NCBI RefSeq assembly: GCF_003387475.1
Contig: NZ_QUNO01000004.1
Span: forward strand, 496,001-560,000
Direction: 5' to 3'
Length of the DNA stretch: 64,000 bases
Source: Kutzneria buriramensis
GTDB lineage: Bacteria; Actinomycetota; Actinomycetes; Mycobacteriales; Pseudonocardiaceae
In this document: positions 1 through 64,000 of the stretch, piece by piece
How positions within the stretch are numbered: the stretch's first letter is position 1
Layout: the number at the start of each line of letters is the position of its first letter
Position numbers and translations under genes: made by a program
Notes under the pieces: generated by a model
Databases searched by the model: none
Seen by the model: the letters and a program-made list of their open reading frames with translations, nothing else
What the model was told of the DNA's origin: nothing

Positions 1-147
1 ATCGAGACGGTCGCGGGGGACATCGCCGACGAGGTGCTGACCGACGAGCGGGTGCGCGAGGTCGAGGTGACGGTGCACAAGCCGTCGGCGCCGATCCCAC
101 TGTCCTTCGAGGACGTGGCGGTCACGGTGCACCGGGCGCGGCCGTGA
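1..147 (+). CDS. folB: Dihydroneopterin aldolase FolB, C-terminal part (5' end outside window)
   Basis: Only the last 48 codons are present, in frame from base 1 to a TGA at 145-147. The tail reads [20 protein letters not shown], which matches the conserved FolB C-terminus (V-KP-API---F-DV-V). FolB converts dihydroneopterin to 6-hydroxymethyl-dihydropterin in folate synthesis and is cytoplasmic. The stop overlaps the GTG of folK (GTGA), so the two are translationally coupled. The assignment rests on this short tail and on the folK neighbour. Confidence 0.85.
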
Positions 148-632
148 CGAGGGCGGTGTTGTCGCTGGGGTCGAACCTGGGCGACCGGTTCGGTTTCCTC
201 CAGGGTGCGGTGACGGGCCTGAAGGAGTACCTGCGCGCGGTGTCGCCGGTGTACGAGACGGCCGCGTGGGGCGTCGAGGACCAACCGGACTTCCTGAACG
301 CGATCGTGGTGGTGGACGCGGACGACGTCGACGAGTGGGGCTGGCTGCGGTTGGGGCAGCGGCTGGAGAACGAGGCCGGACGAGTCCGAACGAAACACTG
401 GGGCCCGCGCACGCTTGATGTCGATGTGGTCACTGTGGACGGTGTGACGTCTGAGCATCCTGAGTTGTCGCTGCCACATCCGGGAACTCCGGAGCGTGCC
501 ACCGTGCTGATTCCGTGGCTGGACGTGGAGCCGGACGCGGTGCTGCCGGGACATGGTCCGATCGCTGCGGTGATGTCCGGTTTGAGCGCCGAGGGTGTAC
601 GCCGCCGCGACGATCTCCGCCTGGAGTGGTGA
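144..632 (+). CDS. folK: 2-amino-4-hydroxy-6-hydroxymethyldihydropteridine diphosphokinase FolK
   Basis: HPPK transfers pyrophosphate from ATP to hydroxymethyl-dihydropterin, the step after FolB. The 162-residue product has the usual family length. It shows the opening [10 protein letters not shown] (residues 6-15), the catalytic-loop region [14 protein letters not shown] (about 82-95) with the two Mg-binding aspartates of DVD, and the LPHPG motif near 110. The GTG start overlaps the folB stop, and its own TGA overlaps the ATG of the next gene by one base (630-632/632-634). The fol genes and the DUF3180 gene therefore read as one operon. Confidence 0.95.
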
Positions 633-1099
633 TGAAGTTCACGAAAATCCGGGATCTCGTCGGTGTTGCGCTGGTAGCCGGCCTGCTGACGGCGATTTTG
701 CTGAAACTGGTCTACGCGGACCTTCCGACGCTGCCCCGACTGACCGGCGTGACCTTCGGCGTGCTGGCGATCGTCGAGGCGATCCTGGCGTGGCAGCTGC
801 GCAATCGCATCGCCCGCAAGGACGGCGCGCGGCCGGTGCAGCCGTTGACGGCGGCGCGGGCGGTCGCGTTGGCGAAGGCGTCGTCGCTGGTGGGCGCGCT
901 CATGGTCGGCGTGTGGGTCGGGGTGCTGGTGACCGTTTTTCCGATCATGGCGTCGTCCGCGGCGGCGGGCGAGGATCGGACGACCGCACTCGTCGGACTG
1001 GTCGGTTCGGCGGCGCTGGTTGCCGCCGCCCTGTGGCTGGAACACAGCTGCAAAACGCCCGATCCTCCGCAGCAGGATGACAATGTCGGTCTCCGTTGA
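632..1099 (+). CDS. DUF3180 family membrane protein (Rv3605c-like)
   Basis: 155-residue integral membrane protein of unknown function. Four hydrophobic segments are visible: around residues 9-25, 36-55, 85-105 and 118-136. Actinobacteria commonly carry a DUF3180 gene directly after folK (Rv3605c in M. tuberculosis), which is the main basis for the call. The ATG at 632 overlaps the folK stop by one base, so the much longer upstream reading frame (from 515) is not the real start. No enzymatic motif is visible. The position suggests a membrane function tied to folate genes, but that is inference only. Confidence 0.85.
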   Translation: MKFTKIRDLVGVALVAGLLTAILLKLVYADLPTLPRLTGVTFGVLAIVEAILAWQLRNRIARKDGARPVQPLTAARAVALAKASSLVGALMVGVWVGVLVTVFPIMASSAAAGEDRTTALVGLVGSAALVAAALWLEHSCKTPDPPQQDDNVGLR

Positions 1100-1157
1100 G
1101 GGGCCAATCGAGTCCGGGTAGGTCTCGTTCGGGTAACTGACCGGTACCGTAGAGCCC

Positions 1158-2681
1158 ATGACCGGCCGCAGCGGCTTGACCGAAGGCGAGCGCGGTGACA
1201 GTCGTGGATACGGTCGGCTACTCCTGGTAGCGGTTCTCGTCCTGGCCATCGCCGCGACCGCCGTGCTCGTCCTGAGCAACGACGCGAGGTTCTTGCGCCT
1301 CGGCGTCCTCGCAGCGCTGTGGGCCGCCCTGGTGGGGGCGTTCCTCGCGGTCAAGTACCGCAGAGAGGCCGCCGCGAGCGAGGACGAGGTCGCCGACCTC
1401 CAGGCCGTCTACGAGCTGGAGCTGGAGCGCGAGGTCGCGGCCCGGCGCGAGTACGAGTTGGAGATCGAGGCCGAGACGCGCCGCCGCGTGGAGGAGGAGT
1501 CCCGGGAGGACCTGGACGCCCTGCGCGGCGAGCTGCGGGCGCTGCGGGAGAACCTGGAGGCGCTGCTCGGCGGCGAGGTGCTGGTGGAGCGGGTGGCGCT
1601 GCGCGCGGAGTCGACGCGCATGCGGTCGCTGTCCGACCAGTCGCGGCTGTTGGCCGTGGGCGAGGACCGCATCATCGCCAAGGAGGAACGCAAGCCGATC
1701 ACCGTCGGCACCGTGCGCAAGGAGACGCCGGCGGACAAGTCGGTGCTTCAGACGGAGTTGATCGAGCGGATCGCGCACGAGCCGGTGCGGGCCAAGGAGC
1801 AGTCGCCGCGGCGGCCGGAACCGAGCCGTCCGGAGCCGTCGCGGCAGCCGCTGCGGTCAGCGCAGACCGACGCGTTGAGCCGGCCCGCTTCGCAGGGACG
1901 GCGGGAGCCGCAGCGTCCGGCGCAGCAGCCGGCCCCGACCCAGTTCGTGAGCCGCCCGGCCGCCGCGAAGTCCGCCGAGGCCCGGCCGGCCGAACGTCGT
2001 CCCGAGCCGCGCCAGCCGGAGCCGCGCCAGCCCGAACCGCGGTCGACGGGTATGCCCGGCGTGGTCGGCATGCGGGTGCGGCCGCCGGAGCCGTCCCAGC
2101 CGATGGCGCAGCCGCCGATGTCCCAGCCCATGTCGCAGCCGGCGCGGGCGGCGGAGCCTCGCCAGCCGCGCCGCCCCGAGCCGCGTCAGCCCGAGCAGCG
2201 GACCCAGCGGCCGGACCCGGCGACGACCACGATGGCGATGCGCCTCAACCCCGATGCCCCGCCGGCGTCCCGTCAGCCGGCCGCCGCCGAGACCTCCGGT
2301 CGCCGTCGTCGTCCCGACCCCGAGGCCACCGCCATGTCGCCGATGCCGACGCAGGCGGAGACGTCCGGTCGCCGTCGTCGTCCCGAGCCGCCAGCAGCGG
2401 CGCCGGCACCGGCTGCCGCCGCCCCGCCGGAGCCCGCCGTGGACGGTCCGGTGTGGGACCCCGAGCTGGGCGACTGGGTGCCGAACTCGCTGGAGCTGCC
2501 CATCCCGGTGCGGACCGCCCCGGCCGTCACGCCGGCGCCGGCCCCCAGCGCGCCGCCGGTTCCGCCGACGCCGCCGGTCGTCGACACGGGCGCGCATGCC
2601 GCCGGCAAGTCCGTCAGCGAGCTGCTGGCCGCGTTAGGCCAGGACGAGTCGCGCGGCCGTCGCCGCCGTCGGTCGGACTGA
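1158..2681 (+). CDS. DUF6779-type membrane protein with coiled coil and Pro/Arg-rich tail (Rv3604c-like)
   Basis: 507 residues. Two adjacent membrane segments (about 21-40 and 47-66) are followed by a charged, Glu/Arg-rich coiled-coil stretch (about 70-140). After that comes a long disordered region rich in Pro, Arg, Gln and Glu with repeated PEPRQPE-like motifs and three RRRRP-type clusters. The position between DUF3180 and the pantothenate genes matches M. tuberculosis Rv3604c, annotated as an Ala/Arg/Pro-rich transmembrane protein. Function is unknown; the architecture suggests a membrane-tethered scaffold. Residue 493 is encoded by TTA (2634-2636), a very rare leucine codon in such genomes. 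The stop lies one base from the convergent stop of the NuoD-like gene, with no terminator between them. Confidence 0.85.
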   Translation: MTGRSGLTEGERGDSRGYGRLLLVAVLVLAIAATAVLVLSNDARFLRLGVLAALWAALVGAFLAVKYRREAAASEDEVADLQAVYELELEREVAARREYELEIEAETRRRVEEESREDLDALRGELRALRENLEALLGGEVLVERVALRAESTRMRSLSDQSRLLAVGEDRIIAKEERKPITVGTVRKETPADKSVLQTELIERIAHEPVRAKEQSPRRPEPSRPEPSRQPLRSAQTDALSRPASQGRREPQRPAQQPAPTQFVSRPAAAKSAEARPAERRPEPRQPEPRQPEPRSTGMPGVVGMRVRPPEPSQPMAQPPMSQPMSQPARAAEPRQPRRPEPRQPEQRTQRPDPATTTMAMRLNPDAPPASRQPAAAETSGRRRRPDPEATAMSPMPTQAETSGRRRRPEPPAAAPAPAAAAPPEPAVDGPVWDPELGDWVPNSLELPIPVRTAPAVTPAPAPSAPPVPPTPPVVDTGAHAAGKSVSELLAALGQDESRGRRRRRSD

Positions 2682-2682
2682 G

Positions 2683-3822
2683 CTACTTGTCGATGTCCCC
2701 GACGACCACGGCGAAGGAGCCGAGGACGGCGGGGAGATCCGCGACGCGGGTGCCGGGGAGCAGGGCCGACAGGGCCTGCACGTTATTGAACGACGGAGTG
2801 CGCAGCTTGAGCCGCCACGGGGTCTTCTCGCCGCGTGAAGCCAGGTGCACGCCGGAGATGCCGAGCGGGGCCTCGGTCCACACGTAGACGGAGCCCTCGG
2901 GGGCCTTGACGGCCTTGGGCAGCCGCAGGTTGACCGGCCCGGACGGCAGCTCGTCCAGGGTGGACGCGATCAGCCGCAGGGACAGCTCGATCTCGCCGAC
3001 CACGCATTCGACGCGGGTCAGCGCGTCGCCGGCGGTGCCCAGCACGGGCTGGAAGTCCTGGTACGCAAGGTGTTCGCCGTCGCGGCGGAGATCGACGTCG
3101 ACACCGCTGGCCCGACCGGTGGGCCCGGTGACGCCCAGCGCCAGGGCGGCCTCACGGGTGAGCACGCCGAGGCCGGTGTGCCGGGTGCGGAAGGCGTCGT
3201 CGTCGACGGTGGCGGCGCGAACGGGGGCCAGCAAGGAGGAAAGTTCCGTCAGCAGCGCCCGGACGTTCGAGGTCCAGCCGGCGGGCATGTCCTCGCGCAG
3301 GCCGCCGATCCGGTTGGCCATGAAGTGGATCCGCCCGCCGGAGGCCTGCTCCATCACGGCCTGCACGGCTTCCCGGCCTCGCAGCGCGGCGACTGTGCCG
3401 GGGGTTGGCGTGCCGGTGAGCGAGCGGGTCAGCGGCGCGAGGAAGACCAGGTGCGCCAGCATCCGGTTCAGCTCGCACAGGATCATTCGCAGCCGTACGG
3501 ACCGCGGCGGCACGTCCATGCCGGTCATCCGCTCCACGGCCAGCGCGACGGTGAGCTCGTTGCAGAAGGCGGCCAGCCAGTCGTGCCGGTTGGCCAGGGT
3601 GAGCACCTGCCGGTAGTCCCGCACCTCGAATAGCTTCTCCGCGCCGCGGTGCAGGTGTCCGACGAGCGGCTCGGCCTGGGTGACGATGTCGTCGGCGACG
3701 GTGAGCCGCAGCCGGTACGCGCCGTGCGCCGACGGGTGCAGCGGCCCGAGGTCGATGACGTGGTCGACGCCCAGGTACCTGGCCCCGGCGCCGACGCCGA
3801 CAGTGATCTGCACGGGCCTCAT
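2683..3822 (-). CDS. Orphan NuoD-like (complex I 49-kDa / NDUFS2 family) protein
   Basis: 379 residues, shorter than a full NuoD (about 440 in actinobacteria) but aligning over most of it. Visible motifs: LGPLHPSAHG (25-34), GHLHRGAEKL (55-64), NRHDW plus FCNE (78-89), SGGRIH, RIGGLREDMP and the GDIDK end. The Arg in the HRG motif (R59) corresponds to bovine NDUFS2 Arg85, the residue dimethylated by NDUFAF7. The quinone-site tyrosine of canonical NuoD (DY, bovine Tyr108) appears here as Trp82. No other nuo gene lies in the window. The ATG at 3822 overlaps the stop of the upstream MidA-type methyltransferase (ATGA), so the pair is translationally coupled. It is a paralogue of unknown role rather than the respiratory NuoD itself. 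Confidence 0.8.
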   Translation of the reverse strand: MRPVQITVGVGAGARYLGVDHVIDLGPLHPSAHGAYRLRLTVADDIVTQAEPLVGHLHRGAEKLFEVRDYRQVLTLANRHDWLAAFCNELTVALAVERMTGMDVPPRSVRLRMILCELNRMLAHLVFLAPLTRSLTGTPTPGTVAALRGREAVQAVMEQASGGRIHFMANRIGGLREDMPAGWTSNVRALLTELSSLLAPVRAATVDDDAFRTRHTGLGVLTREAALALGVTGPTGRASGVDVDLRRDGEHLAYQDFQPVLGTAGDALTRVECVVGEIELSLRLIASTLDELPSGPVNLRLPKAVKAPEGSVYVWTEAPLGISGVHLASRGEKTPWRLKLRTPSFNNVQALSALLPGTRVADLPAVLGSFAVVVGDIDK

Positions 3823-4781
3823 GCTCGCACGAGGCCGATGCCGGCCGAGCGGGGACAGAGCAGCCAGTGGAAGCCGCCGAGGCCGGCGGGGTCGCGCAGT
3901 TCGACGACCCGGCCGGCACGGGCGGAGGCCGCGAGCCAGCCCGTCGGATCCCGCAGGGCCATCTCGACGGGAGGCGCCGAAGCGGTGATTCCCAAGGCTG
4001 CCAACGCATCCCGCTGGGTCATCAGCTCGTACGGACCATCGACGGCCGCGGCGACGGCGTCGAAGGCGACGTGCGCGGTGATGTCGCAACTGCCGTCCGG
4101 CACCGGCGGCACCTGCCGGCCCGCCCGGTAACCGGTGAGGGTGCCGGCGAACGGACGAGACCCGGCGAAGTGGCCGTAGTCGACTGCCAATGCGGCCCCT
4201 GCTGCGACTCGCGCCACCAAGTCCGCCCACGCGGCGTCCCGCGTCGACCCGATCTCCGCCCGCCGGCCGTCAGCGGACAGCGGCCACCACCTCGACAGCC
4301 ACCGCGAAGACACCGCAGCGCCAAGGGATTCCGTTCCATCGGCGGACACATGAACCTCGAAGATCCCGTTCCCGTGCATCTGCACGACGCGGCATGGCAG
4401 CGAGTCCAGCCACTCGTGGGCGATGACCAAGCCCGTCACCTGATCGGGCAGTTCCGACGACCACTCGACACCGGCCGGCAGTGCCGGCCGGACCAGCTCG
4501 ACGGCCCGCACGCGCAGCCGTCCGCCGAACCGCGCGGCCAACGAATGGACCTGTGCGGCGAGCTCCCCGCCGCCGGCCCCGACGTCCACGAAATCCAGCG
4601 GATCCGGCCGGTCCAGGGCCAGATCGACGCGCTCCAGCAGCGCCACCACGGCCTCGGCCAGCTCCGGTCCGACCAACGGGGAGGTGCGGAAGTGGTCGGC
4701 GGGGCGGGCCCCGCCGGCGAAGAAGCCCGTTGGTCCATACAGCGCTGCCCGCCAGGCCCTGTGCCAGTCGGGGTGTTCCAT
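3819..4781 (-). CDS. SAM-dependent methyltransferase, MidA/NDUFAF7 (DUF185) family
   Basis: 320 residues. The family signature is clear: a Gly-rich loop then HFRTSP (30-35), the SAM loop VDVGAGGGELAAQ (65-77), AHEWLDSLP (121-129, equivalent to the NE-LDALP motif), VDYGH (200-204), and GTLTGYR followed by CDITAHV (213-238). Mitochondrial NDUFAF7/MidA symmetrically dimethylates an arginine of the complex I subunit NDUFS2 and is needed for complex I assembly. Here the gene is followed, with an ATGA overlap, by a NuoD-like protein that retains the target arginine motif, which suggests an enzyme-substrate pair (inference). The ATG at 4781 faces the divergent PrsW-type gene across a gap of about 33 bp (or 12 bp with the alternative PrsW start). 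Confidence 0.85.
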   Translation of the reverse strand: MEHPDWHRAWRAALYGPTGFFAGGARPADHFRTSPLVGPELAEAVVALLERVDLALDRPDPLDFVDVGAGGGELAAQVHSLAARFGGRLRVRAVELVRPALPAGVEWSSELPDQVTGLVIAHEWLDSLPCRVVQMHGNGIFEVHVSADGTESLGAAVSSRWLSRWWPLSADGRRAEIGSTRDAAWADLVARVAAGAALAVDYGHFAGSRPFAGTLTGYRAGRQVPPVPDGSCDITAHVAFDAVAAAVDGPYELMTQRDALAALGITASAPPVEMALRDPTGWLAASARAGRVVELRDPAGLGGFHWLLCPRSAGIGLVRA

Positions 4782-4814
4782 CGGGTCAACCTTATGGCCC
4801 TATGGTTCACCCCC

Positions 4815-5984
4815 GTGACGACAGCAGCGCCACGGACCCGGACCGTGTTGGCCCCGGTGGTCGGACTGATCGCCCTCGGCCTGGCCGGACTCATCCTGCT
4901 GGGACTCGGCGTGGGCAAGGTGGGCCCGCTCGGCGTGGCCGTCGGCGCGGCCGCCGCGCTGCTGCCGGTCGGCCCGGTGGTCGCCGTCTTCCTGTGGATC
5001 GACCGCTGGGAGCCGGAGCCGGCGAAGCTGCTGTGGCTGGCGTTCCTGTGGGGCGCGTGCGGCGCGACCATCTGCGCGCTGCTGATCAACAGCACCGCGG
5101 AGGCGCTCGGCGACCTCGCCTTCGGGCACGGCGGCGGCAACACGATCGCGGCCACCATCTCGGCGCCGATCGCCGAGGAGGCGGCCAAGGGCGTTTTCCT
5201 GGTCGGGCTGCTCGTGTGGCGGCGGCAGGAGTTCGACGGCCTGGTCGACGGCATCGTCTACGCGGGATTCGTCGCCACCGGCTTCGCCTTCACCGAGAAC
5301 ATCGAGTACTTCGGCCGCGCCTTCGTGACCTACGGCTTCGGCGGCGCGACCGGGGGCGTGATCGCGGCGTTCGTGCTGCGCGGGGTGTTGGCGCCGTTCA
5401 CGCATCCGCTGTTCACCGCCATGACCGGCATCGGAATCGGCATCGCCGCCCGCACCACCAGCAGCAAGGTCCGGGTGTTCGCGCCGATCGCCGGCTACGT
5501 GTGCGCGGTGCTGCTGCACTCGCTGTGGAACTCGTCGGCGACGCTGGGCGGCGCGGACACGTTCCTGGTCGTCTACTTCCTGGTGATACTGCCGATCCTG
5601 GGCGCGATGGCGGCGCTGGTGGTGTGGCAGCGCCGTCGCGAGCAGCGGGTGGTGGCGGCCCAGCTTCCCGGCCTGGCCGCGGCGGGGTGGATCGCGGACA
5701 GCGAGGTGTCGCTGCTGTCCAGTCTCGCCGGCCGGCGAGGCTGGCGGGCGGCGGTGCGCAAGCGCGCCGGCAGCAACGCGGCGCGCGCCGTGCACTCGTA
5801 CCAGACGGCCGCGACGGAACTGGCGTTTCTGCGGGACGCGGTCGAGCACGGCACGGCCGGCCCGGACGCCGACGTGCGGCAGCGGCAGTTGTTGGGGACG
5901 ATGCTGACCGCGCGGCGGGCGGCCATGAACGCGCCCGACGCGCTCAAGGCGACCCGGCATCACCTGGACCGACGCCAGCAGTGA
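4815..5984 (+). CDS. PrsW-family intramembrane metalloprotease-like protein
   Basis: 389 residues with about eight membrane segments in the N-terminal 270 residues and a soluble basic tail of about 120 residues. The PrsW/CAAX-protease-like motifs are present: EEAAK (121-125), ENIEY (161-165), HPLFT (197-201) and HSLWN (235-239). These supply the glutamates and histidines expected at the active site. PrsW of Bacillus subtilis cleaves an anti-sigma factor; the substrate here is unknown. The start is uncertain: GTG 4815 is chosen, but an in-frame ATG at 4794 would add seven residues and leave only 12 bp to the divergent methyltransferase. No clear ribosome binding site decides this. Confidence 0.85.
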   Translation: MTTAAPRTRTVLAPVVGLIALGLAGLILLGLGVGKVGPLGVAVGAAAALLPVGPVVAVFLWIDRWEPEPAKLLWLAFLWGACGATICALLINSTAEALGDLAFGHGGGNTIAATISAPIAEEAAKGVFLVGLLVWRRQEFDGLVDGIVYAGFVATGFAFTENIEYFGRAFVTYGFGGATGGVIAAFVLRGVLAPFTHPLFTAMTGIGIGIAARTTSSKVRVFAPIAGYVCAVLLHSLWNSSATLGGADTFLVVYFLVILPILGAMAALVVWQRRREQRVVAAQLPGLAAAGWIADSEVSLLSSLAGRRGWRAAVRKRAGSNAARAVHSYQTAATELAFLRDAVEHGTAGPDADVRQRQLLGTMLTARRAAMNAPDALKATRHHLDRRQQ

Positions 5985-6126
5985 CACCCGGTCTCGGCGG
6001 CGCCGGGCGCACCCGTGAAACTAGTCACGGCCGCCGGGCTGAATCGAAGAGTCCGGTTAGCCTCGTCCGGTCCGGTACCCGGCGTCTGATCGGGCCTGGA
6101 ACAGCGATAAGGGAGCTCCTGCCATC

Positions 6127-7020
6127 ATGACTCGCCCCGCCCGGCTCGCCGTGGGCGTGGTGTCCGCCGGCAGGGTCGGCTCGGTGCTCGGCGCCGCGCT
6201 GGCCAGGGCGGGCCACGTCGTCGTCGCCGCCTCCGGCGTGTCCAAGGCGTCCGTGCACCGCGCCGAGGAGCTCCTGCCGGACGTGCCGCTGCTGCCGCCG
6301 GACGAGGTCGCCGCGCGGGCGGATCTGGTGCTGCTGGCCGTGCCCGACGATGCCCTCGGCGGCCTGGTGCGCGGCCTGGTGGCGACGGAGTCGCTGCGGC
6401 CGGGGCAGATCGTGGTCCACACCTCCGGGGCGCACGGCGTCGAGGTGCTGCGGCCCGCCGCCGAGGTCGGCGTGCTGCCGCTGGCGCTGCACCCCGCGAT
6501 GACGTTCACCGGTCGCGCCGAGGACCTGCACCGCGTGGTGGCCTGCTGCATCGCGGTCACCGCCGGCGCCGACGACCATGCCGCGTGGAACGTCGGCGAG
6601 GCGCTGGTGGTGGAGATGGGCGGCGAGCCGGTGCGGGTGCCGGAAACGGTCCGCCCGCTGTACCACGCGGCCCTCACCCACGGCGCGAACCACCTGGCCA
6701 CGTTGGTCACCGAGTGCGTGGACCTGCTGCGCAACGCCGGCATCGAGCCGGCGGAGCGGGTGATCAGCCCGCTGCTGTCGGCGGCGCTGGACAACGCGCT
6801 GCGGCACGGCGACCGTGCGCTGACCGGGCCCGTCGCCCGCGGCGACATCGGGACCGTACGCAAGCACCTGGCCGTGCTGCGGGACGCTTCGCCGGACACC
6901 GTGCCGGGCTACGTGGCGCTGGCCCGCCGCACCGCGCGCCGGGCCGCCGAGGTCGGCGTGCTGCGCGCGGACGCCGTGCCCGAGATCCTGTCCGTGCTCG
7001 ACGAGGAGACCGAGAGATGA
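6127..7020 (+). CDS. Rossmann-like and DUF2520 domain protein (Rv3603c-like)
   Basis: 297 residues. An N-terminal Rossmann fold ([15 protein letters not shown], residues 8-22, a GxGxxG-like nucleotide loop) is followed by a helical DUF2520 domain (LHPAMTFTG near 120, [14 protein letters not shown] near 180), as in short-chain beta-hydroxyacid dehydrogenases. The family is an uncharacterised NAD(P)-dependent dehydrogenase. It overlaps panC by four bases (ATGA), as in M. tuberculosis, so it is transcribed and translated with the pantothenate genes. No panE-type ketopantoate reductase lies in this cluster. A reductase role in the pathway is possible but not shown. The ATG at 6127 follows a GGGAGCTCC stretch that is a plausible ribosome binding site. 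Confidence 0.85.
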
Positions 7021-7907
7021 ATCTGACCCGGACCGACTACGCGCCCGGGCAGCTGACCGCGCACACCAGCCCGGACAAGCTGGGCCGGATCACCCGGGCG
7101 CTGCGCGTCGCCGGCCGCAAGGTGGTGCTGGTGCCGACCATGGGCGCGCTGCACGAGGGCCACCTGGAGCTGGTGCGCCGGGCCAAGCGGCTGGCCGGCA
7201 CCGTGGTGGTGGTGTCGATCTTCGTGAACCCGCTCCAGTTCGGCGCGAACGAGGACATCGACCGGTACCCGCGGCCGCTGGAGGCCGACCTGGACAAGCT
7301 CCGGGCCGAGGGCGTGGAGCTGGTGTTCACGCCCGGCGTCGAGGACATCTACCCGGAGCCGCCGCAGATCACCGTGCAGCCCGGCCCGCTCGGCGACGAG
7401 CTGGAGGGCGCGGTGCGCAAGGGCCACTTCGCCGGCGTGCTGACCGTCGTGGCCAAGCTGTTCAACATCGTCCGGCCGGATATGGCGTTCTTCGGGGAGA
7501 AGGACTACCAGCAGCTCCAGCTGATCCGCCGGATGGTCCGCGAGCTGCAGTTCGACGTGCAGGTCGTGGGCGTGCCGACGATCAGGGAGGCCGACGGCCT
7601 GGCCCTGTCCTCGCGCAACGTCTACCTGTCCCCGGAGCAGCGGGAGGCCGCGGTGGCGCTGTCCGCCGCGCTGGCCGCCGGCCGGCACGCCGCCTTCGAC
7701 GGCGCCGAGGCCGCGCTCAAGGCCGCCGGCGACGTGCTGGCGTCCCAGGACGGAGTGGACGTGTTCTACCTGGAGCTGCGCGCCCCCGACCTCGGCCCCG
7801 CGCCGGCGACGGGCGACGCGCGGCTGCTGGTCGCCGCCAAGGTCGGGAACACCCGGCTGATCGACAACGCCCCGGTGCAGCTCGGCGCCGTGGTCGCGAA
7901 CCAGTAG
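7017..7907 (+). CDS. panC: Pantothenate synthetase PanC
   Basis: 296 residues. ATP-dependent condensation of pantoate and beta-alanine in the cytoplasm. The nucleotidyl-transferase HIGH-like motif [10 protein letters not shown] (40-49) is present, along with FVNPLQFG, the pantoate-binding FGEKDYQQL region and the ALSSRNVYL loop that stands in for KMSKS. The start overlaps the DUF2520 gene and the stop lies 13 bp before panD. This puts synthetase, aspartate decarboxylase and pantothenate kinase in one operon. Confidence 0.97.
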
Positions 7908-7920
7908 AGGGGGCGGGCAC

Positions 7921-8385
7921 ATGTTCCGCACGATGCTGAAGTCCAAGATCCACAGAGCCACGGTCACCCAGGCCGACCTGAACTACGTCGGCTCGGTCAC
8001 CATCGACGAGGACCTGATGCAGGCCGCCGACCTGCTGCCCGGCGAGCAGGTGGCGATCGTCGACGTGACCAACGGCGCGCGGCTGGAGACCTACGTGATC
8101 CCCGGCGAGCGGGGCAGCGGCGTCATCGGCATCAACGGCGCCGCCGCGCACCTGGTGCACCCGGGGGACCTGGTCATCCTCATCTCGTACGGGGTGATGG
8201 ACGAGATCGAGTCCATCGCCTACCGGCCGAAGGTCCTGTTCGTCGACGCCGACAACAAGATCCTGGACCGGGGCGACGACCCGGCGCACGCGCCGGTCGA
8301 CTCGGGCCTGGCCTCCGGCGCGGAGCTGCGCGGCGAGACCTCCGACGCGGCGCGGCTGGACGCGCTGCTCCAGGCGGAGGCGTAG
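7921..8385 (+). CDS. panD: Aspartate 1-decarboxylase PanD (pyruvoyl enzyme precursor)
   Basis: 154 residues. It makes beta-alanine for PanC. The self-processing site is Gly24-Ser25 in NYVGSVTID; cleavage turns Ser25 into the pyruvoyl group. Lys9, Arg54-equivalent and Tyr58-equivalent motif regions ([18 protein letters not shown]) are intact. The C-terminal tail after about residue 120 is acidic and longer than in Escherichia coli, as is common in actinobacteria. Start ATG 7921 has GAGGGGGCGGG just upstream. Confidence 0.96.
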
Positions 8386-8391
8386 ACACCC

Positions 8392-9177
8392 GTGCTGCTG
8401 TGCGTCGACATCGGCAACACCAACATCTCGCTGGGCCTGTACCGGGGCGAGGAGCTGGTGCACGACTGGCGGATGCGGACCGACGCACGGATGACGGCCG
8501 ACGAGCTGGCGCTGGGCATGCGAGGCATGCTCGGCCCGCTCGCCGACAAGGTGACCGGGGTGTCGGCGTTGTCCACCGTGCCGGCCGTGCTGCGTGAACT
8601 GCGAGTGATGCTCGGCCGCTACTACGGCGACGTGCCGCGCATCGTCGTGCAGCAGGGCGTGCGCACCGGAGTGCCGCTGCTGGTCGACAACCCGCGTGAG
8701 GTGGGCGGCGACCGGCTGGTCAACACCATGGCCGCGCACCACCTGTTCGGCACCGCCTGCGTGGTGGTGGACTTCGGCACGTCGACCAACATCGACGTGT
8801 CCACGGCCAAGGGCGAGTTCATCGGCGGGGCCTTCGCGCCCGGCATCGAGATCTCCGTGGACGCGCTCGCCGCCCGGGCCGCCCAGCTGCGCAAGGTCGA
8901 GCTGGTGCGGCCGCGGTCGGTGATCGGCAAGAACACCGTGGAGTGTCTCCAGTCGGGCATCCTCTACGGCTTCACCGGCCAGGTCGACGGCCTGGTCCGG
9001 CGGATCACCGCCGAGCTGGCGGCGTCCGGCGCCGGGCCGGTCACGGTGATCGGCACCGGCGGCCTGGCCCCGCTCGTTGTGGGGGAGTCGGAGACGATCG
9101 AGCATCACGTTCCGGAACTCACCCTGCTGGGCCTGCGCCTGGTCTACGAGCGCAACGTCTCCCAGCCGTCTTTTTAA
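8392..9177 (+). CDS. coaX: Type III pantothenate kinase CoaX
   Basis: 261 residues. It phosphorylates pantothenate, the first step of CoA synthesis, and needs a monovalent cation. The ASKHA-fold phosphate loop DIGNTNISLGL (5-15), the catalytic region DNPREVGGDR, VVDFGTSTNIDV and GGAFAPGIE are all present. The normal C-terminal LGLRLVYERNV is followed by only five residues. The GTG start is six bases after panD. The sequence directly after the TAA is the truncated body of a histidine kinase in another frame, so the original downstream junction has been rearranged, but coaX itself looks complete. Confidence 0.95.
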   Translation: MLLCVDIGNTNISLGLYRGEELVHDWRMRTDARMTADELALGMRGMLGPLADKVTGVSALSTVPAVLRELRVMLGRYYGDVPRIVVQQGVRTGVPLLVDNPREVGGDRLVNTMAAHHLFGTACVVVDFGTSTNIDVSTAKGEFIGGAFAPGIEISVDALAARAAQLRKVELVRPRSVIGKNTVECLQSGILYGFTGQVDGLVRRITAELAASGAGPVTVIGTGGLAPLVVGESETIEHHVPELTLLGLRLVYERNVSQPSF

Positions 9178-9830
9178 GGCACCTCGACCTGGCCGACGAG
9201 ATCGCCGGCAGCGCCGACCCGCTCACCCCCGAGCTCGTGCGCGACGCCCGCACCCAGGCCCATGCGCTGAAGGCGCTGGTCAACGACCTGATCGACCTCG
9301 CCCGCTACACGAGCGTCGAGTCCCACACCGAGGACACCCGGCTCGACCTGCTCACCCAGCAGGTCGTCGACCGCACGATGGCGCTGGCCACCGTCACGAC
9401 CCGAGGCATCGGCTTCCGGCTCGACCTCGAACCGTGCCTGGCCCGGGTGGATCCCGACGCCATGCACCGGGCCGTCGCCAACCTCCTCGACAACGCCGTC
9501 AAGTGGGGCCCCGCCGGCGGCGCGATCCTCGTTGAGCTGCGCCGCACCGCCGGCGGCCACGTCGAACTCGGCGTCCAGGACCACGGGCCGGGTATCCCGC
9601 CCGAGGATCTGTCACGCGTCTTCGACCGCTTCTACCGGTCGCCGGCCGCGCGGGCCATGCCCGGCTCCGGCCTGGGGCTGGCGATAGTCCGTCAGATTGC
9701 CGAACAACACGGCGGCACGGTCAGCGCCGTCCCCAGCTCGACCGGCGCTCACATCCTGATGCGCCTGCCCCTGAGCCCGAGCGACCTTCAGGAGCGGATG
9801 GTCCGGAGCACCTCGACCCGCAGCGGGTAG
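9178..9830 (+). pseudogene. 5'-truncated sensor histidine kinase (DHp remnant + HATPase)
   Basis: The frame ending at TAG 9828-9830 encodes the second half of a histidine-kinase dimerisation helix pair and a complete ATP-binding domain: N box NLLDNAVKWG, G1 DHGPGIP, F box RVFDRFYRS, G2 GSGLGLAIV. Missing are any sensor or membrane region and the phosphoacceptor H box (SHELRTPL type). The frame runs straight back into the 3' end of coaX without a plausible start; the first in-frame GTG is 9237. No response regulator is adjacent. It is best read as a deletion remnant fused behind coaX. Its last 43 bases overlap the convergent methyltransferase gene. Confidence 0.75.
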
Positions 9831-10555
9831 TCGAACTCGCCCTCGGCGGTCTCCGGCCTCGACTTCAGGAACGCCAGCATCCGGTCCAGGGTCTCCGTCC
9901 GCAGCGGCTCGTCCATGGTCAGGAACAGCGAATGTGTCTCGGCCGTCGCCACCAGCGACTCCGCCGTCCGCCGCTGGCTGTGTTTGAACTCGGCCCGTGC
10001 CAGCGGCCCGAACGGCCCCAGCTCCACCGGCAGGTCGATGCCCTTCTTGTTCGGCACGTTGTCGGTTTCGATCTTGGTCGCGGTGTGCAGCCGGTCCAGG
10101 TTCCTGACCCAGTCCACGCTCACGTCGTCGTCGTTCCAGACGCCGGCCAGCACGCCGCCGGGCCGCAGCACGCGGCCGAGTTCCGGCATCGAACGCGTGT
10201 GGTCGAACCAGTGCATGGCCTGCCCGGCCAGCACGGCGTCGACGGAGCCGTCCGGCAGCGGGATGTCCTCGGCGGTCCCGGCCAGCGCCTGGACCTCCGG
10301 CATCCGCGCCGACAGCTCGGCCCGCATCGCGTCGTCCGGCTCGACGGCCACCACCTCGACGCCCAGCGAGGCGATCACCGCCGTCAGCTTTCCGGTGCCG
10401 GCGGCCAGGTCCAGCACCCGCGGCGCGGCCGCGAGAACCGGCTCCAGCGCCCACCGCACCGCCGCCGCCGGGTAGTCCGGCCGGTGCTCCGCATAGTCCG
10501 CCGCCCGGCGGCCGAACGACGATGCCCTCTTTGCGATCATCTCGTCACTTGTCAC
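9788..10555 (-). CDS. Class I SAM-dependent methyltransferase
   Basis: 255 residues. An N-terminal SFGRRAADYAEHRPDYP segment typical of one bacterial methyltransferase group is followed by the SAM loop VLDLAAGTGKLT, the acidic VEPDD motif, GTAEDIPLPDGSVDAV and QAMHWFD, and LRPGG (motif IV/post-IV). The substrate is unknown. The GTG at 10555 is used; an ATG at 10540 would remove five residues. It is divergent from lysS with a 54-bp gap and convergent with the kinase remnant. It is absent at this place in M. tuberculosis, so it belongs to the accessory insertions in the block. Confidence 0.8.
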   Translation of the reverse strand: MTSDEMIAKRASSFGRRAADYAEHRPDYPAAAVRWALEPVLAAAPRVLDLAAGTGKLTAVIASLGVEVVAVEPDDAMRAELSARMPEVQALAGTAEDIPLPDGSVDAVLAGQAMHWFDHTRSMPELGRVLRPGGVLAGVWNDDDVSVDWVRNLDRLHTATKIETDNVPNKKGIDLPVELGPFGPLARAEFKHSQRRTAESLVATAETHSLFLTMDEPLRTETLDRMLAFLKSRPETAEGEFDYPLRVEVLRTIRS

Positions 10556-10609
10556 GGCGCGAGTATCCCGATAGTGGTCACGGCCGGCGACTACGTAACC
10601 TTGTGAGCC

Positions 10610-12118
10610 GTGACCGAACAGACCCCTTCCCATTCCGCCACGGACGACGACCTTCCCGAGCAGCTCCGCATCCGCCGGGAGAAGCGTGCGCGGATGCTGG
10701 AACGGGGCGTGTCGCCCTATCCGGTCGAGCTGCCGCGCACCCACTCGCTGCTCGAGGTCCGTGAATCCCACACGGATCTCGCGCCCGACACCGCGACCGG
10801 CGACATCGTCGGCGTCACCGGCCGAGTGATGTTCATCCGGAACACCGGCAAGCTGTGCTTCGCCACGTTGCGTGAGGGCGACGGAACCGAACTCCAGGCG
10901 ATGCTGAGCCTCGCACAGGTCGGCGAGGAGTCCCTTTCCGAGTGGAAGGCGACCGTCGACCTCGGCGATCACGTATTCGTGCACGGAGAGGTCATCACCT
11001 CGCGTCGCGGCGAACTCTCGGTGATGGCCGACGAGTGGCGGATGGCGGCCAAGTCGGTTCGCCCGCTGCCCGTCGCGCACAAGGAGCTGGCCGAGGAAAC
11101 GCGCATTCGGCAGCGTTACGTCGACCTGATCCTGCGGCCGCAGGCCATGGAGACGGTGCGCACCCGCGCCGGCGTTGTGCGTTCCCTGCGCGATTCGTTC
11201 CACGCCCGGGGTTTCCTCGAAGTCGAGACGCCGATGCTGCAAACGTTGCAGGGCGGCGCGTCCGCGCGCCCGTTCGTCACGCACTCGAACGCGCTCGGGA
11301 TTGACCTGTTCCTGCGGATCGCGCCGGAACTGTACCTGAAGCGCTGTGTGGTCGGCGGTATCGAGAAGGTCTTCGAGATCAACAGGAACTTCCGGAACGA
11401 GGGATCCGACTCCTCGCACTCGCCGGAGTTCGCGATGCTCGAGTTCTACCAGGCTTATGGCACTTACGACTCGATGGCCGTGCTGACCAGGCAGCTGATC
11501 CAGGAGGCCGCGCAGGCCGTGCACGGCACCCAGGTCGTGACCCTGGCCGACGGCAGCGAGTACGACCTGTCCGGCGAGTGGACCGCGCTGACCATGTACG
11601 GGTCGCTGTCCGAGGCGCTGGACTCGGAGATCACCCCGGAGACCCCGGCCGAGCTGCTGCGCAAGCACGCCGACGAGCGCGGCCTGGAGACCGATCCCAA
11701 GCTCGGCCACGGAAAGCTCGTGGAGGAACTGTGGGAGCATCTGATCGGCAACCACCTGCACGCGCCGACATTCGTGCGCGATTTCCCGGTGGAGACCTCG
11801 CCGCTGACCCGCGAGCACCGCGATACGCCGGGACTGGCCGAGAAGTGGGACCTCTACGTCCGCGGATTCGAGCTGGCCACCGGTTACTCCGAGTTGGTCG
11901 ATCCGGTGGTGGAGCGCCAGCGGTTGACCGACCAGGCGCGGCTGGCCGCGGCCGGCGACGACGAGGCGATGCCGGTCGATGAGGACTTTCTGCGTTCGCT
12001 GGAGTACGGAATGCCACCGAGCGGTGGTGTCGGAATGGGCATCGATCGGCTGCTGATGGCGCTCACCGGTCTCGGTATCCGGGAGACGATCCTGTTCCCA
12101 CTCGTGCGACCCGAATGA
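10610..12118 (+). CDS. lysS: Lysyl-tRNA synthetase, class II
   Basis: 502 residues. It charges tRNA-Lys in the cytoplasm. The OB-fold anticodon domain occupies residues 55-160. The three class II motifs follow: motif 1 [10 protein letters not shown], motif 2 [20 protein letters not shown] and motif 3 [13 protein letters not shown]. The GTG start at 10610 is used. The coaX-lysS-lsr2-clpC order matches M. tuberculosis Rv3600c-Rv3596c. The codon pattern is less extreme in GC than in neighbouring accessory genes, as expected for a highly expressed gene. Confidence 0.96.
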
Positions 12119-12137
12119 GGTGATTCGGCGGCTGCCA

Positions 12138-12168
12138 TTGACGGAACGCGATAGATATGCGCTAATCT
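12138..12168 (+). promoter_or_regulatory. Candidate lsr2 promoter
   Basis: A TTGACG hexamer (12138-12143) and TAATCT (12163-12168) are separated by 19 bp in an unusually AT-rich stretch about 75 bp before the lsr2 start. This resembles a housekeeping sigma promoter with a slightly long spacer. No transcript start is known. Confidence 0.4.
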
Positions 12169-12241
12169 GTTCCCAAGACAGATTTTCCGGGCAGCCGCCG
12201 ATGGACCCTTTCCGCGGCGCACGTTGCGTAGGAGGCCGCTC

Positions 12242-12592
12242 ATGGCGCAGAAGGTCACTGTCGCCCTGATCGACGATCTGGACGGGTCCGAGGCGAGTGA
12301 GACTCTCGAGTTCGCACTCGACGGCGTGTCCTACCAGATCGATCTTTCGGCAAAGAATGCCGGCAAGTTGCGCGACGGATTGGCGTCATTCGTCGCGTCG
12401 GCCCGCCGCTCCGGCGGCCGCAAGCGCGGCCCCGGCCGCGTCGCGAGCGGCCCGAGCAAGGCCCGTCCGGCGGCCGCGGACCGCGAGCAGAACCAGGCGA
12501 TCCGGGAATGGGCCCGCAAGCAGGGCATGAAGGTGTCCGACCGGGGTCGCATCCCGGCCGAGGTGCTCGACGCCTACCACCAGCAGGCCTGA
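12242..12592 (+). CDS. lsr2: Nucleoid-associated protein and H-NS-like silencer Lsr2
   Basis: 116 residues. Lsr2 bridges AT-rich DNA and silences horizontally acquired genes in actinobacteria. The N-terminal dimerisation domain ([16 protein letters not shown]...) is followed by a basic Gly/Arg/Pro linker (about 60-85) and the C-terminal DNA-binding domain. That domain has the helix IREWARKQG and the minor-groove hook SDRGRIP (RGR). Length and layout match the family. The ATG at 12242 is preceded by a GTAGGAGGCC ribosome binding site. Confidence 0.97.
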
Positions 12593-12606
12593 CCGATGGT
12601 CCGCCC

Positions 12607-12636
12607 GAAGGGGCCGCCCGCCGGGGCGGCCCCTTC
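12607..12636 (+). terminator. Hairpin terminator after lsr2
   Basis: A perfect 13-bp stem (GAAGGGGCCGCCC at 12607-12619 pairing with 12624-12636) closes a four-base loop, 14 bases after the lsr2 stop. It is followed by a short T-containing stretch. Confidence 0.75.
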
Positions 12637-12650
12637 GCCGTTCTTGATGC

Positions 12651-12699
12651 AGGGAAGGACGCCTTACCCTCGTTCACCGCAGGGAAGGCGTCCTTCCCC
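12651..12699. repeat. Inverted repeat of GGGAAGGACGCCTT type
   Basis: Two arms, AGGGAAGGACGCCTTACCC (12651-12669) and AGGGAAGGCGTCCTTCCCC (12681-12699), are near-perfect inverted copies. Each arm is itself partly palindromic. The element lies between the lsr2 terminator and the iron box. It could be a bidirectional terminator or a short dispersed palindromic element; no second copy was found in the window. Confidence 0.6.
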
Positions 12700-12723
12700 G
12701 CATGCGTCAGACCCTCCATTGGG

Positions 12724-12742
12724 TTCGGTTAGGCTAACCGAA
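12724..12742. promoter_or_regulatory. Iron box (IdeR/DmdR-type operator)
   Basis: TTCGGTTAGGCTAACCGAA is a perfect 19-bp palindrome about a central G. It is very close to the actinobacterial iron-box consensus TTAGGTTAGGCTAACCTAA bound by Fe-loaded IdeR/DmdR1. It lies 18 bp before the GTG of the first FecCD permease and should repress the importer when iron is sufficient. Confidence 0.85.
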
Positions 12743-12759
12743 GTCGGAGAGGAGGGCTG

Positions 12760-13773
12760 GTGGGCGCACTCGCGCGGCGACGCCGTCGCCGCATCGTCGG
12801 CCTCCTCGTGCTGCTGGGTCTGGCCGCGCTGGCCTGCCTCGCCAGCATCGCCATCGGCTCCAAGCCCATCGCGCTGGACGCGGTCTGGCACGGACTGACC
12901 GCACCCACCGACACCGAGAACGACATCATCGTCCGATCCCTGCGTATTCCGCGGACGGAACTCGCGCTGCTGGCCGGGGCCGCGCTCGGCGTCGCCGGCG
13001 CGCTGATCCAGGGCCACACCCGCAACCCGCTGGCCGACCCCGGCCTGCTCGGCGTCACCAGCGGCGCCGCGTTCGCGGTGGTCGTCGGCATCTTCGCGTT
13101 CGGCCTGACCAGCCTGTACGGCTACGTCTGGCTGGCCTTCCTCGGCGCGGTGCTGACCACCGGCCTGGTGTTCCTGCTCGGCGCGGCCGGCCGCGGCGGG
13201 CCGACGCCGCTGACCCTGGCGCTGGCCGGGGCGGCGGTCAGCGCGCTGATGGTCGGCCTGATCTCGGCGATGGCCGTGATCGACCAGCAGAGCCTGGAGG
13301 CGTTCCGGTTCTGGCGGGTCGGCGCGGTCGCCGGCCGCGATCCCGTGATCATCGGGCAGGTGCTGCCGTTCCTGGCGGTGGGCCTGGTGCTGGCGCTGGC
13401 CAACGCGCCCGGGCTGAACGCGCTGTCGCTGGGGGAGGACGTGGCCCGCTCCATCGGCCAGCACGTGCTGCGGACGCGGGTGCTCGGCCTGGTCGCGATC
13501 ACCCTGCTCACCGGCGGCGCGGTCGCGGCGTGCGGGCCGATCGGCTTCGTCGGGCTGGTGGTGCCGCACGTCGCCCGGTACGTCACGGGCCCCGACCACC
13601 GCTGGCTGCTGCCGTACGCGGGGCTGATCGGCGCGGTGTTGCTGCTGGTCGCGGACATCATCGGCCGGGTGATCGCCTGGCCGGGTGAACTCCAGGTGGG
13701 CATCGTGCTGGCGTTGATCGGCGCGCCGGTGTTCGTCGCCATCGTCCGGCGGAAGCGGCTGGTGCGGCTGTGA
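12760..13773 (+). CDS. Iron-siderophore ABC transporter permease 1 (FecCD family)
   Basis: 337 residues with about nine to ten membrane helices. FecCD motifs visible: RIPRTELALLAGAALGVAGA (about 66-85), QGHTRNPLADPGLLGVTSGA, FWRVGAVAG, and the coupling region GPIGFVGLVVPHVAR. It forms half of the membrane pore for Fe-siderophore uptake. The GTG at 12760 follows GGAGAGGAGGG, a strong ribosome binding site, directly downstream of the iron box. The stop overlaps the next permease (GTGA). No substrate-binding lipoprotein gene is in this cluster. Confidence 0.92.
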   Translation: MGALARRRRRRIVGLLVLLGLAALACLASIAIGSKPIALDAVWHGLTAPTDTENDIIVRSLRIPRTELALLAGAALGVAGALIQGHTRNPLADPGLLGVTSGAAFAVVVGIFAFGLTSLYGYVWLAFLGAVLTTGLVFLLGAAGRGGPTPLTLALAGAAVSALMVGLISAMAVIDQQSLEAFRFWRVGAVAGRDPVIIGQVLPFLAVGLVLALANAPGLNALSLGEDVARSIGQHVLRTRVLGLVAITLLTGGAVAACGPIGFVGLVVPHVARYVTGPDHRWLLPYAGLIGAVLLLVADIIGRVIAWPGELQVGIVLALIGAPVFVAIVRRKRLVRL

Positions 13774-14825
13774 CGGCGCTGCACGGGGTGCGGATCGGCC
13801 CGGTCGGCCTGCGGTTCCGGCTGCGGCCGCTGGTGGTGCCGCTGGTCGCGCTGGCGTTGACGGTCTTCGCGGTGGCGCTGAGCATCCGGCTCGGCGACTT
13901 CCCGATGTCCGTCGGCGACGTGCTGCGGGTGCTGGCCGGTGCGGGCGACGCGACCGAGCAGTACATCGTCTTCGACCTGCGGCTGCCGCGGACGCTGACC
14001 GGCTTGCTGATCGGGGCCGCGTTCGGTGTCGCCGGCGCGATCACGCAGGCGATCTCCCGGAACCCGTTGGCCAGCCCCGACATCCTCGGCGTCACCCCGG
14101 GCGCCTCCGCCGGCGCGGTCGGCGTGATCGTGCTGGCAAGCGGCTTCGGTGGGGTGGCCAGCGTGGCCGGGGCGATCGGCCTGCCGGTGGCGGCGCTGAT
14201 CGGCGGCCTGGTGTCGGCCGCGCTGGTCTACGTCCTGGCCTGGCGGCGGGGCGTGGACGGGTACCGACTCGTGCTGGTCGGCATCGGCGTGCAGGCGTTC
14301 ATGCTCAACCTCACGTACTGGCTGCTGACCATCGGCGACGTCAGCCAGGCCGGGCAGGCGCTGGTGTGGATCACCGGCAGCCTGGACGCCCGCAGCTGGG
14401 CCGACCTCGTGCCGGTGGCCGTCGCGCTCGCCGTGTTCCTGCCGTTGGCGTTGGTCGGGGCGCATGTGCTCGGCGCGCTCCAGTTCGACGACGACACCGT
14501 CCGCAACCTGGGCGCCCGCGTCGAGCTGAGCCGGTTCGCGCTGATCCTCATCGCCGTAATGCTCGCGGCGATCGCCACGGCCGCCGCCGGCCCGGTGTTC
14601 TTCGTCGCGCTGGCCACGCCGCAGATCGCCCAGCGGCTCGCCGGCACCGCCCGGCCGCCGCTGGTGGCGTCGGCGGTCATCGGCGCGCTGCTGGTCAGCG
14701 TCTCGGATCTGGTGGCGCGGACGGCGTTCCCCATCGAGCTGCCGGTCGGCGTCGTCACGGCCGTGCTCGGCGCGCCCTACCTGATGTTCCTGATCATTCG
14801 TAAGCGCCGGGAGGTGCGGGCGTGA
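13770..14825 (+). CDS. Iron-siderophore ABC transporter permease 2 (FecCD family)
   Basis: 351 residues and the partner of the preceding permease. It shows the FecCD signature LRLPRTLTGLLIGAAFGVAG, then RNPLASPDILGVTPGASAGA, WITGSLDARSW, and AGPVFFVALATPQIAQRL as the ATPase-coupling loop. The GTG start overlaps the upstream stop by four bases. The pair resembles the FepD/FepG arrangement of heterodimeric siderophore importers. Confidence 0.92.
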   Translation: MTALHGVRIGPVGLRFRLRPLVVPLVALALTVFAVALSIRLGDFPMSVGDVLRVLAGAGDATEQYIVFDLRLPRTLTGLLIGAAFGVAGAITQAISRNPLASPDILGVTPGASAGAVGVIVLASGFGGVASVAGAIGLPVAALIGGLVSAALVYVLAWRRGVDGYRLVLVGIGVQAFMLNLTYWLLTIGDVSQAGQALVWITGSLDARSWADLVPVAVALAVFLPLALVGAHVLGALQFDDDTVRNLGARVELSRFALILIAVMLAAIATAAAGPVFFVALATPQIAQRLAGTARPPLVASAVIGALLVSVSDLVARTAFPIELPVGVVTAVLGAPYLMFLIIRKRREVRA

Positions 14826-15616
14826 CGCCACGACTGCGGGCCGAAGAGCTCCGCCTGGGCTACGGCGACTCGCTGGTCGTCGACGGCCTCGACCTGGACG
14901 TCGTCGGCGGCACCATCACCGCCGTGATCGGGCCCAACGGCTGCGGCAAGTCCACCCTGCTGCGGGCCATGGGCCGCCTGCTCGCGCCGCGCGGCGGGCA
15001 GGTGCTGCTGGACGGCAAACGTATCGACAAGATGCCGACCCGTGAGGTCGCCAGGCTGCTGGGCGTGCTGCCGCAGTCGCCGCAGGCCCCCGAGGGGTTG
15101 ACCGTCGCCGACCTAGTCGCCCGCGGCCGGCACCCGCACCAGGCCTGGTACCGGCAGTGGTCGTCCGACGACCACGCCGCCATCGACGAGGCGCTGGCCA
15201 TGACCGGCATGACCGACCTCGCCGACCGCACCCTGGACGAGCTGTCCGGCGGCCAGCGGCAGCGGGCATGGATCTCCATGGCGCTGGCCCAGGGCACCGA
15301 GCTGTTGCTGCTCGACGAGCCGACCACGTACCTGGACCTGGCCCACCAGGTCGACGTGCTGGATCTCGTGCAGCGGCTGCACGGCGAGCTGGGGCGGACC
15401 GTGGTGATGGTGTTGCACGACCTCAACCTCGCCGCCCGCTACGCCGACCGGCTCGTGGCGCTGCGGGCCGGCAAGATGGTCGCGCAGGGCCGGCCGCACG
15501 AGGTGCTGACCGAGGACCTGCTGCGGGAGGTCTTCGACCTGGAGGCCAAGGTCATCGACGACCCCGTCGCCGGCACCCCGCTGGTCGTGCCGGTCGGCAC
15601 CCGGCACCGCACCTAA
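14822..15616 (+). CDS. Iron-siderophore ABC transporter ATP-binding protein (FepC/FecE family)
   Basis: 264 residues. Walker A GPNGCGKST (about 38-46), Q-loop LPQSPQAPEG, signature LSGGQRQRAW, Walker B LLLLDEPTTYLDLAHQ and switch H in VLHDLNLAARYADR are all intact. It energises the two upstream permeases on the cytoplasmic face. The GTG overlaps the second permease stop by four bases, completing a three-gene operon. The absence of a binding protein means it must use one encoded elsewhere. Confidence 0.94.
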   Translation: MTPRLRAEELRLGYGDSLVVDGLDLDVVGGTITAVIGPNGCGKSTLLRAMGRLLAPRGGQVLLDGKRIDKMPTREVARLLGVLPQSPQAPEGLTVADLVARGRHPHQAWYRQWSSDDHAAIDEALAMTGMTDLADRTLDELSGGQRQRAWISMALAQGTELLLLDEPTTYLDLAHQVDVLDLVQRLHGELGRTVVMVLHDLNLAARYADRLVALRAGKMVAQGRPHEVLTEDLLREVFDLEAKVIDDPVAGTPLVVPVGTRHRT

Positions 15617-15618
15617 AA

Positions 15619-15675
15619 ACGCCACATGCGCTTCCTGCGTGGCGTCTGGTGCCAAGTAGGAAGCGCATGTGGCGT
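15619..15675. terminator. Long hairpin between convergent fecE-like and MFS genes
   Basis: An 18-bp perfect stem (ACGCCACATGCGCTTCCT, 15619-15636, pairing with 15658-15675) surrounds a 21-nt loop. It begins three bases after the ATPase stop and ends 49 bases before the MFS stop. Its position between converging genes suggests a bidirectional terminator. Confidence 0.7.
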
Positions 15676-15723
15676 CAACGGGTGGCTCGTCGACTCCCCC
15701 ACGGATACCGACGAGCCGGCGGG

Positions 15724-17187
15724 TCAGGCTTCGACCAGCTCCGGCTCCGGAGCGGTCACCACCGCCGCGCGCGGCTTGCGCAGGCCGGAGATGGAGACGG
15801 TGGCGATCAGGCCCAGCAGGGCCACGCCGGTGACGACGGCCAGCGCCGGGTGGTAGCTGGCGATGACCTCCGCGGTGGTGTGCGGGGTGACGGCGTTGAG
15901 CACCGCGGTCACCACCGCCAGCGCGATGGCCCCGCCGACCTGGAAGGACGTCTGGACCAGGCCGGCCGCCAGGCCCTGCTCGTCGTCGGCGACGCCGGTG
16001 GTGGCCTGCATGTTCAGCGCCGGGAAGGACAGCGCGAAGCCGATGCCCAGCAGGATCATGCTCGGCAGGATGGCCAGCGCGTAGTTCGGGTTGGCGTCGA
16101 TCTGGAGGAACAGCCCGTACGCGACGACGAACGAGGCCAGGCCCAGCGCGATCACGCGGCCGGAGCCGAAGCGGTTGACCAGGGCGCCGGTGCGCGGGCC
16201 GCCGAAGGCGACGATCAGGCCGGCCGGCAGGAACGCCAGCGCCATGCTCAGCGGCGACCAGTGCAGCAGCGACTGCATGTAGATGGTGCCGATGAACTGG
16301 AAGCCGGCGTACGAGCCGAAGACGGCCATCGCGGTGAGGTCGGCGGCGAGCACGTTCTTGTTGCGCAGGATGCCCAGCCGCAGCAGCGGGTGCGCGACCC
16401 GCCGCTCGATCAGCACGAAGGCGGCGGCCAGCGCGATGACCACGGCGAACGAGCCGAGCGTGAGCGGCGAGGCCCAGCCGACCGCGGACGCGGACACCAC
16501 GGTGTAGACGAGCAGCAGCAGCGCGAGCGTGCTGGTCACGGCGCCGGCGACGTCGTAGCCCTGGCGCGGGCCGTCGGGCCGGCCGTGGTTCGGGATGAGC
16601 CGGATGCCGAGCAGCAGCACGAGGATCGCGATCGGGGCCGGCATCAGGAAGGTCCAGCGCCAGCCGACCTCGGTCATCAGGCCGCCGAGGATCAGGCCGG
16701 AGGAGAAGCCGCTGGCCCCGAAGGCCGTGTAGATGGACAGCGCCCGGTTGCGGGACGGGCCCTCCGGGAACGTGGTGGTGATGATCGACAGGCCGGCGGG
16801 CGCGGTGAACGCGGCGGCCATGCCCTTCACGAAGCGGGCGGCGATCAGCAGCGTCGGGTCGTCGACCAGGCCGCCGAGCAGCGACGCGGCCGCGAACACG
16901 CCGAGCGCGACGAGCAGGACCTGGCGGCGGCCGAGCAGGTCGGCGGTGCGGCCGCCGAGCAGCAGGAAGCCGCCGTAGCCGAGCACGTAGCCGCTGATCA
17001 CCCATTGCAGGGACGAGGTGGACATGTGCAGCTCGGAACCGATCGAGGGCAGCGCGACGCCGACCATGGAGACGTCGAGGCCGTCCAGGAACAGCACGCC
17101 GCACAGCAGCATCAATGCCGCCCACAGGCTCGCGGGCCAGCGCGTGCCGGGCTGGGCGGACAGGACGGGTGTTGCCGTTGTGGTCAC
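15724..17187 (-). CDS. MFS drug/proton antiporter, DHA2 (EmrB/QacA) type, 14 TM
   Basis: About 487 residues with fourteen hydrophobic segments. It shows the DHA2 features LDGLDVSMVGVALPSIG in TM1, WVISGYVLGYGGFLLLGGR in TM2, and the loop 2-3 motif GGRTADLLGRRQ. It probably exports hydrophobic compounds. The GTG at 17187 is chosen because the alternative ATG at 17214 would place the first nine codons inside the intergenic operator-like repeats. It is divergent from a MarR gene, the usual arrangement for a repressor and its efflux pump. Confidence 0.88.
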   Translation of the reverse strand: MTTTATPVLSAQPGTRWPASLWAALMLLCGVLFLDGLDVSMVGVALPSIGSELHMSTSSLQWVISGYVLGYGGFLLLGGRTADLLGRRQVLLVALGVFAAASLLGGLVDDPTLLIAARFVKGMAAAFTAPAGLSIITTTFPEGPSRNRALSIYTAFGASGFSSGLILGGLMTEVGWRWTFLMPAPIAILVLLLGIRLIPNHGRPDGPRQGYDVAGAVTSTLALLLLVYTVVSASAVGWASPLTLGSFAVVIALAAAFVLIERRVAHPLLRLGILRNKNVLAADLTAMAVFGSYAGFQFIGTIYMQSLLHWSPLSMALAFLPAGLIVAFGGPRTGALVNRFGSGRVIALGLASFVVAYGLFLQIDANPNYALAILPSMILLGIGFALSFPALNMQATTGVADDEQGLAAGLVQTSFQVGGAIALAVVTAVLNAVTPHTTAEVIASYHPALAVVTGVALLGLIATVSISGLRKPRAAVVTAPEPELVEA

Positions 17188-17203
17188 GAGGACGAAGACT
17201 ACA

Positions 17204-17240
17204 TGCAGATGCATCTAATGCAAGCGGATTTAATGCAGTG
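17204..17240. promoter_or_regulatory. Operator/promoter region between MFS and MarR genes
   Basis: This AT-rich island in GC-rich DNA contains the perfect palindrome AGATGCATCT (17207-17216) and two direct copies of TAATGCA (17216-17222 and 17231-17237) spaced 15 bp apart. Such repeats between divergent MarR and efflux genes are the expected MarR binding site and overlapping promoters. Exact boundaries are inferred. Confidence 0.55.
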
Positions 17241-17262
17241 GAATTTTATGACGGTGGGGACT

Positions 17263-17649
17263 ATGATGCGGGGCGTGACCGAGAACGAGCTCGTCGACAC
17301 CTGGCGCGACCTGCTGGGGCGCTACCACTCGACGTGGTGCGCGCTGGACCGCGAGCTGCGCGAGAGTCACGGCCTCGGCGCCAGCGAGTTCGAGGTGCTC
17401 GACCAGCTCACCGAGAGCTGCTGCGACAAGCAGGCCCTGCGCATGCAGGAGCTCGGCAAGAAGGTGCAACTCAGCCAGAGCGCCCTCTCGCGGGTGGTCG
17501 CCCGGCTGGAGGCCGAGGGTCTGGTCTTCCGGGCGCTGTGCGCCGACGACCGGCGCGGCATCTACGTCGAGCTGACCGACGCCGGCCGCGAGCGGCACGC
17601 CGCCGCCGCGCCGACTCATCGCACGGTGCTGGCCGCCAACCTGGCCTAG
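17263..17649 (+). CDS. MarR-family transcriptional regulator
   Basis: About 128 residues. The winged helix-turn-helix is visible: ALRMQELGKKVQLSQSALSRVVARLE is followed by the wing with DDRRGIYVELTDAGRE. It probably represses the divergent MFS pump and responds to its substrate. The C-terminus stops at HRTVLAANLA, somewhat shorter than usual, so the last dimerisation helix is reduced. Three in-frame starts lie close together (17248, 17263, 17266). 17263 is used because of the TGGGGA ribosome-binding-like stretch just before it. Confidence 0.88.
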   Translation: MMRGVTENELVDTWRDLLGRYHSTWCALDRELRESHGLGASEFEVLDQLTESCCDKQALRMQELGKKVQLSQSALSRVVARLEAEGLVFRALCADDRRGIYVELTDAGRERHAAAAPTHRTVLAANLA

Positions 17650-17710
17650 TGCCCGAAATATCACCCTTTCGGTGACCCCACTCACAGTGAATGTCAGCTG
17701 ATGGTGGCTT

Positions 17711-17727
17711 GTTCGCGCTGAGCGGAC
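17711..17727. promoter_or_regulatory. Candidate ClgR operator upstream of clpC
   Basis: GTTCGCGCTGAGCGGAC is an imperfect inverted repeat (GTTCGC-N5-GCGGAC) matching the GTTCGC-N5-GCGAAC form of ClgR sites in streptomycetes. ClgR activates clp genes in actinobacteria. It sits 182 bp before the clpC start in a 259-bp intergenic region with no other gene. The rest of that region (17650-17908) shows no further clear signal. Confidence 0.4.
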
Positions 17728-17908
17728 AGTGGGAATCTCCCTGTCAGAACCCACGTTGTGCCAGACGTCAGGGCGCTCGCGGGGTCTGCGGCTGCGAGCG
17801 GCACTGAGAGCGACGGGTCCGCCTACTACAGTGGACCCCAGGTGCTGACCCCACCGGCGAGGACATGGGTGGGTGGAGGACCGCCGACGCAGCTGTCAGG
17901 GAGTGCAT

Positions 17909-20455
<2,547 letters not shown>

Positions 20456-20473
20456 GCTGACGTAGCAGCGCAG

Positions 20474-20513
20474 GAGGGCGGTTTCCCGGTTCGCCGGGGA
20501 ACCGCCCTCTTTG
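20474..20513 (+). terminator. Rho-independent terminator of clpC
   Basis: GAGGGCGGTT pairs with AACCGCCCTC around a CCCGG...CCGGGG inner stem (20474-20509) followed by TTT. It lies 18 bases after the clpC stop. Confidence 0.85.
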
Positions 20514-20569
20514 TCGTTTTCCTGAGGGCTCGGCGTTTTTTGCTGCCACAAGACGGACCGACGGGTTCA

Positions 20570-21598
20570 ATGGGACGGGTGGCCAGCAACGTGCGAACTC
20601 GAACTCGCGCGGCCAGGCCGCCCGCCTATCTCGACGAGGGCCGGCGCCGGGTCGGCGGCGCGCCGCTGACCTTCGTGTTCTCGCTGCTCACCGCCGCCGT
20701 GATCGGCATGGTCGCGCTGCGGCTGTTCGGCATCGACGGTGATCACCTGATGGTTGTCCTGCTGGCGGGAACCCCGTTCGCCGCCGCCGGCGGGGCGCTG
20801 CTGTCGATCGTCGCCATGATGTTCCGGCGGTGGGCCGTGGCCGTGGTCGCGCTGGCCTTCACCGCCTGCCTGTTCGCCGCCGTCGCCCCGCGGGCGTTCA
20901 CCGCGCCCCGGCCGATCGGGTCCGGGCCGACCGTGCGGGTGCTCACCGTCGACCTCACCCAGGGCAAGGCCGACGCCGCCGCCGTCGTCACCCTGATCCG
21001 GGACCAGCACGTCGACGTCGTCGCCTTCCAGGAGCTGACCCCGCAGTCGGCCGCCGCGCTGGCCGCCGCCGGGCTCGCCGGCGTGCTGCCCGACCAGGTC
21101 TTCCAGCCCGGCGACGGGCCGACCGGCTCCGGCATCGCCTCCCGCTACCCGCTGCAGCCCGTCGAGGTCGAGGAGGCCGCGACCTTCCCGCAGGTCGCCG
21201 TGCAGGTGTCCCTGCCGCAGCAGCGGGCCATCCAGGTCGAGTCCGTGCACGTCCGGCCGCCGACCGACGACAACACCACCGACACCTGGAAGCGTGAGCT
21301 GGACGCCCTGCCCGACCCCGTCGACGGCTCGCCGCCGCTGGTGCTCGCCGGCGATTTCAACGCCACCGTCGACCACGCCGGGCTGCGCGCCGAGATGGTC
21401 ACCGGGTACGTCGACGCCGCCTCCCAGGCCGGCGACGGACTGCTGCCCACCTGGCCCATCGGCGGCCAGCTGCCCGCGCTGCTGCCCATCGACCACGTGC
21501 TCGTGGACAAGCGCTGCCCCGTCGACAGCTTCGCCACCTTCGACGTGCCCGGCGGCGACCACAAGGCTGTGCTGACCCAATTCGTCGCCAGCAGCTGA
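20570..21598 (+). CDS. Membrane-anchored endonuclease/exonuclease/phosphatase (EEP) family protein
   Basis: 342 residues. Three N-terminal membrane helices (about 34-52, 60-80 and 87-105) lead into an EEP domain. Motifs: DVVAFQEL (metal-binding Glu), GSGIASRYPL, LAGDFNATVDH (catalytic Asp/Asn), PIDHVLV and GGDHKAVL (catalytic His). These match the DNase I/sphingomyelinase-like fold. The catalytic domain is probably extracytoplasmic. The substrate is unknown; bacterial homologues are often annotated only as endonuclease/exonuclease/phosphatase family. ATG 20570 is used; GTG 20579 is an alternative. Confidence 0.85.
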   Translation: MGRVASNVRTRTRAARPPAYLDEGRRRVGGAPLTFVFSLLTAAVIGMVALRLFGIDGDHLMVVLLAGTPFAAAGGALLSIVAMMFRRWAVAVVALAFTACLFAAVAPRAFTAPRPIGSGPTVRVLTVDLTQGKADAAAVVTLIRDQHVDVVAFQELTPQSAAALAAAGLAGVLPDQVFQPGDGPTGSGIASRYPLQPVEVEEAATFPQVAVQVSLPQQRAIQVESVHVRPPTDDNTTDTWKRELDALPDPVDGSPPLVLAGDFNATVDHAGLRAEMVTGYVDAASQAGDGLLPTWPIGGQLPALLPIDHVLVDKRCPVDSFATFDVPGGDHKAVLTQFVASS

Positions 21599-21620
21599 TC
21601 ATCCCTGCCATGCTTCCCGC

Positions 21621-22715
21621 ATGAGGGGGAGGAACTCTGTTGTGGTGCTGCTCGCGCTGGCCCTGGCCGGCTGCGGCGCGACCGATCAGCCCACGGCGCC
21701 GGCCCAGCAGCCGGACTTCGTCAAGCACGCCAACGCCGTCGACGTCGACCGCTGGGACGGCCAGCCGTCGGCCACCAGCGGAATCAACCACCTGGTGCCG
21801 TACGGACGGTGCGCCCTCGGGATCGGGGTCTACGCCGGCGAACGCGGCCCCGTCGGCACGCACTGGGCCGGCAACGCCGACTGCACCTCGTTCAAGCTGC
21901 CGGCGCAGGGCGTCGCCGGCCTGGCGGCCGTGTCCGCCGTCGCCATGCCCGACGGCTCGGTGATCGGCGCCAACACCGTGCTCCAGCGTCTCAACGCGGA
22001 CGGGACGGTGACCCCGCTGGCCGCCCTGCCCCCGGCGTCAGCCGATTCGCAACAGGGGCCCGCAGAGGCCCGAGTCATCGTGCGGTCCGGCGACCGGCTG
22101 GTGACCGGTGGCGGCCATCTCGTCGGCGACAATCCCGCGCCGCTCGCGTGGACCTCGACCGACGGTGGCAAGACCGTGAAGCCGGTGGCGGTGCCGCCGG
22201 TCGACAACTACATCGGGGCGATGGCGGCGAGTGACAACACGGTCCTGGCGGTGGAGCAGACCGCCGAGAGCGGCCGGCTCGCCATCTGGCGGTCGACGGA
22301 CAGCGGCCAGAGCTGGCAGCTGACCGAGCTCGACGCCAAGGCGAACCCAATGGTCGCCAACCTGCTGCGGACCCCGCAGGGTTGGCTGATCGTCGGCACC
22401 GGGGAGGACGAGAAGGACCCGGCGGGGCAACCGTTCCTGGCCAGCAGCTCGGACGGCGTCAGCTGGAAGGTGATCGACACCTCCGCCGTGGCGACCGGCC
22501 GGGTGGTCGACGCCACCGCCACCACGTCGGGTGAACTGGTGCTCGTCGGCGAGGGCGGCAAGTCCAACTGCGAGGTGGCGTGGGCCGGCGCCGTGGGCTC
22601 GCTGCGTCGGGTCGACCTCGGCTGCGGCGAGGCGGCCAAGGCCACGACCACGCTGGCCGACGGGCGGGTGATCATCGTCGGGACCACGTCGGTGTGGGTC
22701 AGGGACGTCAGGTGA
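21621..22715 (+). CDS. Lipoprotein with beta-propeller-like (BNR/sialidase-type) repeats, copy 1
   Basis: 364 residues with a type II signal peptide (lipobox LAGC, Cys near residue 18). The mature part has repeated short blades containing Asp-box-like S-DGG and S-DSGQSW motifs (WTSTDGGKTVK, WRSTDSGQSWQ, ASSSDGVSWK), typical of BNR repeats in sialidase-like propellers. Conserved cysteine pairs (GRCALG, ADCTSF) suggest a disulfide. No catalytic sialidase residues are recognised, so it is probably a surface binding protein. It is followed by a clear paralogue, and both begin with nearly identical DNA around the start (ATGAGGGGGAGGAACT). Confidence 0.8.
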   Translation: MRGRNSVVVLLALALAGCGATDQPTAPAQQPDFVKHANAVDVDRWDGQPSATSGINHLVPYGRCALGIGVYAGERGPVGTHWAGNADCTSFKLPAQGVAGLAAVSAVAMPDGSVIGANTVLQRLNADGTVTPLAALPPASADSQQGPAEARVIVRSGDRLVTGGGHLVGDNPAPLAWTSTDGGKTVKPVAVPPVDNYIGAMAASDNTVLAVEQTAESGRLAIWRSTDSGQSWQLTELDAKANPMVANLLRTPQGWLIVGTGEDEKDPAGQPFLASSSDGVSWKVIDTSAVATGRVVDATATTSGELVLVGEGGKSNCEVAWAGAVGSLRRVDLGCGEAAKATTTLADGRVIIVGTTSVWVRDVR

Positions 22716-22771
22716 GGGGTGTCGCGTCGGTAACAGGAAACGCGGGGGCCAGGTCGTGCGATGCTTCCACC

Positions 22772-23878
22772 ATGAGGGGGAGGAACTACGCGATCGCCCT
22801 GCTGGCCCTGGCGCTGGCAGGCTGTGGTCACGCTGCGCAGAGCGCACCGACCAGAGCGCACGGTGACTTCGTCAAGCATCCCGACTCGGTGCAGGCGGGC
22901 AGCTTCGACGGCGACACCACGACCTACGGCATCGGCATCAACGTGCTGGTGCCGACCGGGACGTGCGCCATCGGCATCGGCACGTACAAGACCGGATACG
23001 ACACGATCGGCGACAACTGGAACGGCAGCGCGGACTGCACGTCGTTCAAGCTGCCCGACCACGCGCCGACGGGCACGAGCCTGGCGCCGAACCCGACGTC
23101 GGCCATCGGCCAGCCGGGCGGGTCGGTGATCGTCGGCGCGGCCACGGTGCAGCGGCTCGACCCGGACGGCACGGTGACCTCGCTGGCCGACCTCGGCCTG
23201 GGCAGCACCGGCAAGGTGACGGCGCTCGCGCAGACCGGCAACCGGCTGCTGATCGCCGGCTCGCAGAACAACGGCTACCCGGCCCCGAAGCTGTGGACGT
23301 CCACCGACGGCGGCAAGACCGCGACGCCGGTGCAGCTGCCGGCGACCAAGGGCGACGTGGGCGCGCTGGCGGCCAACGACGGCACGGTGGTGGCGGTCGA
23401 GGCGGCCGCCGAGAAGAACACCGACGGCAGCCGCCAGCTCGGCGTCTGGCGGTCGCTGGACGGCGGCCAGAACTGGCAGCTGACCAAGTTCGCCACCGGG
23501 CAGTCGGAGGTGACCCCGACCGGGGTGCTGCACACCACCGGCGGCTGGCTGATCTTCGGCAACACCTCCGACGGCCAGCAGACCGGGACCTTCCTGGCCA
23601 CCAGCTCGGACGGCGCGGCCTGGAAGGTGGTCGACGCCTCGTTCCTGGGCGGCGGCGTGGTCACCGGCGTCACCGGAACCGACGTCAACGACCTGGTGTT
23701 CACCGGCCAGACCACGATCGCCGTCGGCCAGCAGGCCTGCGGCCTGGCGTGGACCGGGGCGCTGGGCTCGATGACCCGGGTCGACCTGGGCTGCGACGAC
23801 GTGCCCAAGGCCGTGACGACGCTGTCCGACGGGCGGGTGGTCGTCGTCGGTGGGACGGCGGTGTGGGTCAGGGCTTGA
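22772..23878 (+). CDS. Lipoprotein with beta-propeller-like repeats, copy 2
   Basis: 368 residues and paralogous to the preceding gene along its whole length: MRGRN start, lipobox LAGC, DFVKH, ADCTSFKLP, WTSTDGGKTATPV, WRSLDGGQNWQL, TSSDGAAWKVVD and a shared VDLGC end region. This copy has an insertion near residue 90-110 (PDHAPTGTSLAPNPT). Tandem duplication followed by divergence is the likely origin. Ligand and function are unknown. The last 11 bases overlap the convergent M1 peptidase gene. Confidence 0.8.
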   Translation: MRGRNYAIALLALALAGCGHAAQSAPTRAHGDFVKHPDSVQAGSFDGDTTTYGIGINVLVPTGTCAIGIGTYKTGYDTIGDNWNGSADCTSFKLPDHAPTGTSLAPNPTSAIGQPGGSVIVGAATVQRLDPDGTVTSLADLGLGSTGKVTALAQTGNRLLIAGSQNNGYPAPKLWTSTDGGKTATPVQLPATKGDVGALAANDGTVVAVEAAAEKNTDGSRQLGVWRSLDGGQNWQLTKFATGQSEVTPTGVLHTTGGWLIFGNTSDGQQTGTFLATSSDGAAWKVVDASFLGGGVVTGVTGTDVNDLVFTGQTTIAVGQQACGLAWTGALGSMTRVDLGCDDVPKAVTTLSDGRVVVVGGTAVWVRA

Positions 23879-25274
23879 GGCCGCCCGGCCACAGGTACTG
23901 ATCGGCCGGCTGGGTCACGCCGCGGAACCACGCGTCGAAGAATCCCTTCAGGTCCTTGCCGCTGACCTTCTCGACGTACGACTCGAACTCGGGCCAGGTG
24001 GCGTTGCCGTCGCGGTGCAACGCCGGCCAGGTCCTCAGCACCTGGAAGAAGGGATCGTCCCCGATGGCGCGGCGCAGCGCGTGCAGCGCCATCGGGCCCT
24101 TCGTGTAGACGGCGGTGAACTCGTTGCCGGCGCCCATGTCGTAGAGCTTGCCGCCGAACACCTGCTGGCCCTTCTGCGCCAGCAGGCGGTACTGGGCGTC
24201 GAGGTTCACGCCCTCCTTGGCCTCCGACCACAGCCATTGCGCGTAGCTGGCCATGCACTCGTTGAGGCAGACGTCCTTCCACTGCCGCACCGACACCGAG
24301 TCGCCCCACCACTGGTGGGCGTTCTCGTGCACGACCGTGCTCAGGTTGGTCCACTGCGCGAAGATCGGCCGGGTCTGCGTCTCCAGCGAGTAGCCGATCT
24401 TGTCGGCGATGAAGATGCCGCCGGCCGCGTCCTGCGGGTACTTGCCGAACTTCGACGACAGGAAGTCGAGGATCTCCGGCAGCCGCGCCTCCAGCGCCTT
24501 CTTGTCGTCGGTGCCCGGCGCGAACGCCGACACCACCGGCGTGCCGTCGGCCAGCTTGTCGTTGGCGATCGTCCAGTGGTCGACGCCGACCGTGGTCAGG
24601 TAGGACGCGATCGGGTCCGGCTCGTCCCAGCGGAAGGTGGTCCAGCCGTCCTTGGACTCGTTGCGGCCGGGCAGGCCGTTGGAGATCACGCTCCAGCCGT
24701 CCGGGACCTTCGCCGCCAGGTGGAACGACGCCTTGTCGGTCGGCGTGTCGTTGACCGGGTACCAGGTCGACGCCGACTGCGGCTCGCCCGCCGCGAACGC
24801 GCCGCCGCTGGTGGAGATCTGCCAGCCCTCCGCGCCGATCTTCGGCGACTTGACCGGGGTCGGCACGCCGTCGTACTGCACCTCGACGGTGAAGGTGCTG
24901 CCGTCGGCGACGCCCTGCGCCGGCGTGATCACCAACTTGCCGCCGTCCCGTTGCTGCTGCGCCGCGCGGCCGTCCACCGTCACGGTGCGGACGTCGAGGC
25001 CGCTCAGGTCGAGGCTGAACTCGCTGAGCGCCTGGCTGGCCTTCGCGGTGATCGTCGTGTCGCCGTCGAGGTGGTGCGAGGTCGGGTCGTACGTGATCGC
25101 CACGACGTAGTTCGAGGCGTTGTAGCCGCCGTTTCCGCTGGTCGGGTAGTACGGGTCGCCCGCGGTGCGCGCGCCCGCCGTGCCGGCCACCTCGTCGTCC
25201 GACTTGGCGCCGGGCGTGCAGCCCACGCACAGCGCCGCCACCGCCACCAGCGCCGCCACCCTTCGAACCCGCAT
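23868..25274 (-). CDS. M1-family metallopeptidase lipoprotein
   Basis: 468 residues. Type II signal peptide (lipobox VGC, Cys near 19), then the M1 N-terminal beta domain and a gluzincin catalytic domain. The zinc motif is HENAHQWWG (HExxH) with the third ligand in NECMASYAQWLW, 18 residues downstream as expected. The GAMEN exopeptidase motif is replaced by the AGGIFIAD region, which is common in actinobacterial secreted M1 homologues. It is shorter than a classical aminopeptidase N because it lacks the C-terminal helical domain. It is likely exposed on the outer face of the membrane. Substrate is unknown. It is divergent from the hydrolase gene by 33 bp. Confidence 0.9.
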   Translation of the reverse strand: MRVRRVAALVAVAALCVGCTPGAKSDDEVAGTAGARTAGDPYYPTSGNGGYNASNYVVAITYDPTSHHLDGDTTITAKASQALSEFSLDLSGLDVRTVTVDGRAAQQQRDGGKLVITPAQGVADGSTFTVEVQYDGVPTPVKSPKIGAEGWQISTSGGAFAAGEPQSASTWYPVNDTPTDKASFHLAAKVPDGWSVISNGLPGRNESKDGWTTFRWDEPDPIASYLTTVGVDHWTIANDKLADGTPVVSAFAPGTDDKKALEARLPEILDFLSSKFGKYPQDAAGGIFIADKIGYSLETQTRPIFAQWTNLSTVVHENAHQWWGDSVSVRQWKDVCLNECMASYAQWLWSEAKEGVNLDAQYRLLAQKGQQVFGGKLYDMGAGNEFTAVYTKGPMALHALRRAIGDDPFFQVLRTWPALHRDGNATWPEFESYVEKVSGKDLKGFFDAWFRGVTQPADQYLWPGGLKP

Positions 25275-25307
25275 GCCGTTACGTGTAGCAGGTGGTATGA
25301 GTGCTCC

Positions 25308-26066
25308 GTGTTCGATGTCGTCGAGTTCGGCGGCTCCGGTCCCGGGATCCTGCTGCTGCACGGGTTGATGGGCCGGGCCTCCACCTGGTGGCCGGTGGCG
25401 CAGTGGCTGCGGCGGTACGGGCGGGTTGTCGGCATCGATGCGCGGGGACACGGTCGTAATACGCAGCGCGGCGGCGATTGGCGCACCGAGGACTTCGCCG
25501 AAGACGCCGCCGCCGTGATCCGGCGGCTCGACCTCGGGCCCGTGATCGCCATCGGCCACTCGATGGGCGGGCTGCACGCCCTCGTGCTGGCGGCCGAGCA
25601 TCCGGTGCTCGTGCGGGGCGTCGTCGTCGAGGACTTCGCCCCCGACCAGCGCGGACGCACCGTCGACGTGTGGCGGTCCGAGTTCGACGGCTGGCCCCGG
25701 CCCTTCGAGTCCCTCGCGCACGTCCGGTCCTTCTTTGGGCCGGTCGGCGACTACTTCGTCGAGTGCTTCGAGGAACGCGCCGACGGCTACCACCTCATCG
25801 CCGACTTCGCCGACCTCTACCGCATCGCCGCCGAGTGGGGTCTGCGCTCGTACTGGCCCTTCGTCGACCGGATCGAGGCCCCGCTGCTGGTCATCGAGGC
25901 CGAGCACTCGCTGATGCCGGCCGGGCAGCAGGCGGCGATGGCCGCCCGCGTCTCCGACGGCCGCCACCTCGTCGTGCCCGGCGCCGGGCATCTCGTCCAG
26001 CTCAGCGCACCCGACGTCTACCGCGGCGCAGTGGAGGCCTTCCTTTCGGGCCTACTGGACCGCTGA
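25308..26066 (+). CDS. Alpha/beta-fold hydrolase
   Basis: 252 residues. Oxyanion-hole HG in LLLHGLMGRAST, nucleophile elbow GHSMGG (Ser), acid Asp/Glu in the IEAEHSLMP strand and catalytic His in GAGHLVQL form a complete triad. The substrate is unknown; esterase or lactonase type. The GTG at 25308 is the first start that leaves the divergent peptidase promoter free. Confidence 0.9.
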   Translation: MFDVVEFGGSGPGILLLHGLMGRASTWWPVAQWLRRYGRVVGIDARGHGRNTQRGGDWRTEDFAEDAAAVIRRLDLGPVIAIGHSMGGLHALVLAAEHPVLVRGVVVEDFAPDQRGRTVDVWRSEFDGWPRPFESLAHVRSFFGPVGDYFVECFEERADGYHLIADFADLYRIAAEWGLRSYWPFVDRIEAPLLVIEAEHSLMPAGQQAAMAARVSDGRHLVVPGAGHLVQLSAPDVYRGAVEAFLSGLLDR

Positions 26067-26110
26067 GCCTGGGCGTACCGTCAAATCGGTCCGACTGACG
26101 GGAGCCCCCG

Positions 26111-27052
26111 ATGGGGACGCTCGCCTTCGACGGCGACAACCTCGAGCTCACCGAGGAATTCCTCAGCAGGGCGTACACGCCGATGCAGATCGGCGGCGAC
26201 ACCGAGCACACCCGGGCCCGGATCTCCCGCAACGTCGTCGGGCCGGTCAGCATCGACCTGCTCGACTTCGACTACGACATAAGCCACGACGCCGATGTCA
26301 TGGGCAAGGTCTGCCTGTGCAGCGTGCTCTCCGGGACCGCGGAGCGGCAGATCTTCCACGGGGAGGCCGGCTCCTTCGGTCCCGGCGACGCGTTCGTGTA
26401 CGCCCCGCACGACCGGCCCTACTCCGGCGTCATCCGGCGGGCCCGCTACAACATCGTCCTGTTCGACCCGGAGCTGCTGGACCGGGTGGCCGCCACCGTG
26501 CCCGGTCGACGAGCCGATCCGGTGCGGTTGACCGGCGACCGGCCCGTCTCCGCGGCGGCCGCGCGGCACCTGCGGCAGACCATCGCCTACCTGCGCGACG
26601 GCATCTTCGCGGATCCGATCCTGAGCGCGCAGCCGCTGTTGATCTCCACTGCCACCCAGCTGTTGGCCGCCACCGTGCTGACGACGCTTCCCAACACTGC
26701 GCTCATCGACCCCACCATCGAGGACCGCCACGACGCCACCCCGGACACCGTGCGCCGCGCCGTCGCCTTCATCGACGACAACGCCCACCTGGACCTCGCC
26801 GTCGCCGACATCGCCGCGGCCGTCAACGTCAGCGTTCGCACCGTGCAAGCCGCCTTCCTTCGACACCTGGACACGACGCCCATGAGCCATCTGCGCCGGG
26901 TCCGCCTGTCGAAAGTCCACGACGATCTGGTGGCGGCCGACCCCGCGACCGGAACGAGCGTCACCGCTGTCGCCGCGCGGTGGGGCTTCTTCGAACTCGG
27001 CCGGTTCGCCGCCGCCTACTCGCCGCGACGGCCTGAGCTCAGGCGCGGCTGA
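26111..27052 (+). CDS. AraC-family transcriptional regulator
   Basis: 313 residues. An N-terminal AraC-binding-like cupin region (about 20-160) precedes two helix-turn-helix motifs: DLAVADIAAAVNVSVRTVQAAF (about 223-244) and the second near TSVTAVAARWGFFELGRFAAAY. The usual C-terminal continuation (YRRRYGVSPSE-type) is replaced by SPRRPELRRG and a stop, so the end may be shortened by a small deletion or frameshift. No target gene is obvious; it lies 44 bp after the hydrolase gene. It overlaps the convergent 2H-phosphoesterase gene by 14 bases. Confidence 0.88.
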   Translation: MGTLAFDGDNLELTEEFLSRAYTPMQIGGDTEHTRARISRNVVGPVSIDLLDFDYDISHDADVMGKVCLCSVLSGTAERQIFHGEAGSFGPGDAFVYAPHDRPYSGVIRRARYNIVLFDPELLDRVAATVPGRRADPVRLTGDRPVSAAAARHLRQTIAYLRDGIFADPILSAQPLLISTATQLLAATVLTTLPNTALIDPTIEDRHDATPDTVRRAVAFIDDNAHLDLAVADIAAAVNVSVRTVQAAFLRHLDTTPMSHLRRVRLSKVHDDLVAADPATGTSVTAVAARWGFFELGRFAAAYSPRRPELRRG

Positions 27053-27578
27053 ACAGGATGTCGACCTCGCCCGTCACGGTGTCGGTGATGCCGACCTCGT
27101 CGACCTTGGCGCGGACGGGTTCGACGGGATGCAGGGCGGCGATGCCGGCGGCCAGGGTGGGGGTGTCGATCTCCTGCGCCAACGCGCAGTGCGGCACCCA
27201 CGAGCCCGGCAGGTAGTAGGCGACCGGGTTCTTGACCTTCTTCGCCAGCACGTCGTGCACGGCGGAGTGCACCGCGAGCAGCTCGGCGTCGACGACGGCG
27301 GTCAGCACCAGGTTGTTCTCGGTGGTGGGGAAGGTGCCCAGCGTGTAGAGCCAGATGCTGGGCAGCGCCAGCAGGTCGAGCTCGGCGGCGAGTTCGGCGC
27401 GGGTCTGCCGGGTGAAGGCGCCGCCGAGCGCGAAGGTGACGTGCGGCCGGTGCCGGCGGTGGCTGCGGGTGGCCAGGCTCGGCACGCCGGCGCGTTCCAG
27501 CCGCTGCCACATTCCCCGCACCGCGGTGTCGGCCTCACCGTCGAAGAAGAACTCCAGGGCCTGTGCCATGGAGTTCAT
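27039..27578 (-). CDS. 2H phosphoesterase / 2'-5' RNA ligase-like protein
   Basis: 179 residues. Two H-x-[ST]-like motifs separated by about 85 residues, PHVTFA and PHCALA, define the 2H fold; the second motif has Ala in place of Ser/Thr. Members act on 2',3'-cyclic or 2'-5' linked RNA ends, but many bacterial ones have no known role. ATG 27578 is used; ATG 27569 is equally possible. It may be co-transcribed after the zinc-ribbon gene, whose stop lies 9 bp before this start. Confidence 0.75.
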   Translation of the reverse strand: MNSMAQALEFFFDGEADTAVRGMWQRLERAGVPSLATRSHRRHRPHVTFALGGAFTRQTRAELAAELDLLALPSIWLYTLGTFPTTENNLVLTAVVDAELLAVHSAVHDVLAKKVKNPVAYYLPGSWVPHCALAQEIDTPTLAAGIAALHPVEPVRAKVDEVGITDTVTGEVDILFSRA

Positions 27579-27587
27579 CCAACACGG

Positions 27588-27845
27588 TCACGAGGGGCGC
27601 ACACCCACGGCGTCGCGGATCTGGTTGCCGAGCTCGGCGACGGTGCGGGCGCAGTGCGCGCAGCAGTAGAACCGGCCGTCGACCTCGACGCCGTGGCCGA
27701 CGATGCGGCAGCTGCACCGCTCGCAGCGCGGCGCGAGCTTCTCCATCGCGCACTCGAAGGAGTCGAACCAGTGGCTCTCGCCGGACACCGTCCGGATCTC
27801 GAAGGCCATCCAGTAGTCGTTGCCGCAGACATCACAGGTCGCCAT
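27588..27845 (-). CDS. Small zinc-ribbon protein
   Basis: 85 residues with ten cysteines in CxxC-type pairs: CDVC at 4-7, a lone Cys in SFEC, CERCSC and CCAHC. This suggests two zinc knuckles of the treble-clef or metallothionein-like type. No enzymatic motif is present. Function is unknown. Its size, metal-binding pattern and position beside a putative RNA-end enzyme and mutY suggest nucleic-acid binding, but only weakly. Confidence 0.75.
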   Translation of the reverse strand: MATCDVCGNDYWMAFEIRTVSGESHWFDSFECAMEKLAPRCERCSCRIVGHGVEVDGRFYCCAHCARTVAELGNQIRDAVGVRPS

Positions 27846-27903
27846 GGCGCCAGGGTGCGGGCTGGCCGGGAACCCGGCAAACGGGAGCGCCGGCGCTCAC
27901 CCG

Positions 27904-28776
27904 TCAGTGCTCACCCGGCAGGGCGAACAGGCCGGCGTCGGTCTGCTCGATCAGTCCGTCCACGAGCAGCGAGTCCAGGCATCGGTCGCGCTGGCCGGCG
28001 TCGGACCACGCGGCGTCGAGCAGCGGCCGGGCGACCGGTCCGGGGGCGCCGCGGAGCACGTCGAGCAGCCGACCCCGCACCTGGCGGTCGGTGCCGGCGA
28101 ACTTCTGCACGGCCTTGACCGGCCCGTTGTACGCGGGGCGGCCGGCGAGCTGCCAGGCACAGGTGTCGAACACCGGGCAGTCCGCGCACCGGGGCGTCCG
28201 CGCGGTGCAGATCAACGCGCCGAGCTCCATCAACGCGGCGGAGTAGCGCGCGGCGGCGGCATCGGTGGCGGGCAGCAGGGCCTCGACGTCGGCCATGTCT
28301 CGGGTGGTCGACGGGGGACCGGCGTCGCCGGCGCCGTGCACGGCCCGGGCGACGACCCGCCGGACGTTGGTGTCGACGACGGGACACCGCTTGCCGTAGG
28401 CGAAGGCGGCGACGGCGCGAGCGGTGTACGCGCCGATGCCGGGCAGCGCCAGCAGGGTGTCCACGTCGTCGGGCACGACGTCGTCATGCTTGAGGGCGAT
28501 GGCCGACGCGGCCTCGTGCAGGCGCAGCGCCCGCCGTGGGTAGCCGAGCTTTCCCCACGCCCGGACGACCTCGCCCTGGCTGGCGGCGGCCAGCGCGGAC
28601 GGCACCGGCCAGCGCGCCATCCACTCGTGCCAGATCGGCTCCACGCGGGAGACCGGCGTCTGCTGGAGCATGATCTCACTGACCAGCACGCCCCAGGCGG
28701 TGCATTCGGGACGACGCCAGGGCAGATCACGCGCCGTGTCGTCGAACCAGCTCAGCAGTGTGTCGGCGGCAACCAT
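27904..28776 (-). CDS. mutY: A/G-specific adenine glycosylase MutY
   Basis: 290 residues. It removes adenine mispaired with 8-oxoguanine. The catalytic Glu lies in SEIMLQQTPVSRV, the helix-hairpin-helix in LPGIGAYTARAVAAFA, the catalytic Asp in VVDTNVRRV, and the [4Fe-4S] ligands follow C-x6-C-x2-C-x5-C in the CTARTPRCADCPVFDTC segment. The NUDIX-like C-terminal domain of longer MutY proteins is absent, as is usual in actinobacteria. Its strand relative to clpC agrees with Rv3589. Confidence 0.95.
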   Translation of the reverse strand: MVAADTLLSWFDDTARDLPWRRPECTAWGVLVSEIMLQQTPVSRVEPIWHEWMARWPVPSALAAASQGEVVRAWGKLGYPRRALRLHEAASAIALKHDDVVPDDVDTLLALPGIGAYTARAVAAFAYGKRCPVVDTNVRRVVARAVHGAGDAGPPSTTRDMADVEALLPATDAAAARYSAALMELGALICTARTPRCADCPVFDTCAWQLAGRPAYNGPVKAVQKFAGTDRQVRGRLLDVLRGAPGPVARPLLDAAWSDAGQRDRCLDSLLVDGLIEQTDAGLFALPGEH

Positions 28777-28785
28777 CGCCCCCGA

Positions 28786-29292
28786 TTATCCCTGGCCGGG
28801 TGACAACACCTCGTGCAGGGCACCGTTGTGCACGTCGTAGACGAAGCCGCGGATGCTCTCCTTGTGCGGCAGGAACACGCTGTGCCGCAGGCGGGCCATC
28901 GAGGTCCGGACGCTGTCCTTGACCTCCTTGAACGCCTCGACGGCCCAGGTCGGCCGCAGGCCGGTGTCGGCCTCCAGCTCGTCCTTGAACTCGTCGTCGG
29001 TGGTCATCGACAGCCCACACGAGGTGTGCTGCACGACCATGATCTCCCGCGTGCCCAGCTTGCGCTGGCTCAGCGCCAGCGAGCGGATGACGTCGTCGGT
29101 CACCACGCCGCCGCCGTTGCGCAGCACGTGCGCCTCGCCCTGCTGAAGGCCGAACAGCTCGAACACCCGGATCCGGGCGTCCATGCACGTGAGCACCGCG
29201 ATGTGCAGCGATGGGCTGGCCGAGGACCGGTCCCCGCGGGTCCGGTCGACCAGTGCGGCATTGCGTTCGAGCAACTCGTCGATGGCGGTCAT
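28786..29292 (-). CDS. Beta-carbonic anhydrase
   Basis: 168 residues. Interconverts CO2 and bicarbonate. The zinc ligands are Cys in TCMDAR and the His/Cys pair in VVQHTSCGLS; the Asp-Arg dyad CMDAR is intact. The length fits the small beta class (Rv1284/CanA-like) better than the longer Rv3588c type, and the strand is opposite to that expected from M. tuberculosis, so it may not be the positional orthologue. The ATG at 29292 has a clear GGGAGGTG ribosome binding site. It is nine bases upstream of the mutY start and on the same strand, so co-transcription is likely. Confidence 0.93.
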   Translation of the reverse strand: MTAIDELLERNAALVDRTRGDRSSASPSLHIAVLTCMDARIRVFELFGLQQGEAHVLRNGGGVVTDDVIRSLALSQRKLGTREIMVVQHTSCGLSMTTDDEFKDELEADTGLRPTWAVEAFKEVKDSVRTSMARLRHSVFLPHKESIRGFVYDVHNGALHEVLSPGQG

Positions 29293-29429
29293 GTCGCACC
29301 TCCCTGCCTCTGATCTCTATGGCACCTGGTCGGGGCACGCCTGACAAGGGCAATTGACCAAAGACACAACCGGATTGGGTGACCGCCAGAATCCCTGGCC
29401 CTCGGTGCCGGCGGCGTTACCGTCGGTGC

Positions 29430-30137
29430 ATGATCGAGCCAACCGGACCGCTCGACCCGTCGGTGTACTGGCGTCGCCGGGTGGTCGCGCTCGCCGGCTC
29501 GGTCCTGGCCGTGGTGCTGCTCGCGGTGATCATCTCAGGCTGGCTCGGCGGCGGCTCACAGGCCGATCCACAGGGGGTGGCCAACAGGCAGAACGTGGTG
29601 ACGACCTCGGCCAAGCGGCTCACCTCCTCGCCGCCCACCAGCGGCACGATCACGCCGGCCGGGGCCTCCTCGTCCTCGTCGGCCTCGCCCGCGCCGCCGA
29701 CGACCACCACCACGACCGGGCCGCCCCCACCGCCGCCCCCGCCCGGGCCGTGCCCGGACGCCTCGATCACCGTCGAGGCGCGCATCGCGCAGCCCAGCTA
29801 CCGGGTCGGTCAGGCCCCGCTGCTCACGCTGGTGGTCACCAACTCCGGCAAGGTCGCCTGCAACCGGGAGGTCACCCGTCAGCTGCGGGAGCTGGTCGTG
29901 CTCACCGCGGACGCCAGCACCCGGCTGTGGTCCAGCTCCGACTGCTACTACAAGCAGGACCCGGACACCCGGCTGCTCCAGCCCGGCGAGCAGGCCACGT
30001 TCAGCATCGCCTGGGCCGGCCGCACCTCGTCGCCGAACTGCGCGCCCAGCGGGGCGCTGCTGCCGGCCGGCGATTACACGGTGGTCGGAAAGCTGGGTAA
30101 CCTGACGAGTCGGCCGACGCCGTTCAAGCTCACGTGA
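29430..30137 (+). CDS. Membrane-anchored protein with S/T/P-rich stalk (Rv3587c-like)
   Basis: 235 residues. One N-terminal membrane helix (about 18-40) is followed by a Ser/Thr/Pro stalk with poly-Thr and poly-Pro runs (about 60-105). A compact extracytoplasmic beta domain comes next, with cysteines near 107, 142, 168 and 195. It resembles the layout of M. tuberculosis Rv3587c, which is also divergent from the mutY strand. Function is unknown. The stalk is likely glycosylated, as such stretches often are in actinobacteria (inference). Confidence 0.75.
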   Translation: MIEPTGPLDPSVYWRRRVVALAGSVLAVVLLAVIISGWLGGGSQADPQGVANRQNVVTTSAKRLTSSPPTSGTITPAGASSSSSASPAPPTTTTTTGPPPPPPPPGPCPDASITVEARIAQPSYRVGQAPLLTLVVTNSGKVACNREVTRQLRELVVLTADASTRLWSSSDCYYKQDPDTRLLQPGEQATFSIAWAGRTSSPNCAPSGALLPAGDYTVVGKLGNLTSRPTPFKLT

Positions 30138-30236
30138 TTCGCCCAATGGTGTAACGGCTGGACGCACTATTCCCCAATGCCGATCCAGTACGGTGTGGAT
30201 CCACGGGAAGTCGTTCGAAAGGATCCGTTTCCGGTC

Positions 30237-30974
30237 ATGGACGAGCAGGCAGCGGCGGGAGTTGACCGTTTCCGGTCGACGCTGCTGCGCGCCCTGGTGC
30301 TGATCGGCGGCGTGCTCGCCGGCACCGCGCTGGCGTGGCTGCTGTCCTCGGCGACGGCGTCGGCCGCGGAGGAGAGCCCGGTCTCCGGGCTGGTGTCCAC
30401 CGCGGGGTACGTGATCGACAACTCCGTCACCCACACCGTGCACATCGGCCAGGACGCGAAGGCGGCGGCGCAGGCGCTGCCGGCCGCCGCGCCCGCCGTG
30501 CCGGCCCTTCAGGTCCCGGTGCCGCACCTGGTGGCCCCGGTGATCCTGGTCGAGCAGCGGCTCGGCGAGCTGGCGCAGGCCGGTGCCGCCGAGTCGGTCG
30601 ACCCGGTCGTGACCAGGACCTTCACTCCCGCCGACGGATCTTCGGCGCGGCACCGCGCCGAGGCGGCGCCGGCCGTGGACCGGGTCGTCGCCGACCCCGA
30701 CCCGGCCGCCGCCGCGCGTCCGCAGGTCGGCCTGGGCACGACGCCGGCCGCGCCGATGCGGCCGGGCGGCCTGCCCAAGTCGTCCGAGGCCGTGCCGTTC
30801 GGCGCGCTGCCCGGCGGCGCCTGCGGCCACGACGGTCCGTCCAACGGCGGCGGCGCCTGCCTCGGCGACGGCTTCGCCGGAGTGCCGGCCGCCGCTCCCG
30901 CCATGCCCACGCACGCGCCGTCGCGCTGCGTTCCGATGACCGCGCGCCGTCAGCCCGGCATCACCCCCGACTGA
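30237..30974 (+). CDS. Secreted Ala/Pro-rich hypothetical protein
   Basis: 245 residues from ATG 30237. The signal peptide (RFRSTLLRALVLIGGVLAG core) ends at an AxA site, SATASA. The mature protein is low-complexity (Ala, Pro, Val) with a short Gly-rich, Cys-containing C-terminal part (GGACGHDGPSNGGGACLGDG). No known domain is recognised. An in-frame ATG at 30177 would add 20 residues before the signal peptide and is less likely. It precedes a larger secreted repeat protein on the same strand. Confidence 0.65.
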   Translation: MDEQAAAGVDRFRSTLLRALVLIGGVLAGTALAWLLSSATASAAEESPVSGLVSTAGYVIDNSVTHTVHIGQDAKAAAQALPAAAPAVPALQVPVPHLVAPVILVEQRLGELAQAGAAESVDPVVTRTFTPADGSSARHRAEAAPAVDRVVADPDPAAAARPQVGLGTTPAAPMRPGGLPKSSEAVPFGALPGGACGHDGPSNGGGACLGDGFAGVPAAAPAMPTHAPSRCVPMTARRQPGITPD

Positions 30975-31030
30975 TTCGCCGCTCGCGCGAACGGTCCGCT
31001 CCACCCTCTTTTCTCTTCATCCCCATTTCT

Positions 31031-31071
31031 GGGTGATCCCTGCCCCGAATCCGTATTTCGTGGGATCACCC
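31031..31071 (+). promoter_or_regulatory. 5' stem-loop upstream of the LP-repeat protein gene
   Basis: GGGTGATCCC (31031-31040) and GGGATCACCC (31062-31071) form a perfect 10-bp stem around a 21-nt loop, 44 bp before the ATG at 31116 and 56 bp after the previous stop. It could be the terminator of the upstream gene or a 5' leader element. It does not match a riboswitch class that I recognise. Confidence 0.45.
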
Positions 31072-31115
31072 GTGTACTCCCGTGACCCGGGAATTCGACA
31101 AGGAGAACATTTCCC

Positions 31116-32882
31116 ATGCGTACCTGGATGAGGCGCGGAATTCCGGCCGCCCTGCTCGCCGGTGGCGTGCTGGCGATGACCGCCGGCAACGCCGCCGCGG
31201 CGCTCGGCGACCCGACCGGTGTCGCGGACACCGCGCTGCGCCTGACCGACATCGTCGGCCACAAGGGCCTGCCGCCGCTGCCGGACACCAGCCAGATCCA
31301 GCTGCCGACCATGCCGATCGGCCAGTCGCAGCGCTCGCTCGACCCGTCCGACCTCGGCGGCAGCAGCCTCTCCCTGAGCAACGTGCAGCTCAACGGCACC
31401 GACCTGCCCAAGCCGGCGCTGCCCGGCCTGCCCGCCCTGCCGTCCCTCGGCGGCGACGACCAGCGGTCCATCGACCCCAGCCACATCGCCATCTCCGACC
31501 TGCCGCAGCTCCAGCAGCTGCCGAAGGTGCCGAACGTGGGCTCCGGCCTGCCGATCGCCCTGCTGCCCAACCTCAGCACCGAGCGCTCGCTGCCGAACCT
31601 CACCTACAGCGGCGCCGTGCCGACCGGTGGGTTGCACAGCCTGACCAAGGTGCCGGACCTGTCCAACGTGTCCGAGCTGACCCAGCTGTCCGACCCGGCC
31701 CAGTTGCCGTCGGTGCCGGCGCTGCCGCTCGGCGACGACCAGCGCTCGCTGCCGGCCGTGCCGGCGCTGCCGAAGCTGCCGCTCAACCTGCCGGGCGTGC
31801 CCGCCGGCCGTTCGCTGCCGGGCCTGGCCCTGCCGCAGCTCCCGCTGGCCGGCCTGCTGCCGGTGGGCGCTCAGCGTTCGCTGCCGGGCCTGCCCCAGCT
31901 GCCGCTCGCCGGCCTGCTGCCGGTGCCGGCTGGTCGTTCGCTGCCGGGCTTGGACCTGCTGAACACGCTGCCGCTCCAGGGTCTGCTGGGTGTTGCCGGC
32001 ACTGAGCGTGACCTGCCGGGTCTGCCGGCTCTGCCGCTGGCTGGTCTGCTGCCGGTGCCGGCTGGTCGTTCGCTGCCGGGCTTGGATCTGCTGAACACGC
32101 TGCCGCTCCAGGGTCTGCTGGGTGTTGCCGGCACTGAGCGTGACCTGCCGGGTCTGCCGGCTCTGCCGCTGGCTGGTCTGCTGCCGGTGCCGGCTGGTCG
32201 TTCGCTGCCGGGCTTGGATCTGCTGAACACGCTGCCGCTCCAGGGTCTGCTGGGTGTTGCCGGCACTGAGCGTGACCTGCCGGGTCTGCCGGCTCTGCCG
32301 CTGGTTGGTCTGCTGCCGGTGCCGGCTGGTCGTTCGCTGCCGGCGCTGCCGGGCCTGGAGATGGTGCAGGGCCTGCTCACCAACACCCCGCTCGCCGCGC
32401 TGCTGGCCAGCACCCCGCTGGGCTCCGTCGCCGGTCGCGACCTCCCCGCCCTGCCGGGCCTGTCCGGCCTGCCGGCTCTGCCGCTGGCCGGTCTGCTGCC
32501 GGTGCCGGCTGGCCGTTCGCTGCCGGGTCTGGATCTGCTGAACACGCTGCCGCTCCAGGGCCTGCTGGGCGTCGCCGGCACCGAGCGTGACCTGCCGGCC
32601 CTGCCGAAGCTGCCGCTGAACGTGCTCCCCACCCAGCAGCGCGACCTCCCGCAGCTGCCGCTGGTCGGCTCCGCCCTGGCCAAGCTGCCCGCCCTGGGCA
32701 ACGGCCTGCCGGGCGCCAGCGTGAACGGCATCCACGGCGTCCCCGAGCTCGGCCCGGAGTTCGCCCCGGCCATGCCGACCGACGACTCTGCTCGCTCCCT
32801 CGTGCCGGGTCTGCCCAGCACGCCCGCGGTTCTGGGCGGCCTTCTCGGCCACGCCCCGCGGCTGCCGATCAACGGCATCTGA
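31116..32882 (+). CDS. Secreted Leu/Pro-rich repeat protein
   Basis: 588 residues. Signal peptide MRTWMRRGIPAALLAGG followed by cleavage after an AxA site near GNAAA. The mature chain is built almost entirely from short units of the pattern [QEG]-R-[SD]-L-P-x-L-P-x-LPL-x-GLLP. In the centre, a 44-residue unit (PAGRSLPGLDLLNTLPLQGL continuing to ERDLPGLPAL) is repeated three times in tandem with near DNA identity and once more after a spacer. No cysteine, no catalytic motif and no anchor are visible. An amphipathic or beta-helical surface protein is plausible. A GACAAGGAGA ribosome binding site precedes the ATG. No family is recognised. Confidence 0.8.
   Translation: MRTWMRRGIPAALLAGGVLAMTAGNAAAALGDPTGVADTALRLTDIVGHKGLPPLPDTSQIQLPTMPIGQSQRSLDPSDLGGSSLSLSNVQLNGTDLPKPALPGLPALPSLGGDDQRSIDPSHIAISDLPQLQQLPKVPNVGSGLPIALLPNLSTERSLPNLTYSGAVPTGGLHSLTKVPDLSNVSELTQLSDPAQLPSVPALPLGDDQRSLPAVPALPKLPLNLPGVPAGRSLPGLALPQLPLAGLLPVGAQRSLPGLPQLPLAGLLPVPAGRSLPGLDLLNTLPLQGLLGVAGTERDLPGLPALPLAGLLPVPAGRSLPGLDLLNTLPLQGLLGVAGTERDLPGLPALPLAGLLPVPAGRSLPGLDLLNTLPLQGLLGVAGTERDLPGLPALPLVGLLPVPAGRSLPALPGLEMVQGLLTNTPLAALLASTPLGSVAGRDLPALPGLSGLPALPLAGLLPVPAGRSLPGLDLLNTLPLQGLLGVAGTERDLPALPKLPLNVLPTQQRDLPQLPLVGSALAKLPALGNGLPGASVNGIHGVPELGPEFAPAMPTDDSARSLVPGLPSTPAVLGGLLGHAPRLPINGI
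31929..32324 (+). repeat. Three tandem 132-bp repeats inside the LP-repeat gene
   Basis: Copies start at 31929, 32061 and 32193 (each beginning GCTGGTCGTTCG), with a partial fourth start at 32325 and a diverged further copy from 32508. The three units are nearly identical in DNA, including synonymous positions. This implies recent duplication or gene conversion. Confidence 0.92.
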
Positions 32883-32898
32883 GTAAGTAACCCCACGA

Positions 32899-32937
32899 AA
32901 ACGGCCCCTGCCTTCCGCGCGAAGGCAGGGGCCGTTT
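32899..32937 (+). terminator. Rho-independent terminator of the LP-repeat gene
   Basis: A perfect 17-bp stem (AAACGGCCCCTGCCTTC, 32899-32915, pairing with 32921-32937) with a five-base loop ends in TTTCT. It lies 16 bases after the stop. Confidence 0.88.
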
Positions 32938-33022
32938 CTATGGCACGCGTGCCGCGCGCGGCTCGGCCCCTTCGTCGCGACCTCGCGACTCCGCGGCAGG
33001 GCCTAGCAGCTGTTGCCGGATA

Positions 33023-34123
33023 TCAGGGACCGAACCACCGCTCCTCGGTGATCCGCGGCGGCGCGGAGGTGGTGCCGATGACCAGCTCGGTGGACAGCGT
33101 CACGGTCCGCGGCCGGTTGTGGTCGGCGGCGTTGACCAGCAGCTTGCCGGCGGCGCGACCCTTCTCCAGTACGGGCTGGCGGACGGTGGTCAGCCCGGCC
33201 CGCTCGCTCTCCTGGATGCCGTCGAAGCCGGTGATGGTCAGGTCCTGCGGCACCCGCAGCCCCCGCCGCCGGGCCTCGGCCAGCGCGCCCAGCGCGAGGA
33301 TGTCCGAGGTGCAGATCAGCGCCGTGACCTGGGGATCCCGGTCCAGCAGCTGGGCCGCGGCGGATGCGCCGGAGGCGATGTTGTGGTCGAAGCGCTCGAC
33401 CACGGGGATGGTCGTCCAGTCCACGTTGGCCGAGGTGAACGCGGTGGCCAGCGCCTCCAGCCGGGCCCGCTGCACGTGGAAGTGCGCGTTGTGCTGCCGC
33501 TCGGCGTTGACGAAGTCGTCGTTGCGGTCCCGCGCCAGCCGCATGCACACCACGCCGACCCGCCGGTGGCCCAGCTCGATCAGGTGGTCCGCGACCTGGG
33601 TGATGGCGGCCCGGTCATCGATGCCGACCCGGTCCACGGTGTCCAGCTCGGGCTGGTCGCACACCACCGTCGGCACCGGCCGTTCGAGGACCGCCGCGAG
33701 GTGCGGGTCGTCGTCGGGCACCGAATAGACGACGAAGCCGTCGACGCCGGCGCGGTGCACCGCGGCGACGTCCTCCCGTTCCGGATTCGCCGGCACCAGG
33801 AGCAGGCCCTGGCCGGCGTCCTCGCACGCGAGCGCGAGACCCTCCAGGAAGCCGACCGCCGCCGGGTCGCGGAACGCGTAGGACAGGTTCTCGGTGAGCA
33901 GCAGCCCCACCGCGCCCGCCTTGCGGGTACGCAGCGACCGCGCCACCGGGTCGGGACCCGGGTAGCCCAGCCTCCTCGCCGTCTCCAACACCCGCCGCCG
34001 CAGCTCCGGCGAGAGCTGGTCCGGCCGGTTGTATGCGTTGGACACCGTTGTCCGCGAAACGCCCAGCTCAGCGGCGAGGGATGCCAGCGTCGCCGGCCGT
34101 CGCACATGCATTGACCGCGCCAT
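33023..34123 (-). CDS. LacI-family transcriptional regulator 1
   Basis: 366 residues. N-terminal HTH (LASLAAELGVSRTTVSNAYN, about 13-32) and hinge (RSLRTRKAGAVGLLL) are followed by a periplasmic-binding-protein-like sensor domain with FDGIQESERAGLTTVRQP near the end. It should bind a carbohydrate-like effector. The ATG at 34123 lies four bases from a perfect 15-bp palindrome, suggesting autorepression. It is downstream of, and on the same strand as, a second LacI gene, both next to a sugar ABC transporter operon. Confidence 0.93.
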   Translation of the reverse strand: MARSMHVRRPATLASLAAELGVSRTTVSNAYNRPDQLSPELRRRVLETARRLGYPGPDPVARSLRTRKAGAVGLLLTENLSYAFRDPAAVGFLEGLALACEDAGQGLLLVPANPEREDVAAVHRAGVDGFVVYSVPDDDPHLAAVLERPVPTVVCDQPELDTVDRVGIDDRAAITQVADHLIELGHRRVGVVCMRLARDRNDDFVNAERQHNAHFHVQRARLEALATAFTSANVDWTTIPVVERFDHNIASGASAAAQLLDRDPQVTALICTSDILALGALAEARRRGLRVPQDLTITGFDGIQESERAGLTTVRQPVLEKGRAAGKLLVNAADHNRPRTVTLSTELVIGTTSAPPRITEERWFGP

Positions 34124-34127
34124 GGAG

Positions 34128-34142
34128 TGACCGTAACGGTCA
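34128..34142. promoter_or_regulatory. LacI-type operator, probably autoregulatory
   Basis: TGACCGTAACGGTCA is a perfect inverted repeat about a central A, four bases upstream of the start codon of LacI regulator 1. The position would block transcription or translation initiation of the regulator gene itself. Confidence 0.65.
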
Positions 34143-34242
34143 AGAACCAATTCGTGAAGCCGGGTGGGCGCGTGTCCCCCTGAAGCACTATCCCGGCACG
34201 TCAAGTGGTCTTTCCCGTTAAGCAACCTTGGTTTGGACCAAG

Positions 34243-35277
34243 TCACGCCCTCGGAATCGGTCCCGACGACTCTCTGACCACCAGTCTTGGCCGGAACAGC
34301 CGGGTGTGCGACGCCGACGGCTCGTGCCGGGAATCGGGGGCCAGACGCTGCACGAGCTCGTCCACGGCTGCGGCGGACATCTCACTGATGGGCTGCGCCA
34401 CAGTCGTCAGCGCGGGGGTGCTGTGGGCGGCGAACGGGATGTCGTCGAAACCGACTACGGAGAGTTGCGCCGGCACGCACAGCCCGCGCCGGGCGGCCTC
34501 CCGCAGCGCCCCGATGGCCATCTGGTCCGACGAGCAGATCACCGCGGTCGGGGTGACGGTGTCGAGCAGCTGCCCGAGCGCGGCGGCCCCGCCCTCCGGC
34601 TCGAACGGGCCGTGCGCGACCAGCTCGGGCGGCGCGGGGTGGCCGTTCTCCTCCAGCGCCGCGGCCCAGCCGGCCCGCTTGAGCCGGGACGGCAGCGCCC
34701 GCGCCGGCCCGCTGACGAAGCCGATCCGGGTGTGCCCGAGCTCGATCAGGTGCGACGTGGCGAGGTAGCCGGCGAGCTGCTCGTCCACGGCGATGTCGGC
34801 GACGTCCAGGGCGGGGACGGCGCCGTTGATGAACACCATCCGCACGCCGTCGGCGACCAGCCGGGTGTAGTAGGCGGCCGCGGGGGCCTCGCCGGGCGGG
34901 GAGTTGGTGATCGCCGGCGACACGAAGATCATCCCCTCCACGCCGCGCGCCAGCACCATGCGCACGTACTCCTCCTCGCGCATGCCGGCCGACCGCGTGT
35001 TGCACAGCAGCGAGGAGTAGCCGGCGGCCGCCGCGCGGGTCTCCAGCGCCTCGGCGAAGGCCGGGAACACCGGGTTGGACAGTTCCGGCAGCAGCAGTCC
35101 GATCACGCCGGTGCGCTGCAGCGCGCCCAGTCCGCGGGGCGAGTACGGCAGGTCGGACAGCGCCGCCAGCACGCGCTGCCGGGTCTCCTCGTTCACGCCG
35201 GCGCGGCGGTTGATCACCCGGCTCACGGTCGAGACGCTGACGCCGGCGATCTTCGCGATCTCGGCCAGACCGGGCAC
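34243..35277 (-). CDS. LacI-family transcriptional regulator 2 (adjacent to sugar ABC operon)
   Basis: 344 residues. The HTH LAEIAKIAGVSVSTVSRVINRR starts almost at the N-terminus. The sensor domain contains GVIGLLLPELSNPVFPAF, ICSSDQMAIGALREAARRG and VVGFDDIPFAAHSTPALTTV. The GTG at 35277 is chosen because AGGAGGACGCGG directly precedes it; a longer frame starting at 35340 would put coding sequence through the shared promoter region. It is divergent from the sugar-binding protein gene and is its likely repressor. Confidence 0.93.
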   Translation of the reverse strand: MPGLAEIAKIAGVSVSTVSRVINRRAGVNEETRQRVLAALSDLPYSPRGLGALQRTGVIGLLLPELSNPVFPAFAEALETRAAAAGYSSLLCNTRSAGMREEEYVRMVLARGVEGMIFVSPAITNSPPGEAPAAAYYTRLVADGVRMVFINGAVPALDVADIAVDEQLAGYLATSHLIELGHTRIGFVSGPARALPSRLKRAGWAAALEENGHPAPPELVAHGPFEPEGGAAALGQLLDTVTPTAVICSSDQMAIGALREAARRGLCVPAQLSVVGFDDIPFAAHSTPALTTVAQPISEMSAAAVDELVQRLAPDSRHEPSASHTRLFRPRLVVRESSGPIPRA

Positions 35278-35325
35278 CCGCGTCCTCCTGTGGTCAGGGC
35301 GTGTCGGGGGAAGCCTGCCCGTGCC

Positions 35326-35436
35326 GGAAAGCTTTTGCAACGACCGCGCCGAGTCACTGCGCCATTACGGTGCGATCACGACGGTCACCTTGCCGGAGTC
35401 CCGTTCACCTGCGTGAAATCCGTGGCAAAACTTTGC
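35326..35436. promoter_or_regulatory. Promoter/operator region of the sugar ABC transporter operon
   Basis: Two operator-like elements lie in the 189-bp divergent region: GGAAAGCTTTTGCAA (35326-35340) and GCAAAACTTTGC (35425-35436, inverted repeat GCAAA-AC-TTTGC). TTGCAA-type sites are typical of LacI-family sugar regulators in streptomycetes. The second site is 30 bp before the binding-protein start. Assignment to regulator 2 is inferred from position. Confidence 0.5.
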
Positions 35437-35466
35437 AGGGTAACCAGGAGGGGACGGACAGCAATC

Positions 35467-36699
35467 ATGCGACGCACAGCCCTCGTGATCGCCGGCGCGC
35501 TGTTACTCACGGCCTGCGGCGGCGGCGCGAGCTCCGGCACGGACTCCGGCAAGGTCGTCTTCTGGGACACCAGCGGCCCCAACGAGCACCCGGTGTTCGA
35601 CAAGGCAGCCAAGGACTGCGCGGCCAAGGGCGGCTACTCGGTCGACGTCCAGCAGGTCTCCTTCGACCAGGCGCTGGCCAACTACAAGACGGCCGCGCAG
35701 GGCGGGCAGGGCCCGGACGTGCTGCGCTCGGACGTCGGCTGGGTCGCCCAGTTGGCCCAGAACGGCCTGATCGCCGACCTGTCGGACGCCGTCACGGACA
35801 CGTCCGACTACCTCGACGGGCCCCTGGGATCCACCAAGTACAACGGGAAGACCTACGCGGTGCCGCAGGTCACCGACACGCTTGCCTTGCTGTACAACAA
35901 GAAGAAGCTCACGGACGCGGGCGTGCAGCCGCCGGCCACCTGGGACGAGCTCAAGACCGACGCGCCGAAACTGGGCGGCCCCAACGCCATCTTCCTCAAC
36001 AACGACGCCTACTACGCGCTGCCCTTCATCTACGGCGCCGGCGGCGACCTGCTCGACGTGCCGAACAAGAAGATCGTGGTGAACTCGGCGCGGAACGTGC
36101 AGGCGTTGCAGACCGCGAAGGGCCTGCTGGACGCCAAGGCCGCGACCACCGCGCTGGACCAGGCCAACTCGTACAACAACATGAAGGCGGCGTTCTCCGC
36201 CGGCCAGGTCGCGATGGAGATCGACGGCCCGTGGTCGGTGGTGGACCTGCTCAAGGGCGATGCCTTCAAGGACCCGGCCAATTTGGGCGTGGCGGTGCTG
36301 CCCGGGGTGACCGCCGGCAAGGGCAGCGGCCCCATCGGCGGCCAGGACTACGTCGTGCGGCAAGGAACCAAGGCCAAGGCGTCGTCGGTGAAGCTGATCC
36401 AGTGCATGAGCGCGACCGACGCGCAGGTGTCCATCTCCAAGCAACTCGGCCTGCTGCCGACGCGCAAGTCCGCCTACGACAGCCCGGACGTGAAGTCGCA
36501 GCCGACGGTCACGGCCTTCGAGCCGGCGATCAAGCAGGCGCATCCGCGGCCGTGGGTGCCGGCGGGCGCGCAGCTGTTCGACCAGCTCAAGATCGACTAC
36601 GCATACGTGCTGTCCGGCCAGAAGGACGCCAAGACGGCGCTGGACGAGGTCGCGAAGACATACAAGGACCAGGTCGTCACCGACTACGCGGCGGGCTGA
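35467..36699 (+). CDS. Sugar ABC transporter substrate-binding lipoprotein
   Basis: 410 residues. Lipobox LTAC (Cys17), then an extracellular solute-binding family 1 fold: GGQGPDVLRSDVGWVAQLAQ, GKTYAVPQVTDTLALLYNKK, PATWDEL, FSAGQVAMEIDGPW, GLLPTRKSAY. This pattern matches maltose/trehalose/oligosaccharide binding proteins. Leu13 in the signal peptide is a TTA codon (35503-35505), rare in this GC-rich DNA and in streptomycetes a target of bldA control. First gene of a three-gene operon; its stop is one base before the permease start. Confidence 0.95.
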   Translation: MRRTALVIAGALLLTACGGGASSGTDSGKVVFWDTSGPNEHPVFDKAAKDCAAKGGYSVDVQQVSFDQALANYKTAAQGGQGPDVLRSDVGWVAQLAQNGLIADLSDAVTDTSDYLDGPLGSTKYNGKTYAVPQVTDTLALLYNKKKLTDAGVQPPATWDELKTDAPKLGGPNAIFLNNDAYYALPFIYGAGGDLLDVPNKKIVVNSARNVQALQTAKGLLDAKAATTALDQANSYNNMKAAFSAGQVAMEIDGPWSVVDLLKGDAFKDPANLGVAVLPGVTAGKGSGPIGGQDYVVRQGTKAKASSVKLIQCMSATDAQVSISKQLGLLPTRKSAYDSPDVKSQPTVTAFEPAIKQAHPRPWVPAGAQLFDQLKIDYAYVLSGQKDAKTALDEVAKTYKDQVVTDYAAG

Positions 36700-36700
36700 C

Positions 36701-37624
36701 GTGCGACGCTCCCTGCAACGCCACTGGTACGCGTACGCGATGGTCGCGCCGGTGGTCGTGGTGCTCGCGGTGCTGGTGCTCTATCCGCTGGCGCAAGGCA
36801 TCTGGTTCACCCTCACCGACATCAACGAGTCCAGCATCGCCAACCCGGTGCTGGACCGCCCGGCCAGCTACTCCTTCGTCGGGCTGCGCAACTACCTCAA
36901 CGTGCTCTCCGGCGACGGCAGCTACGGCGCGTTCTGGGGCACGCTGGTGCGCACGGTGATCTGGACGGCCTCGTGCGTGGTGCTGACGTACGGCGTCGGC
37001 CTCGGGCTGGCGCTGCTGCTGAACCGGCCGATGCGGCTGCGGTCGCTGTACCGGGTGCTGCTGATCCTGCCGTGGGCGGTGCCGGTGTTCATCAGCGCGT
37101 TCGCCTGGAAGTTCATGTTCAACAGCCAGTTCGGCGTGATCAACCAGCTGCTCGGGGCGCTCGGGCTGGGCCAGCCGGTGTGGCTGGGGCAGACCGATCT
37201 CGCGCTGGTCGCGGTCGTCATCGTCAACGTCTGGGTGGGCGTGCCGTTCATGATGCTGGCGCTGCTCGGCGGCCTCCAGTCCATCCCGGCCGACCTGTAC
37301 GAGGCGGCCGAGGTGGACGGGGCGACGCCGTGGCAGCGGTTCCGCGACGTGACGCTGCCGGGGCTGCGGTCGGTGTCCGGCACGGTGGTGCTGCTCGGCA
37401 TCATCTGGACCTTCAACATGTTCCCGGTGATCTACCTGGTGACCGGGCCGGCCGCGAACCCGAACACCCGGATCCTCGTCACGTACGCGTTCGAGCGGTT
37501 CTTCTCCGGCGCGTCCCGGGACTACGCCGTGGCGTCCACGTACGGCGTGCTGATCCTGTCCGTGCTGCTGGTGTTCGCCACGTTCTACCGGCGGGCGCTG
37601 CGTCGTCAGGAGGCGTTCGCGTGA
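36701..37624 (+). CDS. Sugar ABC transporter permease 1 (MalF-like)
   Basis: 307 residues with six membrane helices. The EAA coupling loop EAAEVDGATPWQRFRDVTLP (about 205-224) identifies the binding-protein-dependent permease family. The long periplasmic segment after TM1 (about 40-75) is typical of MalF-type partners. GTG start at 36701. Overlaps permease 2 by four bases. Confidence 0.95.
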   Translation: MRRSLQRHWYAYAMVAPVVVVLAVLVLYPLAQGIWFTLTDINESSIANPVLDRPASYSFVGLRNYLNVLSGDGSYGAFWGTLVRTVIWTASCVVLTYGVGLGLALLLNRPMRLRSLYRVLLILPWAVPVFISAFAWKFMFNSQFGVINQLLGALGLGQPVWLGQTDLALVAVVIVNVWVGVPFMMLALLGGLQSIPADLYEAAEVDGATPWQRFRDVTLPGLRSVSGTVVLLGIIWTFNMFPVIYLVTGPAANPNTRILVTYAFERFFSGASRDYAVASTYGVLILSVLLVFATFYRRALRRQEAFA

Positions 37625-38505
37625 GCATCGAGACCCTTCAGGCTCCCGTTGTCAACATTCCGGTGCGGCACAAGAGATCCCGGGCGCGCAGCGTCGGCCT
37701 GCACGCGGCACTGGTGCTGGCGTCGCTGATCGCGGTGTTCCCGGTCTTCTGGGTGCTGGTGACGTCGTTCAAGCCGGACGGCCGGGCCGTCGCGCCGACG
37801 ATCCGGCTGTTCGACGAGTCGTCGCTGGCCAACTACGGAGACGTGCTTTCCGGGCAGCAGGGCGACTTCCTGGCCTGGGTCGCCAACTCCGTGGAGATCG
37901 CGCTGCTCACCACGGTGATCGCCGTGTTCCTGTCGGCCACCACCGGGTACGCCGTCAGCCGCTTCCGTTTTCCGGGCAGCCGCAAGCTGTTGCTGTCGTT
38001 CCTGGTGGTGCAGATGTTCCCGTTCGCGGTGCTGATCGTGCCGCTGTTCAACGTGCTGCTCACGCTCGGGCTCCAGGGCACGAGCATCGGGCTGGTGCTG
38101 GTCTACTGCACCACCTCCGTGCCGTTCTGCACGTACATGTTGAAGGGGTACTTCGACACCATCCCGGCCGACATCGACGAGTCGGGGCGGGTGGACGGGC
38201 TGTCGCCGTTCGGCGTGTTCTGGCGGCTGGTGCTGCCGCTGGCCCGGCCGGGGCTGGCGGTGACGGCGTTCTACGCGTTCCTCACCGCCTGGGGCGAGGT
38301 CGCGTTCGCCTCGGCCTTCCTGAGCGCTTCGGACGAGTCCAAGACGCTGGCCGTCGGGCTCCAGGTGTTCGTGCAACAGAACCGCGTCGAGTGGGGCCAC
38401 CTGGCCGCCGCGTCGATACTCGTAGCGATCCCCGCGGTCGCGGTGTTCTACCTGGTCCAGCGATTCCTGGTCGCCGGACTGGCCGCCGGGGCGGTCAAGG
38501 GGTGA
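37621..38505 (+). CDS. Sugar ABC transporter permease 2 (MalG-like)
   Basis: 294 residues with six membrane helices. The EAA-type loop DIDESGRVDGLSPFGVFWRL lies near 180-200, and it begins with the usual cytoplasmic tail. The GTG overlaps the stop of permease 1 (GTGA). It completes the pore; the energy supply is probably the MsiK-type ATPase encoded 101 bp downstream. Confidence 0.95.
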   Translation: MSIETLQAPVVNIPVRHKRSRARSVGLHAALVLASLIAVFPVFWVLVTSFKPDGRAVAPTIRLFDESSLANYGDVLSGQQGDFLAWVANSVEIALLTTVIAVFLSATTGYAVSRFRFPGSRKLLLSFLVVQMFPFAVLIVPLFNVLLTLGLQGTSIGLVLVYCTTSVPFCTYMLKGYFDTIPADIDESGRVDGLSPFGVFWRLVLPLARPGLAVTAFYAFLTAWGEVAFASAFLSASDESKTLAVGLQVFVQQNRVEWGHLAAASILVAIPAVAVFYLVQRFLVAGLAAGAVKG

Positions 38506-38549
38506 CGATTCAGAAACGGTGCGTAGTCGGGGTCCGTCGAGGGGCTGAC

Positions 38550-38561
38550 GTAAACGCTTTC
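38550..38561. promoter_or_regulatory. LacI-type operator candidate before msiK
   Basis: GTAAACGCTTTC is a CG-centred imperfect palindrome (AAACG-CTTT core) of the kind bound by LacI-family proteins. It lies 46 bp upstream of the msiK start in the 101-bp gap after the permeases, hinting that msiK has its own regulated promoter. Confidence 0.45.
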
Positions 38562-38606
38562 TCGGGTTACTTTGTCGTCACACGTTCGCAGTGAAAGGGA
38601 CCACAC

Positions 38607-39707
38607 ATGGCCGAGGTCGCCTACGTCAGTGCCTCCCGGGTGTTCGCCGGGAACCCGCCGGTGCGCGCGGTCGACCAGCTGGAACTCGACGTCGCCGACG
38701 GTGAGTTCCTGGTGCTGGTCGGGCCGTCCGGCTCGGGAAAGTCCACCGCCCTGCGCATGCTCGCCGGCCTGGAGGACGTTGACGAGGGGGCCATCAAGAT
38801 CGGCGGCAAGGACGTCACCAACGTGCCGCCGAAGGGCCGCGACATCGCCATGGTGTTCCAGTCCTACGCGCTCTACCCGCACATGACGGTCGCGGAGAAC
38901 ATGGGCTTCGCGCTCAAGCTGCGCGGAACGCCCAAGCAGGAGATCAAGGACAAGGTCGCCGAGGCGGCCAAGATGCTGGACCTGACCAAGTACCTGGACC
39001 GCAAGCCGAAGGCCCTGTCCGGCGGTCAGCGCCAGCGCGTCGCGATGGGCCGCGCCATCGTGCGCGAGCCCTCCGTCTTCCTGATGGACGAGCCGCTGTC
39101 CAACCTCGACGCCAAGCTCCGCGTCGAGACCCGCGCCAACATCGCCGCCCTCCAGCAGCGGCTGGGCACGACCACCATCTACGTCACGCACGACCAGGTC
39201 GAGGCCATGACCATGGGCGACCGGGTCGCCGTGCTCAAGGACGGCCTGCTCCAGCAGTGCGCCTCCCCGCGCGAGCTGTACGACCGCCCGGCCAACGCGT
39301 TCGTCGCCGGCTTCATCGGCTCGCCCGCGATGAACCTCAAGACGGTTCCGCTGTCCGCCGAGGGCGCCCAGCTGGACGGCCTGACCGTGCCGCTGACCAG
39401 GGCCGCGCTGGACAAGGCGTCGTCCGAGGGCCTCAAGGAGGTCACCTTCGGCGTCCGGCCCGAGACGCTGCGCCTGGCCTCCGGCGACGAGCCGGGCATG
39501 GAGCTGACCGTCGAGCTGGTCGAGGAGCTCGGCGCCGACGCGTACGTCTACGGCTCGGTGCGCATCGGCGGCCAGCCGGAGCGGTTCATCGTCCGCGTCG
39601 ACGGCCGCACGCCGCCGGCGTTCGGGCAGAACGTCAAGGTCGCGGTCCGCGACACCAGCGAGGTGCACCTGTTCCACCCGGAGAGCGGCGCCCGCCTGGA
39701 AGTCTGA
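38607..39707 (+). CDS. msiK: Multiple-sugar ABC transporter ATPase (MsiK/UgpC type)
   Basis: 366 residues. Walker A GPSGSGKST (about 39-47), Q-loop VFQSYALYPHMTV, signature LSGGQRQRVAMGRAI, Walker B VFLMDEPLSNLDAKLR and switch YVTHDQVEAMTMGDR are followed by a TOBE/OB regulatory domain (about 240-366). Streptomyces MsiK powers several sugar transporters that lack their own ATPase, and here it directly follows such an operon. The GAAAGGGA ribosome binding site supports ATG 38607. Confidence 0.95.
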   Translation: MAEVAYVSASRVFAGNPPVRAVDQLELDVADGEFLVLVGPSGSGKSTALRMLAGLEDVDEGAIKIGGKDVTNVPPKGRDIAMVFQSYALYPHMTVAENMGFALKLRGTPKQEIKDKVAEAAKMLDLTKYLDRKPKALSGGQRQRVAMGRAIVREPSVFLMDEPLSNLDAKLRVETRANIAALQQRLGTTTIYVTHDQVEAMTMGDRVAVLKDGLLQQCASPRELYDRPANAFVAGFIGSPAMNLKTVPLSAEGAQLDGLTVPLTRAALDKASSEGLKEVTFGVRPETLRLASGDEPGMELTVELVEELGADAYVYGSVRIGGQPERFIVRVDGRTPPAFGQNVKVAVRDTSEVHLFHPESGARLEV

Positions 39708-39718
39708 TCCGCTGACTC

Positions 39719-39753
39719 GTGTGGCCCGCCCGGCTCGTCCGGGCGGGCCACAC
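39719..39753 (+). terminator. Terminator after msiK
   Basis: A perfect 15-bp stem (GTGTGGCCCGCCCGG, 39719-39733, pairing with 39739-39753) closes a five-base loop, 12 bases after the msiK stop. No T-tract follows. Confidence 0.75.
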
Positions 39754-39790
39754 GCGCAACCGGGGTGACCAGGTCGTCGTCTGACCGGAT

Positions 39791-40435
39791 ATGCGCGACC
39801 TCTACCGGGATGGCTTCGACTACCTCACGTCGAGGCCCGACGTCACGGCTGCCCTGCTGCTCGGCGGCCTCGTCCTGGGGGCGTTGGCGCTGCTGGCGGC
39901 GCAGGTGTTCCGCTGGGGCCGGATCGCCTCCGTGCTGGCCGGCGTCAGCCTGGCGCTGGCCCTGTCGGTGACGCTGGTGCGGCCGTACTGGGGCGGCGTG
40001 CTGCTCGGCGACCCGCTGCTCGTGTGCGTGCCGGGCGTGTTCTCCGTGGCCGGCAGCGGGGCGATGCTCAACTTCGTGATGCTGATGCCGCTGGCCTTCT
40101 TCGGCGTGCTGGCGACCAAGCGGCCGCTGCTGGTGGCGCTGGGCTGTGCCTCGGTCAGCGCCGGCATCGAGATCAGCCAGGCCGTCTTCGAGCTGGGCGT
40201 CTGCGACGGCCAGGACTTCCTGAACAACAGCGTCGGCGCCGCGCTTGGCACCCTGGCCGGCTGGCTGCTCCTGCTGGCCTTCGGCCGTAATCGGCGGCAG
40301 CTGCGGCGCGAGGCCGCGCCGGTCGGTCCGCCGCCGCCGCTCTGGGCCTCCGTCCCGGCCCGGGTGGTGCCCGATCACGAGACCGTGCCGCTCGGCCGGC
40401 CGACCGCGGCCTCCGGGGCGTGGCGCAGGCCGTAA
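39791..40435 (+). CDS. VanZ-like family membrane protein
   Basis: 214 residues with about five membrane helices. The VanZ-like core is visible in NFVMLMPLAFFGVLATKR and in SAGIEISQAVFELG followed by FLNNSVGAALGTLAGW. VanZ confers low teicoplanin resistance in enterococci, but most actinobacterial members have unknown roles at the envelope. The C-terminal 40 residues are a Pro/Arg-rich cytoplasmic tail. The ATG at 39791 is used. Confidence 0.82.
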   Translation: MRDLYRDGFDYLTSRPDVTAALLLGGLVLGALALLAAQVFRWGRIASVLAGVSLALALSVTLVRPYWGGVLLGDPLLVCVPGVFSVAGSGAMLNFVMLMPLAFFGVLATKRPLLVALGCASVSAGIEISQAVFELGVCDGQDFLNNSVGAALGTLAGWLLLLAFGRNRRQLRREAAPVGPPPPLWASVPARVVPDHETVPLGRPTAASGAWRRP

Positions 40436-40469
40436 CCGCCCGACTGCGGCGAAGAACACACCCCGGCGC

Positions 40470-40494
40470 ACCGGCAGGCCCTCGACCTGCCGGT
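40470..40494 (+). terminator. Probable terminator after the VanZ-like gene
   Basis: ACCGGCAGG (40470-40478) pairs with CCTGCCGGT (40486-40494) around a seven-base loop, 34 bases after the stop, followed by TCGTCGTGT. Confidence 0.6.
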
Positions 40495-40529
40495 TCGTCG
40501 TGTCCGGCGGGTCAGATCACTCGTCCAGG

Positions 40530-40544
40530 TGATAACGATTTTCA
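40530..40544. promoter_or_regulatory. Zur box 1
   Basis: TGATAACGATTTTCA differs little from the actinobacterial Zur operator form TGAAAACGATTTTCA. It lies about 93 bp upstream of the zinc-binding lipoprotein start in AT-rich DNA. Zinc-loaded Zur would repress the transporter here. Confidence 0.7.
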
Positions 40545-40589
40545 CTCCAACGGGGAAGTTGATCACTTTTCTCACCTAGGCTGCACACG

Positions 40590-40607
40590 ACAACGGTTTC
40601 CATTGTT
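40590..40607. promoter_or_regulatory. Zur box 2 (second, weaker site)
   Basis: ACAACGGTTTCCATTGTT reads AACAATGGAAACCGTTGT on the other strand, close to the AATGAAAACGATT-type Zur sites. It lies 29 bp before the start codon, where bound repressor would cover the promoter. Confidence 0.5.
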
Positions 40608-40636
40608 AGATCTTCACGCTGTCGAGGGGTGTGCTG

Positions 40637-41533
40637 ATGACCGTCCGTTTCCGATGGGCCGGAGCGGCCGTGGTGGCCATGGCGGCGATGACCGCCGCCG
40701 CGTGCGGCAACGGCTCGGCCGCCCCGGCCGACGGCAAGATCAAGGTGGTCGCGTCCACGGACGTGTGGGGCAGCGTGGTCCGGGCGGTCGGCGGCGACGA
40801 CGTCGCCGTCACGTCGATCATCGACGACCCGACCAAGGACCCCCACGACTACGAGATCAAGCCCACCGACACCGCCGCCGTCGCCGGCGCGCAGCTGCTG
40901 GTCTCCAACGGAATCGGCTACGACGACTTCTTCGCCAAGGCGGTGTCCACGGTCGGCGCGGGCAAGCCGAGCGTGGTGGCGTTCGACGTGTCCGGCAAGA
41001 CCAAGACCGACGACACCAACGAGCACGTCTTCTACGACCTGCCCACCGTGAAGAAGGTCGCCGACAAGATCGCCGAGGACCTGGGCAACATCGACGCGGG
41101 CAGGAAGGCCACCTTCGACGCCAACGCCAAGGCGTTCGACGCCAAGATCGACGGCCTGATCGCCCAGCTCGGCAAGCTGCCCGCCGGCAAGAAGGCCGTG
41201 GTCACCGAGCCCGTCGCCAACTACCTGCTGGCCGCCGGCAACGTCTCCGACGCCACGCCCGAGGCGTTCGAGAAGGCCGTCGAGGGCGGCACCGACATCC
41301 CCGTCGCGGCCGTCGCCGCGGCTACCGCGCTCATCCAGAACCACCAGGTCGACGCGCTGGTGAACAACGCCCAGACCGAGACCGACGTGACCAACCAGCT
41401 CAAGGCGAAGGCCGCCGCGGCCAACATCCCCGTCGTGGACGTGACCGAGACGCTGCCCGCCGGCACGACCGACTACGTTGGTTGGATCGGCAAGGAGGTC
41501 GACGCCCTATCGAAAGCGCTCGTGAAGCAGTGA
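40637..41533 (+). CDS. znuA: Zinc ABC transporter substrate-binding lipoprotein (ZnuA family)
   Basis: 298 residues. Type II signal peptide (lipobox AAAC). Metal-binding protein family 9 features: histidine in DPHDYEIKP, histidine in NEHVFYDLPTV, the TEPVANYLL strand and the C-terminal ETLPAGTTDYVGW motif. A His-rich loop is absent, as in many actinobacterial members, so manganese cannot be excluded, but the Zur-like boxes favour zinc. ATG 40637 is preferred over GTG 40631 because GAGGGG sits seven bases before it. Confidence 0.92.
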   Translation: MTVRFRWAGAAVVAMAAMTAAACGNGSAAPADGKIKVVASTDVWGSVVRAVGGDDVAVTSIIDDPTKDPHDYEIKPTDTAAVAGAQLLVSNGIGYDDFFAKAVSTVGAGKPSVVAFDVSGKTKTDDTNEHVFYDLPTVKKVADKIAEDLGNIDAGRKATFDANAKAFDAKIDGLIAQLGKLPAGKKAVVTEPVANYLLAAGNVSDATPEAFEKAVEGGTDIPVAAVAAATALIQNHQVDALVNNAQTETDVTNQLKAKAAAANIPVVDVTETLPAGTTDYVGWIGKEVDALSKALVKQ

Positions 41534-42381
41534 CGGCGGACGCGCTCGTCGACGCCGCCCCGGTCAACGCGCCGGCGGCGGCGCTGCGCATGCGTTCCGC
41601 GCGGCTCGCGTACGGCAGCCGCGTGCTGTGGGACGGCCTCGACCTGGACATCAGGCCCGGCGAGTTCCTGGCCGTGCTCGGCCCCAACGGCTCCGGCAAG
41701 ACCAGCATGCTGCGGGTGCTGCTCGGCCAGCAGCCGCTGTCGGCCGGCACCGTGACGATCGCCGGGCACGCGCCCGGCAAGGCCAACCACAAGCTCGGGT
41801 ACATCCCGCAGCAGCGGGCCATCGACGCCAACCTCACGCTGCGCGCCCGTGACCTCGTCGGACTCGGCCTCGACGGCCACCGCTGGGGCCTCGGCCTGCG
41901 CGGGCGGGCCGAACGCCGGCGCAAGGTCGACGCCGTGCTGGCCGAGGTCGGCGCCAGCGACTACGCGGATCACCCGGTCGGGCTGCTCTCCGGCGGCGAG
42001 CAGCAGCGGCTGCGGGTCGCCCAGGCCCTGGTCGGCGACCCCGAGCTGCTGCTGTGCGACGAGCCGCTGCTGTCGCTGGACCTCGCCCACCAGCGGGTCG
42101 TCAGCGACCTGATCGACGCCCGCCGGCGCACCGCCGGCACCGCGGTGCTGTTCGTGACGCACGAGATCAATCCGGTGCTGCCGCTGGTGGACCGGGTGCT
42201 CTACCTGGTCAACGGCCGGTTCCGGATCGGGCCGCCGGACGAGGTGATGACGTCCGAGAACCTGTCCGAGCTGTACCGGACGCCCGTCGACGTGCTGCGC
42301 GTGCGCGGCCAGATCGTGGTGGTCGGCGCGCACCAGGAGGCCCACCACTGCCCCGAGCCCACAGCCGAGGTGCGGCCCTGA
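41530..42381 (+). CDS. znuC: Zinc ABC transporter ATP-binding protein (ZnuC family)
   Basis: 283 residues. Walker A GPNGSGKTS, Q-loop IPQQRAIDANLTLRARD, signature LLSGGEQQRLRVAQAL, Walker B LLLCDEPLLSLDLAHQ and switch FVTHEINPVLP are intact. The GTG at 41530 overlaps the binding-protein stop (GTGA). The final residues AEVRP are encoded by DNA that is repeated 47 bp downstream. Confidence 0.93.
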   Translation: MTADALVDAAPVNAPAAALRMRSARLAYGSRVLWDGLDLDIRPGEFLAVLGPNGSGKTSMLRVLLGQQPLSAGTVTIAGHAPGKANHKLGYIPQQRAIDANLTLRARDLVGLGLDGHRWGLGLRGRAERRRKVDAVLAEVGASDYADHPVGLLSGGEQQRLRVAQALVGDPELLLCDEPLLSLDLAHQRVVSDLIDARRRTAGTAVLFVTHEINPVLPLVDRVLYLVNGRFRIGPPDEVMTSENLSELYRTPVDVLRVRGQIVVVGAHQEAHHCPEPTAEVRP

Positions 42382-42430
42382 TGCCGGACAAGCTCACCCT
42401 CGCCGTGCATCCGGAGGTGCGGCCCTGATG
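42367..42430 (+). repeat. 17-bp direct repeat between znuC and znuB
   Basis: GAGGTGCGGCCCTGATG occurs at 42367-42383 and 42414-42430, 47 bp apart. Each copy contains a stop codon (TGA) overlapping an ATG, so both ends of the intervening 15-codon frame are overlap junctions. This looks like a small tandem duplication at the gene junction. Confidence 0.9.
42381..42428 (+). CDS. 15-residue small ORF between znuC and znuB
   Basis: The frame encodes MPDKLTLAVHPEVRP. Its ATG overlaps the znuC stop and its TGA overlaps the ATG of the permease gene, so ribosomes could pass through by coupled re-initiation. The last five residues repeat the znuC C-terminus. No family is recognisable; it may be a by-product of the local duplication or a coupling spacer. 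Confidence 0.4.
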   Translation: MPDKLTLAVHPEVRP

Positions 42431-43306
42431 TCCGACTACATCTCCACCACCCTCCTTCTGCTTCCCTTCGTCGGCACCGCCCTGGTGGCCGCCGCCGTGC
42501 TCGGCGTGCTGGCCGGCGTGCTCGGGCCGCTGATCGTCACCCGCAACATGGCCTTCTCCGTGCACGGCACCAGCGAGCTGGCGTTGACCGGCGGCGCTGC
42601 GGCGCTGCTGGCCGGGATCAACGTCGGCTACGGCTCGTTGATCGGCGCGGTCGTCGCGGCGGTGATCCTCGGGCTGCTCACCCGCAAGGTGTCGGAACAC
42701 GACTCGGTGATCGGCGCGGTGCTGGCGTTCGGGCTGGGCGTCGGCGTGCTGCTGCTGTCCTTCTACGAGGGCAACTCCGCCAACAAGTTCGGACTGCTCA
42801 TCGGGCAGATCGCCAGCGTCGACCCGGGCAGCCTGGTGCTGCTGGTCAGCGCGGCGGTCGGCGTGCTGGTGGTGCTCGCTTTCATCTACCGGCCGCTGCT
42901 GTTCGCCAGCGTGGACGCCGAGGTGGCCGCCGCGCGCGGGGTGCCGCTGCGGGTGCTGTCGCCGGTGTTCGCGGTGCTGGTCGGCGTGGCGACGGCGCTG
43001 GGCGTGCAGACCGTCGGCTCGCTGCTGGTGCTGTCGTTGATGATCACGCCGGCGGCTGCGGCGTCGCGGGTGACGGCGTCGCCGCTGGTGGCCACCGTGC
43101 TGTCGATCGTGTTCGCGGAGCTGGCGGTGCTCGGCGGCATCGTGCTGTCGCTGGTGCCGGGCAAGCCGGTGAGCGCGTTCGTCACGGCCATCTCCTTCCT
43201 CATCTACCTGGTGTGCCGGCTCGTCGGCGTGTTGCGGGCGCGGCGCATCGGCAGCGGGCGCGGCATGGCGTCCGCCCACCTGGCCGTAGGGGCGGGGACT
43301 CCCTGA
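42428..43306 (+). CDS. znuB: Zinc ABC transporter permease (ZnuB family)
   Basis: 292 residues with about eight to nine membrane helices of the ABC-3 permease family. Visible are VTRNMAFSVHGTSELALTGGA near the start, FGLLIGQIASVDP and the TVGSLLVLSLMITPAAAA segment near the end. The ATG at 42428 overlaps the TGA of the 15-codon ORF. A short hairpin CCCC-TGATC-GGGG directly after the stop may end the operon. Confidence 0.93.
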   Translation: MSDYISTTLLLLPFVGTALVAAAVLGVLAGVLGPLIVTRNMAFSVHGTSELALTGGAAALLAGINVGYGSLIGAVVAAVILGLLTRKVSEHDSVIGAVLAFGLGVGVLLLSFYEGNSANKFGLLIGQIASVDPGSLVLLVSAAVGVLVVLAFIYRPLLFASVDAEVAAARGVPLRVLSPVFAVLVGVATALGVQTVGSLLVLSLMITPAAAASRVTASPLVATVLSIVFAELAVLGGIVLSLVPGKPVSAFVTAISFLIYLVCRLVGVLRARRIGSGRGMASAHLAVGAGTP

Positions 43307-43330
43307 CCCCTGATCGGGGCTTTCCCTAAT

Positions 43331-43347
43331 GGAACGCCAGTCGTTCC
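43331..43347. promoter_or_regulatory. Inverted repeat upstream of the DUF1707 gene
   Basis: GGAACG-CCAGT-CGTTCC, a perfect six-base inverted repeat with a five-base spacer, lies 16 bp before the start codon at 43364. It is likely an operator, but the regulator is unknown. Confidence 0.4.
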
Positions 43348-43363
43348 GTACTAGCGTTGAACC

Positions 43364-43954
43364 ATGACTGACGAGATCGCCTCGATCGACCCGGCCAATC
43401 TCAGAGTGTCCAACGCCGAGCGCGAGCGGGCGGGCTCGCTGCTCCAGGACGCGCTGGACCAGGGCATGATCACCATCGACGAGTTCGGCGAGCGCAGCGC
43501 GATCGCCGCGTCGGCCAAGGTGCGCGGGGAGCTGACCGCGATCCTGGCCGACCTGCCCGCCGCCGTGCAGAACGGCACCGTGGCCCTGACCTCGCGGGCG
43601 GCGGTCGACACCGAGCGTCCGCTGGAGCTCAACGCGGGCATGGGCAACGTGAACCAGGTCGGCGAGTGGACCGTGCCGGCCCGGATCAACGCCCGCTGCT
43701 CGATGGGCAACGTGAAGATCGACTTCAGCGAGGCGATCTGCCGGCACCGCGACGTGTGGCTGCACGCCGAGTGCGGCTGGGGCAACATCAAGGTGCTGGT
43801 GCCGCACGGCTGGACCGTGGTGGTGGAGTCGGTGTCCGTGGGCAGCGGCCGGCTGACCAACAAGATCACCTCGCCCGGTGACCCGCACCTGCCGGTGCTG
43901 CACGTCGAGGGCAGCGTGAGCGCGGGCGACATCAAGATCCGTTACGCGGACTGA
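43364..43954 (+). CDS. DUF1707 (SHOCT-like) and LiaF-like domain protein
   Basis: 196 residues. The N-terminal DUF1707 helix pair (LRVSNAERERAGSLLQDALDQGMITIDEFGERS) is a short domain frequent in actinobacteria and often tied to membrane or stress proteins. The C-terminal half is a beta-rich domain with MGNVNQVGEW, MGNVKIDFSEA and WGNIKVLVP strands, reminiscent of the LiaF/DUF2154 beta-solenoid. No membrane helix is present. The molecular function is unknown. Confidence 0.82.
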   Translation: MTDEIASIDPANLRVSNAERERAGSLLQDALDQGMITIDEFGERSAIAASAKVRGELTAILADLPAAVQNGTVALTSRAAVDTERPLELNAGMGNVNQVGEWTVPARINARCSMGNVKIDFSEAICRHRDVWLHAECGWGNIKVLVPHGWTVVVESVSVGSGRLTNKITSPGDPHLPVLHVEGSVSAGDIKIRYAD

Positions 43955-43988
43955 GATATTCGCTCGTCCCGTTCGCTACCGTCGTCAC

Positions 43989-44785
43989 ATGCGGGCCTAT
44001 TACGAGCGGGACGAAGAAGACGGGCGGCTCGGCCAGGGGGTCGGGCTGCTGGAGCTGGTGCGCACCAAGGAACTTGTGCGGCGCCATCTACCGCCCGCAC
44101 CGGCGTCCATTGTGGACGTCGGTGATGGCACCGGGGTGCACGCGCGCTGGCTGGCCGAGCTCGGTTACGACGTCGACCTGGTCGACCCCGTGCCGCTGCA
44201 CGTCGGCCGCGCGGCGGAAATCCCCGGCGTGACGGCGGTTCTCGGCGACGCGCGCAAGCTGGACGCGGCCGACGAGTCGTACGACTCGTCCTCATGTGCG
44301 GGCCGCTGTACCACCTGCTGACCGTCGAGGACCGGCTGGCGGCCTGGCGCGAGGCGCGGCGGGTTCTCAAGCCCGGTGGGCACGTCGCCGCCGCGACCAT
44401 CTCCCGCTTCTCCTCGTTCCACGACGGCCTGTACCGAGATCTGTTCCGGTATCAGGAGTTCCGGGACATCGTGACGTCCACTGTGGTCGACGGGCACCAC
44501 CGTCCGCCCGAGGACCGGCCGTTCAACTGGTTCACCCACACGTACTTCCACCGCCCGGAGGAGTCCGTCCAGGAGGCGGCGGACGCGGGATTCCTTGCGC
44601 CACAGGTGTTCGCCATCGAAGGCAGCGCGCGGGCGCTGTCCGACGACGAGGTGGAGGCCCGGCTGGCCGACCCCGAGCGCCGCGAGCGGCTGCTGTGGGC
44701 GCTGCGGCTGGCCGAGACCGAACCCAGCGTGCTCGGCGTCTCCTCGCACCTGCTCACCGTGGCGCGCAAGGGTCAGCCGGCCTGA
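43989..44785 (+). pseudogene. Class I SAM-dependent methyltransferase, frameshifted
   Basis: The first frame (43989-44321) encodes the N-terminal half with VDVGDGTGVHARWLAELGYDVDLVDPVPLH (SAM loop written in part) up to DAADESYD. The second frame, carrying MCGPLYHLLT from 44294 to 44785, encodes the rest, including RVLKPGGHVAAATIS. Restoring one G after 44285 would give ADESYD-VVLMCGPLYHLL and a continuous protein of about 264 residues. The break sits in the perfect 20-bp palindrome 44271-44290. It is either a real single-base deletion or an assembly error. Confidence 0.8.
44271..44290. repeat. Perfect 20-bp palindrome at the frameshift
   Basis: GACGAGTCGTACGACTCGTC equals its own reverse complement. 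Inserting the one base needed to restore the methyltransferase frame would make it imperfect. Confidence 0.95.
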
Positions 44786-45285
44786 CAGCTCCGGGCGTAG
44801 GCGCTGGTCAGCTTGAGCGTCGCCGGCAGCGACGGGCGGGCCGGCCACACCTGCACCAGGTAGGAGTCGACCGGTTCGCCGTCGTGCTCGTCGGCCGTGT
44901 CCAGGTCGTGCCCGGCGTCCATTCCCCTTGCGTGGTAACGCAATCGGTGGTTGCCGGGGCCGGCCGGCAGCGCGCCCAGCGGGTGGCTGTCCTCGCCGGC
45001 CCACTCCACCAGGTGCAACTCGTCCTCGGTCGGCGCGAAGTCGATCTCCACCACGTCCTCGTAGTCGAGCAGGTTCGCGCCGGGATCGGCCGCGGCGACG
45101 TCCACCCGCATGCCGACGTGGCCGGTGTGCAGGCCGGTGAGCAGGATCGCCTCGCCGCCGTACACACCGACGATGCCGACCGGGTTCGCGGTGAAGCAGC
45201 GGTCCCAGTCGGGGCCGCCGTGGGGGTCTCCGCTGAGATAGAGCTGGCCGTCGTGAATCCAGACGTGACCGTCGAACGCCATCAC
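44773..45285 (-). CDS. Hypothetical beta-rich protein
   Basis: 170 residues, soluble, no signal peptide. Acidic and rich in Asp, Gly and His, with alternating strands (HVWIHDGQLYLSGD, VVEIDFAPTEDELHLVEW, PGNHRLRYHARG). I do not recognise a family; the pattern is of a jelly-roll or immunity-like beta sandwich. The 3' end overlaps the convergent methyltransferase frame by 13 bases. It is divergent from the carboxymuconolactone decarboxylase-like gene. Confidence 0.6.
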   Translation of the reverse strand: MMAFDGHVWIHDGQLYLSGDPHGGPDWDRCFTANPVGIVGVYGGEAILLTGLHTGHVGMRVDVAAADPGANLLDYEDVVEIDFAPTEDELHLVEWAGEDSHPLGALPAGPGNHRLRYHARGMDAGHDLDTADEHDGEPVDSYLVQVWPARPSLPATLKLTSAYARSCQAG

Positions 45286-45322
45286 CGCATGATCCTAATG
45301 GGTGACGTCGTATGGTGGGCCT

Positions 45323-45727
45323 ATGACCGAGCACGATGATCGACAGGCCCGGTTCGACCGGGGGATGGCACTGCTCAACGAGGTCAGCGGGGGCATCGGG
45401 CCGGCGGTCGTGGAGTCGCTCGCCGACGTCTCGCCCGAACTCGCGCACCAGACGGTGGCCTGGGGTTTCGGCGAGATCTACTCCCGGCCGCAGCTGCCGC
45501 CGCGGGACCGGCAGCTCGTGACCATCGGCATGCTGACCGCGCTCGGCGGCTGCGAGCCGCAGCTGCGGGTGCACGTCAACACCTCGCTCAACGTCGGGCT
45601 CACGCCGGCCGAGATCGTCGAGGCGATGCTCCAGGCCGCCGGCTACTGCGGTTTTCCCCGTGCCCTGAATGCGACCGCCGTGGCCAAGGAGGTCTTCGCC
45701 GAGCGCGGCCTGCTGCCCGTGACCTGA
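45323..45727 (+). CDS. Carboxymuconolactone decarboxylase (CMD) family protein
   Basis: 134 residues, all-helical CMD/AhpD-like fold. The conserved stretch DRQLVTIGMLTALGGCEPQL with VHVNTSLNVGLTPAEIVEAM following holds the single Cys and His of this family. The CxxC of peroxidase-active AhpD is absent, so peroxidase activity is not expected. The substrate is unknown. The ATG at 45323 is used. Confidence 0.88.
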   Translation: MTEHDDRQARFDRGMALLNEVSGGIGPAVVESLADVSPELAHQTVAWGFGEIYSRPQLPPRDRQLVTIGMLTALGGCEPQLRVHVNTSLNVGLTPAEIVEAMLQAAGYCGFPRALNATAVAKEVFAERGLLPVT

Positions 45728-45728
45728 G

Positions 45729-46352
45729 TCAGTTCGCGATCGACACCGTGGCCCGGACCGTGGCGTCGTCGGCGAGGCTGCGCAGGATGCTGTCGGCGAC
45801 GTTCGCGCGGGAGATCCGGCTGCCGCCGCGGACGTTGCGGCCCAGCTGGCTGCGGTAGGCGCCGGTGAGCGGGCCGTTCGTCAGCATCGGCGGTCGGATG
45901 ATCGTCCAGTCCAGGCCGCTGGCCGTCACCACGTCCTCCATGTGCCGCATGTCGGTCCAGCCGTGCACGAGGATGCGCCGCAGGATCGGCTTGACCAGGG
46001 TCTTCGTCAGCGGGCCGTCGCCGTCGGTGACCATGCCGCTGTTGCTCACCACGATCAGCCGGCGGACGCCCGTCGCGCGCATCGCCTCGACGATGCTGGC
46101 TGTGCTGTCCGTCTGCACGGTCGTCGGCCGGCGGGCGTCGCGTGATCCGATCGCCGTCACCACCGCGTGCCGGCCGTCGATGAACGGCGCGATCGCCGCC
46201 GGGTCCATCACATCCCCCTTGGCCACGTCCTTCGCCTCGAGCGCGGCCGGGTCGCGCACCACCGCCGTGACCTCGTGACCGGCCTTGGTCGCCTGGTCCA
46301 GGAACTGCCGCCCGGTGCCGCCGGTCGCGCCGAACAGGGTGATCAGCATCAT
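45729..46352 (-). CDS. NAD(P)-binding oxidoreductase, NmrA/SDR-like
   Basis: 207 residues. N-terminal Rossmann motif LFGATGGTGRQFLDQA (GxxGxxG), then TAIGSRD, LIVVSNSGMV and WTIIRPPMLTNGP. It resembles the small atypical SDRs annotated as NAD(P)H-binding proteins. The catalytic Tyr-x3-Lys is not obvious. It is divergent from a TetR gene, with strong palindromes between them, so its expression is probably controlled by that regulator. The start could be either of two adjacent ATGs (46352 or 46349). Confidence 0.88.
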   Translation of the reverse strand: MMLITLFGATGGTGRQFLDQATKAGHEVTAVVRDPAALEAKDVAKGDVMDPAAIAPFIDGRHAVVTAIGSRDARRPTTVQTDSTASIVEAMRATGVRRLIVVSNSGMVTDGDGPLTKTLVKPILRRILVHGWTDMRHMEDVVTASGLDWTIIRPPMLTNGPLTGAYRSQLGRNVRGGSRISRANVADSILRSLADDATVRATVSIAN

Positions 46353-46364
46353 TCGCCTTCCCTC

Positions 46365-46413
46365 GGTTGGTGAGTACTCACCAACCGCTATAGTTGGTGA
46401 GCACTTACTCACC
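46365..46413. promoter_or_regulatory. TetR operator pair in the divergent promoter
   Basis: A perfect 22-bp palindrome, GGTTGGTGAGT followed by ACTCACCAACC (46365-46386), lies next to a second site with the same half-sites, GGTGAG-N6-CTCACC (46396-46413). Together they fill the 81-bp space between the oxidoreductase and TetR genes. A TATAGT stretch between them (46390-46395) is a possible -10 element. Confidence 0.8.
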
Positions 46414-46433
46414 TGTCAAGCGTTGGAGGCTCG

Positions 46434-47015
46434 GTGAGCACTCGGGACCGGATGGTCGACGCCGCGGCCGAGGTCATGCGCGCCCGCGGGCTTGCGCATG
46501 CCACCACCAAGGAGATCGCCCGAGCCGCCGGCTTCTCGGAAGCCGCCCTGTACAAGCACTTCCGGGACAAGACCGAGCTGTTCCTGGCCGTGCTCGCCGA
46601 GCGCACCCCCGGCGAGCTCACCGTCCTGCTCGCCGGCCTCCGCTCCCGGGCCGGCACCGACACCGTCCGTCAGCACCTCACCGACATCGCCCGCGCCGCG
46701 CTGGCCTTCTACGGCCACACCTTCCCCATGGCTGCGTCTTTGTTCGCCGAGCCTTCCCTCTTCGCCGCCCACCGCGCCGCCCTCCGCGCCCAGGACGCCG
46801 GCCCCCACCGCGTACGCGACGCCGTTGCCGATTACCTTGCCGCCGAACAGAACCTCGGCCGCGTCCCGGCCTCCGCCAACGTCCGCGCCGCCTCCGCCCT
46901 ACTCATCGGCGCCTGCTTCCAACAGGCCTTTCTCGGCCACTTCGTGGAGGACATCGAGGACGCCGACTCCTTCGCCGAGTCGTTGGCAGACACCGTGATC
47001 GCCGGAATCGGCTGA
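46434..47015 (+). CDS. TetR-family transcriptional regulator
   Basis: 193 residues. The N-terminal HTH region AEVMRARGLAHATTKEIARA continues into AGFSEAALYKHFRDKTELF, the standard TetR recognition helix. The C-terminal ligand domain is helical. GTG 46434 is chosen, with TTGGAGGC six bases before it. It probably represses both itself and the divergent NAD(P)-binding protein through the two palindromes. It converges on the MBOAT gene with adjacent stop codons. Confidence 0.93.
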   Translation: MSTRDRMVDAAAEVMRARGLAHATTKEIARAAGFSEAALYKHFRDKTELFLAVLAERTPGELTVLLAGLRSRAGTDTVRQHLTDIARAALAFYGHTFPMAASLFAEPSLFAAHRAALRAQDAGPHRVRDAVADYLAAEQNLGRVPASANVRAASALLIGACFQQAFLGHFVEDIEDADSFAESLADTVIAGIG

Positions 47016-48449
47016 TCAGAACTGGTAGTACAGGAACGGGCTGAAGGTGCCTGACGCCAGGAGGATGGCGGCGTAGGGGAGGCCGAGGATCATCACGGCG
47101 GCGCGGAGGGCGACGGCGGGGCGGGTGCGGGCGGACTCGAGGAAGCGGCCGGTGGCGTGGCGCGCGGGCATGAGCACGATGAGCAGGGCCAGCAGGAGCA
47201 CGAGGGTGCGCTGGTTGCTGAGGGTGGGGCCGACGACGTCGCCGAGGCCGGCGAAGTCGGGGACGATCATGTGCCCGAGCATGACGAAGGCCTTGCCGAG
47301 GTCGGGGGCGCGGAAGAAGACCCAGCCGACGACGACGAGCAGCATGGTGCCGATGCGGCGCAGGAGGCGGTGGATGGGGACCTCGGGGGAGGCCCGGAGG
47401 CCGAAGCCGCGTTCGACGACGAGCAGCGCCCCGTGGAAGAGGCCCCACACCAGGAAGGTCCAGTTGGCCCCGTGCCAGAAGCCGGTGAGCACGAAGACGA
47501 CGGCCAGATTCCGGTACGTCTTGGCCTCGCCGTGCTTGTTGCCGCCCAACGGGATGTACACGTAGTCCCGGAACCAGCGCGACAGGGACATGTGCCACCG
47601 CCGCCAGAACTCGGTGATGGTGACCGACGAGTACGGCCGGGCGAAGTTCTCGGGCAGCCGGAAACCGAGCATGCGTCCGAGACCGATCGCCATGTCCGAA
47701 TAGCCGGAGAAGTCGAAGTACAGCTGGAGCGTGTACGCGATCGCCCCGAGCCAGGCGATGCCGGACGTCATCTGCGGCGACGCGGTGTCGAAGCAGGCGG
47801 CGACGACCGGCCCGAGTTGGTCGGCGACGATGACCTTCTTGGTCAGCCCCAGGGCGAACCGGGGAAAGCCGGCGGCGAAGTCGTCGAGCCGGTGGTACCG
47901 CTTCTGCGGCAGCTGGTCGGCGATCTCCCGGTACCGCACGATCGGCCCGGCCACCAGCTGCGGGAACATCGCGATGTACGCGATGAAGGCCACCGGGTTG
48001 CGGGCGGCCTTGCGCTCCCCGCGGTGGATGTCGACCAGATACGAGATGTGGTGGAACGTGTAGAACGAGATGCCGATGGGCAGCGCGATCTGCGCCACCT
48101 GAACCCCGCCGCCGAACAGGCTCGCGAGGGCATTGGCCTGCTCGGTGAGGAATCCGGCGTACTTCCAGATCACCAGCGCGGCCAGGTTCACGGCGATCGC
48201 CCCGGCCAGCACGACGCGGCGGTCACCGGCGCTCAGCCGGCTGCGGTCGGCCTCGAGCAGCATGCCGACCATGTAGTTCAGGGCCATGCTGCCCAGCAGC
48301 AACAGCGTCGTCGGCCCGGCCCCCGCGGCGTAGAACACCAGGCTGGCCACGGCGACCACGCCGTTGCGCCAACCACGTGGCGTCGCGAGCACGGCCAGCA
48401 GCACGACCGGCACGAAGTACCACAGGAACAGCGGGCTGACGAAGTTCAT
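47016..48449 (-). CDS. MBOAT-family O-acyltransferase (AlgI/DltB-like)
   Basis: 477 residues with about eleven membrane helices. MBOAT motifs: YFDFSGYSDMAIGLGRMLGF, ITEFWRRWHMSLSRWFRDYVYIPLGGNK (in part) and the catalytic histidine in LTGFWHGANWTFLVWG. Relatives transfer acetyl or acyl groups to extracellular polysaccharides, usually with an SGNH/AlgJ-type periplasmic partner. No partner gene lies next to it here, which is unusual. The likely substrate is a cell-wall or capsular polymer. Confidence 0.93.
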   Translation of the reverse strand: MNFVSPLFLWYFVPVVLLAVLATPRGWRNGVVAVASLVFYAAGAGPTTLLLLGSMALNYMVGMLLEADRSRLSAGDRRVVLAGAIAVNLAALVIWKYAGFLTEQANALASLFGGGVQVAQIALPIGISFYTFHHISYLVDIHRGERKAARNPVAFIAYIAMFPQLVAGPIVRYREIADQLPQKRYHRLDDFAAGFPRFALGLTKKVIVADQLGPVVAACFDTASPQMTSGIAWLGAIAYTLQLYFDFSGYSDMAIGLGRMLGFRLPENFARPYSSVTITEFWRRWHMSLSRWFRDYVYIPLGGNKHGEAKTYRNLAVVFVLTGFWHGANWTFLVWGLFHGALLVVERGFGLRASPEVPIHRLLRRIGTMLLVVVGWVFFRAPDLGKAFVMLGHMIVPDFAGLGDVVGPTLSNQRTLVLLLALLIVLMPARHATGRFLESARTRPAVALRAAVMILGLPYAAILLASGTFSPFLYYQF

Positions 48450-48517
48450 CCTCGGCCTCGGGTCAGGGACGGACGGTCGACCCTAACCCAAGACCGAGCG
48501 GCCGATTGGCCGAACGT

Positions 48518-49486
48518 TCAGATCCGACCGGCCACCCGTCGACGGCGTGCCACTTCGGCCAGCACGACCCCGGCGGCGACGGAGGCGTTGAGCGATTCGA
48601 CGCCCGCGGCCATCGGGATGGACACGGTCTGGTCGCACGTTTCCCGCACCAGCCGGGACAGCCCGCGACCCTCCGAGCCGACGACCACGACCAGCGGCCC
48701 GGTCGCCAGCTCCAGCTCGTCCACGGAGATCGTCGCGTCGGCGTCCAGGCCGATCACCATCAGCCCCTCCGACGCCCAGTCCTTGAGCGTCCGGGTGAGG
48801 TTGGTGGCGACGGCGATCGGCATCCGTGCGGCGGTGCCGGCGCTGGTCCGCCACGCCACGGCGGTCATACCGGCGCTGCGGCGCTGCGGCAGCAGCACGC
48901 CCTGCGCGCCGAACGCGGCGGCGGAGCGCACGACGGCGCCGAGGTTGCGCGGGTCGGTCACGCCGTCCAACGCGACCAGCAGCGGCGGCTCGCCGCTGTC
49001 CCGCGCCTGCTTGAGCAGCTCGTCGGGGTGCGAGTACGAGTACGGCGGCACCTGGAGCCCGAGCCCCTGGTGCATGGCCCCGGCGGTGATCCGGTCCAGC
49101 TCGCCCCGGGCCACCTCCAGCACGGAGATGCCCCGGTTGCCGGCGAGCTTGATCGACTCGGCGACGCGTTCGTCGGCGTCGATGCCGATCGCCACGTACA
49201 GCGCGGTGGCCGGCACGCCGGCCCGCAGACACTCGACGACCGGGTTGCGCCCGGCCACCGTCTCGGCGCTGTTGGCCGACCGCTTGGACCGCTTCTGCTG
49301 GTCCTCCTTGCGCGCGGCGGCGGCGTTGGCCTTGCGCTGCGCCGGATGCCCGGTGCGGTCCGACGCCTTCGGCGTCGGACCCTTGCCCTCCAGGCCCTTC
49401 GACCGCTGGCCACCCGAGCCGACGACGGCGCCCTTCTTGGTGCCGGTCTTGCGCATGGCGCCACGCCGCTGGGAGTTACCCGCCAT
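48518..49486 (-). CDS. rlmB: 23S rRNA (guanosine-2'-O-)-methyltransferase RlmB (SpoU/TrmH family)
   Basis: 322 residues. A disordered, very basic N-terminal extension of about 80 residues (lysine-rich, RNA-binding type) precedes the substrate-binding domain ([12 protein letters not shown]) and the SPOUT catalytic domain. SpoU motifs: [17 protein letters not shown] (motif 1), [13 protein letters not shown] (motif 2) and [15 protein letters not shown] (motif 3). It methylates G2251-equivalent in the peptidyl-transferase centre. It follows cysS by 11 bp with TGAGGAAC as ribosome binding site, as in M. tuberculosis. Confidence 0.92.
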
Positions 49487-49497
49487 CAGTCAGTTCC

Positions 49498-50883
49498 TCA
49501 CAAGCTCCACTTAGGACCGCCGGGGGTGTCCTCGACGGTGATGCCGGCCTTGGAAAGCCGGTCGCGCAACAGGTCCGCGGTCGCGAAGTCGCGCTCGGCC
49601 CGGGCCCGCTGCCGTTCCTCCAGCAGGTGGCCGATCAGCACGTCCAGCGCCTGCTGCATGCCGTTGTCCGCAGTGGACGATCGGGACCACTTGTCGGACA
49701 ACGGGTCCAGCCCCAGCACGCCCATCATGGCGCGCACCGAGCCGGCCGCCCCGCGGGCCGCCTCCTGGTCGCCGGCGTCCAGCGCGACGTTGCCCTCGCG
49801 CACGGCGGTGTGCACGGCGGCCAGCGCGGCCGGCGTGGCCAGGTCGTCGTCCATCGCGGCGGTGAAGTCGGCGCACAGCACGCCGGGCTCCACCGAGCCG
49901 GTCTGCTGGACGACGCGCTGCACGAAGTTCTCGATCCGCCCGTACGCCGACACGGCCTCGTCCAGCGCCGCGTCCGAGTACTCGATGGTCGACCGGTAGT
50001 GCGGGCCCACCAGGTAGTACCGCAGCTCGACGGCCCGGGCCTTGCCCAGCATGGCCGGGATGGACATGACGTTGCCGAGCGACTTGGACATCTTCTCGCC
50101 GCTCATGGTCACCCAGGCCCAGTGCATCCAGTACCGGGAGAACGGGTCGCCGGCCGCCCGGGACTGGGCCTGCTCGTTCTCGTGGTGCGGGAACACCAGG
50201 TCCAGCCCGCCGCCGTGGATGTCGAACTCCGCGCCCAGGTAGTACGTGGACATGGCGGAGCACTCCAGATGCCAGCCGGGCCGGCCGGCGCCCCACGGCG
50301 TCGGCCAGGACGGTTCGCCGGGCTTGGCGCCCTTCCACAGCGTGAAGTCGCGCGGGTCCCGCTTGCCGCCGAGCACCGGGCCCTCGCCCTGCTTCACCTC
50401 GTCCAGCCGCTGCCCGGACAGCGCGCCGTACTCGGGGAAGGACTCGACCGAGAAGTACACGTCGCCGTCGGCGGCGTAGGCCTTGCCGGCGTCGATCAGC
50501 CGCCGCATCAGCTCGACCATCTGCGTGATGTGCCCGGTGGCCCGCGGCGAGATGGAGGCCGGCAGGCAGCCCAGCACGTCGTAGGCGTCGAGGAACGCGC
50601 GCTCGTTCGTGGCCGCCCACTCCCACCAGGGGCGACCGGCCTCGGCGGCCTTGGTGAGCACCTTGTCGTCGATGTCGGTGACGTTGCGCACGTGCAGCAC
50701 GGTGGTGCCGTCGTGCTCGAGCCAGCGCCGGAGAACGTCGAAGTTGACCGCGCCACGGATGTGTCCCAGATGCGGCGCGCCCTGCACTGTGGCCCCACAC
50801 TCGTAGATCGACACGGTGCCACTGCGCGCAGGCTGGAAGGCCCGCAGACTACGGGTCGCGGTGTCGTGGAGGTGAAGGCTCAC
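49498..50883 (-). CDS. cysS: Cysteinyl-tRNA synthetase
   Basis: 461 residues. Class I motifs: [18 protein letters not shown] holds the zinc Cys and the HIGH-type HLGH, and [10 protein letters not shown] is the KMSKS loop. Further zinc ligands are in GWHLECSAM and HHENEQAQS. The C-terminal anticodon domain ends in [10 protein letters not shown]. Its ATVQG signature separates it from the mycothiol ligase MshC. GTG 50883 is used; a TTG at 50889 is the other option. It forms an operon with rlmB. Confidence 0.95.
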
Positions 50884-50941
50884 ACGCAAATGGTACGCAC
50901 CCCCGCATGGCCATTACATTCGCCCAGGTCACGCTGCGTGA

Positions 50942-50975
50942 GAAGGGGCGCCGGCCAACCGGCCGGCGCCCCTTC
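50942..50975 (-). terminator. Terminator of the SdrD-like gene
   Basis: A perfect 15-bp stem (50942-50956 pairing with 50961-50975, GAAGGGGCGCCGGCC arm) with an AACC loop lies 14 bases after the stop of the giant surface protein and 58 bp before cysS. It separates the two transcripts. Confidence 0.8.
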
Positions 50976-50989
50976 CGCGGACGGTCAGG

Positions 50990-53900
50990 TCAGCTGTCCG
51001 TCCTCCTCCTGCGTGTCAGCAGCACGAGCCCGCCGCCGAGGACCAGCAGCAGCCCGGCCAGCGCCACCAGCGGGGCGCTGTCGGCGCCGGTGTAGGCCAG
51101 CTGCGCCGGCTGGGCGCCGGTCGGCGTGGCCGGGACGACCGGAGCCGCTTGCGGCTGCGGGACCACACCGCAGTCCATCGACATGTCCTGCCGGTGCCCG
51201 GACCCGAGCGTGGTGCTCGGCGTGCAGGCCGACGCCGGCGCGGCCGCCGAGTCGGTGCCGTTGTGGTTGGCGGCGTTCTGCTTGGTGACCCGGTACTTCC
51301 CGGTGACCGCGAAGCACACCGTGTACGTGCCGTCCGGCAGGTTGTCGAACAGGTACTTGCCGTTGCCGTCGGTCGTGGTGGTGTACGACGTGCCCTTCAG
51401 CGTCACGGTCACACCCTTGATGCCGGGTTCACCGACGTCCTGGATGCCGTTGCCGTTGGTGTCGGACCACACGAAGTCGCCGATCCGGTTGGCCGGCGCG
51501 ACGATGCCGGCGTCCAGGGTCAGGTCCTTGCGGTGCCCGACGCCGAGCGTGGTCGACTTCGTGCAGCCGCTCGCCGGGTCCGCCGCCGAGTCGGTGCCGT
51601 CATGGTTGGCGGCGTTCTGCCTGGTCACCAGGTATTCGGTGTACTGCGCCGGCAGCTTGGCCACGTCGAAGCAGACCGTGTACGTGCCGTCGGGCAGGTT
51701 GTCGAACAGGTACTTGCCGGCGGCATCGGTGGTCGTGGCGTAGGAGGTGCCCTTCAACGTCACGGTCACGCCCTGCACACCGGGCTCACCGGCGTCCTGG
51801 ACGCCGTTGCGGTTGCCGTCGACCCACACGAAGTCGCCCAGCTGGTTCGGCGGCGCGGAGATGCCGGCGTCCAGCGTGAGGTCCTGCCGGTGCCCGACCC
51901 CCAGGGTGGTGGTCGTGGTGCAGCCGGTGGTGTCCGCGGCGGAGTCGGTTCCGTTGTGGTTGGCGGCGTTCTGCTTCGTCAGCGCGTAGTCGCCGTACTG
52001 CTGGGGGAGCTTCGACAGGTCGAAGCAGACGCTGTACGTGCCGTCGGGCAGGTTGTCGAAGGCGTACTTGCCTCCTGCGTCGGTCACGGTGCTGCCGGGG
52101 GTGGTTCCCTTCAGCGTCACCGGCACGTTCGGCACGCCGGGTTCACCGGCGTCCTGGATGCCGTTGTGGTTGCTGTCGACCCACACGAAGTCACCGAGCT
52201 TGTTGTTCGGCGCGGCGATGCCGGCGTCCAGCCTCAGATCCGAGCGGTGTCCGACGCCGACCGTGGCGTCCGGCGTGCAACCGTTGGTGCCGACCGCCGA
52301 GTCGGTTCCGTTGTGGTTGGCCGCGTTCTGCGTCGTGAAGGCGTAGTCCCCGTACTGCTGCGGGAGCTTCGACAGGTCCACGCACACCTTGTAGGTGCCG
52401 TCCGGCAGGTTGTCGAACAGGTACTTGCCGTTGGCGTCCGTGGTGGTGGAGGCGGTCTGCGTGCCGGTCAGGTTGACCGTCACGCCCTCCAGGCCGGGTT
52501 CACCGGTGTCCTGGATGCCGTTGTGGTTGCTGTCGACCCAGACGTAGTCGCCGACCTGGTTGGGCGGACTCATGATGCCCGCGTCCAGGGTCATGTCCGC
52601 ACGGTGCCCGGCACCCAGCGTCGTGGTCATCGTGCAGCCGGTGGTGTCCGCGGCGGAGTCGGTTCCGTTGTGGTTGGCGGCATTCCGCTTGGTCACCTGG
52701 TAGTCGCCGTACTGCTGCGGCAACTTCGAGACGTCGAAGCAGACGCTGTACGTGCCGTCGGGCAGGTTGTCGAAGAGGTACTTGCCGCTGGCGTTGGTGG
52801 TGGTCGTCGCCGACTGCGGGCCCTTCAACGTCACCGTGATGCCCTGGACACCGGGTTCACCGGCATCCTGAACACCGTTCTTGTTGCTGTCGACCCAGAA
52901 GTAGTCGCCGAGGCGGTTCACCGGCGGCTGGATGCCGGCGTCCTGGGTCATGTCCGCCCGCTTGTCCGAGCCGAGCGTCGTCGGCGCGGTGCATGCGGTG
53001 CCGGGGTCGGCCGCGGAGTCGGTGCCGTTGTGGCTGGCGGCGTTCTGCTTGGTCAGCTGGTAGTCGCTGTACGCCTGCGGCAGCTTCGACAGGTCGAAGC
53101 AGACGGTGTAGGTGCCGTCGTTGAGGTTGTCCACCAGGTACTTGCCGTTGGCGTCGGTGGTCGCGGTGCCGACGACCTTGCCGGTGTTGTCCTTCACCGA
53201 CACCGGAACGCCCTGCACGCCCGGCTCGCCGCTGTTCTGGATGCCGTCCTTGTTGAGGTCGACCCAGACGAAGTCACCGATCTTGTTCGGCGGGCTGACG
53301 ATGCCGGCGTCCAGCGTCAGGTCCTCGCGCTTGGTCGGGCCCAGAGTCGTCGGCGCGGCGCACTTGGTCGACGGGTCGGCCGCCGAGTCCGTGCCGTTGT
53401 GGTTGGCGGCGTTGGCCTTGGTGAAGCTGTCCCCGCCGTACTGCGCCGGCGCCGTGCTCAGGTCGAAGCACGCCGTGTACGTGCCGTCCGGCAGGCTGTC
53501 GAACAGGTAGTGGCCGTCCACATCGGTGGTCGTCGTGGACGAGGTGCCATTCAGCGTGACGGTGACGCCCGGAACGCCCGGCTCGCCGCTGTCCTGGATG
53601 CCGTTCTTGTTGGTGTCCAGCCAGACGAAGTCGCCGAGCTTGTTGGTCGGCGGCACCAGGCCGGCGTCCAGGGTCAGGTCCTGGCGCTTGCCGGTGCCCA
53701 GCGTCGTGGTGTTGGTGCACTTCGTCGACGGGTCGGCGGCTGAGTCGGTGCCGTTGTGACCGGCGGCGTTGGCCTGGGTCAGCTGGTAGCTGGCGTACTG
53801 CCCGGCGGCGCTCGTGTCGAAGCAGACCTGGTAGGTGCCGTCGGCGAGGTTGTCGAACAGGTACTTGCCGCCGGCATCGGTCTTCGTGGTGCCCAGCGTC

Positions 53901-55363
53901 GTGCCCTGGTCGTTCTTCAGCGTCGCGGTGACGCCCAGGACACCGGGTTCGCCGCTGTCCTGGATGCCGTTCTTGTCGGTGTCGATCCAGACGTAGTCGC
54001 CGAGCTGGTTGGGCGGCCCGGTGATGCCGGCGTCGAGCGTGAGGTCCTCGCGCTTGCTGGCGCCCAGCGTGGTCGTCGCGGTGCAGCCGGTGGCGTCCGC
54101 CGCGGAGTCGGTGCCGTTGTGGCCGGCGGCGTTCTGCTTGGTCGGCTTGTAGTCGGCGTACTGGGCCGGCAGCTTGGAGAAGTCGAAGCAGACGCTGTAC
54201 GTGCCGTCCGGCAGGCCGTCGAACAGGTACTTGCCGCTCGCGTCGGTGGTGCCGGTGCCGGTCTTCGTGCCCTTCAACGTCACGGGGATGCCCTGCAGAC
54301 CCGGCTCGCCGGAGTCCTGGATGCCGTTGTGGTTGGTGTCCACCCAGACGTAGTCGCCGAGCTTGTTCGTCACCGGCGGGGTCGGCGTGGAGACCTTGAT
54401 CGTCGCTGTCGCCGTCTGGTTCGGCAGGTTGCCGCCGGGGGAAGTCACGCCGGAGACGGTCGCGGTGTTGACGTGCCCGTCATCGGCCGCCGCCACGTTG
54501 GTGTGCGAGCAGGTCAGCGCCTTGTTGGCGCCGGCGGCCAGCGTGAACGGGCTGCCGGCGGGCTGCGTCGTGCACCACGGGTCGTTCACCGTGATGCCGG
54601 TCAGCTGCTGGGTGCCCTCGTTGGTCACGGTGATGCGGTAGTTGGCGGTGCCGCCGGCCGGGATCGTGGCGGTCGGCCCCCACGCGCCGGTGGTCGGGTC
54701 CTGCACCTCCTTCTTCACGCTGTACGCCGCGAGCTGGAGGAACACGCAGTCCCACTTCACCCAGTTGTAGTTGGTGCTGGCGAAGAACTTCACCGAGGCG
54801 GTGCCGGCGGGCGCGGTGTACGGCGCGAAGTCCTGCCGTCCGACCTTGCCGTCGGTGTTGACGTCGTGGGTGACCTTCAGCTGGGTCTGCGCCAGCTGGG
54901 TGCCGCCGGAATCGTAGAACCGCAGGCCGGTGTACTGGTCGTTGCCGCTCTGGGCCAGGTTCGACGCGTGCGTGCCGGTCCAGTCGGTGAGCGTGTAGAT
55001 GCCGCCCGGGAACACCTTGGGCACGCTCTCGTACGCGGTGCTGACCTTGCCGTCCGGCGTGGAGATCAGCGCGTAGAGCTTGCCGTCCTGGGGGTAGGTG
55101 CCGTCCGTGTACAGCTTGGGCTGCTTGCTGTTCGGCGTGCCCGAGGGCACGGGCGAGGCCGGCGTGAAGGTGTAGCCGGTGGGGGCGCCACCGCTGCCCG
55201 TCTGCTCGACGCTCGGATTGGGCGCGATGCCGCCCACGCAGCCGGCCGGCACGGTCGGCCCGGCGGCCGTCGCCGACGGTGCGAGCACGGCGCCGCTGGC
55301 CACCAGTGCTATCGACGTGAAAACGGCCAGTATCGACGTTGATTTGGCGCGTGACCTGCTCAC
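50990..55363 (-). CDS. Giant SdrD B-like repeat surface protein with LAxTG sorting signal
   Basis: 1457 residues. Signal peptide (RSRAKSTSILAVFTSIALVA core, AxA at SATA). An N-terminal beta domain is followed by a DUF11-like domain (YRITVTNEGTQQLTGITVND). Nine tandem SdrD B-like domains of about 112-122 residues come next (roughly 333-1390). Each carries a D-N-NGIQD-GEPG calcium-binding-like loop, a GKYLFDNLPDGTY strand, one Cys in CFD and one Cys before a TTLG motif. A short Pro/Ala spacer leads to LAYTG (about 1421-1425), a membrane helix and RRRRTDS. LAxTG is the sortase E signal in high-GC actinobacteria, so the protein is probably wall-linked. The GTG at 55363, with GAGGTG upstream, is preferred over the longer frame from 55531. 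It sits between cysS and ispF, which are adjacent in M. tuberculosis. Confidence 0.88.
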   Translation of the reverse strand: MSRSRAKSTSILAVFTSIALVASGAVLAPSATAAGPTVPAGCVGGIAPNPSVEQTGSGGAPTGYTFTPASPVPSGTPNSKQPKLYTDGTYPQDGKLYALISTPDGKVSTAYESVPKVFPGGIYTLTDWTGTHASNLAQSGNDQYTGLRFYDSGGTQLAQTQLKVTHDVNTDGKVGRQDFAPYTAPAGTASVKFFASTNYNWVKWDCVFLQLAAYSVKKEVQDPTTGAWGPTATIPAGGTANYRITVTNEGTQQLTGITVNDPWCTTQPAGSPFTLAAGANKALTCSHTNVAAADDGHVNTATVSGVTSPGGNLPNQTATATIKVSTPTPPVTNKLGDYVWVDTNHNGIQDSGEPGLQGIPVTLKGTKTGTGTTDASGKYLFDGLPDGTYSVCFDFSKLPAQYADYKPTKQNAAGHNGTDSAADATGCTATTTLGASKREDLTLDAGITGPPNQLGDYVWIDTDKNGIQDSGEPGVLGVTATLKNDQGTTLGTTKTDAGGKYLFDNLADGTYQVCFDTSAAGQYASYQLTQANAAGHNGTDSAADPSTKCTNTTTLGTGKRQDLTLDAGLVPPTNKLGDFVWLDTNKNGIQDSGEPGVPGVTVTLNGTSSTTTTDVDGHYLFDSLPDGTYTACFDLSTAPAQYGGDSFTKANAANHNGTDSAADPSTKCAAPTTLGPTKREDLTLDAGIVSPPNKIGDFVWVDLNKDGIQNSGEPGVQGVPVSVKDNTGKVVGTATTDANGKYLVDNLNDGTYTVCFDLSKLPQAYSDYQLTKQNAASHNGTDSAADPGTACTAPTTLGSDKRADMTQDAGIQPPVNRLGDYFWVDSNKNGVQDAGEPGVQGITVTLKGPQSATTTTNASGKYLFDNLPDGTYSVCFDVSKLPQQYGDYQVTKRNAANHNGTDSAADTTGCTMTTTLGAGHRADMTLDAGIMSPPNQVGDYVWVDSNHNGIQDTGEPGLEGVTVNLTGTQTASTTTDANGKYLFDNLPDGTYKVCVDLSKLPQQYGDYAFTTQNAANHNGTDSAVGTNGCTPDATVGVGHRSDLRLDAGIAAPNNKLGDFVWVDSNHNGIQDAGEPGVPNVPVTLKGTTPGSTVTDAGGKYAFDNLPDGTYSVCFDLSKLPQQYGDYALTKQNAANHNGTDSAADTTGCTTTTTLGVGHRQDLTLDAGISAPPNQLGDFVWVDGNRNGVQDAGEPGVQGVTVTLKGTSYATTTDAAGKYLFDNLPDGTYTVCFDVAKLPAQYTEYLVTRQNAANHDGTDSAADPASGCTKSTTLGVGHRKDLTLDAGIVAPANRIGDFVWSDTNGNGIQDVGEPGIKGVTVTLKGTSYTTTTDGNGKYLFDNLPDGTYTVCFAVTGKYRVTKQNAANHNGTDSAAAPASACTPSTTLGSGHRQDMSMDCGVVPQPQAAPVVPATPTGAQPAQLAYTGADSAPLVALAGLLLVLGGGLVLLTRRRRTDS

Positions 55364-55594
55364 CTGACGGCACCTCGGTTCCGCTCGCAGGAGAATTCCT
55401 CGCGACCGTATTCGCCGGTGATCGTCGACGGTATCCCTGGAAGGGGGAAATCGTTTACACGCAGGTGGAAGGCCGGGTCGGTTCCGCAGGGAAAGGCCTT
55501 TTTCCACGCCGTGGCGGCGCCCGTTTGTCACCCGCGCGAGTTAGTCGCGCGCGCTATCGAACAGGCGTTTCCGGTAGTCGACGGCCCGTTCGGA

Positions 55595-56302
55595 TTAGTC
55601 CCCGAAAGAGTGAGTTTGGGCGATGCCGTAAGCGGACAGCGCCGCCAGCAGGGCGTCCGGGCGCTGCGCGGTGGGCAGCGGGTCGACGATCGCCACCGAG
55701 CAGCCCAGCGCCGCGGCGCCGCCGTCGGCCTCCTCGCTGTCGCCGACCATCAGCGCGTTGGCCGGCTCCAGGCCGAGCCGCGCGCAGGCGGCGGCGAAGA
55801 TCTCCGGCTCCGGCTTGACGTGACCCTCCACATAGGACATAACGACGACATCGACCAGGTCCACGATGCCGTGCCTGGCCAGCACCGGGCGGATGTCCCA
55901 GCCGATGTTGCTCACCACGGCGCTGCGCAGACCGGCGGCGCGCACGGCCCGAAGGGCCGGCAGCACGTCGGGGTACGGCACCCAGTTCTCGGCGTCCAGC
56001 ATCCGTCGGTAGACGGTCTCCGCGGCCCCGCCGGGCAGCCCGGCCGCGTGCAGCGCGGCGGTGTAGACGGTGTGGTGCACGGTGGTGTCGAGGTCGCGGC
56101 GGTGCCACGCCTCGTGCAGCTCCTCGGGCAGGCCCTCGGAGATGCCGACGGGGGCGGTGAGCCGGCGCATGAGCTCCACCTGGTCGGTGATCTCCAGGGG
56201 CGCGCCCGCGTCGTCCATCAGGCCGTCCAGCACGCCGGAGCCGAACTCCAGGCGGCACAGCGTGCCGGAGAAGTCGAACAGGACACCTTGGATGTCAGCC
56301 AC
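55595..56302 (-). CDS. HAD-family hydrolase
   Basis: 235 residues. HAD motifs: I VLFDFSGTL (nucleophile Asp, with Ser at the +2 position), II VVSNIG, III Lys in GHVKPEPEIF and IV VGDSEEAD. The cap is a C1 helical type. The +2 residue is usually Asp and acts as acid/base in phosphatases; DFSGTL replaces it by Ser, a variant I recall in other actinobacterial HADs. GTG 56302 is used. The 231-bp gap to the surface-protein start carries that gene's promoter; no clear hexamers were identified. Confidence 0.88.
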   Translation of the reverse strand: MADIQGVLFDFSGTLCRLEFGSGVLDGLMDDAGAPLEITDQVELMRRLTAPVGISEGLPEELHEAWHRRDLDTTVHHTVYTAALHAAGLPGGAAETVYRRMLDAENWVPYPDVLPALRAVRAAGLRSAVVSNIGWDIRPVLARHGIVDLVDVVVMSYVEGHVKPEPEIFAAACARLGLEPANALMVGDSEEADGGAAALGCSVAIVDPLPTAQRPDALLAALSAYGIAQTHSFGD

Positions 56303-56381
56303 ACCGCCAACGTAGTTGGTCTGGACCGCCGCGCCCAAGCGAACGTGACGCGGTCGCGGCGGTCCACAGTGGACTGATTAC

Positions 56382-56777
56382 TCAGGCCGCGTAGCCGGTC
56401 ACCTTCTGCGGCGTGAGTCGGATCACCACACGCACGGTGCTCTCCGGCTCCATCGGGTAGTCCTCGCCGCGGTACTTGTGCGACAGCGAGTTGATCAGCT
56501 CACGGCCGCCCTCCGGCGTCATCGTCGCCGAGCCGCGCACCTCGATGTAGCTGTACGGCTGCTGCTGGTCGAAGATCGTGACGCTGATCCGCGGGTCCCG
56601 GCGCAGGTTGCGCTCCTTCTGTCGGCCGACGACCGTCGAGAAGAGCAGGTCGTCGCCGTCGCGGGCGACCCACACGACCGAGGTCTGCGGGCTGCCGTCG
56701 GGGTTCAGGGTCGCGATGGACGCGAAGTTGGCGCCGTCGATGAGGGCGCGGGACGCATCGTTCAGGGAAACCGACAT
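56382..56777 (-). CDS. PPOX-class flavin/F420-dependent oxidoreductase (pyridoxamine oxidase-like fold)
   Basis: 131 residues, split beta-barrel fold. Sequence pattern FASIATLNPDGSPQTSVVWV, then LLFSTVVGRQKERNLRRDPR and YIEVRGSATM, typical of Rv1155-like PPOX proteins that bind F420 or FMN. It is too short to be a full PdxH. The exact cofactor cannot be decided by eye. It lies 9 bp after ispF on the same strand, so it may be the last gene of a carD-ispD-ispF transcript. Confidence 0.82.
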   Translation of the reverse strand: MSVSLNDASRALIDGANFASIATLNPDGSPQTSVVWVARDGDDLLFSTVVGRQKERNLRRDPRISVTIFDQQQPYSYIEVRGSATMTPEGGRELINSLSHKYRGEDYPMEPESTVRVVIRLTPQKVTGYAA

Positions 56778-56786
56778 GTGCAGACC

Positions 56787-57269
56787 CTAGTTCGTTGCTG
56801 GCACAACCAGCGCGGTGGCGACCGCCGCGATGCCCTCGCCGCGGCCGGTGAGGCCCAGCCCGTCCGTGGTCGTCCCGGACACCGAGACGGGGCCGCCGAT
56901 CGCGTCGGACAGCACGCGCTGCGCCTCCTCCCGGCGCTTGCCGATCTTCGGCCGGTTGCCGATCACCTGCACCGCCGCGTTGCCCACGCTGAAGCCGGCG
57001 TCGTCGAGCCGACGGCGCACCTCCGTCAGCAGGGTGACGCCGCTCGCGCCGGCCCAGCGCGGGTCGCCGGTGCCGAACACCGCGCCGAGATCGCCCAGAC
57101 CGGCCGCCGACAGCAGCGCGTCGCACAGCGCGTGCGCGGCGACGTCGCCGTCGGAGTGGCCCTCGCAGCCGTCGACGTCCGGCCAGAGCAGCCCGGCCAG
57201 CCAGCAGTCGCGGCCGGCCTCGACGGGGTGCACGTCGGTGCCGACGCCCACGCGGGGGAGGAAGGTCAC
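56787..57269 (-). CDS. ispF: 2-C-methyl-D-erythritol 2,4-cyclodiphosphate synthase IspF
   Basis: 160 residues. MEP pathway enzyme. Zinc and active-site motifs: [10 protein letters not shown] (Asp, His), [18 protein letters not shown] (His), GDPRWAG and [20 protein letters not shown] 57269 begins the conserved strand TFLPRVG. An in-frame GTG at 57347 would add 26 residues encoded entirely by a repeat unit and is not the native start, although translation from it is possible. ispD lies upstream. Confidence 0.95.
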
Positions 57270-57341
57270 AGGCCCCCCCTCGCTGGCGCTCGGCGGGTCT
57301 GCGACCCAGGTCCCTGTGTTGAACGGTGCCCTCGCAAGCTC
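57264..57341. repeat. Repeat unit, copy 1, at the ispD/ispF junction (78 bp)
   Basis: Begins GGTCACAG, contains the hairpin GGGTC-TGC-GACCC, and ends next to a second copy. It differs from copy 2 by a C-run length change and a few substitutions. On the coding strand it is bordered by CTGTGACC. Confidence 0.92.
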
Positions 57342-57418
57342 GGTCACAGTCCCCCCTCGCTGGCGCTCGGCGGGTCTGCGACCCAGGTCCCGGTGTTGAA
57401 TGGTGCCCTCGCAAGCTC
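57342..57418. repeat. Repeat unit, copy 2, at the ispD/ispF junction (77 bp)
   Basis: The second tandem copy. It abuts the ispD stop codon, where GGTCACAG occurs a third time (57419-57426). The two copies fill the whole gap between ispD and ispF. Confidence 0.92.
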
Positions 57419-57420
57419 GG

Positions 57421-58131
57421 TCACAGCTGCGCTCCTGAGAACAGCGCCTCGGCGATCACCAGATCGAACGGGGTGGTGATCTTCAGGGCGTGCGGGTGGC
57501 CGGCGACGGTGGCGACGGGCTCGCCCAGCCGCTCGACCAGACCGGCGTCGTCGGTCACCGGGGCATCTTGCTGATCATGGGCCCGGCGCAGCAAGTCGAT
57601 GTCGAAGCCCTGCGGGGTCTGCACGACGCGCAGCCGGGACCGATCGGGGGTGGCGACCACGTGCCCCGCGGAATCGACCTCTTTGACCGTGTCCGCGACG
57701 GGCAGCACGGGAATCACGGCGGGCGCGCCGGCTCGAACCGCTTCGACGACGGCGCGAATCACCTCGGGCGGGGTGAAGCAGCGGGCGGCGTCGTGCACGA
57801 GGACGACACGGGTGTCGGGGTGGGTCGAGACCGCCTCGTCGAGCGCGAGACGGACGGAGTCGGAGCGTTCCTCACCGCCGGGCACGACACGGACGGTGGG
57901 ACCGAACTCACGCAGCGCGTCGACGACCACGTCCACCATGTCCGGCGGGGCCGCGACGACGACCTGGTCGACACAGCCGGCGGCGAGCAGGCCGCGCACG
58001 GCATGGACCAGAAGGGGAGCCCCGCAGACGGGGACCAGCGCCTTCGGGATGGGGGCGCCGAGGCGTACTCCCCGGCCGGCCGCGGGCACGAGCGCCACGA
58101 CGCGCGCGTCCGCGGCCACCGGAGTCGTCAA
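57421..58131 (-). CDS. ispD: 2-C-methyl-D-erythritol 4-phosphate cytidylyltransferase IspD
   Basis: 236 residues. CTP-binding loop [19 protein letters not shown] (about 14-32), [24 protein letters not shown] and [10 protein letters not shown] with VTDDAGLVE near the C-terminus all fit IspD. It makes CDP-methylerythritol in the MEP pathway. The TTG at 58131, six bases after the carD stop, is the first start; GTG 58119 is an alternative. It overlaps no other gene and is co-oriented with carD as in M. tuberculosis. Confidence 0.93.
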
Positions 58132-58137
58132 CGAAAT

Positions 58138-58626
58138 TCAGGATGCGGTAGCGAGGACCTCGTCCAGCAGGACCTCGGCCTTGTCTTCGTCAGTGCCTTC
58201 GGCCAGTGCGAGCTCACTGACCAGTATCTGCCGTGCCTTGGCCAACATGCGCTTCTCGCCGGCGGACAGCCCGCGGTCCTTCTCGCGTCGCCACAGATCA
58301 CGCACCACTTCGGCCACCTTGTTCACGTCGCCGGAGGCGAGCTTCTCGAGGTTGGCCTTGTACCGCCGGGACCAGTTGGTCGGCTCCTCCGTGTGGGGAG
58401 CACGCAAGACCTCGAAGACCCGGTTGAGCCCGTCCTGGCCCACGACGTCCCGCACGCCGACGATCTCGGCGTTGTCAGCGGGGACGCGGACCGTCAGGTC
58501 GCCCTGGGCGACCTTCAGGACGAGGTACTTCTTCTCCTCGCCCTTGATCAGACGGGTCTCGATCGCTTCGATGAGAGCGGCACCGTGGTGCGGGTAGACG
58601 ACGGTCTCTCCGACCTTGAAAACCAT
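58138..58626 (-). CDS. carD: RNA polymerase-binding transcription factor CarD
   Basis: 162 residues. The N-terminal RNAP-interaction (Tudor-like) domain has [19 protein letters not shown]. The C-terminal helical DNA-binding domain contains [17 protein letters not shown] with the Trp that contacts the promoter bubble, and ends [13 protein letters not shown]. It stabilises open complexes at rRNA and other promoters and is essential in mycobacteria. Divergent from the lpqE-like gene across 253 bp; that region holds AT-richer DNA with TTGACA at about 58728 but no certain promoter. Confidence 0.96.
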
Positions 58627-58879
58627 GTGTCCTCTGCCCCTTTCGCTGACCCCAGCTTAACACGTCCGGCAACTCTCGCGCCTCGGGCCGAAGATCCGTT
58701 ACCGCAGGTCAGCGGCCGCACGGGGGGTTGACAAACCCCGATTCGGCGTGCTGACACCCCCCTGTCGATCCACAGTGGACAACGCGAAGTGGCACCGTGT
58801 GCGCGGGCCGTCGGGGGCAGTGGTTAGGCTTCGGGCGCAGTGTCGGTCTTGAGGTGCGCCAAGGAAGGATCCCGCCACA

Positions 58880-59581
58880 GTGAGCAGCGGTGAGCAGAAC
58901 CTGATCACGCGACTGCGCTTGCTTCCCGCCGTGTTGGGGATCGGCGCCGCCCTTGTCGTGTCCGGCTGCAGTGCGGGCCAGGTCACCCAGACCGACACGC
59001 AGGTGCCGGCCATCAACGGGGCGTCCGGCACGGTCGGCCAGATCGCGGTGCGTAACGTGCAGCTCGCGTTCCCTGCCGGCAAGCAGTACTACAGCCGGGG
59101 CGACAGCGCGCCGCTGGTCGTGACGATCGTCAACACCGGCAGCAAGTCCGACAGGCTGGCCGGGGTCACCAGCCCGCAGTTCGGCTCCGGCGCGCAGATC
59201 GTCGGCGACGCCACCATCCCGTCGCAGCACGCCATCGCCGCGTCCGCGAACAAGCTCATCCCGCTGACCACCACCGCGACGACGACGGCGACGTCCACCA
59301 CCGGCACGTCGACCTCGGGCAGCGCGTCGAGCTCCACCTCCGTGAGCTCCTCCAGCTCCTCGTCGAGCAGCAGCTCCGCGACGTCCACCTCGGTCACGGC
59401 GACCACCACGCCGAGCGCGGACCTGCCGGTCGGCAGCATCCAGATCGTGCTGGTCGGCCTGACCCTGGACAAGCTCCAGCCGGGTCAGACCGTGTCGGTC
59501 ACCTTCACGTTCGCCGGCGCCGGCGACCTGACGCTGAGCGTGCCGATCGCGGCCGACACCGCTCCCCGCGACAACAACTGA
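58880..59581 (+). CDS. LpqE-like lipoprotein with Ser/Thr-rich insert
   Basis: 233 residues. Type II signal peptide (lipobox VSGC). The beta-sandwich core resembles the LpqE/PCuAC-like family: [45 protein letters not shown]. Between two core strands is a low-complexity Thr/Ser run of about 60 residues (about 130-185), including a stretch of more than ten serines. The position divergent from carD and upstream of radA matches Rv3584 (lpqE). Its role in M. tuberculosis is unclear. Confidence 0.85.
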
Positions 59582-59687
59582 GTCGTTCCCAGGTGGCCAT
59601 GCGAGGCCGCACCGGATCAGAGCGGCCGAGCCCCGCGCGACACGCGCGGCGAAAAAACTGTCAGACCCTCTCGATAGCGTTCCGTCC

Positions 59688-61070
59688 GTGGTGAAGAACA
59701 CGAAGCCGGCGAAGTCCAGCTACCGGTGCGCGGAGTGCGGCTTCGAGGTGGCCAAGTGGGTCGGTCGCTGCCCGGAGTGCCAGGCCTGGGGCACCGTCGA
59801 GGAGCGCGCGCCGGCCCGCGCAGGGCTGGCCCGGATCGCCGCCGGCGCGCCGAGCTCGCCGGCCCGGCGGATCTCCGAGGTGGACGTCGAGGAGACCAAG
59901 GTCCGACCGACCGGCGTCTCGGAGCTGGACCGGGTGCTCGGCGGCGGCATCGTGCCGGGCGCGGTGGTGCTGCTGGCCGGCGAGCCTGGCGTGGGCAAGT
60001 CGACCCTGCTGCTGGAGGTCGCGCACCGCTGGGCGGAGAAGGGCGACTCCGGCCCGGTGCTGTACGTCACCGGCGAGGAGTCGGCGGGCCAGGTGCGGCT
60101 GCGGGCCGAGCGCACCGGCAACCTGCACCCGGAGATCTTCCTGGCGGCCGAGAGCGACCTGTCCGCGGTGCTCAGCCACGTCGAGGAGGTCAAGCCGGGC
60201 CTGATGATCGCCGACTCGGTGCAGACCATCCAGTCCGCCGAGGACAGCGGCACGGCCGGCGGCGTGACGCAGGTGCGCGCGGTGGCGTCGGCGCTGATCG
60301 CGCTGGCCAAGGAGAACGCGCTGCCGGTGGTGCTGGTGGGCCACGTCACCAAGGAGGGCTCGATCGCCGGCCCGCGGGTGCTGGAGCACCTGGTGGACGT
60401 GGTGCTCCAGTTCGAGGGCGACCGGCACAGCACGTTGCGCCTGGTCAGGGGCGTGAAGAACCGCTACGGACCGGCCGACGAGGTCGGCTGCTTCGAGCTG
60501 CGCGACGACGGCATCGCGGGCGTGCCCGATCCGTCCGGGCTGTTCCTGAACCGCAAGGACGTCGGCGTCCCGGGGACGGCCGTCACGGTCGTGATGGAGG
60601 GCAAGCGGCCGCTGCTGGCGGAGGTGCAGGCGCTGGTGTCCAAGACCGGCCTGCCGGCCCCGCGCCGCGCGGTCAGCGATCTGGACTCGGCCCGGCTGGC
60701 GATGATCCTGGCGGTCCTGGAGCGGCGCGGCCGGGTGCGGCTGACCGACCAGGACGTGTTCGCGGCGGCCGTCGGCGGCATGCGCATCACCGAGCCCGCG
60801 GCCGACCTCGCCATCGCGTTGGCGGTCGCCTCGGCCACCGTCGACGCGGCGCTGCCGGCGGACGTCGTGGCGGTCGGCGAGGTGGGCTTGGCGGGCGAGA
60901 TCCGACGGGTCACCGGGGTCGGCCGGCGGCTGGCCGAGGCGGCGCGGCTGGGCTTCACCCGGGCGCTGGTGCCGCCGGATTCCGGTCCGCTGCCGCCGGA
61001 GGTGCGGGCGCTGGTGGTCAGCGACATGGGCCAGGCGCTCCAGGTGCTCTACGACGTGGCCAAGAAGTGA
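59688..61070 (+). CDS. radA: DNA repair protein RadA (Sms)
   Basis: 460 residues. The N-terminal C4 zinc finger has CAECG...CPECQ. The RecA-like core has Walker [10 protein letters not shown] and Walker [11 protein letters not shown], plus the RadA-specific KNRYG motif. The C-terminal Lon-protease-like domain has the [12 protein letters not shown] region. It acts in branch migration during recombination. GTG 59688 is used. In M. tuberculosis disA follows; here an MBL hydrolase gene follows instead. Confidence 0.95.
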
Positions 61071-61144
61071 CCACTCGTGCCGAGTTCGGGCTGGTGGTGA
61101 GGCGCGCGGCGGACGGCGGCGGCCCCGGCTGAGAGACTGCCGGC

Positions 61145-62044
61145 ATGTCGCAATCCCCGTTGGTGCATTCCCTCGGCCCGGCCACCCGCGCGTACGAGCA
61201 GCCGACCGGTGGCTGGTTCCTGAACAACGCCGGCTGGGTGACCGGCGGCGAGCGCACACTCGTCGTCGACACCCTGGCCACAGAGGCGCGTACGGCCCGG
61301 TTCCTCGACGCCGTGCGCACGGACACGGGGCACGACGGGGACCGCCTCGTCGCGGCGATCACCCACTGGCACGGCGACCACGCCCACGGGGCCATCCAGA
61401 TCGCCCGCGCCGGCGGCCGGCTGCTGGCCACCGGGCACAGCGCAGACATGATCGCCGCCGGGCCGCACCTGTTCGAGCAGGTCTTCGACTTCCACGGCTG
61501 GGGCGACGTCACGCCGCCCGCCATCGACCAGCTGGTCGCCGAGCCGAGCTCCGTCGAGCTGGGCGGCGTCAGCGCAGACGTGCTGCCGGTGCCGTGGATC
61601 GCGCACACCGCCGGCGACCTCGTCGTGCACGTGCCGTCCGACGGCGTGCTGTTCACCGGCGACCTGGTGTTCGTCGGCGTGGTGCCGCTGGTGATGGCCG
61701 GCACCGCCGCCGGCTGGGTCCAGGCCCTCGACTGGCTGACCACCCTGGAGCACCGGCACCTGGTGCCCGGCCACGGCCCGATGCAGGCCGCCGGTTCCAC
61801 CGCGATCCCCGACCTGCGGGCGTACCTGAGCTGGCTGCTCGACGTCACCGCCGTCGAGGCGCCGGACTTCGCCGCCCTGGAGGCCGAGGCCCGGCAGCGG
61901 TGGTCGACGTGGTCGGAGGGGGAGCGGCACGCCGTGAACCTGATCAAGACTCACGCCGACCAGCACGGGCTGGACGCCGACATCGTCACCATGGCGATGG
62001 CCATGCTCAAGCCGTTCGGCGGCCCCATCAAGCTCGACATCTGA
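61145..62044 (+). CDS. Metallo-beta-lactamase-fold hydrolase
   Basis: 299 residues. Metal-binding motifs: THWHGDHAHG (HxHxDH), the His in PWIAHTAGDL, GDLVF (bridging Asp) and VPGHGP. The alpha/beta/beta/alpha fold is complete. The substrate is unknown. The C-terminal 80 residues form a helical extension. It lies 74 bp after radA on the same strand, so co-transcription is possible, but it is not part of the mycobacterial arrangement. Confidence 0.9.
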   Translation: MSQSPLVHSLGPATRAYEQPTGGWFLNNAGWVTGGERTLVVDTLATEARTARFLDAVRTDTGHDGDRLVAAITHWHGDHAHGAIQIARAGGRLLATGHSADMIAAGPHLFEQVFDFHGWGDVTPPAIDQLVAEPSSVELGGVSADVLPVPWIAHTAGDLVVHVPSDGVLFTGDLVFVGVVPLVMAGTAAGWVQALDWLTTLEHRHLVPGHGPMQAAGSTAIPDLRAYLSWLLDVTAVEAPDFAALEAEARQRWSTWSEGERHAVNLIKTHADQHGLDADIVTMAMAMLKPFGGPIKLDI

Positions 62045-62045
62045 C

Positions 62046-62100
62046 CTGTCCACAGTTGTCCCCACTTGTGCACAACCACTGTGCACAACCCTGTGGACAA
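62046..62100. other. Cluster of five DnaA-box-like 9-mers
   Basis: Five sites in 55 bp: CTGTCCACA (62046, +), TTGTCCCCA (62056, +), TTGTGCACA (62066, +), the complement of TTGTGCACA (62080-62088, -) and the complement of TTGTCCACA (62092-62100, -). The last is a perfect match to the actinobacterial consensus. The first three are exactly 10 bp apart, about one helical turn. The cluster is non-coding, just after the MBL gene stop. Confidence 0.7.
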
Positions 62101-62118
62101 CTCGGGTGCGGAGACGAC

Positions 62119-62151
62119 GGAAGGGGCGTTGCCGGTGGCAACACCCCTTCC
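62119..62151 (+). terminator. Hairpin after the DnaA-box cluster
   Basis: GGAAGGGGCGTTGCC (62119-62133) pairs with 62137-62151 (one mismatch) around a GGT loop. It probably ends the radA-MBL transcript or acts for both converging genes. Confidence 0.7.
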
Positions 62152-62176
62152 GTTCGATCACGGAGAGTGTCGGTTT

Positions 62177-62206
62177 CCGTGTCACCCGATCGTGGACACG
62201 GCCTTT
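62177..62206 (+). terminator. Second terminator with T-tract
   Basis: CCGTGTC (62177-62183) pairs with GACACGG (62195-62201), followed by CCTTTT. It lies between the converging MBL and GH15 genes. Confidence 0.6.
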
Positions 62207-62219
62207 TAGCTACGTACTG

Positions 62220-64000
62220 TCACTGGTGCGTCGAGAGCAGCTGTGCACAGCGGATCAGGCCCAGGTGTGAATAAGCCTGGGGATGATTGCCCAGCGACCG
62301 CTCGGCGATGGGGTCGTACTCCTCGGGCAGCAGCCCCGTCGGCCCGGCGCAGTCGACGAGCTGCGCGAACAGCTCCTCGGCCTCGGTGCGCCGTCCCGAC
62401 AGCAGGTACGCCTCGATCATCCACGCCGCGCAGAGGTGGAAACCACCCTCGTCGCCCGGCAGGCCGTCGTCCCGGTGGTAGCGGTAGACGGTGGAGCCGG
62501 AGCGCAGCTCGGCCTCGATCGCGGTGACCGTCGACTGGAAGCGCTCGTCGGTCGGGTCGATCAGGCCGGTCAGGCCCACGTGCAGCGACGCGGCGTCCAA
62601 GTCGGTGCCGTCGTAGGCGGTCGTGAAGGCGCCGACCTCCTCGTTCCAGCCGTTCTTTAGCACGTCGGTGGCGATCGCGTCGCGCAGCGCCGGCCAGGAC
62701 GGGTCCAGCTCGCGGCCGTAGCCTTCGGCCAGCTTGACCGCCCGGTCGATGGTCATCCAGCACATGACCTTCGAGTAGACGTTGTGCCGCGGCGCGTGCC
62801 GCTCCTCCCAGATGCCGTGGTCGGGCTCGTGCCAGCGGCGCGAGACGGCCTCGGCCATGGCCTGCACCATGCGCCAGTCGTCGTCGGTGAGCTTCCCCCG
62901 CGCCTCGGTGAGCTTGGCGACGAGGTCCACCACCGGCCCGAACACGTCCAGCTGCACCTGCTGGTTGGCCAGGTTGCCGACGCGCACCGGCCGCGAGCCG
63001 GCGTAGCCCGGCAGCGTGTCGATGACGGCCTCCGGGCCGAGCGTGGTGCCGTGCAACGTGTACAGCGGGTGCAGCCGCTCCGGGCCGGGCAGCGTGGCCA
63101 GCACGCGGTGCACCCAGCCCAGGTACGCCTCGGCCTCGCTGGTGGAGCCCAGCGACACCAGGGCCTGCGCGGTCAGCGCCGCGTCACGCAGCCAGCAGTA
63201 GCGGTAGTCCCAGTTGCGGACACCGCCGATCTCCTCCGGCAGCGACGTGGTCGCCGCGGCCATGATCGAGCCGGACTCGGAGTGCACCAGCCCGCGCAGG
63301 GTCAGCGCGGACCGCAGCACCAGCTCCTTCTCCACCGGCGGCAGCGTGAGCGTCTCCACCCACTCCGACCAGTAGCGGCCGCTGCGAGCCCGCCGCTCCG
63401 CCTCGCTGACCGGGTTCGGCGACAGGTCGTCGGTCCCGCAGCGCAGCTCCAGCACGACCGGGGCGTCGGGGCCGGGCGAGACGATGGCGGTCGCCGTCTC
63501 GTGCATGCCGTCCGAGCTGATCGTCCAGGTAACGCCGGGTGACCGCAGCACGATCGGGTCCCCGGTGCCGACCACGCGCAGGCCGTCCTCCTCGGCGACC
63601 AGCGCGACCGGCACCTGCCCGAACTCCGGGCGCGGCGCGAACTCGATCTTCGCGGTGGTCGCGCCCGAGATGACCCGCACCAGGTCGGTGCGGTGCGGGG
63701 CGCTGTAGTGGTCCAGGTAGTCCGTGACCAGCAGCCGCGACCAGCGCGTCTCCACGGTCATGGTGTTGGGCAGGTAGCGCTGGCCCAGGGGCAGGCCGTT
63801 GCGCTCCGGCTTGATCGAGAACACCCCGGCGGTGGGGCCGCCGAGCAGGTCGGCGAACACCGCCGCCGAGTCCGGCTCGGGATGGCACAGCCAGGTGATC
63901 TTGGCGTCCGGCGTCACCAGCGCCACCGAGCGCTCGTTGGCCAGCATGGACAGCCGCTCGATCGGCGGCGCCTGCTCGCCGTACAGCCAGGTCCGGCGCT
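62220..64000 (-). CDS. Glycoside hydrolase family 15 protein (trehalase/glucoamylase-like), 5' end outside window
   Basis: At least 592 residues are encoded; the frame continues upstream of position 64000 (RRTWLYGEQAPPIERLSMLA read into the window edge), so the ATG at 63947 is internal. GH15 features: the N-terminal beta-sandwich (TPDAKITWLCHPEPDSAAVF), the (alpha/alpha)6 barrel start NWDYRYCWLRDAALTAQALV, the general acid region EPDHGIWEER and the base region GLLPEEYDP. Actinobacterial members include GH15 trehalases and glucan hydrolases; the substrate cannot be fixed by eye. No signal peptide can be judged because the start is missing. Confidence 0.9.
   Translation of the reverse strand, partial: RRTWLYGEQAPPIERLSMLANERSVALVTPDAKITWLCHPEPDSAAVFADLLGGPTAGVFSIKPERNGLPLGQRYLPNTMTVETRWSRLLVTDYLDHYSAPHRTDLVRVISGATTAKIEFAPRPEFGQVPVALVAEEDGLRVVGTGDPIVLRSPGVTWTISSDGMHETATAIVSPGPDAPVVLELRCGTDDLSPNPVSEAERRARSGRYWSEWVETLTLPPVEKELVLRSALTLRGLVHSESGSIMAAATTSLPEEIGGVRNWDYRYCWLRDAALTAQALVSLGSTSEAEAYLGWVHRVLATLPGPERLHPLYTLHGTTLGPEAVIDTLPGYAGSRPVRVGNLANQQVQLDVFGPVVDLVAKLTEARGKLTDDDWRMVQAMAEAVSRRWHEPDHGIWEERHAPRHNVYSKVMCWMTIDRAVKLAEGYGRELDPSWPALRDAIATDVLKNGWNEEVGAFTTAYDGTDLDAASLHVGLTGLIDPTDERFQSTVTAIEAELRSGSTVYRYHRDDGLPGDEGGFHLCAAWMIEAYLLSGRRTEAEELFAQLVDCAGPTGLLPEEYDPIAERSLGNHPQAYSHLGLIRCAQLLSTHQ

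Follow-up and report, generated by a model that had tools for sequence, protein, structure and literature searches.

A close known counterpart of the gene pair analyzed here is found in mitochondrial complex I, where NDUFAF7 (MidA) and NDUFS2 bring together a PF02636 methyltransferase and an HRGxEK arginine beside the N2 cluster. According to the available parts of the cited papers, to which all literature statements in this text are limited, this NuoD/NDUFS2 arginine is the target of the PF02636 family (PMC3829151, PMC8042128). Bacterial methylation of the equivalent arginine is already on record for Paracoccus, and E. coli has an Arg at the same place, which is unmodified (PMC8042128). The same source describes an arginine switch, with NDUFS2-R121 and NDUFS7-T122 in Yarrowia versus Nqo4-Thr and Nqo6-R83 in T. 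thermophilus (PMC8042128). Streptomyces has a second nuo cluster (nuo2) and a separate gene already named nuoD2 (PMC3765725, PMC8388888); the function of the streptomycete nuo2 was described as unclear (PMC9239103). Further, 11-subunit complex-I-like enzymes of Desulfitobacterium, and of cyanobacteria as cited there, are similarly without NuoEFG, and ferredoxin is proposed or used as their donor (PMC11238625).

The locus compared with these systems lies in a stretch of 64,000 nucleotides from Kutzneria buriramensis (the window; features in Table 1). It differs from NDUFAF7/NDUFS2 in that the two genes are bacterial and adjacent, and that the partner is a second NuoD carrying Trp instead of the quinone-site Tyr; methylation is presumed here. 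The Streptomyces nuo2 is the same system, i.e., second nuo genes without the NADH module and with a detached nuoD2 (PMC3765725, PMC8388888, PMC9239103). However, in their available parts these accounts do not include MidA, the Arg/Thr switch, the replacement of Tyr by Trp or a reduction that leaves no membrane genes. In addition, nuoC2 is absent from their gene lists, as is nuoL2 from that of PMC9239103; our analysis finds matches to both. Unlike the 11-subunit enzymes, the system has a NuoD2 with Trp for the quinone Tyr, a gene which in the window's own class (Actinomycetes) is located off-operon with MidA, and reduced forms without a recognizable membrane arm; of the membrane subunits of an 11-subunit complex I (A-D, H-N), nuo2 versions were not found in the Kutzneria genome but are present in relatives. 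Concerning the published switch, the same two states occur here at positions taken as equivalent, but both in one genome and in two paralogous complexes.

Table 1. Features of the midA-nuoD2 locus (positions in the window).
Feature	Position	Strand	Basis
midA, MidA/NDUFAF7-type SAM-dependent methyltransferase (DUF185, PF02636), 320 aa	3819..4781	-	ORF, PF02636 profile
nuoD2, NuoD/NDUFS2-family subunit of the second complex-I-like enzyme (nuo2), 379 aa	2683..3822	-	ORF, PF00346, fold, tree
ATGA start/stop overlap of midA and nuoD2, four bases	3819..3822	-	ORF coordinates
Arg59 codon in GHLHRGAEK (HRG), equivalent of bovine NDUFS2 Arg85 / Yarrowia R121	3646..3648	-	sequence, alignment
Trp82 codon in NRHDWL, aligned with Tyr of canonical NuoD	3577..3579	-	sequence, alignment
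His33 codon, N-terminal HPSAHG loop, kept in 64/65 class NuoD2	3724..3726	-	alignment
PrsW-family intramembrane protease gene, divergent, judged outside the unit	4794..5984	+	PF13367, 186 bits

The initial annotation, made from the sequence alone, had described a MidA gene that overlaps (ATGA) an orphan NuoD-like gene outside any nuo operon. The ORF coordinates bear out the overlap, which suggests translational coupling, and the ORFs seen in positions 1-9000 of the window contain no further nuo gene. A -4 overlap of midA and nuoD2 recurs, with script-assigned start codons, in four loci (L042, L061, L087, L090). A promoter and terminator scan of positions 2400-5100, uninformative for a high-GC actinobacterium, detected nothing. 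What did not hold is the orphan status, since nuo2 genes exist in the same genomes; judged from its sequence relationships, the protein is NuoD2, the NuoD that the second nuo cluster lacks.

NuoD2 matches PF00346 with 198 bits and falls below every NCBIfam NuoD cut-off that it matches (308.8/360, 297.8/459 and 295.6/522 bits); it is thus a paralogue and not a canonical NuoD. Its fold is that of the 49-kDa subunit, with Foldseek TM-scores (query) of 0.79-0.86 and exclusively complex I or NDH-1 among the 50 matches listed, and complex-I 49-kDa chains were matched with up to 322 bits. The large subunits of group 4 [NiFe] hydrogenases are homologous (Mbh, 199 bits; formate hydrogenlyase, 187 bits). 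A [NiFe] hydrogenase large subunit has CxxC motifs for the Ni-Fe site. NuoD2 differs from these proteins in having three Cys and zero CxxC motifs, which rules it out as a [NiFe] hydrogenase. In a FastTree phylogeny, 115 D2 proteins form one clade apart from canonical NuoD (support 0.72), with higher values for 112 of the 115 (0.97), for the D2 of the class (0.965) and for the canonical NuoD clade (1.0). As a canonical nuoA-N operon is present on contig C1 of the Kutzneria genome, nuoD2 is not its sole nuoD.

Both residues highlighted in the initial annotation, the arginine in HRG (R59) and the Trp in place of an expected Tyr (W82), were confirmed and are invariant. They are Arg and Trp in 65/65 full-length NuoD2 of the class (70 matched loci minus five truncated copies), in 50/50 NuoD2 read from other classes (20 best-scoring and 30 hand-picked loci among the D2-like matches) and in 80/80 kept matches from named genomes. 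Canonical NuoD, in contrast, has Thr and Tyr at these positions in all 60 sequences read; thus, among the NuoD read in the class, the target arginine is found only in NuoD2. The canonical Tyr opposite W82 is taken here as the quinone-site residue, i.e., Y87 of T. thermophilus Nqo4 and Y144 of Yarrowia.

MidA passes the curated cut-off of PF02636 (85.5 bits versus 23.3) and is the only match to this family in a profile search of the K. buriramensis genome. Among 56 class homologs, 59 alignment columns are at least 90% conserved, including G72, E123, D126, D201 and Y202, which are presumably SAM-site or catalytic-type residues. D2 was scored in 67 of 148 class genomes and MidA in 64, with both in 59 (Fisher p 5e-26, for genomes which are related and hence not independent). 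Beyond the 59, a MidA gene was seen at the D2 locus of G128 and a MidA fragment at that of G020; since PF02636 missed the former, some absences of MidA may be misses. MidA comes first on the same strand in 46 of 55 stretches bearing both genes, in 10 of them at a distance of ≤20 bp. In 10 genomes, D2 is followed on its own strand by MidA at a distance of 7.7-8.4 kb, which by coordinates only is approximately the expected nuoN2 end. Searches with PF02636 found no MidA for 19 of 35 operonic D2 relatives, for the detached D2 of G299 and in the D2 class genomes G083, G116, G127 and G137. A strict phylum-wide link of MidA and D2 is ruled out by the 19 operonic loci. As R59 is kept in all these cases, retention of the arginine does not serve methylation solely. 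Conversely, G069 has MidA and neither D2 nor a second NuoB match. A literature search, with subscription journals mostly beyond its coverage, found no published link between MidA and nuoD2.

In other classes, nuoC2 and nuoH2 flank D2 in 35 of the 50 loci read, and in the window's own class nuoD2 is separate from the nuo2 operon. At least two NuoB2-profile matches occur in 63/67 genomes with D2 versus 8/81 without, and D2 is present in 51 of the 54 genomes in which NuoB2 is matched strongly, at ≥158 bits. Exceptions are the D2 genomes G005, G033 and G097, where no second NuoB2-profile match was found at 1e-20, and G003, G004, G009, G035 and G042, with two matches and no D2. At the switch position, NuoB2 has Thr in 84/84 pattern-matched loci (51 distinct) and canonical NuoB has Arg in 11/11 (10 distinct), the reverse of the NuoD pattern; consequently, both states of the arginine switch are present within one genome. 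korA was seen near nuoB2 in 27/39 loci and not in the other 12, some of which are cut by contig ends. Of nuo2, only nuoB2-C2-I2 remain in the Kutzneria genome and in 18 further loci, and nuoH2 is missing from its slot. The Kutzneria cluster yielded matches to B2, C2 and I2 and none to nuo2 membrane genes, and all NuoH matches of this genome are canonical or hydrogenase-type. Many relatives have kept the pumping subunits, and membrane subunits are present, e.g., in L179, L186 and L204.

We consider it likely that MidA and NuoD2 are an enzyme-substrate pair serving a ferredoxin-linked relative of complex I. The initial annotation had proposed a dedicated pair, and this is the best reading given the co-occurrence, R59 in all full-length class NuoD2 and Thr in all canonical NuoD read. 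Of the outcomes that it had named as refuting (a lack of conserved co-occurrence, loss of R59 in orthologues, or this being the sole nuoD of the genome), none was observed. Against this reading, D2 columns 56, 57, 84 and 88, close to R59 and W82, are relaxed as well in the reduced systems. Sequence analysis establishes the kinship of NuoD2 with nuo2, the co-occurrence, the residue pattern, the gene content and a korAB neighborhood in most loci read; from these, we infer that R59 is methylated and that the proteins are partners in a single complex, as well as the electron donor, the acceptor and the solubility. NuoD2 would be the 49-kDa subunit of a nuo2 enzyme lacking the NADH module, its gene having presumably departed from the nuo2 operon and settled next to midA. 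It would partner NuoB2, whose Cys would carry an N2-type cluster with R59 in its second sphere, and MidA would dimethylate R59 during assembly by analogy with NDUFAF7 acting on NDUFS2. The electron source is probably a 2-oxoacid:ferredoxin oxidoreductase (KorAB), which would deliver electrons through ferredoxin or directly to NuoI2 and on to NuoB2. Where membrane genes are present, menaquinone is the probable acceptor, with ion pumping. Since only B2, C2, D2 and I2 remain in the Kutzneria lineage, a soluble Q-module passing electrons to some other acceptor is expected there. More tentatively, Kutzneria-like and many other actinobacteria may possess a membrane-freed NuoB2-C2-D2-I2 Q-module in which the MidA-methylated arginine tunes the N2-type cluster, Trp replaces the quinone Tyr, KorAB donates electrons and the acceptor is soluble or peripheral rather than a buried quinone; we regard this full picture as possible but doubtful.

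MidA and NuoD2 could also form one unit without MidA methylating R59, if the enzyme modified another residue or another protein, or acted as a non-catalytic chaperone. The persistence of R59 where MidA is not detectable, in the 19 operonic relatives and four class genomes, would fit such a role, as would the variable residue following R59 outside the class (Gly 30, Ala 18, Ser 2; n=50). Nevertheless, we judge this unlikely: the catalytic-type residues of MidA are conserved, and an arginine at this position, which the family is known to modify (PMC3829151, PMC8042128), is carried among the class NuoD read only by MidA's partner. A hybrid machine, with NuoD2 as an alternative subunit swapped into canonical complex I, is much less probable. 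It would be economical, as nuo2 has no NuoE, F or G and no NuoH2 was found in the Kutzneria genome, and cooperation of nuo2 products with canonical nuo proteins has been suggested (PMC9239103). However, canonical NuoD Thr is paired with NuoB Arg and NuoD2 Arg with NuoB2 Thr, so that a hybrid would carry two arginines or zero at one spot. Further, D2 is operonic in other classes, and genome G128 (100% complete) contains D2, B2, H2 and MidA but no match to canonical NuoD, NuoB, NuoH or NuoF.

The reduced nuo2 of the Kutzneria lineage (B2, C2, I2 and D2) being a functionless, decaying relic is very improbable in our view, even though its membrane genes were not found, the NuoH2 match of G030 is a remnant of 53 residues only, and relaxation affects 38 D2 columns in the reduced systems (mainly 21-45, 123-149 and 204-215). 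Against decay, 52 D2 columns including R59 and W82 are conserved in intact and reduced forms alike, the four N2-type Cys of NuoB2 and the eight Cys of NuoI2 are present in 19/19 reduced loci (NuoB2 Cys in 15 by pattern, in four by eye), and the reduced form spans nine families of the sample.

With these results, nuo2, in print for streptomycetes and found here in many other actinobacteria, gains a named NuoD, and both a dedicated modifying enzyme and an electron source can probably be assigned to it. The canonical and the second complex are predicted not to mix, because the arginine resides in NuoD2 of one and in NuoB of the other. One cell with both switch states, one methylase gene and one candidate target would be a clean system, which could separate the effect of dimethylation on cluster N2 from that of the arginine itself; the midA-nuoD2 pair of this soil actinobacterium would thus offer a simple bacterial test bed for complex-I arginine methylation. 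The reduced form would be related to complex I and yet lack a membrane arm.

Upstream of midA, the PrsW-type gene reported in the initial annotation as diverging from a common 33-bp region is divergent, and the 33 bp apply if translation starts at GTG 4815; the in-frame ATG 4794 is 12 bp from the midA start. Because this neighbor was found in 1/79 loci, the window itself, it was dropped as a member of the midA-nuoD2 unit, and its adjacency looks incidental.

The NuoD-like gene of the window (nuoD2, product D2) follows a gene for a DUF185 methyltransferase (midA), and the sequence confirms that the midA stop codon and the nuoD2 start codon share an ATGA. The coordinates of both genes and of the further loci discussed are collected in the table.

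Genes and loci of the analysis; G, C and L numbers denote genomes, contigs and stretches, G000 being the window's genome.
Feature	Location	Position	Strand	Remarks
midA	window	4781-3819	-	MidA/DUF185 methyltransferase, 320 aa; PF02636 match above Pfam cut-off
nuoD2 (D2)	window	3822-2683	-	NuoD family, 379 aa; PF00346 match passes
DUF6779 protein gene	window	1158-2681	+	convergent with nuoD2, stop codons one base apart
nuoB2-C2-I2	G000:C1	~475354-476848		reduced nuo2
Fused NuoC/NuoD-type protein	L004 (G000:C7:260454-263906)	709-2208		hydrogenase-family matches
Putatively decaying nuo2	L183 (G030:C1:440000-459900)	~12547-14909		NuoA2, B2, C2, I2 matches and short NuoH2 remnant
nuoB2 to nuoC2	L339 (G095:C1:5196000-5215900)	9191-15069		~5 kb between the two matches; other loci compact

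D2 scores under the cut-off of every NCBIfam NuoD model matched, and its closest relative, among the matches listed for the GTDB genomes scanned, is D2 of Kutzneria sp. 744 (90% identical). It is not the sole NuoD of the 12 Mb genome (65 contigs), as a complete canonical nuoA-N operon sits on another contig than midA-nuoD2. The same genome has one MidA match and, on C7, one hydrogenase-type homologue (L004); NuoB- and NuoH-type matches lie close to the latter, and together they are predicted to form a group-4-hydrogenase-like complex.

The initial annotation regarded D2 as an orphan. This was not borne out, since a second complex-I-like cluster (nuo2) occurs in the same genomes and D2 falls into one clade with operonic copies. 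At least two NuoB2-profile matches were found in 63/67 genomes with D2 vs. 8/81 others, the four exceptions being G005, G033, G097 and G128; G128 has just one NuoB, and this is NuoB2. Strong NuoB2 matches (≥158 bits) occur in 54 genomes, 51 of which have D2. Reading NuoB2 loci of the class revealed a second cluster in the order nuoA2-B2-C2-H2-I2-J2-K2-L2-M2-N2, which lacks the D, E, F and G genes; several stretches are truncated on one side. At 35/50 loci from other classes of the phylum, D2 is located inside nuo2 between nuoC2 and nuoH2, and at 15/50 it is detached (20 best-scoring and 30 picked loci, ~1.5 kb context per side). All 115 D2 in the tree form one clade (support 0.72; 0.97 for 112 of them, 0.965 for D2 of the class) apart from 60 canonical NuoD (1.0). 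The AlphaFold2 model is confident (pLDDT 88.8, pTM 0.91; only residues 59-61 and 377-379 under 50) and matches complex-I 49-kDa subunits. By its operonic place in other classes and its single clade, D2 is therefore NuoD2 of a known but functionally unexplained system, and is most simply read as having moved out of its operon. The Streptomyces cluster with nuoD2 apart is already in print (PMC3765725, PMC8388888); the passages describing it there and in PMC9239103 list no nuoC2, whereas here nuoB2 and nuoH2 flank a NuoC-type match. As far as literature searches show, the link of MidA to nuoD2, a matched arginine switch inside one genome, an invariant Trp at position 82 of NuoD2 and a reduced nuo2 without nuoH2 are new.

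The survey of co-occurrence and adjacency suggested by the initial annotation was run on 148 genomes of the class: D2 is present in 67 (matches ≥195 bits, plus a short, interrupted match in G097; canonical NuoD matches listed in this search reached ≤166 bits), MidA (PF02636) in 64 and both in 59. In two of the eight genomes with D2 only, MidA is nevertheless at the locus (whole in G128, a fragment at the contig start in G020); it was not found at the locus in G015 and G097, where the contig ends nearby, and neither at the locus nor genome-wide by PF02636 in G083 (70% complete), G116, G127 and G137, absences which are not certain because PF02636 missed MidA of G128. Five genomes have MidA only: D2 is cut by a contig end in G023 and G076, NuoB2 is present in G014 and G108 (72-80% complete), and G069 is an unexplained exception. 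In G097 (77% complete), a TGA interrupts the D2 gene (L107, on contig C26).

With start codons picked by script, 46 of 55 stretches containing both genes have them on the same strand with midA first (distance ≤20 bp in 10 of these), 8 are convergent and 1 is divergent. A MidA match also occurs in 72 stretches around the best 80 of at least 563 confirmed D2 matches in named genomes. In the other classes, MidA was matched in 14/15 genomes with detached D2 vs. 16/35 with operonic D2 (p 0.0016). As the genomes are related, Fisher values for the co-occurrence of D2 and MidA overstate independence. By coordinates, ten genomes have MidA on the D2 strand, 7.7-8.4 kb further downstream, approximately where nuoN2 would end. 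The D2 locus tends to be flanked by folate genes on one side and DUF2520/panC on the other (HPPK and DUF2520 by family search; names of the remaining flanking clusters are partly presumed). In many genomes, inserted genes split midA and nuoD2 (L035, L054, L068, L106 and others; up to ~11 kb in L074); a recurrent insert resembles what we take to be a cytochrome P450.

NDUFAF7 methylates R85 of NDUFS2 (PMC3829151), and according to PMC8042128, mammals, yeasts and Paracoccus carry this arginine in dimethylated form, whereas E. coli does not and T. thermophilus has Thr in its place. When D2 was compared with canonical NuoD, as had been proposed, Arg at the corresponding R59 and Trp at W82 were each found in 65/65 full-length D2 from the class (after exclusion of five truncated copies), 50/50 from other classes and 80/80 named matches (the best 80), vs. 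Thr and Tyr in 60/60 canonical NuoD fetched from the class, a part of those present. From the alignment, W82 presumably occupies the place of Nqo4 Y87 and Yarrowia Y144. The residue after R59 is Gly, Ala or Ser in 30, 18 and 2 of the 50 D2 from other classes (L350-L399), thus Arg is strict and the HRG motif is not. With Thr in the canonical copies and HKG in the hydrogenase-type homologue at this place, D2 alone among the NuoD read could be an NDUFAF7-type substrate. The dedicated enzyme-substrate pair postulated initially is well supported as a prediction by genome evidence, namely the conserved pairing and the target residue, although D2 carrying Arg where no MidA was found, and exceptions such as G069, speak against it.

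The same arginine is part of an intersubunit switch: Yarrowia combines NDUFS2-R121 with NDUFS7-T122, T. thermophilus Nqo4-Thr with Nqo6-R83, and the arginine side chains of the two occupy the same space (PMC8042128). With the NuoB position taken by motif as the residue after (S/A)G of the VxSG/VAG strand, canonical NuoB has Arg in 11/11 loci matched (10 distinct) and NuoB2 Thr in 84/84 (51 distinct); atypical copies are uncounted because the pattern required the N2-type Cys frame, and four further NuoB2 read by eye have Thr as well. On this reading, both switch states occur in one genome as matched pairs, Thr NuoD/Arg NuoB and Arg NuoD2/Thr NuoB2. PMC9239103 calls the function of nuo2 unclear and suggests a hybrid of nuo2 products with canonical complex I; such a hybrid, however, would set two arginines, or none, beside the cluster. 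The matched switch speaks for a NuoD2-NuoB2 partnership and against mixing. Moreover, G128 (100% complete) contains D2, B2, H2 and MidA while canonical NuoD, NuoB, NuoH and NuoF gave no match in the genome search; nuo2 can therefore exist on its own.

In the window's genome, nuo2 consists of nuoB2-C2-I2 only. NuoH2 was not found: of the two NuoH matches, one is canonical (426 bits), the other hydrogenase-type (141 bits). The same three genes occur at 18 other loci, with nuoI2 after nuoC2 and no nuoH2 match between; the 19 genomes span nine families of the sample. A genome-wide search, covering NuoH among the membrane subunits, gave a NuoH2-type match (330-352 bits) in 0 of 16 reduced-form genomes searched and no NuoH match of any kind in G060 (78% complete); NuoH2 was likewise not found in Kutzneria sp. 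744, Crossiella, Lentzea and Saccharothrix. G030 keeps a 53-residue NuoH2 remnant, no further membrane genes were matched on its stretch L183, and the cluster appears to have been caught in decay. All 19 reduced loci have the four N2-type Cys in NuoB2 and the eight Cys in NuoI2. The D2 of the 19 reduced systems and a comparison set of 68 (18 from genomes with nuoH2 in nuo2, 50 from other classes, 35 of which adjoin nuoH2) share 52 conserved columns, including H29, H33, R59, D81 and W82. In the reduced set 38 are relaxed, mainly in the first strand/loop 21-45, 123-149 and 204-215, but also 56, 57, 84 and 88 near R59 and W82. We infer that a membrane-side surface may have been lost and the cluster side largely kept.

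Genes of a 2-oxoacid:ferredoxin oxidoreductase near nuoB2 are a candidate electron source. At L187, one such locus, the alpha subunit scores 659 bits with TIGR03710, above the cut-off of 483, and the beta subunit is just under that of PorB_KorB (253 of 262). KorAB is also known in actinobacteria without D2. Synteny of nuoABC with korAB in Streptomyces is mentioned in PMC13118837, and ferredoxin is a donor proposed for other NuoEFG-less enzymes (PMC11238625). A korA match lies on the nuoB2 stretch at 27/39 loci, some stretches being cut by contig ends: 14/20 with a NuoH2 match (the L183 remnant included) and 13/19 reduced. In the window's genome, korA is divergent and ends 6 kb from nuoB2.
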